Source of the DNA: Limonium bicolor
Taxonomy: Eukaryota > Streptophyta > Magnoliopsida > Caryophyllales > Plumbaginaceae
Assembly (NCBI GenBank): GCA_023374045.1
Contig: CM041780.1
Coordinates: 173,109,339-173,173,338, forward strand
DNA length: 64,000 bases
Reading direction: 5' to 3'
Part shown: in pieces, positions 1-64,000 of the stretch
How positions within the stretch are numbered: position 1 is the first letter of the stretch
Layout: the number at the start of each line of letters is the position of its first letter
Notes under the pieces: generated by a model
What the model saw: the letters and a program-made list of their open reading frames with translations, nothing else
Told to the model about the DNA's origin: nothing
Databases searched by the model: none
Translations under genes and position numbers: made by a program

Positions 1-3000
1 AGCATTAGAGATATACTAGTTAGGAACTACCGGTGAGTACCGGATACCTACAATACCAGTCCCGCCCGCCGCAAACCCCACTGTATAACTTGGGAAAGGA
101 CGCCAGAGAGAAGAAAAGCCTTCTCATACTCGGGGAAAACCCGATCTGGCAGTTATGAAGCAATCACACAGTAAACAAGAACCGATGTATGGTAGATTCC
201 CAGAAATGGAAGACCCGGAAGTGGATCCCGGTTGAACAACAATAACCGCACTTAATAGCGGTAGTATAAACACTCCAACCACAAGGAGGCTATAACTTGC
301 AACAGCATGGGGCGACCTGCTTAGCAGTCGCAGAACCTAGCTAAACAACCAGCAACAGGAAAAGAAGCACTAACCGTGCAACGAAATGGAAACAGGAGCA
401 GTAACGGAACCCGAGACACAAGTCTACGGGATAGTGATACTTGAATAATACCACCAACGGTATGCTAGCCGACTAAGGACATAGTCGGAAGCGGTTAACT
501 CCAAAAATACGATGCCATCAAGGTTGTAATACCTGGCCAATATAGCTCAGACGACTACAAGAACAACCATGAGATATAACCCAATACGACTACAAGCGTA
601 GTACCTGAACAAGGAAGGCTTAGTAACCACCACAGATGTGTGGGAACGAGCCACAAGGAACGACACTAAACCAAATAGAACGGGAACCTCCAAGGAGTGG
701 AGGAGTACCCAGATCTACGACAGCCATGTCTAGACCACCAAGAAGCTACCTAAAGGAGCGAGTATACCAAGTATAGATCAATAAGATCGAGGGAAGCGTC
801 AACAAGACTAACAAACACCAATGGAAACCATACCGTGATCGGTATAGGATTACTAAAAAAACCGCCAGTACCACGCACTTGCTACGGCAAGTGCAGTAAG
901 AACATGAACATGTAAAGGAACACTCACACGTCACAAGTACATAGTAATGTACGGTGACCGTAATGAAACAACCACAGGATCACACATCCTAACAACCAGA
1001 CGTATGAAACCTTGGGAAGGCTTAACGGTCGACTACTGTACTTACCAGTCAGCGAGAAGCTAGACTTGGTCAAGACCTCAAGCATGGCTATGCCATGAGA
1101 GATTTCTTTTAACACCGAACCATATTTTAAAACCCAAAAATTTTCTTTCAAAACCATAAACCTTCTTTTAAAACCTTGGATTTTAAAACTAGACCCAACA
1201 GCATTATGGTGAGTATCATAGAATGATACAAGAGGAGTTGACAACAGAATACTTCACCTAGGCGTGTGACGAACACTACAAGTGTACCCGTTACGGGATG
1301 TGGGACAACCGCACTCCGAAGGAGCTTACGGGCCCGACATATAGTTGGGTAAGTGGTAACGTATCAATATGGTACCCCACGTATGTATACATGTAGTGTG
1401 CGACGCACGGGAAGTAGTCAACTCCGTTCTACGGACCATGAGTGAGTTCAAAACAGAACAGCTGGACACCTCAGACGATCAAGTATCAAGGAACTCAGAG
1501 AACCCATCTGAAGATGAGGAATAAGAACTAGGAAGTGCAAAGAGCACATACTAGTAGGTATAGACATTGGATATGTCTCACATAATCCAAGCAATTACCT
1601 GACAGCTGGATGGTATACCCAGCCTAAACACTGTGAGGCAGTTGCCGACGTGAACACCACAATGCTCAACAAACAGGACAGAACTCCCAAGAGCAATCAC
1701 AAGATTACTACGAAGCACAACCCATAATCGGAGAGGATATTTAAACCTAGTCTCAAGCACTAGGAGCAAGTATAAACGGTCTACCCAACGACGGGAGACG
1801 TCATAACCCGAAAGGAGATAGCTTAATGCAATGCCATAAGACGGTATAGAGGACAACACATGTTATAAACATTAGCCGGATGTAACAGCACAGCTACCAA
1901 CACCCAGGAGCGATCCTTGAAGGGTGTCTGCGTTAACAACAGTTGAACAAGTGTAATGATATGAGCACGGGAGCTAAAACGAACACTCGGTTAGGACACC
2001 GAAGGGATTTCACTTAACAGGAAATGCCCTGAGATACTGAGAGGCACCTATTAACACCAGATTGCCTAAAGGGTCTCCTATGAACGGAAGCGTGATGTCA
2101 CGACTTACCATGGAGCCAATAATATCTCAATCTATGACGGTATACATGGAGTGGAGACATGTATAAGCAGCTTGCAGGGGGCATAGCTTGCAGCAATACG
2201 GCTCAGAAGCCGTAAACCAAATACGTTATATGAACTCAAACGGTTGCAAAACCCACACCATTGGTAACAAGACTTGCAAGAGGGATCACCTCATACGACA
2301 AGAAATCAACAACTGGACCATAAATTCAAACCCAACATCCTGAGTGGCTTGGAGTAATGGCCAACTCAGTGTCACTGTCACTAGAGCACCAGTCTAGTAT
2401 ACAGTTGACAAGCATTTAATTACCCTTCATGCCTACTGTAGCAGTAATAACACAGAGGCATAAGAATCAGGATAATGCCAACAATGGCCTAGTCCACACT
2501 TGGACACTACGAGAAACCCAAGGGAAGGTACCCCTCATTAGCCAAGACCACCAATGTGGTGAAGATGTGAACCCTTAGAAAGGCTTCCATCTATTATAAC
2601 AGAAAATCCTACGCATATAGATATTGCCAAGGGGCGATGGAATAAGGAAATGAGATTTCTAAACCATTACAAAGTAAAGGATTAAGCATACCCATATGCA
2701 CCTAGGCATGTGGAGAACCATTGTATAAACACCAACTTGATGAACCTCGTCATGAGATTTATGAGTGGAAACAAACCCCTCAACGAGAACTTTCATTTAT
2801 CAATGACAGAGTACTCTTCAATTGGAGAACGGGACCAGAAAACCCTTGAAGCTTCATGGGATGTCCCGGTGAAGTACATACAAGAATAAAACCGCACAGC
2901 TAGAGCCTATAATCAATGCTCAGCTTTGGGAGGACAGTAATTGTCAAAAACAATCAATGTGAGTGCACATTGCACACCATGAATGACTAACGCTCAAGAG

Positions 3001-4314
3001 AGCTTATGACCCGATGAGTTATCTCATCCTTGGTCAACCAAGATACTTGGTAAATTGTATCACAAATGATGATAGAATATGAGGTAAGTTAACCTACACA
3101 TAAAACCTAAGTGGAATAAGACATCTCCACATTGGGAAGATAATAAGATTGCCGTATGCTACGACAACCGCCATACACACAAACACAGGAAACTCCTAGT
3201 GTATTTACACCATAAGGAAATGGTGCCAATGATAGTAACAGTGACTAAAGAGAAACTACCATAGTAACGGAGTCAGTAAAAACAATGTTGTACAATGAGT
3301 AAGAATACGGTGCGCAACAGGCGACCGCTATGAGGAAGTAGTTAAGCAATGACACGGAGTATAAGCACGAGATGACACACAGAAATATTCCTTCCTATTA
3401 CATAAGTGACTTACTGTCAAGCGTTTACGCCTCTGCACTATGTATGACTGAGTGTTTTGGTATTGCACTTGTGCAGCTAATGATCTAATGGGATGGCTAG
3501 GGATATGGAAAATGTAAACCGTAGTAAATCTTTCCTTTCACCACAGACATGGCACAAGCCGATTAAGCAAGCTTAGCAACAAACCGTGCGGCCTAAGGCC
3601 AAAGAAGCACGAAGAGTGCGAAACACACTAACAATCACAGATGTGAATTCCAATGGAATAAAAGGTGAAAGGAGACTTAAGAAAGTCACTAGGACCGACG
3701 CATATCAATGCAAGGTCATACAAGTAAAGGACACTTGTACCGAACCAGAAGAACTGGTATAACTTGGAAACTAGTGACAACAGCGGAAGCACTACAACTG
3801 AGTAGTGACTTAACCTCGCCCGACAATAAGTCGGAAGAGCTTAGCGAATGATCGTGGAAGTACAAATAGTGTGTATACTAGATTGCCAGAGAGCTGGTTA
3901 TAAACCTACAACTCATTGAGTTCAAACACGGTAAAAGAATACCGTATTTGTTTAGTAAACCTTATTCCCATAATAGACGGATAAGAAGGTGATGTATAGC
4001 ACATTAATGATAACATGAAGGGTAAGTAACCCAAGCTATCAGGGTCACGCAGCAGAAGCTAGTAGGCCCTAGCTAGGAGGCAATATACCTAGTAAGTATA
4101 ATAGAATGGCTGTTAATACCTTGAAGCCGGTTAGGCTAGAACCGAATCAATTATGAGTTAAATAAACTCATATAGGAACTCTTGGTGCAAAACTAAACCA
4201 TTGGTATGGTTAAGATCCCTTTGACCAAGCATATTGTATATACGGTAGTGAAGCTAAACGCTTCAGTTTGCCCATACTGATTAAACCAAAGTTTAATAAT
4301 AATAAAATATGGTA

Positions 4315-4350
4315 GATTACGTTGGCGTAATCCTTTTTAAGGGGGGTAGA
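4315..4350 (+). promoter_or_regulatory. internal polypurine tract with upstream hairpin (element 1)
   Basis: An inverted repeat (gattacg ... cgtaatc, 4315-4332) is followed by a T-rich stretch and the purine run aaggggggtaga (4339-4350). It copies the layout of the terminal polypurine tract at 5552-5584 and lies about 1.24 kb upstream of it. The same hairpin plus purine run occurs in element 2 (10696-10728) and element 3 (41432-41466, minus). It could act as a second plus-strand primer. Confidence 0.5.
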
Positions 4351-5551
4351 GCGAAAACCACTTAACGTAAGTTTTGTGAATAAAACACATAAACCATAAT
4401 GTGCAGAGCACAAATAAGAACCAAATTGATGATTGATACTATGTTAAATAAACATAAGTACTCATTCATATTGTAATTATGGTAATTAGGCATTAAACAT
4501 GCAAATACCATGGAATGGATATATCTATCTTGTACACCAATGTAAGAGTATGTAAAAAGAATAATGAGTGTGACGGAGCTCCATAAGTATTGTAACCTTT
4601 GAAGAAGTAGTACGAAATGAATGAGGATAGTAGATGAATGAATTTTATGAGTAGTGGAATCGTAAGTAAAATATTTGAAACAATTGAAGTCAACTAAATC
4701 TTATAAGTGTAGTATTCCTTAGTTAGAATACTGGAGATGATAGTGAGTAATGGATGGAAGTAGTGAAGGGTGATGAAATGAGCATTAGGATTGAACCATG
4801 GAGTAAAGCATTTGGGAAGTAGAGTGAGGATGATTGATGGATTGATTCCATCCTTTGGAGATGTATAAATTCGTAATCACGACTAGAAAGAATAAAAAGA
4901 TAGAAAATGAAAACAATTAAATTATTTGTTTGGTTGAACCTGATGTGGGAAGTCGAACTTGATCCTGATCAGATCAAGGGAAACCGAACACAAATTGGGA
5001 TGGAAAGATAGTTCAACACTGATGCTGATCACATCAGGGTCGAATAATTCTTGAAGCTCCCCTCAAGTGGTCACAAGAATCACACATAGGATAGAAGTAA
5101 TGAACATAAATTGAAATCTGGAGTTGTATGTTTTAAAAGGATTTCTATGTAGCCGTGGGGAAGGATTTTCCATAGACTGGAGATTAAGTATTGTTGGAAG
5201 CTGGTACGGGAGAAGATAGTAGTATATTACGTTGTATTATTCCAAGGGCGGCGGGACATAGAGGAGTCCCGTGTCTAGATGACCTGAGCGCCTACGGGAT
5301 TGGTATGTGTATTGCATTGCTTTGGGAATAGCCTTGCATTGTATGTATGTACAAATTGGTAATGAGGAACCGGATGGTCGGTAGTAATGCGGATCGGAGT
5401 AACTATAGTACATTGGTATGGTCTGGTATGGTATGGTATAGTATGTAGAGACCCTGAGTAATGGATTTGGGAATTGTAAGGAGGAAGAAGGTATGGCTTT
5501 GGCATTAGACACGTAAGAATGAGTAAGCATTGCAAACCTATAACCTCGAAC

Positions 5552-5585
5552 AACTTTGAGGACAAAGTTCCTAAGGGGGGTAGAT
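5552..5585 (+). promoter_or_regulatory. terminal polypurine tract and hairpin (element 1)
   Basis: A hairpin (aacttt ... aaagtt, 5552-5569) is followed by aaggggggtagat, which abuts the LTR start TGAAATACCCC at 5586. Position and composition identify the plus-strand primer of an LTR element and set its orientation to the + strand. Confidence 0.8.
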
Positions 5586-8500
5586 TGAAATACCCCGAAC
5601 TTAAATATAGGGATTAAAATTAACCTCATATGTATTTAAGGGCCTAATGGTACCCAATTAATACTAGTAAGGAAAAATAAATCCAAAAGAAATAAATAAA
5701 CGCTTAAAAAGCGGAAAACGCTAAATAAGCGTTAAGTAACCATAGGAGGTATGAGACCTCGGTTAGCGTGTTATATGGATTCTAAAGGTTTAATAAGACC
5801 TAAATAATATATGGGAACAACTCCCGAAGAAAATGGATCCAAATAAGGCATTAAAACGCTAATAGGGCTTTAACGCACATTTTTCGAGAAAACCCGAAAA
5901 CGTGATTTTAAGTGGTCAAACGAACCCGTAAAAATATATCATTAAATAAATATTATTAAGCATTTATGGAAGCTTAATAACCAATAAAATAAAGAAACGA
6001 GAAAATTCCGGAAAACGGACCCGGTTAGTGAACAGTATAAACCGGGTAAAATAACGAGCGTTTTCTGTAAAAGACAAAAAACGCTCCAGCTGGTATAACT
6101 GTAGGGGGGCCGGTTTTTTTTTATCTGTCAAACAACTCCCTCACACACACATGTAACTAGCTAACTAAATAAGAGAGCCAAAAAGCAAAGAAAACAATAA
6201 AGTAAAAGCTACTTTATCTACTTACTCTCTCACCTCACTTTTCTATTATCTCTCTCCCATTCCCTCCTTCCTCATCGTACTCCCTCTCTTTCTTCTCCCT
6301 TGTGGCTGCGATTTTGAGCTCCCCATTACAACCATGGCTTCTCCATCTTCTCTCTCATGCTCTACTTCCATTTGAGCTCCAATCACAAAAATAATTACAT
6401 ATTTGTAATCCCCTCATCCCCCCTCTATCATTCCCTCTTTTCAAAATTCGCAAAGGATGAGTTTCATCTCCATGGGTTTTCCCCATTTGAAGAGAAAAGC
6501 ACACCATTGTGGAGCTTGGAGTCTCCTCTTTCCAACAAGGTAAAAATCTACATGAAAGACCTCACTCTTCTCCATCTCTTGGGCATAACCAATTTTTCCC
6601 CTCTCTCTCACCTTGTTTTTCCTCTTGTTTTGGAGCTTTGTTTCAACCCTCCAATGGTGGTGAGAACACCTTCTTGAACCAAGGGCTAAAACCCCTCCTA
6701 AAAGCTTCAAAAGGTAAAGCCTAGAAATTTGTTTAAAACATCTCAATGAGTTAGTATAAATCTAAGGGTTAGTATATTAATTATACTTGTTTTGTATGCT
6801 TTGGGTTGATGGGAATGGAGTTTGGCAACTCCATTCCCCACAAAATCGAATTGTACAAGGAAGAGAAGAGGAGAAGTGGAAAAATGAAGGAATTATAAGC
6901 TCAAGGTAAGAGCTCTTTACTAATGTTAATTTTTATGCATTAGAGTAATGGAATGGGTAAACAAATAAAAGAACCCGAACTAATGTATTAGTATTGAAGT
7001 CTATGAAGTTTTGAGTATTAGGGAACTAGTAAGTAAATTGTAGGCCTTAGAGCCAAGTATATTGTGTATGAGTATTGGTATTGATGCATGATGGAGTATT
7101 GATGTATTGTGATGGTTTGTATAGCTTTGTGTGCTGGTAGGACCCTTGTATGGGTGTGGCTAGATTAGGAATGAATTTGATGTGAAAGTGCATATGTGGA
7201 GAAGTAAGGAAAGTAGGTGAACTATGGCGAAATTTTGGTAGGAATTATGTATCTAAGAATGACTTGGTGAATGGGAGAACCAAGGTGTATATTGGATTGG
7301 GTAGATATGTTTAGTAGTGATGAAGAGGTTGTTGTAGTATGAGAAACAAGAAGTGTAAAAATCTGTAGCAAAGTGTGTAAAAATGCCTTGGAGAAGTTAG
7401 GAAAAATTAGTGTGTAGGAATTGGTAAAATGAATGTTGGACTTGGGTATAGATGGTACAATTGCTTGGAAATGAATTGGCTTGGTAAGAGGAGGTATTTG
7501 GGATGCTAGGAGTGACATTGGTAGAGGAAGTATTGGATGTTAGAAGTTGGAACAAAAATCTGTGGCATTGAAGGATGCAAACTGTTGTAAGTGTGGAAGG
7601 GAAGTGATGAAATTGTGTAAGTTGATTGATGGATTTAGTAAAGAATTTGGTGGATGAACTAAGGCAATTTGAGGGGCCTAGGTAGTGTTTAGACATGGGG
7701 GATTACATGTAAGAAGATTGGAGAAACAATGGGTAAAGTATAGGACTGAAAACAGAAGTAAAAGTGCAAATACTGGGCCGGACCGAACTTGCGACCGGAC
7801 TTGCAAGTTCGGTCGAGCCCAGATTTACAAAGACGGGAATGCTTCTGGAATGGACCGAACTTGCGACCGGACTTGCAAGTTCGGTCGGACCAGAAAAATT
7901 CTCCCGTCAGTAACCTTCTGGAATGGACCGAACTTGCGACCGGACTTGCAAGTTCGGTCGGCCAGAAAAAATTTCCGTCCTGTAAGCTACTGGAATGGAC
8001 CGACCTTGCGACCGGACTTGCAAGGTCGGTCGGGCAAAAAATTTCCGTTAAGTAACTCACTGGAATGGACCGACCTTGGGACCGGACTTGCAAGTTCGGT
8101 CGGCCCTGGAATTTTCACCCGATGTAGCATACTGACTTGGACCGAACTTGCAAGATCGGTCGCAAGTTCGGTCGGGTCAAAACTTACAAAAAAAAAACTA
8201 TAAGACTATGGTTTATATGTATGTATGTATATGTATACCCACCTATACATACGTGCATATATATGTAAGTATACCATTGTTAAGTGATGAAAAGTAAGTA
8301 AATAAAATGTAAGTATAAGAATGTGAAGACTTAGTAAGTATGAGTTAGGAAGCGTAAGGGTAACCGAATTAAATTAATGATAGTTAGATTAATTATTCGG
8401 TTGTATGTATATCATAGGATTTGAATTGTGAATACCGGAGGAACGTTGGGATACAAGTACAACGGTGAAAGGTATGATTTCTTCATGCCCTGTATCCTAA

Positions 8501-9832
8501 TCTGGTTACCCTGATTTGTGTGCCTACTTGATCACCTAAATAAGATAAACGCACGAATCGGACTATATTGCACTTGCCTGTGCTTGTTTACATTGTTCTT
8601 GATATTTGTCTTGAACAATAGTTTGTATAATTCATGAAACATATGGATGATGATGATGTGTATTGTATTTTGTAGTGTACTTGTATATTGCACTGTATTC
8701 TGTATGGATGTGTATATGAACTTGTATTGTATTATTGTGGCTTGAATGAGTGACTTCTGCTAATTCCTAACTCCCTAACTCCTAACTTAAGTGAGTAAAC
8801 CGGAATGAGTAGAAGTCTGATACAGCTTCGGCCACGCGTGAGGATGCGGAGTCACAAGAGGTTGGCTGCAATTCCTGACTCTTAAACTGGTCAGCGGCCC
8901 AAATCCCTTAAATTGGTAGCATCCCGGATTGGTGAGTCAAGTAAATCCCGGAGGTGGGACGGTGTAGTCCCCAGGGCCGGAGGTCCCGACGACTTAACTT
9001 GAGTAAGTAAGAGTAAGTATGGATCCGTAAGTATGTATGAGTATGTATGTGTATGTATGAAGTAACGAGTAAAAGAGTAATCTCCACCCGATTAACCCGG
9101 GTGGACCAATGAAGCTAACAAGAACTGTACTTGTGTATGTAATGAGTATGTGCATTCGGAAGACGGTAAGTATGTATTGAAGGGTTATATTGTATCCCCT
9201 GTATGTAATGAAGTGTATGTATGTATGCTTGCATAAGTATTCTCGTATTGTGTATAAGAGCATGTATGCATGTATGTTTAAATGAAATCAACCGCATGTA
9301 TACGACCAAGTGGTCGGCGTACCCTCACTAGTACGCGGGGTATGCGGTTATCATGCGCAGCGAAAGCTGACCCCCTAGGGGGAACGTTTTTAGTGTGTAG
9401 GTACCGAAGCGAATATGGTCAAGATGAGAGACCGGAGGCACACCCTTGTAATTAGAAGCAAGTAGTTTGTGAGGAACGGGTAGTAAGTAGTCTCTTAGTG
9501 AGTATGTATGAACTTGGAAGAAGCATTGTAATTGTATTGGGGACCTAGTAAACTCGGTTATGTATTTTGTATTGTATGGTTTACGAAGGAGTAAAGTATT
9601 GAATGGAATCTTGTAGTATTCGTTTGATGAATGGAGTATGTGTTGTGGAAGTGTAGTACTCGGGATTCCGGTCCATCAGACCATGCTGTAAGCAGTAGTA
9701 GTAGCCTTGTTAGCCACGTGGGTGGTTAACGGCATTGTATCACCCATTGTATGTAAGTAAGTATCCGCTGCGTGTATCTGATGTGTAAGGAGATTGGACG
9801 GTAAGCATTGTATTAATGGTAGGGGTGTTACA
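5586..9832 (+). repeat. 3' LTR of element 1 (4.25 kb)
   Basis: Starts TGAAATACCCC directly after the polypurine tract and ends GGGGTGTTACA. The order of parts matches the other long LTRs of the window: CT-rich transcript start region near 6220-6300, three AAGGTAA donors (GT at 6540, 6714, 6906), a tandem hairpin array (7775-8176), a CCCCCT/AGGGGG stem near 9371, a CAG-like acceptor near 9400, and the palindrome at 9709-9730. No primer site follows, so this is a 3' LTR. ORFs such as 6357-6677 and 7685-8203 have no recognisable domain and I treat them as chance. Confidence 0.8.
7775..8176 (+). repeat. tandem hairpin repeat, about 71-bp unit x 6, in LTR of element 1
   Basis: Units start at about 7781, 7853, 7926, 7998, 8068 and 8138. 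Each contains gaccgaacttgcgaccgg, then cttgcaagttcggtcg and a variable spacer ending near tggaat. The two halves are complementary (gaccgaactt against aagttcggtc), so each unit can fold. Some units carry gaccgacc/ggtcgg instead, with paired changes on both sides. Related arrays are at 37558-37895, 46868-47195 and 63555-63890. Confidence 0.85.
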
Positions 9833-10695
9833 CCAGGTAAGTAGTTATGTACCAGTAAGGTACCCCATGCATGTAGACGAGTAGTGTAAGGAACACGGGA
9901 AGTAGTCGACTCCGTACCACGGTCAACGACGCAAGATCAGACAAGAGCAGCTACTACCACAAACAGTTGAAGAGAAGGAACTCAGTTGAACCAACGACAC
10001 AAAGGAATCAAAGAACTCATATCAGACAGAAATTAATTAAGAATTATTAAGTGCAGACATAGGAAATGTCTTAAGACGTTAGAGATAAAACTGTAAAGCG
10101 CAATAAGCACTGAACAGTAGTTTCAGATTAAGAATCATCCTCAGACCAAAGGTCAGTTGGAAAGAAAAAATTAGACGCTTGAGAGAACATTAAGAGTACG
10201 AACATGAGATCCTCAGAGAGAATGGGATAGACAAGCTACAACTCATTAAGGCCGTGTATAAGTAAAGATAACACGTGTCCATTGAGACACCTTTATTCCT
10301 AAACTATAAGGATACAAAGAGATGTAAAATACATTAAAAAGGATAAAGACGGGCAAACTAAGCCCTAAGGTTATTAGAGTCGCGCAGCGGAAGCTAGTAG
10401 ACCAGTACCTTAAAGGTTTAACATATCTAATGAACGGGAAAGGAACGATGTACGCACATCTTCCAGTTGATAAATATATGACTTACCGACCGAATACCTT
10501 AGAACCTTTGAGGATAAACTCCAACCGATTAAGGAAATTGGTATAAATACCGATAAAAATCCTCGATATAGAGACTAAGCCATTAACACGGTTAAGACCC
10601 TCTAATCGAATCATAAGTGAGATAGACCACATGGAAGCCAGAATGCTTTATAAGACTTAGACACCTTGAACCGATGTTCAAGAAGAAATAATGTT

Positions 10696-10728
10696 GATTA
10701 CGTGGGCGTAATCCATTTTAAGGGGGGT
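10696..10728 (+). promoter_or_regulatory. internal polypurine tract with hairpin (element 2)
   Basis: Hairpin gattacg ... cgtaatc (10696-10713) followed by aaggggggtat (from 10720), about 1.3 kb before the LTR. Counterpart of 4315-4350 and 41432-41466. Confidence 0.5.
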
Positions 10729-11524
10729 ATAGCGAAAAACCACTTAGCGTAAGTTTATGTACCAAGTACGTAAACTACGGTGCGCATAGCACAAAAGAAT
10801 TTGAGAATTTGTTTTACATATACATATGTATATATTTTGAGATTGTATATATTCTGAGATTAATAGTGGTTATTGCGCACAGAAGATACGAATACCATAT
10901 GTATTAAGTATCTATCTTGTTAACTCCGGTGTGAGTACAAGTTAAGAGAATTAGTGAAGAGAATTAAATAGACTTAAGGAATATATGAGATATGAGTCGG
11001 TATGAAACTATATGTGAGATAAGAATAAGATAACACTATGAGATATTATTCAATATGAGTATGAGGTTGGGAATAGTAATGCTATGAGGTAAGAACTAGT
11101 AAGAGACAAATATAGAACTTAGTAGGAATTAAAGTCCTGAGGTAAGCACTAAGAGGTGAACTAGGAATGATTGATGGACTAAGTCCATATTGGGAGATGT
11201 ATTTATTATGATTAGAAAAACTAAAAGATACAAAATTGGAAATGAGTGAATTATTTGATGTTTGAAAATGACGTGGGAGATGAAACTTGATTTTCTAGGG
11301 ATCAAGGGAAACCAAACACAAATTGGGGTGGAAGGATAGTTCAACACTGATGCTGATCACATCAGGGTCGGATGATTCCTGAAACTCCCTACCAGTGGTC
11401 ACAATTAAATCACGCTAAGGATAGAGGCATTAGAATAAAACGGAATTAGAGTTGATTGTATTTTCAAATAGAGGGAATTATCCCGCACCTGACCTCGTAA
11501 AAAGGATTTCCTTTTTACTGAGTC

Positions 11525-11818
11525 TCGCCCATGAAGTCGAGGGCGCATGAGCCTTTGTCTTAGGACCGGTAACATGGGGAGAACAGAGTAGTTTTGTATT
11601 CTAGCCCATGAAGGCGAGGACGAATGTGCCTTTGTCTTCGGACCGGTGACATGGGAGAATACGACAAAGTATATGACTGTTTTAATCTTCCAAAGGACCG
11701 CGGACCAGAGAGCGTAAGTGTCCAATAGTCGGTACTTGCGGGCGATATCTTGCATTACTCGCTCATGAAGCCGAGGACCTGTGAGCCTTCGTCTTCTGAC
11801 CGGTGACATGAGGAGGAT
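11525..11818 (+). repeat. three dispersed copies of a 55-bp motif
   Basis: Copies at about 11525-11580, 11603-11660 and 11757-11815 share catgaag-cgagg, then gcctttgtctt and gaccggtgacatg. One reversed copy lies in element 3 at about 40416-40475. The intervening sequences are unrelated, so this is not a plain tandem array. Confidence 0.6.
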
Positions 11819-11988
11819 GCAACAAAGGGAATTTTGAATGCTATACATGCTTAAGCATGTTGTGTGATATTTGATTATAAGTATATGACAGATCTAATGA
11901 GTTAATAAGTTTAAATACACATAAGCATGATCTATATGATCTATGGAATGAGATAAACCGTGTAATCCAATGAGATAAGATGCATGGG

Positions 11989-12024
11989 AACTTTGGGGAC
12001 AAAGTTTATTTAAGGGGGGTAGAT
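11989..12024 (+). promoter_or_regulatory. terminal polypurine tract and hairpin (element 2)
   Basis: Hairpin aacttt ... aaagtt (11989-12006), then aaggggggtagat (12012-12024) abutting the LTR start TGAAATACCCC. Same arrangement as 5552-5585. Confidence 0.8.
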
Positions 12025-15000
12025 TGAAATACCCCAAACATAAGTATGATAAGTAAACATCAATTTATGATGTAATAAGTCTAAAGCATGCCTTATAAAC
12101 ATTGGTAGACAATTTAAACTAAGAAAAACACAAGAAAACACCATAAAGTCAATTTAATCAAAAACTTGCTTTAGACTTGGTGTAACCTTGATTAGGACCT
12201 AAATGTCATTCCTAGACCTTATCAACATGATAATGAACATGTTAAAATAATTATCAAAGAAAACCAAGCTCAAAAACGAGTCAAAACACAAAATGTGCTT
12301 TAAGACTCCTTAAAGCACCTTTTTGAGAAAGTGTCTTAGAAATGAGTTTTGAGTGGCTAAATGACCACGTTTATGCCTTAATCAACATGTGTACTACTTA
12401 GTATCACATTAGGAAGTCTAAATAAATGGGAAACCAAAAATTACACAAATATGTGCACTAATTGTGAATAATGACCAAATAGTGCCTAATTTAGACTTTA
12501 GTCAACTTTGTTTAATTAAATGGTCAAGATAGACCATAAATATCTCCATTAAGAGAGGGGTACGGTTTTTAGAGGTAATGAGTCACCCTAAGACTTCAGC
12601 CAACTAAAGAAAGAAGAAGAAAATAAAGTAGAAGTACTATTTGCTTTATAAGATAAATACCTCACAAATACACTCTCTCACCTCATTCCTCTTCATTCCC
12701 TTCCTTCCCCACTGGTTTTCCTTCTTCTTCTCTGCTCCAAAACCGTGAGAGCACCAGGCATGGATCTCCACCTTCAATCTCTTGCCAAATCCAAGTCAAA
12801 GCTCCAAATAAAAAACTAAGAGCATATTTGTGCAAGTTAGACCAAGGCCTTCCTTTCTATCTTTTCAAATCCTTCAAAGCTCAAGTTTGATTCCATGGAG
12901 AAACTCCATTGAAGGGGGAAAATTCAGTTTGAAGAGCTCCTTTGCTTCTTCTTGTATTCAAGGTAAGAAAAAGCTTAAAAAATCATCTTTTCTATCCATT
13001 TTTGTCATTACCGAAAATTGCCTTCTCATGGAGTCTTGTTTTACTCCTTGAACTAGCTCATTCCAATCTTTAAAGGACAAGTGGAGATCCTCCTTGATTC
13101 ATTACCAAGTTCATCTTGAAACTCCAAGGTAAACATCCATTTTTAATGCCTTAAAACACATTTTAACCTAAGATTGCATTCTATGGGTTTAGGCATGTTT
13201 CTTAATACTCATTTAGATTTTTTGGATGTGCATTATAACATTGGCAAGAGAATTAAAGTCCTTGGCCGATTTTCCATCAAGAAAAACTGAAGGAGAAAAT
13301 TGAGAGAAAAGCTTGAAAACAAGGTAAATGTCTTACCCTAAGGCGATTTAATGCATTAAGGGATGGGATTGAGATAAATACTAAATGTAGCTTGGAGCTT
13401 ACATTAGGTAATGGGTTATATAACCTAGGAAAAAATATAAACAAGCTTATGAACTTGTGACTAAGGAGCCAATGGAAATGAGTTAGTAAGATAAGCTTAA
13501 GGTGGATTTTAAGAGCATTATAACTACTATGAGATTGATGGGTGTAATTGCAGGTTGAAAGCTATTATATGTGGGAAATTCAGTGTTTAAATTCATGTCA
13601 TTTAAGGGACTAAGAGCCATGTCATTTAAGAGCCTTAGTGCTATGCAATTTAAGGTTTATGCATTGTAATATGAATTAATGTATATGGGTGTAATTGGTG
13701 TTTTGAGAACATCCATTAAGGATTGGATTGTCTTAAGTTGTTAAGGGATAAAAAACTATGTGTTTGGGCATGGTAATATACTAGAGAATCTATTGCAAAA
13801 TTTGAGTAGAAACCAAGTGTTTTAAGTAGTAGTTGTGAGTGTTATGACCTAGGTTGTGCTAGGAAGCACTAAAGGAGGTTTTGGTAGAAATAACTAAACT
13901 AAAGTGTTCTTGAGGATTAGAAAGACCTAGTGTTTATTAGGTAGAGTTTGAGGTTGAATGGGTGGATTAAACACACCATGATTGAGATATAAGATATGTA
14001 TTGGATGGAGCAAAATTTTGTAGGAGAATGTAGTAAAAATGTTTTGAGAGGTTTAGGTGTGAACTAGTGAGTATAATCTTGATGGTAATGAGTGGACTTG
14101 GGTGATGGAGGTGAAAACTATAAGAGAATGTAGTAACTTGTCAAGGGAATGTTTAGGAATGGATAAGAGTGCATAACCATGTTAATGGTGAGAAAATTGA
14201 GTAAAGGAGATGGAAATGTTTAAAAGGAATTTAGAATGGTCAAACTGAAGGAGTATAGGTGTGTGTAAGGCTAAGTGATTGAGTAGTTAGATGAGGAACG
14301 GTGTTAAGGTGTTAAGAGTATGATTAATAATGCATATATATGTTCAAGTTAGGAATGATGAGAAGAAAGTGTAAAGGAAAGGAAATTATGCATGGAGATG
14401 CAATATGAATTTGAGAACTTTGAGAAGTTTGAGTAAAGGAAATGGAGAATGCATAATGATGCTTGAGGAGTAATTAAGATGGTTGTGAAGAAAAATGTTG
14501 GTTAGTTGAAGTCTTAGGCAAAATTACAAGTTGGAAGTGTAAGGAATTAAGTTCTAAGTGTTAAGAAGTTAGTAAGAATTTGAGTAAATGTTTAAGGAGT
14601 TTGTTGGATGATTTGAGAGGGTATTAGTGTGCCAAAAGGATGTTAAAACATGTGGGAAAACATGTGGAATGATTAGGTAAAGATTGGGGTGAATTTGGAG
14701 TTCAAAATAAGAAGAAAATCACTTTGAAAAATGGGTTCTGTTGTGGACCGCCCCTGTGGGGAGGTCCAGTTTAATTCTGCAGGGCGATTTGTTTCTGTTG
14801 TGGACCAACCCTGGGGACCTCCCCAAGGTAGGGGCGGTCCAGTCTATAAAAAAAATTTAAAAATTTAAGAATGATAAGGGCATTAGTAGCAAGCCATTAA
14901 GAGGGTAATGATGATTAGAAAGACAAGCATATAAGGACTTAAAAGATTAAGTTAAGTAAATGATTTAAGTGTTAAGGTTAAGTTTATAAGAACTTAAGTG

Positions 15001-16394
15001 GTATTAGATGGAGATCATTAATGGTTAAGTAAGTTAAATAACATGGAAGTAATTAACAACCTAAATTGGATGAATGTTTTAGGACTTGAGAATTGGGATT
15101 CGGAAGGAGATTAGACAACCGACATAAACGACAGTGTACGGTATGGTTTTCTTGTAGCCTGCTTGCTAACGAGGTGTCCCTCGGCTTGTGTGCTATTTGT
15201 TTATGTGTTCCGACTAAACAAGATAAAGCATGCAACCGGTTTATTGTATTTGTTATGTGTTTGGGATTACAACTAACACACTTGACTTGAGTTAACTTAC
15301 TAACTATGTTTAGTAAACAAATGGATGAGATAAAACACACTTGTTATGATTGGTTGGTTAATACCTGGTAAGGGTTTAACTAATAGGACTTTGACTTTGA
15401 GACTCCTACTAACCGTAACTTGGGGGGAGTGAGGAATCCGGAATGGTACCGGCACATGTGTATTGGGGAGGTCGGTATCTGTATCAGATACGGCTTCCAA
15501 ATTAGACTTGTCTTCGGACTGGTCGCCTAGAATCAACAAATCGACTCGACCACCTCGGACTACTGTTTGAGGCGGAAGGCACATTAAGTATGGCGTGGGG
15601 GGATCTAGCCTACATCCCCAACAATTTAAGAAATGTTGTTTATTGTCGGTAAGTGTACTGCTTTTGGCTAGGGTTAACCAAGCCCTACAAAAATAAACAA
15701 CGAATTAAGGGCTAACCAGTTCTAATAAGAGAACGGTTGGCATATATGAGGTAAGGGTGGAAATGAGAATAAGAGGAATTTGGATCTAAGGGGTTAAAAG
15801 CTAACTCACTTACTTAAGGAACGCTTCTAAGTCGTTCATTGTGTTTGAACTATTATTGTTCATATGTGGATTGATGTTTATTGTACTTCTTATTTATGTT
15901 GTGTATTTAATCAACCGCATGCTATCGACAAGTAGTCGTCGTTGCCCCGTTAGCTTGGGGGTTATAAGAGAATCGTACCAGCAAAGGTGTTGACCCCCTC
16001 GGGGGAAACTGTTTAAATTTTGCAGGTGAATGACAGAAGACGACCATCCTGAGAGTATGATCGGGTAGAATTACTTCGGGTTGTTTTCCTTTTGTTATAC
16101 GAGTTGTGCATGTACACTCGCTTAGTAAGTGGTATGAGATGTTGGTAAGATGTAAAAAGATATGAAATACTTGTACTGAGGGTATGTATTGGTTAAGGTT
16201 AATTATACATTAATGTTTGGTATATTCAGGTCCATCAAGCCCGTAGCTAGATCTTGGAGTATTTAGTATGCCTAGTTAGTCACGTGGGTGACTAACGGCG
16301 GTAACACCAACTGTTGTAAAAATTCCGTTATAATGTTGATATATGTAAATGGAGTTTTACGAGTTATTGTCAGTTTATGAGTTGGGGTGTTACA
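12025..16394 (+). repeat. 3' LTR of element 2 (4.37 kb)
   Basis: Starts TGAAATACCCC and ends GGGGTGTTACA. A TATA-like ctttataagataaatac near 12640 precedes a CT-rich region. AAGGTAA donors have GT at 12963, 13129 and 13324. A two-unit hairpin array lies at 14735-14852, a tgcag acceptor at about 16025, and the palindrome GTTAGTCAC/GTGACTAAC at 16275-16296. The body has diverged strongly from the element 1 LTR although the signals keep their order. CACTA coding sequence begins at the next base, so it is a 3' LTR. Confidence 0.8.
14735..14852 (+). repeat. two-unit hairpin repeat in LTR of element 2
   Basis: Two units of about 75 bp begin tctgttgtggacc and contain complementary ggaccgcccc / ggggcggtcc or ggggaggtcc arms. 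It occupies the position in the LTR where element 1 carries its 71-bp array. Confidence 0.6.
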
Positions 16395-17320
16395 AAAGCG
16401 AAATATGGCTGGAGCGACGTAAGTTTCGCTACCCTCTTGGAACTATTGAAAAACGTTCTTCCGGTGGACAACGTTTACCAACGACTATGTACTCAGCCAA
16501 AAATGGATGTGTCCAATGGGTATTAAGTACTAGAAAATTCATGTTTGTCCAAATGGTTGCATGTTGTTTTGGAAATTGGATGAATTTACTGAAAGCTGTT
16601 CAGCATGTGGACCGTAACGGTATCTGAAGAGACAACAACTAACATTATCAGTATAAGAAAGGGTCACACCGGCTAAGGTACGTGGTACCGTCCATCATTC
16701 CAAGGTTCAGATGTTTGTTCTCTGTTGAGAAAGACTGTGAATCTCGGTGGCATTCAGTTCATAGGAACAAGGATGGCAGATTGAGACATCCCTGATGCAC
16801 CATAGCGGAGAAACATAGACATAAAATTTCCTGATTTTGGTAACGAACCGAGAAACCTAAGGCTAGGCTTGTGCACCTGCCCAGCATACATAGTACATGG
16901 CCTGTGCTTTGGTTATTTACAATCTACCGCCGTGGTTATGCATGAAACCAAGACACATCTTGTGTCTCTATTAATATTGGGTCCAAAGTAACCGGCAACA
17001 AAATTGATGTATTCCTACAACCTTTGATAGAGGATCTACAACTCTTGTGGAATGAAGGGGCTACGGTTTACGACTCATTCGCAAAGAGGACTTCAATTTG
17101 CGTGCTATGTTGTACTGCAAAATCAATGATTCTCTGCCTATCGTAATCTTTCAGGCTATTCTATCAAGGGGCGTTGGCGTTTTCGATTTGTGGCGAGAAC
17201 ACTTGTAGCATTCGCTTGAACCATAGTGGCAAAAACATGTACATGGGCCACCGAAAAATGCTTCCAAAAGGACACAAGTACCGAAAGATGGAGAAAGAGT
17301 TTGATGGAAAACTGATCACA
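16395..17320 (+). pseudogene. CACTA (En/Spm) TNP2-like transposase fragment
   Basis: Conceptual translation in changing frames gives the order of motifs of a plant CACTA TNP2 transposase (Transposase_21). KYGWSD with LLELLKNVLP is near 16400-16480; IPRFRCLFS with a degenerate RWH is near 16695-16760; KFPDFGNEPRNLRLG is near 16828-16870; KIDVFLQPLIEDLQLLWNEG is near 17000-17065; and [15 protein letters not shown] is near 17243-17290. The family provides the DDE transposase that cuts CACTA elements out. Several frameshifts and stops break it. It is cut on the left by the element 2 LTR and on the right by the gypsy integrase; the downstream part of the same element resumes at 26421. It is not functional as it stands. 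Confidence 0.8.
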
Positions 17321-18480
17321 GCGTGGCACGCCAGTCTCAAAGGATCTGGTGTCTCTGTCAGATACTATGGTCTTTGGTGTTCCGTGGTGTCTCATGATCT
17401 CCTTATCGAACAGTTCAGCAAGCTTCGTTACTTTCCCAGTGTCCTTCATCGGTATGAATCGGGCTACCTTGGTCAGGCGATCAACTACAACCCATATCAT
17501 GTTCAGACCTCCCCTGGTAGGTGGGAGTCCAACCACGAAATCCATGGAGATATCATGAAACTTCCACTCTGGAACTGGCATTGATTGAACCATGCCTCCA
17601 GGTCGCCTGTGCTCAAATTTTACCTTCTGGCAAGTTAGGCACCTCACTACAAACTCAGTAACGTCACTCTTCATCCCAGTCCACCAGAAGTAACGCTTCA
17701 TGTCTTTATACATTTTCGAAGCTCCCGGATGGATAGAAACAGAAGAACAGTGTGACTCTCGTAGAATGCGCTCCTTCAGCTCAGTGCTGCTGCGAGGAAT
17801 GCATAATCGGCCCTTCAATCTGATCAGATCATCATCATGTAACTCGAAGTCGTATTTCTGGCTCTCGAATGTACCCTCTATCAGCTTCTGCCTGATCTCC
17901 ATCATATATGAATCGCTCTGCTGAGCCTCTCGCACCTCGTCAATCAAGCTAGAACTAGCAACCATAGCATGAAGCGAGTGTGCTCGTCGACTCAGAGCAT
18001 CAGCTACAACATTGGCCTTCCCTTCTTTGTACTGGAGGTCAATGTCGTAGTCCTTCAGGAACTCTAACCATCTTCTCTGTCTCATATTCAACTCCTTCTG
18101 AGTGAATATGTACTTCAAGCTTTTATGGTCGGTGTAGACTGTCAAACTAACTCCGTATAAGTAATGGCGCCATATCTTCAAGGCGAAGACTACAGCTCCC
18201 AACTCAAGATCGTGTGTGGGGTAGTTTTCCTCATGTTTCTTCAGCTGGCGAGAGGCATAAGCAACTACCTTGCCATGCTGCATGAGTACACAACCCAATC
18301 CCCTGCCTGATGCGTCACAATATACCTCAAATCCCTCTGTACCGTCTGGGATAGTCAGAATAGGTGCAGAAGTCAATGAGTCCTTCAAGCTCTGAAATGA
18401 ACTCTCACAGTCATCTGTCCATACAAACGGTGCATCCTTCTTCATCAAACTGGTCATTGGCTTGATGACCTGAGAAAGTC
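17321..18480 (-). pseudogene. gypsy RNase H and truncated integrase
   Basis: One open frame from 18457 covers most of this. RNase [25 protein letters not shown] and [11 protein letters not shown] supply the catalytic D, E and D near residues 45-110, followed by [20 protein letters not shown]. Integrase: an HHCC-type zinc domain ([11 protein letters not shown], then CLTCQKVK), then the core with the first Asp in [10 protein letters not shown] and the second in IVSDRDTR. The glutamate that completes DDE is absent: gypsy identity stops at about 17325, and the last roughly 55 codons of the ORF are antisense CACTA sequence with no integrase resemblance. Family role: RNase H removes template RNA and integrase inserts the cDNA. 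Inactive because truncated. Confidence 0.85.
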
Positions 18481-19260
18481 CTTAACAAACTCCTGTAATA
18501 ACCTGCCAAGCCGAGGAAACTCCTGATGTCGGTAACTGACTTCGGCCTTGGCCAGGTGCACGGCTCATCAATCTTTGCTGGATCCACTGAGATCCCAGCA
18601 TCTGAGATGACATGACCAGGAAAGAGACCTGGTCAAGCCAAAACTCACTTGGAGAACTTAGCATAAAGCTGGTTCTCCCTTAGTATCTCTAAAACTTGTC
18701 TCAAGTGACTTTCATGTTCACCTCTCGACCCTGAATATATGAGTATATCATCGATGAAGACCACAACTGACTTGTCCAACTGTTCCCTGAACAAACGGTT
18801 CATCAAATCCATAAATATCGCCGGTGCGTTCGACAAACCAAACGGCATCACTGTAAACTCGTAGTGGCCATATCTCGTCCGGAATGCCGTTTCTCAATAT
18901 CTTCTCTCTAACAGGAATCTGATGATACCCTGACTGAGATCTCTTGGAGAACAGATGCCCCTTTCAATTGATCAACAAATCATCTATGCGTGGTAGCGGT
19001 ATTGTTCTTTATGTAACAGTATTCAACTCCCTGTAGTCGATGCAGAGGCGGAGACTGCCATCCTTCTTCTTCACGAAGAGTACTGGCGCTCCCCATGGTG
19101 ATACACTAGGCCGCACAAACCCTTTGTCGAGCAGGTCTCTCAGCTGTTCTTTCAATTCATTCATCTCAGCTGGAGCCATGCGGTAAGGCGCCTTGGCTAT
19201 CGGTCCGGTTCCTGGTAGCAGCTCGATGGTGAACTCTACCTCCCGTGGTGGTGGCATGCC
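18480..19260 (-). pseudogene. gypsy reverse transcriptase, frameshifted
   Basis: Pieces in order along the minus strand: [20 protein letters not shown] and [20 protein letters not shown] (19257-19010), then a frameshifted stretch reading PLPRIDDL, SGYHQIPVRE and RTRYGHYEF across frames, then [20 protein letters not shown] and the catalytic FIDDILIYS (18851-18645), then HVISDAGISVDP-like and SFLGLAGYY-like segments. These are the conserved RT blocks of Ty3/gypsy elements. At least three small indels and a stop (near 19009) interrupt the frame, so it cannot make RT now. Confidence 0.85.
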
Positions 19261-19859
19261 GGGTAGTTCCCTTGGAAAGAGGTCGGAAACTCCGACACCA
19301 CTGGTACTTTGGGGTCGAACTCTGAATCTCTCTCTATATCCTGAACATAGCAGAGGTACACTTCTTTCTTCTTTCTCAGCTCTCGATACATGGCCATAGC
19401 GGTGATGATCTTGGTTGAAGGCTCTCTAGGTCTCTGGCGGTATGATATAGTAACCCCAGACGGACTCCTGAGTAGCAGTCGGTGCTCGGCGCAGAGGATA
19501 CGACCCTTGTGCCGCTCCAACCAGTTCATCCCGAATATAACATCAAACCCTAAATCTCTGAACTCAATCAAGGTGATAGGAAAGTCTTCTCCTCTAATTC
19601 GGATAGTGGTGCTCGGTAGTAGCGAGTGCATCGAACCTTCTCCTTAGACAGCGTAACCGTGAAGTCTGGCAGCTCGTCAGCGTCTAGCCCCAACCTCCTT
19701 GCAAATGATGATGAGACGAAGGTATGCGAGGCCCCTGAGTCGAATAGTACTGATGCATCAACGCCATTGATCGAAAGGTACCCGTGAGGATAGTGCCGCT
19801 CTCATCGGCCTGTGCCTCTGTGAGTAAGCTTAACGCACCTTCCGAACCGAATCCACAAC
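19260..19859 (-). pseudogene. gypsy aspartic protease region
   Basis: The aspartic protease motif FDSGASHTF is encoded near 19705-19765, preceded by YLSINGVDAS in a shifted frame. It is followed by LPSTTIRIRGEDFPITLIEF and FDVIFGMNWLERH, the usual sequence between protease and RT in this group. The upstream stretch ALSLLTEAQADESGTILTG (about 19780-19845) matches the linker that normally leads into the protease. One base appears lost near 19780. The segment starts just after a probable 3' splice site at 19860, in frame with the AlkB exon upstream. Confidence 0.8.
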
Positions 19860-19988
19860 CTAAGTATTTCATAAGGATCATAAGTACTGATGGTATAATA
19901 CGAGTTGAAAACGAGTAATCAGCACTGATATTATTTAAACCATCCTTTTACAATGTGAGTTTTCTATTACAATACTTCAGTGTATTAC
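19860..19988 (-). other. candidate intron between AlkB and protease
   Basis: 129 AT-rich bases beginning GTAATAC and ending ACTTAG on the minus strand, between GC-richer coding segments. Removing it joins the AlkB frame (phase 1) to the protease linker in the same frame. No transcript evidence is available here. Confidence 0.55.
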
Positions 19989-20687
19989 ATGGGTAGTACT
20001 TCCTAAAGGTTAAGTTCAGGCGTCCAGGTCTCATGTGTGTGGCATTGCTTACTGTCGATGGTGTTGTATTCAACTTAATCCTCTTGATACCGTGATACAG
20101 CATTCTCGATTTTCCTCCCATGATTAGAATATCTTCTGACTTAAGTACCACTTTTTGGGCAAGGTCTACGCGCTTCTGCTCGCCATATAGGAATTCGGCC
20201 TCGTCTCCAATGGACCAAGACACTACGGGTATCCCTCGGTTAAGAGACTCCGTTGTCTCGTCCTTATCTTGGTGTAGTCCAAGTCGTCCCTCCTTTTAGT
20301 AGAAGTTGATAATGCAGAGGCCTGCTTCAAGGTTCGGGATTGGATCCGCCACAAGTGGTTGTGCAATCCCTACGGCTTGTGTATTAACTGTATGATACTC
20401 CTCAGGTATCTCTGGTGGTGTTGTTCCATCCACTACTCTCGTCTTTTGGTAAGTGTTGGTGTAAGGGTTCCAGTTCTTACCCAAGCACATCATTCTTAGC
20501 TTCATTCTCGATCCTCCAGGGTATTCCGGTGTATAGAAACCTCCCGGTCCCACTCCTAGCTGGCTACATCTTCTGATGATGGCGATTTGTGCATTTGGTG
20601 ACAGGTATCCTTTTAATAAGATCATACCTGGCCGGATGACCTGACACTACTCCCTTGGGAATTCGTGAATCTTTAGGTCGGTCTCTT
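19989..20687 (-). pseudogene. AlkB-like Fe(II)/2-oxoglutarate dioxygenase exon inside gypsy gag-pol
   Basis: A 699-base segment (233 codons, one frame) resembling plant AlkB homologues of the ALKBH1 group. Features in order: RPGMILLKGYLS, a GPGGFYTPEY segment, MMCLGKNWNP, CIINFY, the Fe(II)-binding HxD in LGLHQDKDE (about 20255-20285), VVSWSIGDEAEFLYG, GGKSRMLYHG with the distal His (about 20093), and RPGRLNLTFRKY with the two 2-oxoglutarate-binding arginines (20002-20025). AlkB enzymes oxidatively remove alkyl groups from nucleic acids. All expected metal and cosubstrate residues are visible, but two in-frame stops (TAG near 20650, TAA near 20294) interrupt it. It lies exactly between the CCHC knuckles and the protease, where gypsy elements normally have only a linker, and phase-1 introns flank it. 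The fold assignment is firm; whether it ever worked in the element is inference. Confidence 0.85.
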
Positions 20688-20865
20688 CTAAGCTAGGTGT
20701 TGAAGGTATTGGATAACAAATGTTGAAGTTTCCTAAGGTGGTAATAATTTATCTTACATGAGTTCTAATTAACTAACTAGAAACTCACTCAAAACATATA
20801 GTCACTGATTCATGCATGAAATGCGATAAGCATACAGTTTTCTCCCTAATAGGTTGTAGTGGTAC
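20688..20865 (-). other. candidate intron between gag zinc knuckles and AlkB
   Basis: 178 AT-rich bases, GTACCA to CTTAG on the minus strand. It is phase 1 on both sides: the zinc-knuckle frame ends with one base of a codon and the AlkB frame begins with two. A neighbouring AG at 20693 would be out of frame. Confidence 0.5.
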
Positions 20866-22245
20866 CTGGTCTCGATGAGGGTTCAGCCTCGTCTTCCCGG
20901 TCCACCATATGTAGTGCAGGAGGCCCTGATCACTGGACAACCCAGGGTCCCCTGTTAGTAGCTGGTTGTGTCACCTTTGGACCGTCGGTTCCAGGATTCG
21001 GAGCGGCCACGCCCTTGCCCTTGGCCTTCCACCCAGGTCTATAGGCTTTACTCTCGGGGTTTCTGAAACATTCGAAAGCTCGGTGTCCGAAAACACCACA
21101 GAAATTGCATTCCACCTTATTTCCTTCACAATCAACTCCAGGGTGGTCTTGGTTGCACCTGCGACAATTGTAGCGGCGCTTATATCCCCCGCCGGTGCCC
21201 TTGCCGATCTCGGTACCTGTTTGCTTACAACATTAGTAATTGAATTTCAAGGTTGATAACTGACTGCTAACTCAATTTAAGGAGTTACTTGTTACCCTTT
21301 GGTGCAGGCGAGCGTAGAGGCTTCGCTACTATGCCATAGGTTTGCTTTTGTGGCTCTTCAGTAGCCTTAGGTTGGTTACCTTTTCAGCCTTTCTGGGGTG
21401 GTGGCTGGTACTTACCTTTCTTCTGTCCCCCCTACCCCTGATTGTCAGAGCTATTACCAGCAACTTTTCTCTTCAGTGCCTGATCTTCGTCCCTCAGCTG
21501 GACGGTGATTTCAACTTTAGCAGCGGCATGATAGCACTCCTGCTCTTAAAAATATCAGTCTCACATTCATTCTCATATAACGTTCATTCACTTCAACTAA
21601 TCTCAACTTTACATGCAAGGTAGTATAGCTTGCGGGCCCATGCCATAGCGTAGTCGGTGGCTCAGCCCGCCATAGAAGCGGTCGACCAGAATCTGGTCTG
21701 AATATCCCAATCCTGGTAGAAGACGGATAGAGCGGTGAATGAGAGTAGTAGTCGTCCACCGTCATCTTGTCAGTCTGCTTCAGCGCGTCCAACTCTAAAC
21801 GCTTCTTAGTCTGGACATGGGTGGGGTAGTACTTGGCTCTCAGCAAGGCCGCGTACTGCTCCCAGCCGAAGTTGGGGTTGGCCACATGATCGGCCCTAAC
21901 TAGCTTCCACCAATCGCCCCCGCATCCTTCAGGTAGAACGCAGCAAGTCTTACCTTGGCTCCCAGGTATATCAAGGGTCTCGAAGGCGGTCTCCAGCTCT
22001 GAGATGTACGCCTCAAGTTTGGTGGGGTCTGTCTCCCCTCTAAACGGTGGGGGTCGAAGGTCAGCGAGACTCTTCACCCAGTTTGGCTCCCGGGGCTGTG
22101 GTGGTGGAGCAGGCGGTCCCGCACCGGGCTGATAGCCCATGTGCCCCAGGGCGGCAGCAACGATCTCAGCTATCGTCTGTCCACCCGGGATCTCAGCAGC
22201 CTCAACTCCTTCTTCGCCACGGCCTCGTCCTCTTCTTCCTGACAT
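20866..22245 (-). pseudogene. gypsy gag with CCHC zinc knuckles and candidate introns
   Basis: ATG at 22245 (MSGRRGRGRGEE), then a proline-rich stretch and the Retrotrans_gag core (PPPFRGETDPTKLEAYIS, DWWKLV, WEQYAALLRAKYYP, LKQTDKMTVDDYY). Downstream come ECYHAAAKVEITVQLRDED and two CCHC knuckles: one degenerate near 21160 (NCRRCNQDHPGVDC) and one canonical near 21110-21070 (CNFCGVFGHRAFEC). Two AT-rich GT-AG segments, 21540-21612 (phase 0) and 21217-21295 (phase 1), split it and restore the frame if removed. Gag packages the genomic RNA. Stops near 21433, 21385 and 20929, and a probable frameshift after DDYYS near 21755, break it. The start is about 220 bases after the primer site, a normal leader length. 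Confidence 0.75.
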
Positions 22246-22438
22246 CTGAATAAGTATAAATGCAAAGTAAGCTCGTGATTACAAAGGCTTTGGTCTAAGC
22301 GTTTATAACATCCTTATAGACAGTAAGATAATCCACTCTTATTAGTGGTTATCTGACTCAGCTCACACTACTATCTCACACCCAAACCCATGACTATTAC
22401 TCTAACTCGGTACCTACTCTAGTTCGGTAACTCTAGTC

Positions 22439-22471
22439 ATCAGAGTGTAACTACACTCTGATACCACTTTT
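22439..22471 (-). promoter_or_regulatory. primer binding site in a perfect hairpin (gypsy)
   Basis: On the minus strand, TGGTATCAGAG (22466-22456), matching the 3' end of initiator tRNA-Met, follows the LTR end after five bases. Most of it forms one arm of a perfect 10-bp stem with a 4-base loop (22439-22462; arms atcagagtgt and acactctgat). The LARD at 45003-45026 has the same stem with two compensated pairs. Confidence 0.85.
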
Positions 22472-25400
22472 TGTAACACCGCAACTGCTAAACCTGAACC
22501 ATCACATAACAAACCTGCAACAATATTACAACACAGCGGAAAAATACTACAAGTTGGTGTTACCGCCGTTAGTCACCCACGTGACTAACTAGGCTTATTC
22601 CAGTCTCAAGCTACGGTCTGACGGACCCGAGTGTACCGAACGTAAGTGCGTACAAAGTCTTAAAACAAAATACAATACCGAGTTCAAAGTATCTCTCCTA
22701 TTATTACAACTTACTACCATTGTTTATGAAACGAGTGTACAGGCACACTTCGTAATGCAAATTAAACCCTTAGTGCTCTACCCACTCCTACTCTTAGGTT
22801 GGGTCCTCGTCTGGCACCTACCTGCAAAGTTTAAATCACAGGCCCCAAGGGGCTCATACAAAATAATAATAAGAAGTACGATAACAAACAACACACCCAT
22901 GTGAAACATTCACAGCTCAAATAAATCGAACGTCGTAATGGACGCTCATTAATGAGTAAGTTAGATCCCTAACTCCTGAGGCCTGAGAATTGTTTAGTTC
23001 TCGTGTTTGACCATATCTTATAAGTGTCAACCATTCTCCTATTAGAATTGGTTGTTCTCTAACTGAGCTGTTTATTTTTGTCGGGTCAAAGTAACCCTAG
23101 CCAATGAGTTGTTAGCTCCATTGGTTTAATAAACACTAATTCTTAAGTTATGAGGGGTGTAGGCTTGACCCTCCCGCGCCTCCTGAATTTGTCTCCCACC
23201 TCGAACTGTTCACTCGAGCTGGTCGGGTCAGTTTGTCGACCCTAGGCGACAAGTCGTAGACGAGCCATATGCGGAAGACAGATCTGATACAGATGCCGAC
23301 CTCCTATCCTAAACATGCATGACCGGAGTCAGTCCCGGATTCCTCTCCTCACAAGTTCCAGTTAGTTGAAGTCTCATTGACAATTGTTTAGTTAAACCTC
23401 TCTCGGTATTAACCTACTAACAACTTGGAGTATTTATAACCTTGTACAATTGTTACTAAACATAGTTAATGAACAAGCTCTGAATCAAGTCATGTTAGTG
23501 TGAAATGGACACACAATAACAATACAGTAAATCGGCTTAATCCTGTTTGGTCGTATCACAATAACACATAGCACACTAACCGAGGTAGACCCCGTTAGCA
23601 AACAAGCTACAAGAATCCCATACCTTAGCCTACCGACGTTCGTCCACTCCCAGATGACGTCTCGACTATTCTGGTCACCTTACTCCGCTCCTATAGTTCA
23701 TTAGGACGGCGTGGTTAAATAACTTAATTTTCGTATTTTCACTATTCACCATATTTTACTATTCACGTATACGTCTCATATTTGACTATTCTTAAATACG
23801 TAGTTACTATTCATGTATACGTATTTACTATTCATGTATACGTATTTACTATTCATGTATACGTATTTACTATTCATGTATACGTATTTACTATTCATGT
23901 ATACGTATTTACTATTCATGTATATGTATACTATTCACGTATACGAGTACTATTCATGTACACTAAAAATTTTCGTATACGTCCGTATGATACTCCGTAT
24001 CATACGTATTTATTTCTTTTTCTAATATAACTTGTACTTTCATTAGAAATACCTTAAGTATTGATTTCTCCTATACTTGTTAAATTACGGGTATACCCCT
24101 CGTATACCTTAAGTTATATACGGGTCTCGTTTAACCCCGTCTTAACTTTGTTTCTTTTACAACTTGTTTCTAAATTCTTTATTTAATTTCCTTAACCTTC
24201 TAAACACATAAAAATGTGTTATTTACATTACTTACCCTTAGTTTTCTCTTAATCTCTATTTTATTCATAATAAGTTCTAAACTTGTTATTTTTATTTCTA
24301 ATTTCTTCCAAAGTCTTATTTAACTAATTTCTTTTATACTTTTGGTCAATTACCAAAATATACCCAAGTTTGACCAGTCTTTTATGGTCAAACCCCCTAA
24401 CTTTCCATAATTTCAATATTACCCCTAAAGTTAATTTAACTTAACTTTTTATTCCTTTATCCTTTTAATATCTAATCTTTTGCTACAAATTTTATTCTAG
24501 CTCCTCTAAACATTTTACAAACTGTCATTGACCAAGTTGACCATGTTTGACGAGGGAAATTACCATTTTACCCTTGTTGTGGTCTTTTCTTTTATCCTAA
24601 CTCATTTATTAACCAATTTAACTCTAATTAATTTCTAATTTTCGTAACTAATTTTCCTACAGATTTTTGAACATCAAAAATCTTTTTAAACATCTCTAAA
24701 TCACCAGATTTAATTATCTAAAGTTGTAGTATACATATACTATCTTTTATTAACTTTAAATATACCAAAAACCTTATAAATTCTAGTAATACTTATAAAC
24801 TCTTTATAAATTGTAAACTTAATTCTACAATTATTTTCTCATCACCAAAACTTCATAAAATTCATAATACTTCATATATATTTTCAGCAATTATAATATA
24901 TAGCTAAAAATTCTCAAATTTTACATATTACTCTTAAATATACTAATTCCTTTAATTTAACTTAGTTATATAATTTTCCTAACTCACATAAGTTCTCTTA
25001 ATTTTCGGCCACCCCATAAATTATAGTATATGAACTTTCTTATATATTATGATAGCTTATATTAAAGTTCATATCATAAGGGTTATAAATCTAATTTTAG
25101 ATTTACAAAATATTAACATTTTAGGTGCCAAAAATTAAATCTAACACCTAATAAATTCGGCAATAATAAACAAGGTATACAATATGTTAGATCATATATA
25201 GATCAATATTTAGAACCTTGAAATAGGTAGTTGTAGGATTTACCTTGTATATTAAACTTTTAGCTTAATATCTAAGCTTGAATTCCTTAGAAATTTTTCC
25301 AGCAATTTGCTAAAGGAATTGTCCCCAAAATTATACAATAAGATAAAGAATAAGATGGGTTAGTATCCCATGCCAATCGGATGTAACAAAAACCAAAGAA

Positions 25401-26420
25401 CAAGAAGTTTTCAAGAAGGAAATGTTTTACCTCAAGAATCAAAGGCACTTCTTCGTGGTTTTTCCTGAGAATATGGGAGCTCATGAGATATGATTGTAAA
25501 GCTCTTGAAAAGAGTATTCCAACGAGCTATCAAGCTTGTGATTTGGAGTTCGGACGAGAAAGTTATGATTTCTGCAAGGCAAGGTGTTCTTTAAGGCTCA
25601 AAACTAAGAACATTGGAATTGTTTTGTGTTGTTTCTTCAAAGAGAGGATGAGCTACGACCTTGGGAGCTCTCATATGACAGGTAAGAGTCTGTTTAATGA
25701 TTCACTAAGGGGACAAGATGATTTGGCAATTAAAGAAAGTCTTAGTAGTTGAAATAGTGAATTTAAAAGCATTTTGGAGCCTTGGTGAGTCACCCCATGT
25801 CGGCAGCCCTATGCCTCATTTGATCTGATTTTTCTTTCCTTGTATTTATGTAACATGTTATGTATTAAACGCGTTCATAACTACTTATACCATGTGTTAG
25901 GTATGTTACATAGCCAAAAATGCCTTAAAACACATTTTATGTGCTTCCGGGTTCACATTGATTATGCAATTTGTTTTGGCTAGTTTAAATGTGTTCTTAG
26001 TACATTTACAACCTTTAGATACTTTGTTCGTGAAATAGCATGTTGCTCATTCCAATTTAAACCAAGTCGTTTAGTGGTTTCTCCTTGACTTTCGTCAGTT
26101 TAGTACCTGTTTTTGTGTGGACTTGTATACTTGTTTTATGTGTATACGTAATGGTTCATATGACCATTTTATTGTTGTTCCCTTATTTCTTATTGGTATT
26201 TAGGCTCATTAGCCTTTTAGTTCCATGTATAAATGCTTAAGGCACATTTTTCCTTAAAGCACATTTTTGTGCTCTAAGGTGCGTTTTCGGTTTAAACGCT
26301 TAAGGCATGTTTTTGTGTACATTGTTTTTTAACTCTTTTCTAATGTTTCTAAGGCATGTTATAGCCTTAGTATAATATAATTAGATAGTTCATCAATATA
26401 TTAAGGTTTGGGGTATTTCA
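22472..26420 (-). repeat. 5' LTR of the gypsy element (3.95 kb)
   Basis: TGTAACACC at 22472 to GGGTATTTCA at 26420 on the + strand, i.e. TGAAATACCC ... GGTGTTACA in element orientation. It contains the terminal palindrome (22568-22589), a gcccctTggggc-type stem near 22843, a TTTGCAG acceptor near 22822, GGTAAA donors near 25430 and 25243, and a 21-bp repeat array (23770-23965). The two ORFs at 23782-24030 are products of that array. An ORF at 25483-25752 has no recognisable domain. The middle (24000-25000) is AT-rich with nothing else recognised. Confidence 0.85.
23770..23965. repeat. 21-bp tandem repeat, about 7 copies
   Basis: Units read tttactattcatgtatacgta, with degenerate copies at both edges. 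The embedded gtatac is palindromic. It occupies the same relative place (about 2.5 kb from the LTR 5' end) as the hairpin arrays of the related LTRs. Confidence 0.9.
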
Positions 26421-27535
26421 GTTATCAAGACTTATATGACATCAGCGGTGTGGGTCGCAGTCCAGTCTCAGTCAAACAATCATATTTTGGTGTTATACAA
26501 GACATCTAGGTATTGGAATACAACAACTACGAAATGTGTGTTTTCCAGTGTAACTGGGTTGACAACATTCATGGCTACCGTGAGGAGGAGCAAGGTATGA
26601 AACTAGTTGAACTGTCTAGAGCTACTCCTATGGTTAAGCCATTCGTTGTTGGGACGAAGGTTAAGAGATATTTTATGTAACTGATCCCTACAATCCTAGA
26701 TGGTCTGTGGTGCTTAAAGGGAGAAGATGAATAGTTGGTGTGGATGGTGTGATTTATGAGGATGAGTATGACGCAGAAGATGAACCTCTAATTGTTCCTA
26801 TTTCATTGGAAGAGGATGAGGTCACTGGTTATCGTGAGAATATACGATCAAATCATAAGGAGGGAATGTGTTGAGAAATAATGGTGTATGTAAGTTATTA
26901 TGTAATGCATGTTTATGACCATTATTAAATTTCGTGTATTTTTTGTGTCATTATCTAATGCTTAATTTTATTTCCGGTTTTGCAGGCATAGCTGAAGAGT
27001 TCGAGTTATTTTGCCACGAGTTAGAAAATGATCAGCAAATGGTACCAGTTCCTTCTACCAGTGCCGCTACTGTTGCTAGCCCTTCTACATCAGCCGCTAT
27101 TGTTGTTGGCCCTTCTACAGCTACCACTACTACTGTTGCCGCGTTCATGAGTGCACCTTCTACGAGTGCTACTCAGAGACCCAGAGGTAGAGGCCCGACC
27201 CATGGCTAAAGCTACAGAAACTGGATGAGATCAATCTTATCTGGGACCGGTATGGGAGGTATTATGGGGGCAGCAGGTCAGAGTTCGCTAGTATGCTAGG
27301 GACTCTGTCCAGATCACATTGCTCCATCAACCACACATGACCATAAGTCCCGAAAGAAGTTAAGGAGACCATCTAGAAGAAGGTGTAAGAACGGTACAAG
27401 ATCCCAGAAGAAGTGAAGAAGACCGTTCTTTCTGCGGTGGGCGGCAAAGCTAAATCATTCCGCCACAACTTGGTCAAGAACTGGATCAACAGGGTGCCCC
27501 CACACGAAGTGAGGGAAGAATTGGGCAAAGAAACA
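26421..27535 (+). pseudogene. CACTA fragment: DUF4216-like and Transposase_24-like segments
   Basis: Immediately right of the gypsy LTR, translation in shifting frames resembles the DUF4216 region of CACTA transposase proteins: CNWVDNIHGYREEEQGMKLV-like near 26550-26610, a YVTDPYNPRWSVVLKG-like segment near 26680-26725, and an acidic tail near 26750-26850. After an intron-like gap, an Ala/Ser/Thr-rich segment (26985-27170) leads into RGRGPTHG and KLQKLDEINLIWDRYG, then PKEVKETIWKKV-like and SFRHNLVKNWI near 27345-27490, as in plant Transposase_24 proteins. Strand and order match the TNP2 piece at 16395-17320, so both belong to one CACTA element opened by the gypsy insertion. The middle (end of the DDE region, DUF4218) is missing. 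Confidence 0.7.
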
Positions 27536-27544
27536 AGTTTAAAA

Positions 27545-29404
27545 GAGAGATTAAAACTGTAAAATGTTAAAGGTTAATGTATGGTCCGGGACTTAGTCCT
27601 TGGATAAAGTCCTGGACCACACAAGAAAAACTACCTAAAATCCATGTTTAGGTTGGTATGGGACCTAAGTCTTGTTAGAAGTCTCGATCCAGCACTAAAA
27701 ACCTGCTGAAAATGTGCTAGAACATTGGTCCGGGACTTAGTTAAGGATAAAGTCCCAGACCACACAAATTTTTATGCCGAAGGTTTGCTAGACAACCTGG
27801 TCCGGGACTTAAGATCCGGACCATGTCCCGGACCAGCCCTAAATTTGCACCGAAGGTTAGAAAATGAAGGGAAATGTGGGGGCTTGTTTGGTAATACTAT
27901 TATATGATTGTTAGGAGTTGTTTAGTGACATGTAATGGTCATTAGAAGTGTGAACAAGTGTAAGATATAATGAGAAATGATTAACTTACGAGGTTAAGTT
28001 TGAACTACAATGACTTAGTGGTTATTAGTCGAAAATCATTAGTGATTAAACAAACTAGGTTAATTAAAAGGAATTAACCACCCAATTCAGTGAATGTTAT
28101 ACGGTTTGAGTAAGTGGACTCCGGAGGAGAGTAGACAACCGACGACCAATGGTGAATGGTATGGTTTTCTTGTAGCTTGCTTGCTAACGAGGTGTTCCTC
28201 AGTTTGTGTGTTGTATGTTTATGTGTTAAGACTAAACAAGATAAATCATGGAACCGGTTACCGTATTTATTTGCGAGTTTGTAATATACTACCACGACTT
28301 ACCTTTGAGTTTACTTTCTCACAACGCTTAGTAAACAATTGTATGAGATTATGAATCACTCCCTATTATTGGTTGGTTAATACCCGAAAGAGGTTCAACT
28401 AACAAACATGTCTTGAGACTTCTACTAACTGGACTTGGGGTGAGGAATCTGGGACTGTCCAGTCACATGTGTTTGAAGGAAGAGGTCGGTATCTGTATCA
28501 GATCTGACTTCCATTGAGACTCGTCTTTGGGCTTGTCACCTAAAGTCGACAAATAGACTTGACCACCTCGAATTTCTGTTTGAGGTGGGAGGCAGATTAA
28601 GATGGTGCAGCGGGATCACCTAAATCCCAATTTAAGAAATATTGTTTGTTTAAACCAATGGAATTGATAGCTCATTGGCTAGGGTTACTTTTGACCCGAC
28701 AAAAATAAACAATGGACTAAGGTGTCAACTCAATCTAATTAAAGAACGGTTGACATATTGAGATAAGAGAGGACATGAGAAACTAAATGTTCTCAAACTT
28801 AAGGGGTTAAAAGCTAACTCACTTACTTAATGAACGTCCATTACGTCGTTCGATCTGTTTGAGCTATGATTATTTCATATGATTGTGTTGTGTGTTATCG
28901 TACTTCTTATTATTGTTTGTATGATAAATCAATTGCATGTATACGACAAAATAGTCGTGTGTAGCCCTGTTAGCTTATGGGTCGCACATTAATCATACCA
29001 GCGAAGGTGCTGAGCCCCTCGGGGCATCCATATTACTTTTCAGGTAATCGACAGAAGAAGACCCACCTTGAGAGTAGGAGCGGGTAGACTTGCTATGGGT
29101 TTTACTTTTGTATACGAGCTGTGTATGTACACTCGTTTGTCGATATTAGAGGTTGTTGTAAACTATGTTAGCATGTGAGATACTTGATACTCGTTATCTT
29201 TTGGTTAAGACTTTGTAAATACTTACGTTCGATATATTCGGGTCTATCAGGCCGTACGTAGCTAGAAACTGGGGATTTCGTATGCCTAGTTAGTCATGTG
29301 GGTGACTAACGGTAACACCGACTTGTAGAATATTTTCGCTGTGTTATTATATATATGCTTGGAGGCTTATGAGATAATCATGGTTTTAAGAGTTGGGTGT
29401 TATA
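27545..29404 (+). repeat. 5'-truncated long LTR of the same superfamily
   Basis: Matches the 3' half of the element 2 LTR: the segment at 28080-28200 resembles 15055-15170 (gtatggttttcttgtagc shared). The later signals follow in order: a gagcccctcggggc stem near 29007, a CAG acceptor at about 29043, and the palindrome at 29289-29310. It ends gggtgttata at 29404, a decayed TACA end. The left border falls directly on the CACTA Transposase_24 fragment. No primer site or 5' half is present. Confidence 0.7.
27575..27845 (+). repeat. hairpin repeat units in truncated LTR
   Basis: Three to four degenerate units of about 70-80 bp built around ggtccgggacttag and complementary aagtcc(t/c)ggacc arms. 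The placement in the LTR is equivalent to the arrays at 7775 and 14735, but the sequence differs. Confidence 0.6.
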
Positions 29405-30262
29405 GTTATGAGTTTTTTCCTTTGACTATTCTTATCGAATAATTGTGCATAAGATATATTCTTACCATTTATTAGTTTACATCTAATTGATAAATCTGGA
29501 AGCTATAATCATTTGAAAAAGATAAACTGATTCGTTGGAGTCGATTCCACGTATTCATTAGCCTTAGTTTTTGCGTATCAGCAATAATTTATAAATGCTT
29601 CCACTGATGATAAGAAACATATACATAACCTTCTATGATCGTTTTCATCACTATAATGGAAAAGATGGCACTAGCACCTATGTATCTTTTCATTTGACCA
29701 TTCTTACCAAATCATTGTGTATAAGAATATTTTCTTATCATTTATTAGTTTACGGAGCTTGACTAATTGGTAAATCTAAAGGCTATAAATGTTTGGAAAC
29801 GATAAACTGACTTGAAGGAGTCGATTTCCGTATTTATTAACCTTGGTTTTTACGTATCGACGATAATTTAAAAATACTTCCACTGATGATTAGAAACATC
29901 TACACTACCTTTTATAATCGTTTCCATCACAATTTTAAAAAAAGATGATTAATTGTTATATATCTTTTCTTTTGACAGTTCTTATCAAATCATTGTGTAT
30001 AAGAAAAATATTCTTACCATTTATTAGTTTATAGAGCTTGATTAATTGATAAACTTGAAGGCTTTAAACATTTGGAAACGATAAACTGAGTTGTTGAATT
30101 CGATTTTATGTATTCATTAACCTTGGGTTTGCATATCACCAATAATTTATAAATGCTTTCATTATGATTAGAAACATGCACACAAACTTCTATAATTGCT
30201 TTGTCATTATTAAAAAAAGATGATACTCATTAACGGTTATATATCTCTAACATGACAATTCT
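29405..30262. repeat. 279-bp tandem repeat, about 3 copies
   Basis: Copies begin near 29413, 29692 and 29971, with a fourth start near 30248. Each opens with a ttgac-attcttat-aat-attgtgtataag block and carries ttaccatttattagttta, gataaactga, a tcgatt block and cttccactgatgat-agaaacat. The copies are diverged by point changes and small indels. No coding capacity. Confidence 0.8.
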
Positions 30263-30679
30263 TTTCGAGTCATAGTGTCTGGTGTTTACATCACTTTTAA
30301 ATTTAGAAAAAATATAAATATTAGCTTAGTAGTTTTAATTTGTAATTTAAAAAATATATTATTCAGTTGATTAAAGCATATATTTTAAATTAATATATGC
30401 TCTATTTTTTTCATAGTTTACTGGAGAACCAGTTACAATGGCAATACTCTGGCATAGAGCCTCTCTCGCCAGACATAGAAAAAGGAGATTACAAAAGCAT
30501 ATCTAATATAAAGGAGATGACACAATTTGCAACGAAGATAACACGGGATGAAAGAATTAGAAGTTGTAAGTCCTGACATAGGTTTGAGATCAAACAGAAA
30601 TCACTACTGAGCTCCATGGATGAGGGTTGTTCCGCCTTGTCTCCGTTTGCTGGGACAATAGAAAAACTTCTCTCCATCT
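30263..30679. other. AT-rich stretch, no gene recognised
   Basis: 30263-30420 is AT-rich with an attaatatatgc/gcatatattttaa inverted repeat near 30375-30405. The more balanced part from 30420 may be the tail of the LINE ORF1 remnant on the minus strand, but I see no motif in it. Confidence 0.4.
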
Positions 30680-32160
30680 ATCTAATGTGGGGAATTCTGA
30701 ACATGTTGATGACAGGGATGTGAATTTTTCGCTCTAGCTTTGGGCACTGGTCGGGGGAGCTTGCAAGCGCTTCCTCTTGTCAGCGGAGATGGTTTCGTGA
30801 ACTGTTTAGCGGATGGCTTATCCCGGGCTAGATTACTACGCTTAAGGATACAGCTATAGTTTTGCAAAGAGGATTTAGGGTGAGGATAATGACAGCCAAG
30901 CCTACGGCCAAAATCAAGACAGCCTTGGGCTTCAACAAGGGTAGGACTGGGAGGAGAGGAGGATGAGGCATTAGAAAGAGATGGACTGAAATTTGTTGAC
31001 AAGCTATCAGTAGAAAGAACAATTTCCAAATTAATATCTGGGATTTGCGAAGCGGGACCAGAAAAAGGGGGGGTGGGGGGATCGCCCGGCAAACGAAAAG
31101 GAAGGGAGCTGTTGATTGGGGTACGAGGTGAATTGAGAGATTGCGAGGGGTGGGAAAGAGGGGAGTACGAATATCGGAAAGAGAGGGCGAGAGAGGATTA
31201 ATTGAGGGGGTGGTTAGACTGGAAGGAGAGCAGGGGACATAATCATTATGCTCCTCTTCTCTTTGGCTGCACGGGACATTGGAAAGGGAGGAGTCAGGAA
31301 GCGGTAAAGCAGAAGTCTCTAGGGAATTAGAGATATATGTGACTGGGGTTGAGGTAGTAATTGACGCTTGTCTCTGTAGCCGCAGGAAATTAAAATTCAG
31401 AAAATATTGGGATAAGAAAAGAGAAGGCTAATTTGTCGGGGGATGTTGTTTAGGGTTTCTAGAGAGTTAATTGTGGCCATAAAAAATAACAAGTCTTTGC
31501 CATTATCCATGCCATAAACAACAAACTCTGGGAAGGCGCTTAACTTCTCCTGCCTTTTCATTAATTGAGTGCGCCGAAATGTTTCTGTTTGGTTGCAGGG
31601 GACTGAGGGGTCACTACCTATCCTGGGCCTTGCCGGACGTGTCGTCAAACTCATCGTTTGGATGGATCAGACCTCCATGTCGGTTGCGCCGTGCTCCTCC
31701 ACCACTGGAGTCATCGGCTTCTGGGCATCAGGATTTTGCTGATCGCTACACTGGCCGTGTTGCGACAAATCCTCGGACCAATACTCGATTATTCCGACTT
31801 TGCAAACAGCTCCTTCAACTTCGACTGAAATCTCCTTGTTGATAATGGATCTACTTTCAGTTTCAAGGAGAGCATGAGCTTCAAGGAACTGTGGCAATGT
31901 TTGCATGTCTGATTCAATCCTGATAACTCTCCCCAGATGTTTTGTGATCGCGTGAACCGCATTTGCAGACCAGGCCTGCAAGGGGATTCCCCTGGTGGCT
32001 ATGTTAGCGTTCCTGGTCGCAAGTTGATCAGCTGGCTCCCAAAGCTTTTTTGTCCATCTCAGATCTTTGCCAGTGTTCAAGGATATGAAAGCCTCGCTTG
32101 CTCATGTGATTCGAAGACCACAAGGAATTTCGATTCTGAGAGGCATATTGATTCTACCGC
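30680..32160 (-). pseudogene. LINE ORF1-like (DUF4283/RRM) remnant
   Basis: Minus-strand translation across frames gives FLVVFESHEQARLS near 32095-32135, then RWTKKLWEPADQLATRN, GIPLQAWSANAVHAITKHLG and IESDMQTLPQFLEAHALLE (32080-31870), then EVEGAVCKVGIIEYWSEDL. This order (nucleotide-binding fold, a W-x-GIPLxAW segment, EGxxxxVxIxE) is typical of the ORF1 or gag-like protein of plant L1-type LINEs. A Ser/Pro-rich C-terminal region (31092-30682) fits the same protein. Frameshifts separate the parts, no cysteine knuckle is evident, and the ORF2 endonuclease and RT are not seen. The family protein binds element RNA. Confidence 0.6.
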
Positions 32161-32420
32161 ACATTTCTCCCCTGTTTGGATATTTACATATATAGTAAAA
32201 GATATTTTAATATTTAAATAACTATTTTACAATAATCACATATATGTATATATAGCCATGTAAAATGCTTTGTACAATTGATAAATTATTTGAAATCTTT
32301 ATAAAAGGAAAACAAATATAAAAATACCATATACCTCGGTCTTCCCTGCTGCATAAAAAAAAATCATACACCTCGGCCTTCCCTGGTGCATAAAAAAAGG
32401 GAAAATTACATTCCCCACCC
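32161..32420. other. no gene recognised; short repeated phrase
   Basis: AT-rich. Two copies of a cctcggccttccctg-tgcataaaaaaa phrase occur at about 32335-32360 and 32371-32398, just before the foldback element. Nothing else recognised. Confidence 0.4.
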
Positions 32421-32925
32421 ATAACGTTTGGCGAAATTACACACCCCACCCACGAGGTTTCAAAAATTACTTTACCCACCCATGTGGTTTCCGCTGTTTT
32501 ACATCCAACAACTTTTCTAATATTTGATCAACTTAAAAAATGGTTAAATGTTATCCAAAATTGATGAAACTTTACATGAATGATGCTAAGGTGTTATATT
32601 TTTGTCCAATACCAAATCCAAAGTTTTTTAAGGTCATATATGACTTGTGGGACCCAATGAAAATACTTTCACATGTCACATGTTTCATTGGGTCCCACGG
32701 ATCTCATATGAGCTTAAAAAACTTTGGATTTCACGTCAGATCAAAATTTAACACCTTAGCATCGACCATGTAAAGTTTCATCAATTTTGGATAACATTTA
32801 ACCATCTTTTAAGTTGATCAAATATTAGAAAAGTTGTTGGATGTAAAATAGCGGAAACCACATGGGTAGGCAAAGTAATTTGTAAAACCTCTTGGATGGG
32901 GTGTGTAATTTCACCAAACGTCATG
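32421..32925. mobile_element. foldback MITE, about 500 bp
   Basis: A near-perfect inverted repeat over its whole length, centred at about 32672.5. The left arm starts acgtttggcgaaattacaca (32424) and the right arm ends ggtgtgtaatttcaccaaacgt (32921). The central arms gtgggacccaatgaaa / tttcattgggtcccac leave a loop of about 20 bases. Arms of about 240 bp pair with scattered mismatches. No coding capacity. No clean target-site duplication is visible, so the superfamily is uncertain (Mutator-like foldback is one option). Confidence 0.8.
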
Positions 32926-33245
32926 ATTAGAGCAAGATGATTCGGTCGTGCGACAGATAATTGGTCTCCATCACCAAATTCACTCCCGTTGAAAAGGGTT
33001 GGATCGTCACCGGCAAGACGATTCAGCATCAGGCGGCCGGTTCTCCTTGCTAGTTGTGTAGCCGGATGGTGTGCAAGGCATGTTCATGTGATCCAGGTGT
33101 TCCATATCCATAACTCACGTGGTTATTTTGACGACGTCTTATATTTTATAGTCCGTAGTTTGTTAGTTTAGCTGTGTTGCTTTGTTCTTTAGAATGTTTA
33201 GTCTTTTTTACCTATTAGTAGTTAAAGGTTTAGTGATGTGCATAG
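32926..33245. other. unassigned low-copy-looking segment
   Basis: More balanced base composition than its surroundings. An open frame on each strand (32989-33171 plus, 33029-32781 minus) shows no recognisable domain. With 34007-34190 it forms the sequence interrupted by the hAT-type element. Confidence 0.35.
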
Positions 33246-34006
33246 CAGGGGCGGAACCACATCATTTCTAATATATTGGATCACTATTATTATTGAAGCA
33301 GCTAAATTATAATAGTAATAATTAGTATAAACTCTAAAATTTGTTTTTTTAAAGAAAAACATAAAAATATAATTAGTTAGTATGATATTGCTCAAACTTT
33401 AAACAATAGATAATTTTTTTATAATTGGACAAAACTAGTTATATTTGTATTTTAATTATATAAAGAAATATACACATTTGTAAAAAAATTGATCAAAATT
33501 CAAAAATTCAACAAATTAGAATAAAGGTTTTAGATTTATAAAATAAATTTCTAAAACTAATAATAGAGAATAAACATTAGAGATTGGTATTTGTAAGTGT
33601 TACCGTTGTTAAGGAAGCACAATCAGTATCTCTTCCAATGCTGCTTCTAAAAACTCAGAAAAACCTATGGATATCTACTTATAATGATTGCAAATTTGAT
33701 GAGTAATTCTAGGGTGGCTTAAGTATTTATGAAGGAGGAAGAACAAAAAAGAGAGATAAAAAATAAAGAAAAATAAATTGAAAACAACTGTTGATTATGG
33801 TGGGAAGGGAAAATATAACAAAATAAAATAACTATTTTAATTGAAGATGGGAAAAAATATGACTGAGATTATCTCTCGTCACTAGACTACTACAAACTAT
33901 ATAATATATGGGGTCATTTATATTATATACAAACATACAAATTAAAATCTTTGAAATTTAAAAAAAATGTGGGATCATGTCGTTTTACATCCACCCCTGA
34001 TGCATA
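33238..34006. mobile_element. non-autonomous hAT-type element with 8-bp duplication
   Basis: The element body spans 33246-33998 (753 bp). Left end caggggcgga, right end catccacccctg: imperfect terminal inverted repeats CAGGGG-GGA of the plant hAT type. Flanks gtgcatag (33238-33245) and atgcatag (33999-34006) agree at 7 of 8 positions, as expected for a hAT target-site duplication. The interior is AT-rich and non-coding. Confidence 0.75.
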
Positions 34007-34190
34007 GGTTTCTAGAGTTTGGTGATGACAATCAGACTTTCTAGCTACCCATGTCACGTCCCAATGAGATCAAACTTGATAGGGTGTATCCCTACTTCAA
34101 GGGCTTGGCTTGAGACCTGGTCTCACAAGCAATCCAGATTTTTCTGGATGTATTCTCATTGGTGGAATGCCTTTTTTTGCTTCAGGATTG
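34007..34190. other. unassigned flank
   Basis: Continuation of the sequence interrupted by the hAT element, up to the proposed left end of the MULE. No motif recognised. Confidence 0.3.
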
Positions 34191-34461
34191 TATAAAGGCT
34201 AATCATTTGCCTTTATCTAAAGGCTTAAATGTGAGCCCTTGGATTTAAATGATCTAATCCTATTCATTAATGTAATTTCCTTCTTAACTACAACTATCTC
34301 CTTCCTTCCCCACGTGACGCCTACGCACGTGACCATCCCGATCATCTTCTCCACTTCTCCTCTTCATTCTCTTCTCCTCTTCTATCTCTTTCTCTGTTTT
34401 TTCGTTGGCCAAAAACCAAACATAAGAGTGTATGCTGTACTGATTAATGGCATCCACAATA

Positions 34462-34484
34462 TCATCATCATCATCATCATCGTC
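34462..34484. repeat. (ATC)n microsatellite
   Basis: About seven atc/tca repeats upstream of the transposase gene. Confidence 0.8.
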
Positions 34485-34590
34485 AGATTTAGGGTTCATC
34501 TAAATGAGTGAGTTCTGACTCATTTCTAACCTCTCACTCTATATTTGTCACAAGCAATTCATGCTCACATTTCATTTCTAACCACTTCAA

Positions 34591-34938
34591 TTGCTCCAGA
34601 TCGAGAAGACAACTTCATTTGCTCCAGATCGAGAAGACAACTTCATTTGCTCCAGATCGAGAAGACAACTTCAATTGCGTACCAACACTTGTTATAGTCA
34701 TGTCTCCTTGCTTACCAACACTTGTTTGTACCGAACAGATTACACACAGCATAAGTCCAACACCGCTCATGTTTATCTCGTAAGAGTAGCAGAGTTTCAA
34801 CACGACACGGCTGCAGCAGACGTCACGAACACCCCTCAGGACAACTTCAATTGCTCCAGATGAGATGTAATATTACCAATTCGTTCTCCAGTTCACTTCA
34901 TTCTGCAGAAACAACTTCAATTGCTCCAGATCGAGAAG
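34591..34938. repeat. 28-bp tandem repeat in the transposase leader
   Basis: Three copies of ttgctccagatcgagaagac plus aacttcat (34591-34674), a partial copy near 34850, and another at 34917-34938 that runs into a GTAAAA donor-like site. Probably within the 5' untranslated leader of the MULE transposase. Confidence 0.7.
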
Positions 34939-35728
34939 GTAAAACAATGACTCTGGTTCTTCCCTTCTTCCACATCATCCTCCTATAATAAATTTAACAC
35001 CTGAGTTTATTATGCTCTGGATGCTTTTGTGGCTTGTTGTGCTCCTTCCAGAGCAATCGACTGAAGCAGGTCGTCGATTATCATCATAGTTTGAACTTGC
35101 TATGCTCATTGTAATCACCGTTATTATTTGTATCTTTGAATCTGCAGTCACCGTTATTATTTGTGGCTTCCTATCTTCTGGTCATCATCACTGATAGGAA
35201 GTGTACAACAGCAAGGAAAAATATGATAGGATATGTTTCTAATAATGATCTCTTTCAATTGTCAATTTTCCATCAGATGTACCATGTAAAGATATATCAA
35301 TGAAGATTGAGCTGGAGATGTAATATTGCTAATTAATAAGAATATATGATTGAGTGAACTGTATTATAAGGGATTGATGGATTCATTTTCTAAGAACCCT
35401 TATAGATTTTGGTGGTTTATCTCTTACTGTGACGAAATTGATGTATACTGGAATAACGACACAAATTATCCTGTCTTCTGGTCATTATGCCCCCCTTCAT
35501 TCTGTTTTGCTCTATATTGATTTATGATGCAATGTTTATCTTGTGTACTCATTGTTGTTGTTATTTTCCTATTGTGCTTCAATACTTATGTGTTAGGTTA
35601 TTTGTGATGGAGGTTGCTTCTGTTAATCTGAATATCAACTTAAATGATGCCGAAGTTGCTCATTGTGCCTCACCGTCTTCAACACTTATCGATTTGAATC
35701 AAGACGTTGATATATTTGAGTTTGGTGA

Positions 35729-38700
35729 TGTAACACCCCAACTACAAATAACACACTTAACAATACTTTGCAGCGGAAATCACAACTCACAACATAACTC
35801 AGCTCTTTGGTGTTACACGCCGTTAGCCACCCACGTGGCTAACAAGGCTAACATATATACATCGTACCGGTCTGATGGACTAAACTCCCGAGCAACTACA
35901 CATTAATCCCGTTCCATGTCCAACATTCAATATACACTTACATTACAACTGTACCGAGTATTTACTAACTCATGCCGACACAATTTCGGTCTTACTACAC
36001 CTACAATACATCCACATTTCACATGACTACCACATACAAACAACTACCCCGTCCTACTCTCGAACAGCTTCCAATTCCTTGTACCTGAAACAAGAAAAAG
36101 AAGAAAAGGGTGGCCCCCAAGGGGCTCAGCACCTTTGCTGGTATGGTAATCCCGCAGCCCGCATGCTACCGGACCACGCACAACTAATTGTCGTTTTAGC
36201 ATGCGGTTGATTTATTTTAAACATACGCAAAATACACACATACTCCATGCTTAAAAGCACACTCCATTAAGGTACACAAACACCTGATTAGCACACACAA
36301 CATAACAACACACTTCACTTAATAACATACACAAACTTGATTTCACTCTTCTTAGAGGACATACTCTTTTTTAGGATGTGCCGGGTAGTATAGGCCCGAG
36401 CACAACATACATACATTTTCTTTACTGAGTGGCGGCCTCATATAGGACCGATCACAACATACATAATTTCCCCCTAGCTCCAATAATGATGAGTTAGGTA
36501 AGCCTTGGTTAAGCTTGTGGGTGGTTGTAATTCAAGGAGGAAAAACAACCGTATATAACAAAGAGGGAGTCGAAGCGAACTTAGGCATCGACACCTACCA
36601 ACATTAAACATGATTTCCCCTACCCGATTGGAAGTTGGGTAGGTAAGCTTTGGCTAAGCTAATGGGAGGTCGAAATCCAATGAAGGAAATCAACCCTTAA
36701 CAAACAGGATGGGAGTTAATTCACATATATATAATATATATATATATATATACTCCCAAACAATACGTGCAACCGGAACGACCGGATTCCTCACCATACA
36801 TAACATATACTTATTAGTTAAAGGTTCCTTTATGGAACTTATCACATACATACATCACATAGTTTTACTAACTCTGTTAATCACATAAGGGAATCGCATC
36901 CCATTTCAACAACACGGATAACAGTATCCAATAACCACAATGTACTAACAAGTCACACACATCACACTTAATCACAACATACACTAACACACGGATAGCC
37001 GTAGTTAGAACGTTCCCGTGGGTTGGGACGTTTATTCCGAATACCGATCTCTTATGTGAACCTAAAGTCGGTTAACTATTATTTAACACATAATTAGGGT
37101 TAAGCGGTATCAGAATTAATTACGCCACAATAACGAATTACTATAAACTCATTTCATGCTTTATCTTGCAAGGTGGCAAACACACAGAAAAACACATTGG
37201 CATACAAGCCGGTGTAATCCGGTTGGACACAGGTTGCAAGAAAACCATACCTGTCACCGAAGGTCCACTCCAACGTCCCATCGCATGTTTCTCGAAACTC
37301 TTTGAACAACTGGTAACATTATAACTACTTCTATTAACATCGGGGTAGTATAGCTATTTAAGACTAGTGCGCCCATGGTTAACCCCGTTCAGTAGTTTTA
37401 TAACTTCACATTCTTAACTTGTTTACTTCCACATTTCTATTACAACTCTTCACCACTCAATGGTCATTATTACTCACTTAGCATATCCTTAACAACCTTA
37501 TAACATCTTTGCATACCAATCCTCATCATTAGACAACTTAATTTTTTTTTTTTTATAAGTGGCCGACCGACCTTACCGACCGAACTTACCCAAGGTCGGT
37601 CCATTCCAGTAACGTCCGAGTTCAAGATTTTTCACTCCGACCGACCTTGCCAAGTCCGGTCCCAAGGTCGGTCCATTCCAGACGACTTCCCGTTTGAAAA
37701 TTTTACCCCGACCGACCTTGCAAGTCCGGTCCTAAGGTCGGTCCGTTCCAGAAAGATTTCCGCGCACAAATTTGAGTCTGACCGACCTTGCAAGTCCGGT
37801 CCCAAGGTCAGTCGATTCCAGAAAGATTTCCGACGGGTTAAACTGGGCTCGATCGACCTTGTAAGTCCGGTCCTAAGGTCGGTCGGCTCCAGACCCTTGT
37901 TTCTAAATGCCCATTCAACTCCAAACTTCTTCCCATTGTTGCTCCAAGGTTCCTACATGTATTTGGGCATTTTCCATCACCATTACAACCTCTTAAACTC
38001 ACCTAACTCATCACCTACGCTTGTTACTCAATTCTTAACCAAATTCACCCAAATTTCTCACTCTCCTCTTACAAGAACTAATGCTTAGTTCTATCAAGTG
38101 TTATGCTACAGATTTTTCTCACCACTCTCTTAACTCCATTATTCATTCACCATTACAAGGCCAAAACTCCTTTCTACTCAACATTAAACATCCCAACTGA
38201 ACACCTAAACTCTCTCATCCATAAAGCCATTCTCAACACTCATTTTCCCTTAAAATTTTGCCATAACCTCCCCATAAACTTTGCATCTCCAATTCATCAA
38301 AACACATCCTCCTCATTCCTAATCTAGCCACACCCTTTTCAAGGGTCCTATCAGCACATAACCAATCCTCAAATTCATCAAACAACAACAACATAATCAC
38401 CATAAACTCCATAACCACAATATCAATCTCCATAACAAACTAAACACATTACAACACAGATTTTAATCCACAATTTGGGTTCATTAACTTGTTTACCCAT
38501 CCCAAACACTTAAACAATTTAGAACAAGGTTTAAGGTGAATTCCTTACCTTAATTTCACAAGTCTCTTTAATTCTCCTCTTGCTCCTCATCTCTTCAAAA
38601 TCGGTCAAGAGTGTATGGAGTTTCTAAACTCCATCCCAACATCCAAGAACACAAAACATACTCAATCAATTATCTAAACCCTTAGAAAACTCAATTAAAT

Positions 38701-39838
38701 CAAAGGGGCTTAGAACACAAAGCTAGGGTTTACCTTTTGAAGCTTTTAAGAGGGATTCTCACCCTTGAATCAAGAAGGGGATTACTCCACCATTGAAGGA
38801 TTAATTTGGAGCTCAAGAACAAGGAGAAAAACAAGGTATCAATAATGGTGAAAAATCGATTACACCAAGAGATGAAGAGGAAGTGACTTTTTCTTGGAAA
38901 TTTTTACCTTAGAAGAAAGAGGAGACTCCAAGCTTCACATTGGTGCCATTTTCTCTTCAAATGGGGAAAACCCATGGAGGTCAACTTCATCCTTTTGGAA
39001 TTTCGAAAAGAGAGGATGATAGAGGAAGATGAGAGGAAGAAGAATATGTGATTTATTTTTGATTTGGAGCTCAAAGGGAGCTTGGGCATGAGGTTGAACA
39101 TGGAGTAGCCATGGGGGCTTCAAAAACGTTCAACCAGCAGAGAGGGAGAAGGGAAACCGGTGGAGGAAGAAAGAGAGAAAGAGAGGAGAAGAGGGAAAAA
39201 AAAATAAGGAAGAGAGAGAGTGGGGGTATAAGTGGTGTTTCTATTTTTTGACTTTATTTATTAGTTAACTCTCTTATGTGAGTGAGCTGTTTACATTAAT
39301 AAAACCGGCCCACCACTGAAGACACGCTGGAGCGTTTTTCATCCTTTAACAGAAAACGCTCGTTTATTTACCCGGTTTAGCACTATTCACTAACCGGGAC
39401 CGTTTTCCAGAAATTTTCTCATTCCTTTAATTTTAATGGTTATTAAACTCCCATTAATGTTTAATTATTGTTACATAATCAACTATTATTTTTACGGGGT
39501 CATTTAACTGTTTAAAGTCACGTTTTCGGATTTTCTCGAAAAACGCGCTTTAAGACTCCATTAGCGTTTTATCGCATTGTTTGGATCCATTTTCTTCCGG
39601 AATTTTTCCCACACGTTCTTAGTGTGTAATTAATATATAAAATATATTTATAGCCCTAACGAAGGTTATGTACCCCCTAGAATAATTAAATATGCGTTTT
39701 CACGTTTTGTGACTTTTACGCACTTTCTTTTTTTTTCTTTTTGGTTTTTATTTCTTCACCAACGATCTTAAGGACTTAATTAGCCCTAGAGAATTATAAT
39801 TACAAAATTAATTAACACATTAAGGTTTGGGTATTTCA
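35729..39838 (-). repeat. 3' LTR of element 3
   Basis: TGTAACACCCC ... GGTATTTCA on the + strand. Terminal palindrome 35822-35843, cccc/gggg stem near 36115, TTTCAG acceptor near 36084, hairpin array 37558-37895, donors near 38545, 38735 and 38910 (minus strand). A long TA run lies at about 36728-36752. Confidence 0.9.
37558..37895 (-). repeat. hairpin tandem repeat in 3' LTR of element 3
   Basis: Five units of about 71 bp containing gaccgaccttgcaagtccgg then cccaaggtcggtc and a spacer. Same family as 7775-8176, with gacct/aggtc stems replacing gaact/agttc. Confidence 0.9.
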
Positions 39839-39874
39839 ATCTACCCCCTTAAAAGAACTTCGTCCTCGAAGTTC
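39839..39874 (-). promoter_or_regulatory. terminal polypurine tract and hairpin (element 3)
   Basis: On the minus strand: hairpin gaacttcg/cgaagttc (39874-39855), then a purine run ending gggggtagat that abuts the LTR start TGAAATACC at 39838. Confidence 0.8.
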
Positions 39875-41065
39875 ACACTTCCCTAGCGTCATTTGAATTA
39901 GAACACAGGGATTACTTGCAACATAAACTTCCATAACAAACATACTTTACATCACAACCTCGGACTTAACTGTCCGGGTAACACATCCATACATGCATAA
40001 CATGACATAACATACTTACATAGTATCCTCGGACTTAATGGTCCGGGTACCTTAACAACATTTGCACATACGTAACAACCCTTAGACTCTTGGTCTGGGT
40101 AACATAACAACATTTAGACCCGTAGGTCTTGATAACACAACATCCTTTAGACACATAGGTCTTGATAATATAACACTTCCGGAACTTAACCACATCAGGA
40201 CTCATCAAGGTCAAAACAATAATTATTACACATACCACACAACATGTCATAGCATGTATATCAACCAGAAATTCCTTTTCCATCTCTTCATGGGTTCGAG
40301 ACCCATGTTGAGTACATATACACTGTGATCCCGCAGAACCCGGTCGCGATGGACACTCTGGTCCCCGTTCCTTTGGGAGATCAAAATGATTGCATACATC
40401 TTTAAAATATACTTCTCATGTCACCGGTCCGAAGACAAAGGCTCATACGTCCTCAGCTCGTGAGCAAGTATACGAAATACTCTATATGAGGTTAAGTAGA
40501 ATGAAATTCTTTATTGGAAAATGCCAGTTGAAGATCTTTTTACAAGGTCAAGTAAAAGTAGTCCTTCCTTTGAAAATACCACTTAAGAATCTTAGAGATA
40601 TTAATTGAAGTCTTGAAAATACCAATTGAAAATTTGGAACCACCAATTTAAAATTTCTTTGAAAACACCATACAACTCCAAGTCCAATTATTGTTAACTG
40701 CATCTTATTCTTGGTGTGATTATTTGTGACCACTTATAGGGAGTTTCAAGAATCATCCAACCCTAATGTGATCAGCATCAGCGTTGAACTATCTTTCCAC
40801 CCCAATTTGTGTTCGGCTTCCCTTGATCTCATGATAATCAAGTTTCACCTCCCACTTCATTTTCAACCAACAACTAATTCAAGCATGTATCATTTTCTAT
40901 CTTTTAGTCTTCCTAGTTATAATCATTACATCTCCAAGGGATAGAACTCCGTCTATCAATCATCCTCCAAATTCAACTTAATCCAAGTTACCTAGGGAAT
41001 TTAATTCTTACTAGGTTCTGTATTGGTGTCATACCTCTCCATAAATCACAACACTGTATATACAA

Positions 41066-41068
<3 letters not shown>

Positions 41069-41128
<60 letters not shown>
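41069..41128. repeat. (TA)n microsatellite
   Basis: About 30 uninterrupted ta dinucleotides with atttatca at the right edge. Confidence 0.95.
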
Positions 41129-41132
<4 letters not shown>

Positions 41133-41431
41133 CAAAATATAATACACAATATTACATTTGATATCATATGACCATCTACTGTCGGGTTTTAGTTCCCCGG
41201 GAGTTTTTCTACTCCCTTACACTTATACTTCACATACATCCGTTAACACAATAAACACACTTATCACAATGGTATTCGCATCTTCTGTGCGCAATTACCA
41301 CGATTACACCATGAATGAATGTGTATGTTTATGCAACACACACACCAATCATCAAAACAAATTATTTTGTGCTATGCACACCATTGTTCACGTACACTTG
41401 TGCGGTAAAACACACTAAACGGTTTCGCGCT

Positions 41432-41466
41432 CTACCCCCCTTAAAAGGGATTACGCCCACGTAATC
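41432..41466 (-). promoter_or_regulatory. internal polypurine tract with hairpin (element 3)
   Basis: On the minus strand: hairpin gattacg ... cgtaatc (41466-41449), then ttttaaggggggtaga, about 1.6 kb upstream of the terminal tract in element orientation. Confidence 0.5.
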
Positions 41467-44400
41467 AATCACTTAACCACTGGTTTATAACGTCCTACCG
41501 TCGTGAAGTGTTGTATCTCCATGCGGTTTATTATACAATATGTTCTGGTTTGAGGATCTTAGCCATATTGGCGGTTTAGTCCCTAACCAATAATTCTCCT
41601 TAGAGTTTATTTAATTCATAACCAATTTCGATTCTGGCCTATGAAACTTCTAGGCATTAATAATTGCCATTCACTCATGTTCACAACGGACATCCAACTC
41701 TTGAATCGCTGGCTCACTAGTTTCTGCTGCGCGACTCTTGATAACTTCGAGCTTAGTTTGCCCCCTTCATTATTCTTACTATATTGCATATCTTGGATTA
41801 TCACCTTCATCTTGGTAATAACGATTTCTCAACCGACGCGTGGTATTTCTTACCAAGAGCGAGTTCGGTGAGTTACAACCTTTCTATTTACTTCCATGAT
41901 AATTTACTGTATTCCACACTGATTTACTTAATTTCTTCCGACTCACTGTCGGTTACGTTTGAGCTACTACCTATTGTGTAGTACTCTGTCGTTTATTTCC
42001 AACACTTGAGGTATATTCCATACCGATATTTAACAATCGTGTTATTGTAGTCACTTATGCCAATCAAGTACCCTTTGATTGGTACGACCGTGCTTCTCTT
42101 ATGCATAGGTTTTATCACACCATAATTCTTGTTCCTCCATCACAATTGACATTACCCAAACTTCCTAGCTATCACACTCGATCATTACCGCGCAAGTGCA
42201 ATACCAAAACACTCAATCCTACAGAGTGCAGAGGCGTAAACTCTTGACAGTAAATCTCTTATGCGATTGCCACCGGAATTCACACTGAGTTTCTTATCAC
42301 ATAGTATCAATTACTGGCTTATTGCTCAGTCTGTTTATTATCACTTACTTGTATGTCCATTGAGTTTCACTCATAACTGGTCTTATTTGCCACATTATTA
42401 TTTAACAATACTTATGCAACGGTCGCTTACTGTGCACCGTGCGGTTACTCATTGTATAACATTAACTTACACTGCATCCGCTATTATATTAGCTTCCACC
42501 ATTACACTGTGTTTTGCCACTTATTCGGCTGACTGCTGAATACTCTTTATGCTCCTTGAGCGTTGTTCATCACACATTTAGCATCACACACCTATGGTGG
42601 TGGCCATTTAGACTTATTGCTTTTCCGGTCTCCACAACTGGTATAACACTTCATTTCGTAAAACGACTACTCAAATCATTCTTGGGTAGTAACAACATGG
42701 TCAATTCTTAACACACTCCCTGAACTTAGTTCACATAACTACCGCCGTTGCGGTCCCACAGTATCAAGAGGTATCCCCACTCTTAAAGCAGTGGTTCGTT
42801 ATCCACTTTACTTACTTATATAACATAAACTTCCGTAATCAATAAAATTTTTCTTAACACATTTTACTTGTGGCTTATAAGCCTATTTCCTGGAGCTCTG
42901 CTCATTGCAGGCTGTTCACACACATTTACTTCTCCGTACACATTACGCGGTTTATAGATTGTATTGGGCTCCATGACAAGGTCGTTGTTCCTTTCATGGT
43001 ATGTTCCCTCATGGATGTCAGACTTTGTCCTGACGACTTATGCTTAATCTGGGTGTTAGCTTCAGTCTTTGCATTTCTGTCACGTTATCTCGTTCAACCA
43101 TTGTTGATCCAAACACCCTTTTAAGGACAGCTCCTGGGTGTCATTAGGTTATGCCATTACATCTGGCTTGTACTTATGAGTACGTTTAATCAACTATATT
43201 GCCTTACGTTCTTGGCTGGTAAATTATTCTCTCTAGTGAGATTGATATCTCCGGATAATCTAAGTGATCATTCCGGGAGTCTCATCCCGATCATTGCACC
43301 TTAACGTGCCCATAGTAGGCATCTGCCTCGCCATATTGAAGTTGGGTACTTACTCCAGCTATTACATTCATCCTTCAGGATTCTTAAGACATATGCGATG
43401 TCTTTATTTACTAGTCAGTGCACTTCGATTCTTAAACATTCCCTCGAAATAATTTCACTGATTCCTTTAGTCTCCTTAACTTAACTGGGTTCTTTTACTT
43501 CCACCATTCTTGATAATTCCTTCTCTTGCTTGACTTTTACTTCGGACCGTAGTATGGAGTCGACTACTTCCCGTGTTCCAGACTCCACTCGTATACATAT
43601 GTGGGGTATCCTACTGATACATTGCTACTTGCCCGACTACCTCATAAGAAGGTTTGTCAGGCCCACAAGCTCCTATCGAGTGCGGTCGTCCCACATTACT
43701 GTTGGTACACTCGTAGTGTCCGTCACCCGCCTATGTGAAGTATTCTGTTGTCAACTCCTCTTATATTATCCTGTGATAATATGCATTCCATGCTTCCCGA
43801 ACTTAATCAAGGGAAGTGTATCCACTGTTGTATTATTATGAACTCAATCCATTCCTCGGGTGGTTACCCTTGGGTTTACTGGTTCCATCCGGTTGTTTTA
43901 AAAGTAACTGAGCAAAACTTACCCACCATGTGGCACTGAGGCCAGTGTAGGTCCTTTGGTTTTGTTTAAAAGAAGGTTAGAAAGAAAATGGGTTTGAAAG
44001 AGAGTTTGGTTTTGAAAAAGGTTTTGAAAATGAATTTAAATTGAAAGAAAAATTCTCGTGGTTTCACAACATTTTCTTGCCTTAACCAAGTCTAGCTTCT
44101 CGCTGACTGGTGTATTTCCAAGTACAGAGGTCAAGCTATTAAGCTCTTCCACAGTTATGATGATCTCACTTAACTTCATGGTACCTTACCAAATACTGGT
44201 AGTTGTTTAAAATTTTCCGTACCGTCTTGTTATAGCAGCACTTGCCTTGGCAAGTGCGCCATGCTAACTGGCTACTGGTTCAATACACATTGATTGCGGT
44301 ACTGCTTCCGCCCGCTCTAACATCAGTGGCCTTGCTGGCCCTTACTTGGTCTTACAGCCTTAACATAAATCCTCTGGGTACTTCTCACTGTCTTTACATG

Positions 44401-45002
44401 ATAACCATTACTAGGGTGGTTCCCATTTTGGGAGACCCCTTTTACACAGTATTGTATCCTCTTCGTACCACGTTGTAGTTCCTTAATCGGTTGGTATACC
44501 GTGGGTGTATTAGTTAACATTTGTAGTCCCGTAGACACTCGTCTCGGGTTCTATAACTTCACTTCTTGCCTGTTGCACAGTTGGTGCGTTGCAAGCTGGT
44601 TGTTCTCGACTGCTCGGCATGTCGACCCAGGCTGCCGGAAATTCCATTCTCTTGTGCATAAGATTCTTCACTTTTCGCTAACAAGAGCGGTTAATATTGT
44701 TAAAATGGAGACCGTCTTCGGGATCACACCTTTCGGGATCTACCGTACAACAGGTCCTCCGTACTTACAGGGGTAAATATCAGCTGCCAGATCGGGTTTT
44801 CCCGAGTAAGAGATGACTCTCATCTCTCTGGCGTTCTTTCCCGAGTTATAAAATAGGGTTTGTGGAGGGCGGGATGAATACTGTAGGTATCCAGTACACA
44901 CTGGTATTTCCCTAACTAGCGTACTCCTCACGCTATCACTCAACCCTTAACCCAAGGTACTAAAATCCTAACTCGGTACTTCCTAAGCTCGGTATTCCAG
45001 TC

Positions 45003-45035
45003 ATCAGAGCGATACTTCGCTCTGATACCACTTTT
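45003..45035 (-). promoter_or_regulatory. primer binding site in a perfect hairpin (element 3)
   Basis: Minus strand TGGTATCAGAGC (45030-45019), a 12-base match to the initiator tRNA-Met 3' end, separated from the LTR end by five bases. A perfect 10-bp stem (arms atcagagcga / tcgctctgat, 45003-45026) with a 4-base loop covers nine of its bases. Confidence 0.9.
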
Positions 45036-48000
45036 TGTAACACCCCAACTACAAATAACACACTTAACAATACTTTGCAGCGGAAATCACAACTCACAAC
45101 ATAACTCAGCTCTTTGGTGTTACACGCCGTTAGCCACCCACGTGGCTAATAAGGCTAACATATATACATCGTACCGGTCTGATGGACTAAACTCCCGAGC
45201 AACTACACATTAATCCCGTTCCATGTCCAACATTCAATATACACTTACATTACAACTGTACGAGTATTTACTAACTCTGCCGACACAATTTCGGTCTTAC
45301 TACACCTACAATACATCCACATTTCACATACCACATACAAACAACTACCCCGTCCTACTCTCGAACAGCTTCCAATTCCTTGTACCTGAAACAAGAAAAA
45401 GAAGAAAAGGGTGGCCCCCAAGAGGCTCAGCACCTTTGCTGGTATGGTAATCCCGCAGCCCGCATGCTACCGGACCACGCACAACTAATTGTCGTTTTAG
45501 CATGCGGTTGATTTTATTTTAAACATACGCAAACTACACACATACTTCATGCTTAAAAGCACACATCCATTAAGGTACACAAACACCTGATTAGCACACA
45601 CAACATAACAACACACTTCACTTAATAACATACACAAACTTGATTTCACTCTTCTTAGAGGACATACTCTTTATTTAGGATGTGCCGGGGTAGTATAGGC
45701 CCGAGCACAACATACATACATTTTCTTTACTTGAGTGGCGGCCTTATATACGACCGATCACAACATACATAATTTCCCCTAGCTCCAATAATGATGAGTT
45801 AGGTAAGCCTTGGTTAAGCTTGTGGGTGGTTGTAATTCAAGGAGGAAAAACAACCGTAACATAACAAAGAGGGAGTCGAAGCGAACTTAGGCATCGACAC
45901 CCTACCAACATTAAACATGATTTCCCCATACCCGATTGGAAGTTGGGTAGGTAAGCTTTGGCTAAGCTAATGGGAGGTCGAAATCCAATGAAGGAAATCA
46001 ACCCTTAACATAACAGGATGGGAGTTAATTCACATATATATATATATATTAACTCCCAAACAATACGCGCGACCGGAACGACCGGATTCCTCACCATACA
46101 TAACATATACTTATTAGTTAAAGGTTCCTTTATGGAACTTATCACATACATACATCACATAGTTTTACTAACTCTGTTAATCACATAAGGGAATCGCATC
46201 CCATTTCAACAACACGGATAACAGTATCCAATAACCACAACGTACTAACAAGTCACACACATCACACTTAATCACAACATACACTAACACACGGATAGCC
46301 GTAGTTAGAACGTTCCCGTGGGTTGGGACGTTTATTCCGAATACCGATCTCTTATGTGAACCTAAAGTCGGTTAACTATTATTTAACACATAATTAGGGT
46401 TAAGCGGTATCGGAATTAATTACGCCACAATAACGAATTACTATAAACTCATTTCATGCTTTATCTTGCAAGGTGGCAAACACACAGAAAAACACATTGG
46501 CATACAAGCCGGTGTAATCCGGTAGGACACAGGTTGCAAGAAAACCATACCTGTCATCGAAGGTCCACTCCAACGTCCCATCGCATGTTTCTCGAAACTC
46601 TTTGAACAACTGGTAACATTATAACTACTTCTATTAACATCGGGGTAGTATAGCTATTTAAGACTAGTGCGCCCATGGTTAACCCCGTTCAGTAGTTTTA
46701 TAACTTCACATTCTTAACTTGTTTACTTCCACATTTCTATTACAACTCTTCACCACTCAATGGTCATTATTACTCACTTAACATATCCTTAACAACCTTA
46801 TAACATCTTTACATACCAATCCTCATCATTAGACAACTTAAATTTTTTTTTTAATTTTTTTTTTATAAGTGGCCGACCGAACTTACCCAAGGTCGGTCCA
46901 TTCCAGTAACGTCCGAGTTCAAGATTTTTCACTCCGACCGACCTTGCCAAGTCCGGTCCCAAGGTCGGTCCATTCCAGACGACTTCCTGTTTGAAAATTT
47001 TACCCCGACCGACCTTGCAAGTCCGGTCTAAGGTCGGTCCGTTCCAGAAAGATTTCCACGCACAAAATTTGAGTCCGACCGACCTTGCAAGTCCGGTCCC
47101 AAGGTCGGTCGATTCCAGAAAGATTTCCGACGGGTTAAACTGGGCTCGACCGACCTTGTAAGTCCGGTCCTAAGGTCGGTCGGCTCCAGACCCTTGTTTC
47201 TAAATGCCCATTCAACTCCAAATTCTTCCCATTGTTGCTCCAAGGTTCCTACATGTATTTGGGCATTTTCCATCACCATTACAACCTCTTAAACTCACCT
47301 AACTCATCACCTACGCTTGTTACTCAATTCTTAACCAATTCACCAAATTTCTCACTCTCCTCTTACAAGAACTAATGCTTAGTTCTATCAAGTGTTATGC
47401 TACAGATTTTTCTCACCACTCTCTTAACTCCATTATTCATTCACCATTACAAGGCCAACACTCCTTCTACTCAACATTAAACATCCCAACTGAACACCTA
47501 AACTCTCTCATCCATAAAGCCATTCTCAACACTCATTTTCCCTTAAAATTTTGCCATAACCTCCCCATAAACTTTGCATCTCCAATTCATCAAAACACAT
47601 CCTCCTCATTCCTAATCTAGCCACACCCTTTTCAAGGGTCCTATCAGCACATAACCAATCCTCAAATTCATCAACAACAACATAATCACCATAAACTCCA
47701 TAACCACAATATCAATCTCCATAACAAACTAAACACATTACAACACAGATTTTAATCCACAATTTGGGTTCATTAACTTGTTTACCCATCCCAAACACTT
47801 AAACAATTTAGAACAAGGTTTAAGGTGAATTCCTTACCTTAATTTCACAAGTCTCTTTAATTCTCCTCTTGCTCCTCATCTCTTCAAAATCGGTCAAGAG
47901 GGTATGGAGTTTCCAAACTCCATCCCAACATCCAAGAACACAAAACATACTCAATCAATTATCTAAACCCTTAGAAAACTCAATTAAATCAAAGGGGCTT

Positions 48001-49132
48001 AGAACACAAGCTAGGGTTTACCTTTTTGAAGCTTTTAAGAGGGATTCTCACCCTTGAATCAAGAAGGGGATTACTCCACCATTGAAGGATTAATTTGGAG
48101 CTCAAGAACAAGGAGAAAAACAAGGTATCAATAATGGTGAAAAATCGATTACACCAAGAGATGAAGAGGAAGTGACTTTTTCTTGGAAATTTTTACCTTA
48201 GAAGAAAGAGGAGACTCCAAGCTTCACATTGGTGCCATTTTCTCTTCAAATGGGGAAAACCCATGGAGGTCAACTTCATCCTTTTGGAATTTCGAAAAGA
48301 GAGGATGATAGAGGAAGATGAGAGGAAGAAGAATATGTGATTTATTTTTGATTTGGAGCTCAAAGGGAGCTTGGGCATGAGGTTGAACATGGTAGTAGCC
48401 ATGGAGGCTTCAAAAACGTTCAACCAGCAGAGAGGGAGAAGGGAAACCGGTGGAGGAAGAAAGAGAGGAAGAGAGAGAGAGGAAAAAGAAAATAAGGAAG
48501 GAGAGAGAGTGTGGGGGTATAAGTGGTGTTTCTATTTTTTGACTTTATTTATTAGTTAACTAGTCTTATGTGAGTGAGCTGTTTACATTAATAAAACCGG
48601 CCCACCACTGAAGACACGCTGGAGCGTTTTTCGTCCTTTAACAGAAAACACTCGTTTATTTACCCGGTTTAGCACTATTCACTAACCGGGACCGTTTTCC
48701 GGAAATTTTCTCATTCCTTTAATTTTATGGTTATTAAACTCCTATTAATGTTTAATTATTGTTACATAATCAACTATTATTTTTACGGGGTCATTTAACT
48801 ATTTAAAGTCACGTTTTTCGGATTTTCTCGAAAAACGCGCTTTAAGACTCCATTAGCGTTTTATCGCATTGTTTGGATCCGTTTTCTTCCGGAATTTTTC
48901 CCACACGTTCTTAGTGTGTAATTAATATATAAAAATATATTTTTAGCCCTAACGAAGGTTATGTACCCCCTAGAATAATTAAATATGCGTTTTCACGTTT
49001 TGTGACTTTTACGCACTTTCTTTTTTTTTCTTTTTGGTTTTTATTTCTTCACCAACGATCTTAAGGACTTAATTAGCCCTAGAGAATTATAATTACAAAA
49101 TTAATTAACACATTAAGGTTTGGGGTATTTCA
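45036..49132 (-). repeat. 5' LTR of element 3
   Basis: Partner of 35729-39838. Terminal palindrome near 45129-45150 (one end base changed), acceptor near 45385, hairpin array 46868-47195 preceded by a poly(T) run, and AAGGTAA-type donors near 47836, 48020 and 48196 (minus strand). Confidence 0.9.
46868..47195 (-). repeat. hairpin tandem repeat in 5' LTR of element 3
   Basis: Five units matching 37558-37895 almost base for base; the first unit has lost about 10 bp relative to the other LTR. Confidence 0.9.
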
Positions 49133-49135
49133 ATC

Positions 49136-49590
49136 TGTGACAGCCCAGCCTAATCAGCCCACATGTGTGATATTGTCCGCTTTGGCACGCAGGCCGCACG
49201 GTTTTGTTCCTGGGGTTTCCTAGCCCCAAAAGGCCTCACACAAGGAAGAGGTATCCATGCACCTATAAGGCACACTTCATTCTCCTCTCCAACCGATGTG
49301 GGAGGTAAACCTCAAGGGTATTACACTCCACCCCCCTTGGGAGCCCAGCGCCCTCGCGGGCCCACTGGCACACCGACCTGGGTCTGGCTCTGATACCATC
49401 TGTGACAGCCCAGCCTAATCAGCCCACATTTGTGATATTGTCCGCTTTGGCACGCAGGCCGCACGGTTTTGTTCCTGGGGTTTCCTAGCCCCAAAAGGCC
49501 TCACACAAGGAAGAGGTATCCATGCACCTATAAGGCACACTTCGTTCTCCTCTCCAACCGATGTGGGAGGTAAACCTCAAGGGTATTACA
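49136..49590 (-). mobile_element. TRIM element (455 bp, complete)
   Basis: Two 190-bp LTRs (49136-49325 and 49401-49590; TGTGACAGCCC ... GGGTATTACA) with only two differences seen (49166 region, g/t; 49273 region, a/g). The 75-bp interior is essentially a polypurine tract (minus strand ccaaggggggtggag) and a primer site TGGTATCAGAGC (49398-49387, minus), two bases from the LTR. This is the defining layout of a terminal-repeat retrotransposon in miniature. It is followed by ggtga (49591-49595). Confidence 0.95.
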
Positions 49591-52500
49591 GGTGACCAAC
49601 AAGGTTATTCTGAACCTCATACAGTTTGTTGTGACGATGAAGCTAATTGTGATGGTTAGTTTCGTTTCATGTTTGATCTTTTTCCAATATAATTATAGTT
49701 TAAATTTATGTTTGCTTATCTTAAATGGTTAATACAATACCTGATAGTGGTAAATATTTTTCTGTTTGTCTCCATCATAGGTCATGAAGCTTTGGATCTT
49801 TCTGATAAGGAATATTGGAGCAAGTTGGAATTTTCCTCGGTTACTGATTGCAGATCCTTTTACGCTCTGTATGCTAACAAAGTTGGTTTTGGCATCAGGC
49901 AAAACTACAAAAAAGAACACAAAAGTTGCATATTCCTAGCTATATCAACTTTTGCTGCAGTAAGCAAGGTATTTCTGTAACAAAAGAGGCAGCTTAGGTT
50001 GATAAACAAGCTGAGAAAGTGGCTGAAAAAACTGCAGAGATGGGGGATGAAAAAGGGCTGATAAAGGAGCTAAGAGCAGGGCTGATAAAGGGGCTAAGAA
50101 AAGGGCTGATAAAGGAATCCGTAAAAGACGTAAAAAACGTCAAACGAGAGTGACTAGAACGGACTGTAAAGCTCATATATACTTCCGCTACGTTGCACAT
50201 AAGGAAGTTTATATGATTAATAGATGGGAAACTGTTCACAACCATCCCTTGCATGACGAATCCGATTCACATCTTCTTAGGTCCAATAGATGTATAGATG
50301 AAGCTCAATCTGCTCTAGCTTCATCTATTGAAAGAGCTGGAATTCCTTTGCGGTCGTCATACGAGCTTATGGGTATTTTTGCTGGTGGTAAAGATGCTCT
50401 TGGTTTCTTAAAGCAGGATTTGAAGAACCATTTGTCTAGAAAAAGACAAAAGTACATGAAACCTTTCGAAGGAACACTTCTAATGGAACATTTCCGTGAT
50501 GAAAGTTTCCGCTCTCCTTTGTTTTATTATAATGTGGAAGTTGATCGTGATCAGAAGATTGCAAATATCTTCTGGGCTGATGCAAGGATGAGGTTGGACT
50601 ACTCAATCTTTGGTGACGTTGTTACTTTTGACACAACCTTCCGAACTAATAAAGCCAACCGGCCACTTGGTATGCATGTTTTGTCCAATCTTGAGATGCA
50701 TTTTTTTTCCCTTTTGCTAATTTATTATTATATATGGAAAAGATATTATGCATCTATGGATACTATTTATATGGGTAATGGTAAACTTTTTGCATATTCG
50801 TTAAATTTTTATGTGTATTGTTTACTTGTTGATAATCTTAAAAGATCTTGATTTGCTATTGACAGTGTCTTCGTTGGGGTGAATCATCATAGAAAGACTA
50901 CTGTTTTTGGGGCAGCACTATTATATGATGAAACAAAGGATTCTTTCATTTGGTTGTTTAATTCCTTTCTGAGATGTATGCACAACAAGGCACCAATGAC
51001 TATCCTTACCGATCAAGACACCGCAATGGCTGGTGGCATCAAGGCAGTGTTTCCTACCACATTTCATGGTCTTTGCACTTGGCATTTGTTTCAAAATGGG
51101 ATGCAAAGGCTAGGTAGTAAGTTCAAGATTGTGAGGGATCATTTAAACCATCTTATGTATAACGTGGAATCTGAAAATGATTTTGAGAAGTCATGGTTGT
51201 TGATGGTTGAGACTGCATTTCCAGACCAAAGATCTCATGGTCATCCATGGTTGGAGAGGATATATCATAAGAGGCAACAATGGTCTTCTGCCTGGATGAG
51301 ACGAAACTTCACTGCTGGAATGAGATCCACTCAGCTCAGTGAGTCATTTAATTCTGCCTTCAAGTCTACTCTAGCTTCTCCGTTGGATATTGACAAGTTC
51401 TTTGACCATTTTAATAAGGTGCTTGATAGTAAGAGGTGTGAAGAGGTGAAGCTAGATTTTGATATGATTGAGTACTTGCCTCGTAATGACTTTCAAGCAT
51501 CACCCATTGTTTGTGCTGCTGCAAGTTTTTACACTCATAATGTTTTCCAGTATTTCCAAGAGCAGTTCAGATTGATGTTTTCTTACAAGTTTGAGCCACT
51601 TGGTGGAGTATGTGTGTCATCAGAAACACATTATGAGGTGTTTAAAAAGATTGACGGTGCTAAGGTTGATATCCGTCATGTGGTTGTTGATATTGAGCAT
51701 GTTCTTCTTCACTGCTCTTGTTTGTTGTTTGAGAGTTTTGGTATATTATGTTGCCATATTCTAAGAGTTATGGATGTGATGAGCAGTAACATGTTGTGAG
51801 ATGATGTCCACTATTCCTGCAAAGTATCTTCTTTCTCGTTGGTCTAAAAGTGCTAAGAGTGGATGCATTTATCCTTCTTCATTGACCGGTGACTCTACTC
51901 CTATCAAAGATCGTTTCCCATGTTTGACTGCTGCATTTGCCAAGCTTGTAGTTGGGGTGTGTGACCGCAACGATGCATATGAGATCATTCAGTCTCATCT
52001 TCTGATTTTAAAGGATAGTTTGGAGAATTTGATTAAGCCCGTTGATGAAGTTGCTGGTCATGCTTATACTCATCAAGGTTGTATAACTTAACTTTTTCTT
52101 ATTGCACAATTTATGTCATATGTGTATATGGTTTTATAGTTGTATATTATTAATTGTATCATGTGTGTTGTCATTGTTTATGCAGGTCATCTGAGTAGCT
52201 CTGTGATCGAAACAACTTTGAAAATGAAAGAATCTACTATTAAGGTGAAAAAAAGACTGAGGAGTCGAGTTGAGCTTCAACAAGAGAAGGAAAGAAGAAG
52301 AGCAAGGCTATTGTTAGGAATGACGGTTCTCAACCATTCATGCAGTTTATATAGATGATAGCACAAGTTCAGTACTATAATAATGCAACATTGATGCAAC
52401 ATTGTTTAGTGAACTCAACATTCAGTTTTATTCATTAAATTATTTGATAAAATAGTGATAGATACCTATATCTTACAATATGTATACCATTTCTATACTT

Positions 52501-52599
52501 TTTTTATGCACTCGTTGTTTGAATGTAATTCAAATTTTGCAAGACTTTTAGTCGCAATTGAAATTCATTTCCCATCTTCAAGAAATTAATTTCCAATTG

Positions 52600-54177
52600 T
52601 TTCATGTAACAGATTTAATGACCCTATGTGTATGTTGAACTTATATTGTACATGTACTGCTATTAGCTGAAGTTTTAGACAGGGACAAATGTTAGCCATA
52701 GACATTAAACAATATATGCCATGGGTGTACAAATATATATGCCACAGACCCATGAAATATTTGCCACGGATGTATATCGTAGATATACAAAAAGTACTCA
52801 ATAATTGTTGCTTAATTCTAACAGATCAATTGTATTTGATGAAACTAGTATATATTTGGTTGGATAAAATTTTAAAGCTTATAACGTTCATGTATGGCTA
52901 ATAATCCCTTATTAGCTGAAGTTTTAGATACAGATTAACGTTAGCCATTTGCATTGAAAAATATATGCCATGTATTTACTAATATATGTGCCTTACACGT
53001 ATGAAATATGTGCCACGAGTGTATATCGTTGATAGACAAAAACTACTCAATATTCATTGCTTAATTCTAACAGATTAATTGTTTTAATGACCCTATGTGT
53101 ATATTGAACTTATATTGTACATGTACTGCTATTAGCTGAAGTTTTAGACAAGGACAAATGTTAGCCATAGACATTAAACAATATATGCCATGGGTGAGCA
53201 AATATATATGCCACAGACCCATGAAATATTTGCCACGAATGTATATCATAAATATACAAAAAGTACTCGATAATCGTTGCTTAATTCTAACAGATCAATT
53301 GTATTTAATGAAACTAGTATATATTTGGTTGGATAAAATTTTAAAGCTTATAACGTTCATGTATGGCTAATAATCCCTTATTAGCTGAAGTTTTAGATAC
53401 AGATTAACGTTAGCCATTGCTTTAACAAATATATGCCATGTATTTACTAATATATGTGCCATACACATATGAAATATGTGCCACAACTGTATATCGTTGA
53501 TAGACAAAAACTACTCAATATTCATTGCTTGATTCTAACAGATTAATTGTATTTAATGACCCTATGTGTATATTGAACTTATATTGTACATGTACTGCTA
53601 TTAGCTGAAGTTTTAGACAGGGACAAATGTTAGCCATAGACATTAAACAATATATGCCATGGGTGAACAAATATATATGCCACAGACCCATGATATATTT
53701 GCCACGAATGTATATCGTAAATATACAAAAAGTACTCGATAATCGTGCTTAATTCTAACAGATCAATTGTATTTAATGAAACTAGTATATATTTGGTTGG
53801 ATAAAATTTTAAAGCTTATAACGTTCATGTATGGCTAATAATCCCTTATTAGCTGAAGTTTTAGATACAGATTAACGTTAGCCATTTGCTTTAACAAATA
53901 TATGCCATGTATTTACTAATATATGTGCCATACATGTATGAAATATGTGCCACGAATGTATATCGTTGATAGACAAAAACTACTCAATATTCATTGCTTG
54001 ATTCTAACAGATTAATTGTATTTAATGACCCTATGTGTATATTGAACTTATATTGTACATGTACTGCTATTAGCTGAAGTTTTAGACATGGACAAATGTT
54101 AGCCATAGACATTAAACAATATATGCCATGTGTGAACAAATATATATGCCACAGACCCATGAAATATTTGCCACGAA
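52600..54177. repeat. dimeric tandem array, 469-bp higher-order unit
   Basis: Two related subunits alternate. A starts ttagctgaagttttagacagg (52663, 53132, 53600, 54070) and B starts ttagctgaagttttagatacag (about 52911, 53379, 53849). A to B is about 249 bp and B to A about 220 bp. Both contain gttagccat and atatgccatg blocks. The last A copy stops at about 54177. A decayed copy lies near 54490-54590. The several 60-72 codon ORFs here are repeat products. Confidence 0.9.
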
Positions 54178-54320
54178 AATTGACAAATGATTCTGGCACA
54201 CTCCTTGCCGTTTTATCGCAGTCATCATCACTTTCTCCACAATCTAAGCTAGTTCCTGAAGTTGACCATTCATCAGAATAAATTGGACTTCCTAGACTAA
54301 TAGCTCCACCATCCTTCTGA
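54178..54320 (-). pseudogene. coding-like exon fragment, unrecognised
   Basis: On the minus strand, a TTTCAG acceptor (about 54320) opens a frame of about 48 codons with DGGAISLGSPIYSDEWS and an acidic CGESDDDCDK stretch, ending where the tandem array begins. It has coding character but matches no family I recognise and does not fit the Ulp1 protein. It may be a host exon captured by the MULE. Confidence 0.35.
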
Positions 54321-54719
54321 AACAGAACAGTTCCAACATAAACAAATTAACCAACAAGCCAATTCTCAGAACTAGTTTGTCTCTTCCATCAGAGAAGCCT
54401 GCACAATAACCATTAAATATACCATAATGTGCAGGGAATATGGGCAAGCCGTAGATTTTTCGCAACATTCCTTTATTTAATAGTTTATGTTTCTATAACA
54501 AATGTTAACCATAGGCATTACAGAATCTATGCCATATATGTAAAAACATAAGTGTTGTAGGCATATAAAATATTAGCTGTCATTGGCCCAAACAGTAACT
54601 TTACAACTAAAATAACTAGCTGTGAAACAAGCAGCTAACCCACGCTAATCCGAAGAGGGAAGAGTTTTGATAAAAATCCAAGCTAAGTAGCAAATATGTT
54701 ACCAATCTCAAACATTCCT

Positions 54720-57450
54720 TTTTTTCATTTTATTTTGCAACCATACTCTAGGCCACACTCCTAGTTGTCCTCTTCTGTCGCTTGCCTTCATTCTTCCATC
54801 TTTGACTCAGCAATTCCTCTGCTTTCTTGATCACATCACTCACCACAACTTGAGCACAAATCTGAGCCCTCAATAGCTTAATGTTGTTCTGTTTTGGCCA
54901 TTATACTATCCAAGATGGCAAACTATGTCCATTCCATTTCTCCATCAGCTTGCATATTAGCGGCCCGTAGCTGTCTCCATCATCTTGAATCGGCACTGTT
55001 TCTATATTCCACTTTTTATTCTTGAATGATGTATTTGTGAAAGATACAATGTATTCATCAACAATACTCACCTACAGTTGCATAAACATTAAACAACATA
55101 AATATGATCAAAAGATTAAAATCCAAACTTTAAATGTACTTGCAACTTACAATGAATTTGGCTATCTTCTCCACCTCTTTGAATCTGTTATGTTTGAGAG
55201 TATCCAAATATTGAAGTTTTCCTTCTCGCGTATTTATCACAAAACATCTCCAATGTGAATTCTTTACGCATGGGGAAAAAATCTGATAACACAACACAAT
55301 ATATTGTGTCAAGCTTTAGAAGAGACAATTATGTCAATAAACCATTATGCCTTCTTACTATCTTACCATTTCACAATCAGTCAATTGTGTTTGATATCTC
55401 CCCCATCTCGTGTGTTTGTCAAGGTAGGCTTCAAGGAAATTTTTCTTCCTTTGTTTGTTACCTTCAGCTTTACTCTGTGATACAAAATCAACCATATATA
55501 TTTCTAAACTATTCAGCTTTGCTAATTTCAAGCTAGTTCCAAAATGGGCCTAAAATTTATCAACAACAGCTATGCCACAGTATCCTCATCTCCTTAATCA
55601 GAAAATATAGATTTTGTTATAGATGTGTAACAATGCCATAGTATCGCATAGGAATCTTACCAGAACATAAGTAGAGAAACAAAAACGCGTTGGGTTGTTT
55701 CCATTGGTGGAAGTTTGTAGTTCCTTCCAGCTCAAACTACTTGCATAACAATTGATAATCTTGTCATCTAGCCAATCATTTCCTTTTAACTTCAGCTAGT
55801 CTTTCTTATACAACTGATTGTCTTCATCATCAAACATCAAGGTATTCCTATTGATGATAAAAATAAATCATATTAGTTGCTTAGTCAAATATATCAAAAT
55901 CTACAAATGAATACAGAATAGTAAACTAAAAATGAGTAAAACTTACATATCAGCTTTGCCATTGAATACAAATTCAGCAACATCGATGTCGAATTTTGAG
56001 ACTTGCAAAGTTTTCAAATCGTTGTATGGTGATTCCAACATTCTACTAGGCTTCACTTGTCTTTTTTGCACTGGACTCTTGTGCTTCAAAGGAGAGTCTT
56101 CAAAATCATCAACAATGGACTCTATCACTTTTTTTCTTTTTTTTTTCTTTGACACCTTTTTCATTTCAACAGTCCCATCTTCTTTTTTCTCCATTTCATT
56201 TTCAGTCCATCCAATGTCTTCTCTTTCTTGTTCATCCTCCATAGGTAAATCCTTTACTTCTTCAAAAACTTGTTCAACACCATCACCCTCCCCCCTCTCA
56301 TTGCCTTCTTTTATCTCAGAACCATTCTGTTCCATGGGAGGTAATGATTGAGCAATCATTAGATTTATATCATCAAACTGTGCAGTGCTACTTTTTATGA
56401 GAATTTCCAGCTCCTCCTTTCTTTTGTATTGCTATACACAAACAGAAAAATATAGTAAATAACTTAAGAAATCATTCATTTAGAAAATTAAACAACAATA
56501 ATATCAAAACTAAAGTTTGATTAGATTAAAGCTATTCCAAGATTTCTTCTGTGTTTAATGCATTTTCCACAGTGTGTAACTCATTCAGCAATCTAGCATT
56601 ATGTATTCCGCCACTATTGTTCAGCCATTCCAGCTTACTCTTGCATCTTTTTTTAGTCCACAATGTGCATGTTGGTGAGACAACCATCGGGTTCTCATCT
56701 GGACCCAACAGACAGTCTAACATGTGTGTCTACATAAAATCAATATTTAAAGTCAGCTACACAAAGAAACTAGAAAGTAAATGCATAATACTAAACTTGT
56801 ATAGAATATTATTTACCTGAAAAAAGAACAAGTCACACTGAAATGTGTTGTTTGTCCTTTGCAAATCTTTTTGGATAAGCTCTAACACATGTTCACACCA
56901 ATTATAATATCTTATTGATCTCAAGTCCCTTAGCACTTCACTATATGGTCTTAGATCAATAAGATAGGCAGATGTAGGCCGGAATAATGTTGCAATCACT
57001 AGAAGCACAAATAATTTGGCAAATTTCTCAGGATCTTCAGTGACTTCTAACCTCTTCTTCACAAACTCCAAACTTGTGCCACCCTTTTGGTTCATTTTCA
57101 AGTCCAACTCCATATCAAGAATCATGAGGAGCTCTTTGTGATCTTCTTCTACTTTGATTTTCTTTCCCTCATTTGGCAGAAGATAGACTTGATTTACATC
57201 CTTTGATGTGATCTCTAATTCTCTACCATTTGAAAATCTAAGTGTTTTTGTTTGTGCATCATACTGCTCCAGTATATACTCCTTAATTTCAGCTCGAACA
57301 AAATTTTCAGTGATCATTAAGAAGCTACCAAAGCCAGCCTCTCTTATTGCTTTTATTTTTTTGTCATTATTTTTCAACTTGTCGACAATTGTTCTTATCC
57401 CTTGTGTAGTTCCTCTGTATCTATACATTGATTCTAAAGCTGCTAAAGAT
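54720..57450 (-). pseudogene. Ulp1-like (C48) cysteine protease of MULE type
   Basis: Probable exons on the minus strand: 57447-56817 (GFGSFLMITENFVRAEIKEY, TLFRPTSAYLIDLRPYSEVL), 56729-56532, 56433-55947 (acidic, with KKVSKKKKRKK and donor GTAAGT), 55847-55661 (GNDWLDDKIINCYASSLSW), about 55472-55367, about 55299-55160 (NSHWRCFVINTREGKLQYLD), and a last exon from about 55074. N-terminal sequence followed by WLDD and then H-D-Q-C is the plan of transposon-borne Ulp1-like proteins; true Ulp1 enzymes cleave SUMO. The catalytic His (NSHW) and Asp (YLDTL) are present, but the Cys position reads Tyr (DGDSYGPLICKLMEKW, near 54958). A stop precedes WLDD near 55805 and another follows in the last exon near 54900. 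Convergent with the transposase gene. Inactive. Confidence 0.7.
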
Positions 57451-58310
57451 TTTAAACAAAAAGCACAGTATAATAGTCAGTGTACCTACAACATTAGCAT
57501 AGATATAAAATTCAGTCAGTGCCAAAGTTTTAAAAGGACAACTAGAATTGCCACTAATCAAGAAACTAAGACTTGGAATTAGTGGCAGTACATATCAATA
57601 TGAGATTCCACATCTAAGAAAAATTGGAGATGAGCAATTGATGATTTTGGAAGATTTCTCAAACAAACCAAAAATTCAAGCACAATAGAAACCTAAAAAT
57701 GATTGTCATAAGACATTGGCTGCTATGTCGTTTGTATTTTCCCCAGCTCATGAATTGTGTACGTTTGGTGCTCAAACAAACATGGAAAACTAATTTGGTG
57801 CTCAAAAGTGTATACATTTATAAAGAAGTATCTAGAGTTCTCCACCACTGTAGGAATTAAGCATTATTAGTCACACACCTGAAATTCACAACACCTCAAG
57901 CAATTAAACTGACAAATGAGCTCTGAAGTCGGGTCTGGATTAAAATTATGCTAACAGGAAGAAGCAACAGTAGTTTTCTGGCAGCAACAACATCTGTAAA
58001 AAAGAATTAAGGCAAGAGATATCCATTCCTCTCAAACTGATAACAGGATGGACATTCAGAGCGCTGATCATGAGACCAAAATGTTACAATAAGCGTAAGT
58101 GAACAATCGAAGTTGGCCCGCATTTCCATGGTTAGGGTAAACAGAAGATCGGCTACATCGCAGAACTTTAGATGAGAAATTGAGAATAACAAAATTAAAG
58201 CCACTGAAATAACGAAGCAGACACCAGGATTCAACAGCAACATTTCAACCACTTACCTTCAATTTGCTAGCGAGAAGAAGAAGCTGAAGTCGCCGACCCC
58301 AGCAGACGGT
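57451..58310. other. upstream region of the Ulp1-like gene
   Basis: Probable 5' leader, intron and promoter of the minus-strand gene. ORFs on both strands are short and without motifs. Confidence 0.3.
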
Positions 58311-58480
58311 GAGGAGAAGAAAGTAGACGAAGTCGAAGCAGTCGCTGAGGAAGAAGGTGAGGAGAAGAGAGCAGACGAAGTCGGAGCAGTTACTGAGGAA
58401 GAAGGTGAGGAGAAGAGAGGAGAACGAAGTCGGAGCAGTCGCTGAGGAAGAAGGTGAGGAGAAGAGAGGAGAATGAAGTC
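58311..58480. repeat. 48-bp GA-rich tandem repeat, about 3.5 copies
   Basis: Units begin gaggagaagaga-(gc)agacgaagtcg and end gctgaggaagaaggt. The third has one extra base, and a partial fourth follows. It lies near the proposed right end of the MULE, upstream of the Ulp1-like gene. Confidence 0.85.
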
Positions 58481-58689
58481 TCGTGCGGTGCGGTGATTTG
58501 TCTTCTTTTCTGAAATAGAAGGAGAAGAAGGTTAGTAGTATTAGGTTTTAATCTCAACCATTGATTAAATGGTTGTAGATCTAACGAGTGTTATTAAAGC
58601 CTTTATGGTAAAGGCATTATGAGGTCCTTTCTGGGATCCACTCTCCCTTTTTTATTATATAAATGATTAGTTGATTTAATTATTTGGTG

Positions 58690-59450
58690 ATGATTGGTGT
58701 ATTGAAAAGCCAAAAAGGTATTTCTGTCATAAAGTTTTAACTATATTTAAATCTCTTCACATTTTTCAATAGTATAGAAGTAATAATTATAGGGTAGTTT
58801 TAATAGTCACGGGATATTGGTATATGATTGTAAAAGAAGGTAGTAATTCAACATATTGTTATTGTAATTGATATATTATGATTAGTATTTCAGTGTATAC
58901 GTTTTGGGAAACTAAAAAGTTATTTATGACATTAAAAAATTATTATATTAAAAAATTTCATGTTTTCCAATATCGCAGAAGAAATCATTATGTGGTAGCT
59001 TAACAGTCACCCGGTATCTGGTATATGAGTGTAGAACATGTTAGTGTTTAAAGGTATTGTTATGAATACTTGAACTAGTACTAATTTAGTATTTTAGCGT
59101 ATATGTTTTGAAAAACTAAAAAAGCACTTCTGACATAAAAATTTTGTTATATTTGAATTTATTCACATTTTCTAATATCGTAGAAGTAATAATGATGTGG
59201 TAGCTTAATAGTCAAGTGATATCTGGTATATGAGTGTAGAAGGCGTTAGTAATTGAATATATTGTTATAAGTATTTGATATACTACTGATTTAGTATTTG
59301 AGTGTGTATGTTTTGAAAAACTAAAAATGTATTTTTGTTATAAATTTTTTAATATATTTACATCTTTTCACGTTTTTCAATGTTATAGAGTAATAATTAT
59401 GGGGTAGTTTAATACTTCTCATATCTGTTATATGATTATAAGTGTGCATG
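58690..59450. repeat. 204-bp tandem repeat, about 3.7 copies
   Basis: Copies start near 58707, 58910, 59114 and 59318, each with aaaactaaaaa-tatttctgacataaa, then a cacattttc-aatat block, taataat-atg(t/g)ggtag and a ggtatatgagtgta segment. AT-rich and non-coding. It lies just outside the proposed MULE right end. Confidence 0.8.
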
Positions 59451-60016
59451 ATAATTTAAGTAGAACTCACTTAGTATTTAAAACGAAAAGTAGTATCTAG
59501 TAAATGAATTTAACACAGACTAGTATTTGAGTAAGGCTTCTTATAGTATACATATAACAATAGAGTCGGTATTTCTTCATTAACCACTGGACATAAAACT
59601 AAACTGAGGAATTGGTAGATGAATAGTCAAAACAATAATAAACATTACATACATATATATATATGTTTCTCACATAGCATACCAGAATTACTTAATACTA
59701 GTTAGTTTCTTCTTCCTCATTTCACTTCACCACCATTTACCCATGAATATAATATTTTTCTCGATTCTTGGTATCATATCTACATTGTATGGAGTACTTA
59801 AGTAAACAACTGACTATATGTTAAGTATTCGAGTAAAGGACATATACTTAAAGTAACCGGTTGTATAAATAGTGTACATAAGTATATGAATAAGGATATC
59901 GTAAAGATACAAATGTGAAAGTGTTAAGTATACATACATTTACAAATTAAGTATACCAATACTTTAACTATAACTATATTTATAAGTTAAATGTATGAAT
60001 GTTTAAACACATTGTT
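59451..60016. other. AT-rich stretch, nothing recognised
   Basis: Contains a short (TA)n near 59655 and no ORF or repeat that I can assign. Confidence 0.5.
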
Positions 60017-60623
60017 ATATGAGCCAGGGGCGGCTCGGTAATTTGTGGGGCCCTGTGCAGAATATTTTAACGGGGCCTTTATAAATTAAAACTTAAATAT
60101 AAAATATAGAATTATTAATTTAATTGTGTCACAATATTATTCTATATTAAGTTATTTAATGACATAATGACAATTTAGACAAACTAGAAGAAATTTACTT
60201 TTATTGAATAATCATAAAAATATTGATTCTACTAGCATTTTACAACAAGCTCTTGAAGAAATAAGTGTTAGTATTTGATTGTATAGAAGTACGTAGTTGA
60301 AGAGATTGTGATTTACTATGTAGAAAAAGAGGAAGATCAATATATCTATATCTTTTTATATAGATATTATTGGAATATAAACAGTTTCATCGATAATTTT
60401 ATTTGTCTGCTAAAAGACATTAATAGTATTAAATTCAACCAACTGTTATTTATATGTTATAATGAATATGTTAGAAACCTATGTAACCTTTTAATTATAT
60501 AAACTACAAGATAATTGACTCTACTTAAAAAAAAATAGGTCCCAAAAATTGGGGGCCCCTAAAATTGGGGGCCCTGTTCCATGTCACTTGTTGGACATGC
60601 TAAGAGCCACCCATGATATGAGC
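60017..60623. mobile_element. non-autonomous hAT-type element with perfect 8-bp duplication
   Basis: The element body spans 60025-60615 (591 bp): caggggcggctc at the left and gagccacccatg at the right as imperfect terminal inverted repeats, with a second inner pair ggggccctg / aattgggggccctg. Flanked by atatgagc on both sides (60017-60024, 60616-60623). The interior is AT-rich; the ORF at 60308-60502 is Ile/Tyr-rich and has no domain. Confidence 0.85.
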
Positions 60624-60639
60624 ATAGAAGACGTCAGTG

Positions 60640-61500
60640 CTTCAACATATTGGTATACTTAATTTGTAAACATTTGTATACCACTATCACATTTGTATAC
60701 TTAATTTGTAAACATTTGTATACTTCCCACTGTTACATTAGTATACTTCACACGATTACATTCGTATACTTCACACTATTACATTCGTATATTTCACGCT
60801 ATTACATTCATATACTTACTTTTGTAAATATTTTGTATACTTACCACTATCACAAATTTGTATGTTAATGATCTAATCAGTCAAACACTATTTTTTGTAA
60901 CAATTATACTTATTATACAAGAAGCTAATACCTTATTTTGTTAAAAGAAACTTAGTACAAGTTATATACTTCTCTACCATATTCATATACTTCAAATATG
61001 GAAATATTCGTATACTATATGAACCAACCTTCATACACTTATATAACTACATTCGAACACTTTATATGTATACTTAATTTGTAAAGCTTTCTCGTAGGAC
61101 CACCAAACCCAACCTTTTTTAAATACAATCAAACACTATTTTCGTATACTTAATTTGCAATGGTTTCTCGCAGGACCACCAAAACCCTCCTTTTCTAGAG
61201 CTTTTCCTTAAGCAACCTCATATGATCACCTTCAGTCCCTGGATTAAGTCGATGAGACGAGCGGTTGAACCTTGACAAGACATAACGACTTTGGGTCATT
61301 TTTCTTCTGTCACTGTACAAAAAACAATGTATATAAAAAAAGCATTCTAATTAGTAACTATATATATATCCAATCACAACATGTAATATTCGTATCTAAT
61401 TTGTGAGAATTCGTATACTTAACACTATCACATTCGTATACTTAATTTGTAAATATTCTTATACTTAACACTTCACATTCGTATACTTTATTTATACTTA
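60640..61500. repeat. degenerate gtatactt-based short repeats
   Basis: Runs of a roughly 20-24 bp phrase (cattcgtatacttcacactatta, ttaatttgtaaacattt) at 60650-60860 and again at 60990-61080 and 61385-61500. A less repetitive segment lies between (about 61085-61330), carrying two copies of tctcg(t/c)aggaccaccaaa near 61091 and 61168. No gene recognised. Confidence 0.65.
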
Positions 61501-61666
61501 GGGGGCGTTCACTTCGAGACAAAGAAACGGAATGGAATCAGGAAAGGGAATGGGAAGGAAAGGTTCCCCCAATCAAGAGTCTGTTTGGTTCCGACCCAAA
61601 AACGGAATAGAACTCCCCATGATTCCCTTTGTATTGTTTGGTTTTGGACATGGGGATCATCCCATT
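61501..61666. mobile_element. PIF/Harbinger-like MITE fragment
   Basis: Begins gggggcgttcacttcg next to TTA (61498-61500), the target preference of Harbinger-type elements. It contains ggaatggaatc and gtttggtt phrases common in such MITEs. It is interrupted at 61667 by the LTR, so its other end is beyond the window. Confidence 0.45.
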
Positions 61667-64000
61667 TGTAACACCCCATCCAACATTAACATACTTACAA
61701 TGAACTGCAGCGGAAGAAACAACCTCATCACATTACTTAACTCGTTGGTGTTACACGCCGTTAGCCACCCACGGGGTGGCTAACAAGGCTAATACATACA
61801 CATTGTACCGGTCTGATGGGCTAAATTCCCGAGCGTCTACACATTACTATCCCTTTCCTTAACACAACACAACATACACCTTCCAACTATACCGAGTATT
61901 TATAAACTGGTGCCGACAACAATTTCGGTCTTACTACACCTACTGTATACATACACTTAAAAGTTTACCCATGTACAATGACTACCCGTCCTACTCTCGA
62001 ACGCTTCCAGCACTTCGTACCTGAAATAGGAAAGATAGAGAAGGGGTGGCCCCAAGGGGCTCAGCACCTTTGCTGATTGGTAATCCCGCAGCCCACATGC
62101 TACCGGGCCACGCACACTAATTGTCGTCTTAGCATGCAGTTGATTATATTTAAATCATGCATGTGACAATAACACACACACTTACATTTCGCCTCAATGG
62201 GCCTCAACAATCGGATAATACATCCTACTTACAAGTCACCCATGGTATTCATCATCCCTAGAGTGTTTCTCTCCAACGAGCTACTTCCTTAATAGACGAC
62301 ACATACCCTTAAATCGGGTTATCCTTAACCTCCTCTTATCACAACTGGGAATCATATCCATGATCCACACACTCCACATTTTACAACATATAACATACAC
62401 TACATACAACACTTACACAACACTTTGCACGTTTCCACGTGCACAACATAACACCGCAATAGATATTGCATCACAACAAAGATACATAACATAACGGGAA
62501 TGGTCCTCTTAGGTACCGACCCAACATCACTAATACACTGGTGAGCCTAGAGATTGTTGGCCAGTCTCATGATAAGCTCGTTACATAACTCGTTACCCGT
62601 CTCGTTAAATGAACGTTAACTTAACACAGGTGTCTCGGATATGTGATCCAAGCACACCGAACAAACAACATAACAATAGTATGCCCCTGTTGGCCCGACG
62701 TGAGTCAGTATAGCCTTGGTTCACTAAAGGGAAGGTTGGGAACCAAATTGGAACAACCATAACATACAGAGAGGATCGAACCTGCTATACAACGACCCCC
62801 ATACTCACACGCGTGGCCGGAACAGACCGACTCCTCACTCCCCCGTTAGCACTTGTTAGAAGTTCAACTTTGAACTTTATTAAACATCACAAACATTGGG
62901 TTAAGTCTTATTAACATACACAAGGAAGAGAGAGTCATACATTCACATACAAACATCACGCATAACATCACATATCCAACTCACGCATAGCCGTGGTTAG
63001 AACGTTCCTTAAGTCGGAAACGTTGTTACCGGATACCGTTCTCCTACGTTTACCTAATAGTTGGTTAACTAGCCCTTCAAGCGCTTCGAGGTTACCGGTA
63101 TCGGCACGTAAACATACAATAACAATAACGACTGTAAACTCGTTTCATGATTTATCTCATAACGTGGCAAACTACAGAAAAACACATTGGCATACAACCG
63201 TGTAATCCGGTAGGACACAGGTTGCAAGAAAACCATACCTGTCACCGGAGTCCACGTTACCCACTCCACTTATGTTCCTCGAGCGATTCTCGACAACTGT
63301 TAACATCACATGTGTTTTTATTAACATCGGGGTTTGCTTGATTATTTAATGTCCAATGCTTAACTTTTTTCCCCCCGTTAACTTAGTTTACATAACTTTA
63401 CATTTTAACTTGTTTTTACTTTTACATTTTGATACAACTTTTCACCCACTTAATTGCCATTTAAACTCACCTAACATGTCCACACAACCTTATAACATCA
63501 TTACCTATCAATCCCCATCATTACATATCATTTTATACCATAAACAACATTTTGGTCCGACCGACCTTACCGACCGAACTTGTCCAGTTCGGTCCATTCC
63601 AGAACACATTTCCGTCAAAATTTTCTACTCCGACCGACCTTGTAAGTTCGGTCGCATGTTCGGTCTATTCCCGAGACTTTCTTCCCCTTTGAAAATTTGG
63701 CCCGACCGAACTTGCCAAGTCCGGTCCTATGTTCGGTCGGTTCCAGAAACTTAATCCGTACACAAAACACAAGCCCGACCGACCTTGCAAGTCCGGTCCC
63801 CAAGGTCGCCTTTTCCAGAAACCATTCTCGCAGGGTAAACTGGGCTCGACCGAACTTGCAAGTCCGGTTGCAAGTTCGGTCTGCCCCAGACCTTTGTTTT
63901 TCCTTTTCACATTCAACTCCAAACTTCACCCCATATAACCTAGTACCCCCTAACCTCATTTGGGCACTTCAAACACACCTTTAGCCATGTGCTAAACTCT
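61667..64000 (-). repeat. long LTR of a LARD-family element, running off the window
   Basis: TGTAACACCCCATCC at 61667, terminal palindrome 61760-61784, cccc/gggg stem near 62050, acceptor near 62020 and hairpin array 63555-63890, in the order seen in element 3. The left neighbour is MITE sequence with no primer site, so this is the 3' LTR (or a solo LTR) of a minus-strand element. Candidate duplication ccatt at 61662-61666; its partner would lie outside. ORFs within, e.g. 63356-63754, are chance. Confidence 0.8.
63555..63890 (-). repeat. hairpin tandem repeat in the terminal LTR
   Basis: Five diverged units of about 70 bp with gaccgaccttg or gaccgaacttg arms and matching caaggtcggtc or aagttcggtc arms; both stem versions occur within one array. 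Confidence 0.85.

What the first reader, a model, noticed from the sequence alone, without database searches (positions are those of the whole stretch)
19860..20865. AlkB-like demethylase exon captured between gag and protease of a plant Ty3/gypsy retrotransposon
Seen: one 699-base frame with RPGMILLKGYLS, MMCLGKNWNP, HxD (LGLHQDKDE), a distal His (MLYHG) and RLNLTFR lies between the gag CCHC knuckle and the FDSGASHTF protease on the same strand. Known: AlkB proteins are Fe(II)/2OG dioxygenases that repair or edit alkylated nucleic acids, and some plant RNA viruses carry an AlkB domain; I know of no described gypsy element that does. Inference: the element used it to protect or demethylate its RNA or cDNA. 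Retention of all metal and 2OG residues despite stop codons and pol decay suggests selection while it was active.
Basis: partly seen in the sequence, partly recalled or inferred. Interest (0 to 1): 0.92.

Follow-up and report, generated by a model that had tools for sequence, protein, structure and literature searches.

The report
Demethylase-type gene inside a plant retrotransposon
A family of copy-and-paste DNA elements in a large plant genome carries, between its two core genes, a well-preserved copy of a plant enzyme gene whose relatives remove methyl marks from RNA or DNA; a similar case with a different enzyme type is known from orchids.

Summary
On the minus strand (about 20732-19996) a 2OG-Fe(II) dioxygenase of the plant ALKBH1 type lies between the gag zinc knuckle and the protease of a Ty3/gypsy element. 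The window copy is dead (two stops in the AlkB frame, its own stop lost, frameshifts in gag and pol, cut off in integrase), but it is no one-off. Its 2.92-Gb genome lists 150 scored AlkB places (capped list). Of 60 fetched, 52 show CCHC, AlkB and protease in order on one strand; 8 lack one or two of these pieces. A second family with gag only 40-44% alike has the same order (3 of 3 fetched). Between subfamilies dN/dS is 0.05-0.14 for AlkB, in the range of the element's own domains (0.05-0.18). The exon lies between splice-like sites of matching phase, shared by both families. I infer that alternative splicing gives Gag, Gag-AlkB or Gag-Pol. AlkB in a gypsy element is known from Phalaenopsis (PMC9289625), there ALKBH5-like, in Tat/Ogre-type elements, in a separate ORF. 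This looks like a second, independent capture in a chromovirus-like lineage. Enzyme activity and splicing are untested here.

The parts
22473..23627 (-). LTR-like stretch directly upstream of the PBS, taken as the 5' LTR; its outer border is not determined and no 3' LTR of this copy was found
   Evidence: aligns with LTR-like stretches 14975-16392 and 27991-29402, which lie in the other orientation
22455..22466 (-). primer-binding-site-like motif, tRNA-Met type, one mismatch
   Evidence: motif matches of this quality are expected by chance in the window (4 seen, mean 3.83 with up to 2 mismatches), but this one abuts the LTR
20866..22266 (-). gag with CCHC knuckle, broken by frameshifts and stops; contains the intron-like stretch 21295-21217
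   Evidence: PF03732 and weak PF00098; frames; splice-like sites CCAAAGG^GTAA and CAG^GTAC
21217..21295 (-). intron-like stretch in gag (D1 to A1), 79 bases
   Evidence: donor GT in 18 of 18 alignable rows of 21, read by eye; acceptor AG in 49 of 51 alignable rows of 61
20864..20865 (-). splice-donor-like site D2, phase 1, with an in-frame gag stop at 20848-20846
   Evidence: GT in 55 of 56 alignable rows of 61; phase 1 in 43 of 45 copies scored
20733..20734 (-). splice-acceptor-like site A2 before the AlkB exon
   Evidence: AG in 55 of 58 alignable rows of 61; phase 1 in 37 of 51 copies scored
19993..20732 (-). AlkB exon, ALKBH1-type 2OG-Fe(II) dioxygenase; in this copy two in-frame stops, and its own stop codon (TAG in 54 of 61 rows) is lost
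   Evidence: PF13532
19860..19861 (-). splice-acceptor-like site A3 before the pol exon
   Evidence: AG in 60 of 60 alignable rows of 61; phase 1 in 43 of 46 copies scored
17340..19859 (-). pol: protease, RT, RNase H, start of integrase; frameshifts and stops; cut off in integrase
   Evidence: PF08284, PF00078, PF17917/PF17919, PF17921; frames

Best explanation
A chromovirus-like Ty3/gypsy lineage took up the catalytic exon of a host ALKBH1-type gene between gag and pol, apparently once and before its present families split, and has kept it as a working gene through many rounds of transposition. The window holds one dead copy. Shown by computation: a multi-copy family, a fixed gene order, two families with diverged gag, one AlkB clade, purifying selection. 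Inferred: AlkB is an alternative last exon inside a gag-pol intron. RNA unspliced at D2 ends Gag at the stop just behind it; D2 joined to A2 gives Gag-AlkB; D2 joined to A3 skips AlkB and gives Gag-Pol. Inferred and untested: the enzyme, brought along by its Gag part, removes N6-methyl or similar marks from the element's RNA or DNA, so that marking by the host hinders it less. My odds: lineage capture 0.97, purifying selection 0.95, splicing in about this form 0.6, own RNA or cDNA as the substrate 0.4. The overall figure is for capture plus kept function.
For: 150 scored AlkB places in the genome, 79-100% identity, on all eight large contigs (capped list). 20 of 20 fetched 7.3-kb copies have both AlkB halves upstream of the protease on one strand; 52 of 60 have CCHC, AlkB and PR in order. 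78 of 150 CCHC places have a listed AlkB place 0.6-1.3 kb downstream; 3 of the 72 others were fetched and all 3 carry AlkB. Family C: same order in 3 of 3. One AlkB clade, support 100/100. dN/dS 0.112 between subfamilies, by domain AlkB_C 0.05 and AlkB_N 0.14. Changes private to the window copy against P0001=P0003: 1 of 52 conserved, 5 of 32 intermediate and 23 of 59 variable columns. All four motif checks pass in 56 of 60 copies. Splice-like sites conserved and in matching phase, same layout in family C; one gag intron of about 75 bases is exactly missing from one of three family C copies.
Against: No RNA was seen. Scanning the 77 held loci and the window found no D2-A3 or D2-A2 junction, though nearly all those loci were picked by AlkB; the genome-wide junction search did not complete. 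A2 has phase 1 in only 37 of 51 copies scored; 14 read otherwise, which I put down to frameshifts in the copies without checking each. Around A3, 38% of dinucleotides are conserved in at least 95% of rows, so A3 does not stand out much. dS above 1 in several domains is saturated, and pairs are not independent. AlkB_N (0.14) is less constrained than RT (0.08-0.09). The first 20 copies were partly chosen for long open frames. The host gene of this genome was not found, and the clade's stem is long (0.49, 1.15), so the exact source is uncertain. No enzyme assay.
Confidence: 0.78

Rival explanations
1. A host gene piece or pseudogene landed by chance in this one dead element.
For: The window copy alone would allow it; its AlkB is damaged.
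Against: The same order in other copies and in a second family; no direct or inverted repeat longer than 8 bases across the insert.
Confidence: 0.01
2. The lineage carries AlkB as a passenger without use to it.
For: Many copies are damaged: the whole exon is open in 25 of 60, a set partly chosen for open frames.
Against: dN/dS 0.05-0.14 between subfamilies, in the range of gag and pol domains; changes avoid conserved columns; catalytic motifs kept in 56 of 60.
Confidence: 0.03
3. AlkB is made by stop-codon read-through, re-initiation or its own start rather than by splicing.
For: In subfamilies A and B its stop is TAG in 54 of 61 rows, and in one fetched copy gag, AlkB and pol lie in one frame. 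In 17 of 20 fetched copies an in-frame ATG lies at or upstream of the domain start region (one search prints first ATGs at 2587-2791; 3 others 170 residues or fewer from the end or none).
Against: In family C the stop is TGA and, in L072, pol lies in another frame; gag, AlkB and pol exons show matching phases at GT/AG sites in both families.
Confidence: 0.25
4. The enzyme serves the element but acts mainly on host RNA, tRNA or genomic DNA (for example 6mA), or repairs alkylated cDNA, rather than on its own RNA methylation.
For: The relatives are ALKBH1-type, many named by sources DNA N(6)-methyladenine demethylase. Both RNA and cellular targets are also discussed for the orchid element (PMC9289625 discussion).
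Against: None direct; a Gag-AlkB fusion would favour the element's own RNA, but that fusion is inferred.
Confidence: 0.35

Closest known systems
Phalaenopsis gypsy elements with paALKBH5-like ORF2, Gypsy_Pa_2799 (PMC9289625; abstract, opening text, results parts 1-2 and discussion read)
   Same: Ty3/gypsy element of a plant, many copies, AlkB domain with metal and 2OG residues kept
   Different: There: ALKBH5-like AlkB at the C-end of a separate ORF2, Tat/Ogre-type RT, dual RNase H, PBS of tRNA-Arg type, 25 kb, activity on m6A RNA shown in vitro. Here: ALKBH1-type, between gag and protease, PBS of tRNA-Met type, chromodomain-like tail in one fetched copy, no assay
Ogre retrotransposons with an intron between coding regions (stated in PMC9289625; splicing papers seen only in a reference list)
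   Same: intron-like stretch between gag and pol parts, partial splicing as a way to set product ratios
   Different: Ogre is a Tat-type element and, per PMC9289625, typically lacks the AlkB ORF
Plant ALKBH1-type host genes (DNA N(6)-methyladenine demethylase ALKBH1A-D in source names)
   Same: domain and motifs, 47-54% identity to the window copy among the named entries listed
   Different: host proteins checked carry an N-terminal stretch (FDIC..VKL..SLL..NRE.R) of which the element version keeps only an FDIC-like start; element AlkBs form their own clade
AlkB domains of plant RNA viruses (stated in PMC9289625 discussion; PMC9452765 and PMC544882 seen in search listings only)
   Same: an RNA-based parasite with its own AlkB
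   Different: RNA viruses; no sequence comparison or tree with them was made here

Membership tests
AlkB-type 2OG-Fe(II) dioxygenase | PF13532 match above cut-off | tested here: met
   both halves; family C copy 160 bits
AlkB-type 2OG-Fe(II) dioxygenase | HxD...H and RxxxxxR residues | tested here: met
   window; 56 of 60 copies pass all four motif checks
plant ALKBH1 group | closest to ALKBH1 rather than ALKBH5/9/10 | tested here: inconclusive
   named matches listed are ALKBH1-type or unspecific; 21 PDB matches hold AlkB, ALKBH1 and 5xeg and none named ALKBH5; but the trees held no ALKBH9/10
plant ALKBH1 group | demethylase activity on nucleic acid | not testable with these tools
   no assay
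Ty3/gypsy LTR retrotransposon | gag, PR, RT, RNase H, integrase in this order | tested here: met
   of 20 copies 5 lack the gag N-part, 3 RT, 4 RNase H and 5 IN matches, truncated or decayed
Ty3/gypsy LTR retrotransposon | two LTRs flanking the copy | tested here: inconclusive
   one LTR-like end beside the PBS; the window copy is cut off, no LTR pair was sought in other copies
chromovirus, Tekay/Del clade | chromodomain at the integrase end | tested here: inconclusive
   PF00385 in one copy, E 2.3e-4, 21.4 bits against a cut-off of 25.1; absent from the truncated window copy
chromovirus, Tekay/Del clade | place in an RT tree | not tested
   no reference RT set at hand; the Tekay likeness is recalled from motifs
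Phalaenopsis AlkB gypsy family | tRNA-Arg PBS and AlkB in an ORF separate from gag-pol | tested here: not met
   tRNA-Met-type PBS; AlkB between CCHC and PR
Phalaenopsis AlkB gypsy family | ALKBH5-like AlkB | tested here: inconclusive
   no ALKBH5 among the listed matches, but no tree with the orchid sequence

The most novel reading that the evidence does not exclude
The element has turned a host methyl-eraser into an alternatively spliced Gag-AlkB protein that travels in its particles and wipes adenine methylation from its own RNA or cDNA, and two plant retrotransposon lineages (this one and the Phalaenopsis one) hit on this independently with different AlkB types.
Probability: 0.35. Interest if true: 0.86.

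Novelty: new variant of a known kind. Interest (0 to 1): 0.72.

Why it matters
One AlkB capture by a plant retrotransposon could be a curiosity. A second, with another AlkB type, in another gypsy lineage and under selection in more than one family, would suggest that base methylation of element RNA or DNA is a recurring barrier to retrotransposons in plants. The place of the gene inside an intron-like stretch also suggests how a gag-pol element can take on a gene without breaking gag-pol, and RNA data can test that directly.

Tried and rejected
Single chance insertion: rejected by the other copies. Insertion marks: only 8-base repeats across the insert, direct or inverted. Dating by LTRs: dropped, since the LTR-like stretches at 14975-16392 and 27991-29402 lie in the other orientation. 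Contig scans: viral contigs gave no relative of P0001 or of the pol piece and three AlkB loci at 33-37% with the alignment; bacterial and archaeal genome contigs gave none. A gag search of the protein database gave nothing, so the DNA around P0001-P0004 was never seen; they are placed by the tree alone and may come from this species or others. P0221 (Cinnamomum, gag plus AlkB) groups with host genes and may be a gene-model fusion. The host ALKBH1 gene of this genome was not found: the Ranunculus query gave 81 scored places, of which the three fetched are elements. Structure: a model of P0001 has mean pLDDT 91.4; the fold comparison did not run.

Script errors of mine: the D1 line read a wrong place (the site lay outside that alignment), so D1 was read by eye; the intact-copy count is an artefact of gap columns, replaced; the later motif counts used wrong positions, replaced (which makes four checks though it prints five). 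One search set the groups by an identity threshold and kept decayed rows (L017, L046, L057 in B); one search left out L017.

Not in print, as far as searched: (open-licence PMC papers; titles and abstract starts of the listed papers) showed the orchid paper and works citing it, and no chromovirus or ALKBH1-type case. Subscription papers and preprints are not held.

Full report
What is in the window. The element lies on the minus strand. An LTR-like stretch ends at 22473 and is followed at 22466-22455 by a tRNA-Met-type primer-binding motif with one mismatch. Gag runs from about 22266, with the CCHC knuckle in 21232-20930; protease, RT, RNase H and the start of integrase follow from 19859 down to about 17340, where the copy is cut off. 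Between them the frame from 20732 down encodes a 2OG-Fe(II) dioxygenase (PF13532) with the expected metal and 2OG motifs. In this copy it has two in-frame stops and has lost its own stop codon.

What kind of AlkB. The named protein matches listed are plant proteins, many called ALKBH1-type, at 47-54% identity. The best match among solved structures is 5xeg, named only as a putative 2OG-Fe oxygenase (E 3.2e-73; that it is rice ALKBH1 is recalled). Four unnamed database proteins are closer, at 63-70% (P0001-P0004).

It is a family. The window lies in a genome of 2.92 Gb in 2686 contigs, eight of them large. The C-half of AlkB finds 150 scored places, the limit of the list, at 79-100% identity, on all eight. 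I fetched 20 of them with 7.3 kb each, chosen partly for long frames: all 20 have both AlkB halves and, downstream on the same strand, the protease; CCHC is not found in 2, the gag N-part in 5, RT in 3, RNase H in 4, integrase in 5. I then fetched 40 more with about 2.5 kb each, 20 from near the top and 20 from near the foot of the list. Of the 60, 52 have CCHC, both AlkB halves and protease in order; 6 lack CCHC, 1 lacks protease, 1 lacks CCHC and the N-half. From the other side, 150 CCHC places were listed, and 78 have a listed AlkB place 0.6-1.3 kb downstream on the same strand. Of the 72 others I fetched three high-ranked ones; all three carry AlkB, in broken or frameshifted form. The other 69 were not looked at, so AlkB-free copies are not excluded.

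A second family. A Ranunculus ALKBH1-type protein as query finds 81 scored places at 54-61% identity, with frames of 229-313 residues, most without a stop inside. Three were fetched; all have gag, CCHC, AlkB, protease and RT in order, with gag 40-44%, RT1 82-86%, AlkB_N 54-59% and AlkB_C 69-72% like the window's. In a tree of 45 rows the element AlkBs form one clade (100/100) beside the sampled angiosperm ALKBH1 genes, whose own grouping is weak (87/38); P0001-P0004 fall inside the element clade. So the capture looks older than the split of the families. The stem is long (0.49; 1.15 in the earlier tree), so the host source is uncertain.

Selection. Against P0001=P0003, the window copy changed at 1 of 52 columns conserved in hosts, 5 of 32 intermediate and 23 of 59 variable columns; for comparison P0001 0 of 51, 5 of 32, 10 of 46, and P0003 6 of 57, 3 of 30, 6 of 42, the last looking like decay. 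Across 61 rows dN/dS was 0.296 within A (528 pairs), 0.198 within B (378) and 0.112 between (924). By domain between A and B (12 and 7 copies): AlkB_C 0.05, AlkB_N 0.14, RT1 0.08, RT2 0.09, integrase 0.05, RNase H 0.10, protease 0.14-0.15, gag 0.13, CCHC 0.18. dS exceeds 1 in several domains and pairs are not independent, so the values are rough; they show AlkB held as the element's own proteins are. All four motif checks pass in 56 of 60 copies. The whole exon is open in 25 of 60, the domain part in 30 of 60.

Splicing. Aligned copies show a donor-like site at the end of gag (D2, GT in 55 of 56 alignable rows), an in-frame gag stop just behind it, an acceptor-like site before AlkB (A2, AG in 55 of 58), the AlkB stop (TAG in 54 of 61) and an acceptor-like site before pol (A3, AG in 60 of 60); another pair flanks an intron-like stretch in gag. 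As a control, dinucleotides conserved in at least 95% of rows make up 4%, 19% and 38% of the three non-coding stretches, so the gag-intron sites, D2 and A2 stand out and A3 hardly does. Phases agree at 1: D2 43 of 45, A3 43 of 46, A2 37 of 51. Family C shows the same layout with different letters. A gag intron of about 75 bases is present in two family C copies and missing exactly from GT to AG in the third, the usual mark of a reverse-transcribed spliced RNA. No D2-A3 or D2-A2 junction was found in the held loci, a set biased against it, and the genome-wide search did not complete.

How it probably works. In print: NbALKBH1L demethylates m6A (PMC12736721, abstract); AtALKBH9B frees ONSEN RNA from stress granules (PMC12786077, passages); the orchid AlkB demethylates m6A RNA in vitro (PMC9289625, results). 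Inference: alternative splicing sets the ratio of Gag, Gag-AlkB and Gag-Pol, and the Gag part brings the enzyme to the element's RNA.

Comparison. PMC9289625 screened 121 angiosperm genomes and found the domain in gypsy consensus sequences of two Phalaenopsis species only. The present element differs in AlkB type, gene place and PBS, and one copy has a chromodomain-like integrase end (PF00385, E 2.3e-4, below cut-off). PMC11963269 (passages) cites the orchid case as one of gene transduction. Verdict: real, well supported, a new variant of a known kind.

Noticed in passing
35729-39842 and 45036-49136: Direct repeats of 4.1 kb, 97.3% identical, with a tRNA-Met-type PBS motif at 45019-45030 on the minus strand: probably the LTRs of a young, large element on the minus strand; what it encodes was not examined.
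   Followed up: partly
50051-51799: FAR1/MULE-type transposase remains: MULE PF10551 E 2e-19, SWIM PF04434, FAR1 PF03101 below cut-off.
   Followed up: partly
14975-16392 and 27991-29402: LTR-like stretches of the same LTR family as the AlkB element, about 73% alike, in the opposite orientation.
   Followed up: partly
56757-57476: Weak Plant Mobile Domain match (PF10536, E 0.0034, below cut-off).
   Followed up: no
7771-8197, 37545-37961, 46870-47190, 63546-63890: A short repeat family of about 75 bases in several tandem arrays across the window.
   Followed up: no
protein P0221 (Cinnamomum micranthum): Database protein with Retrotrans_gag plus a host-like ALKBH1: fusion, gene-model artefact, or another gag-AlkB association.
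   Followed up: partly
L073 against L072 and L074: A gag intron of about 75 bases exactly missing from one family C copy, a footprint of spliced RNA in a plant gypsy element.
   Followed up: partly
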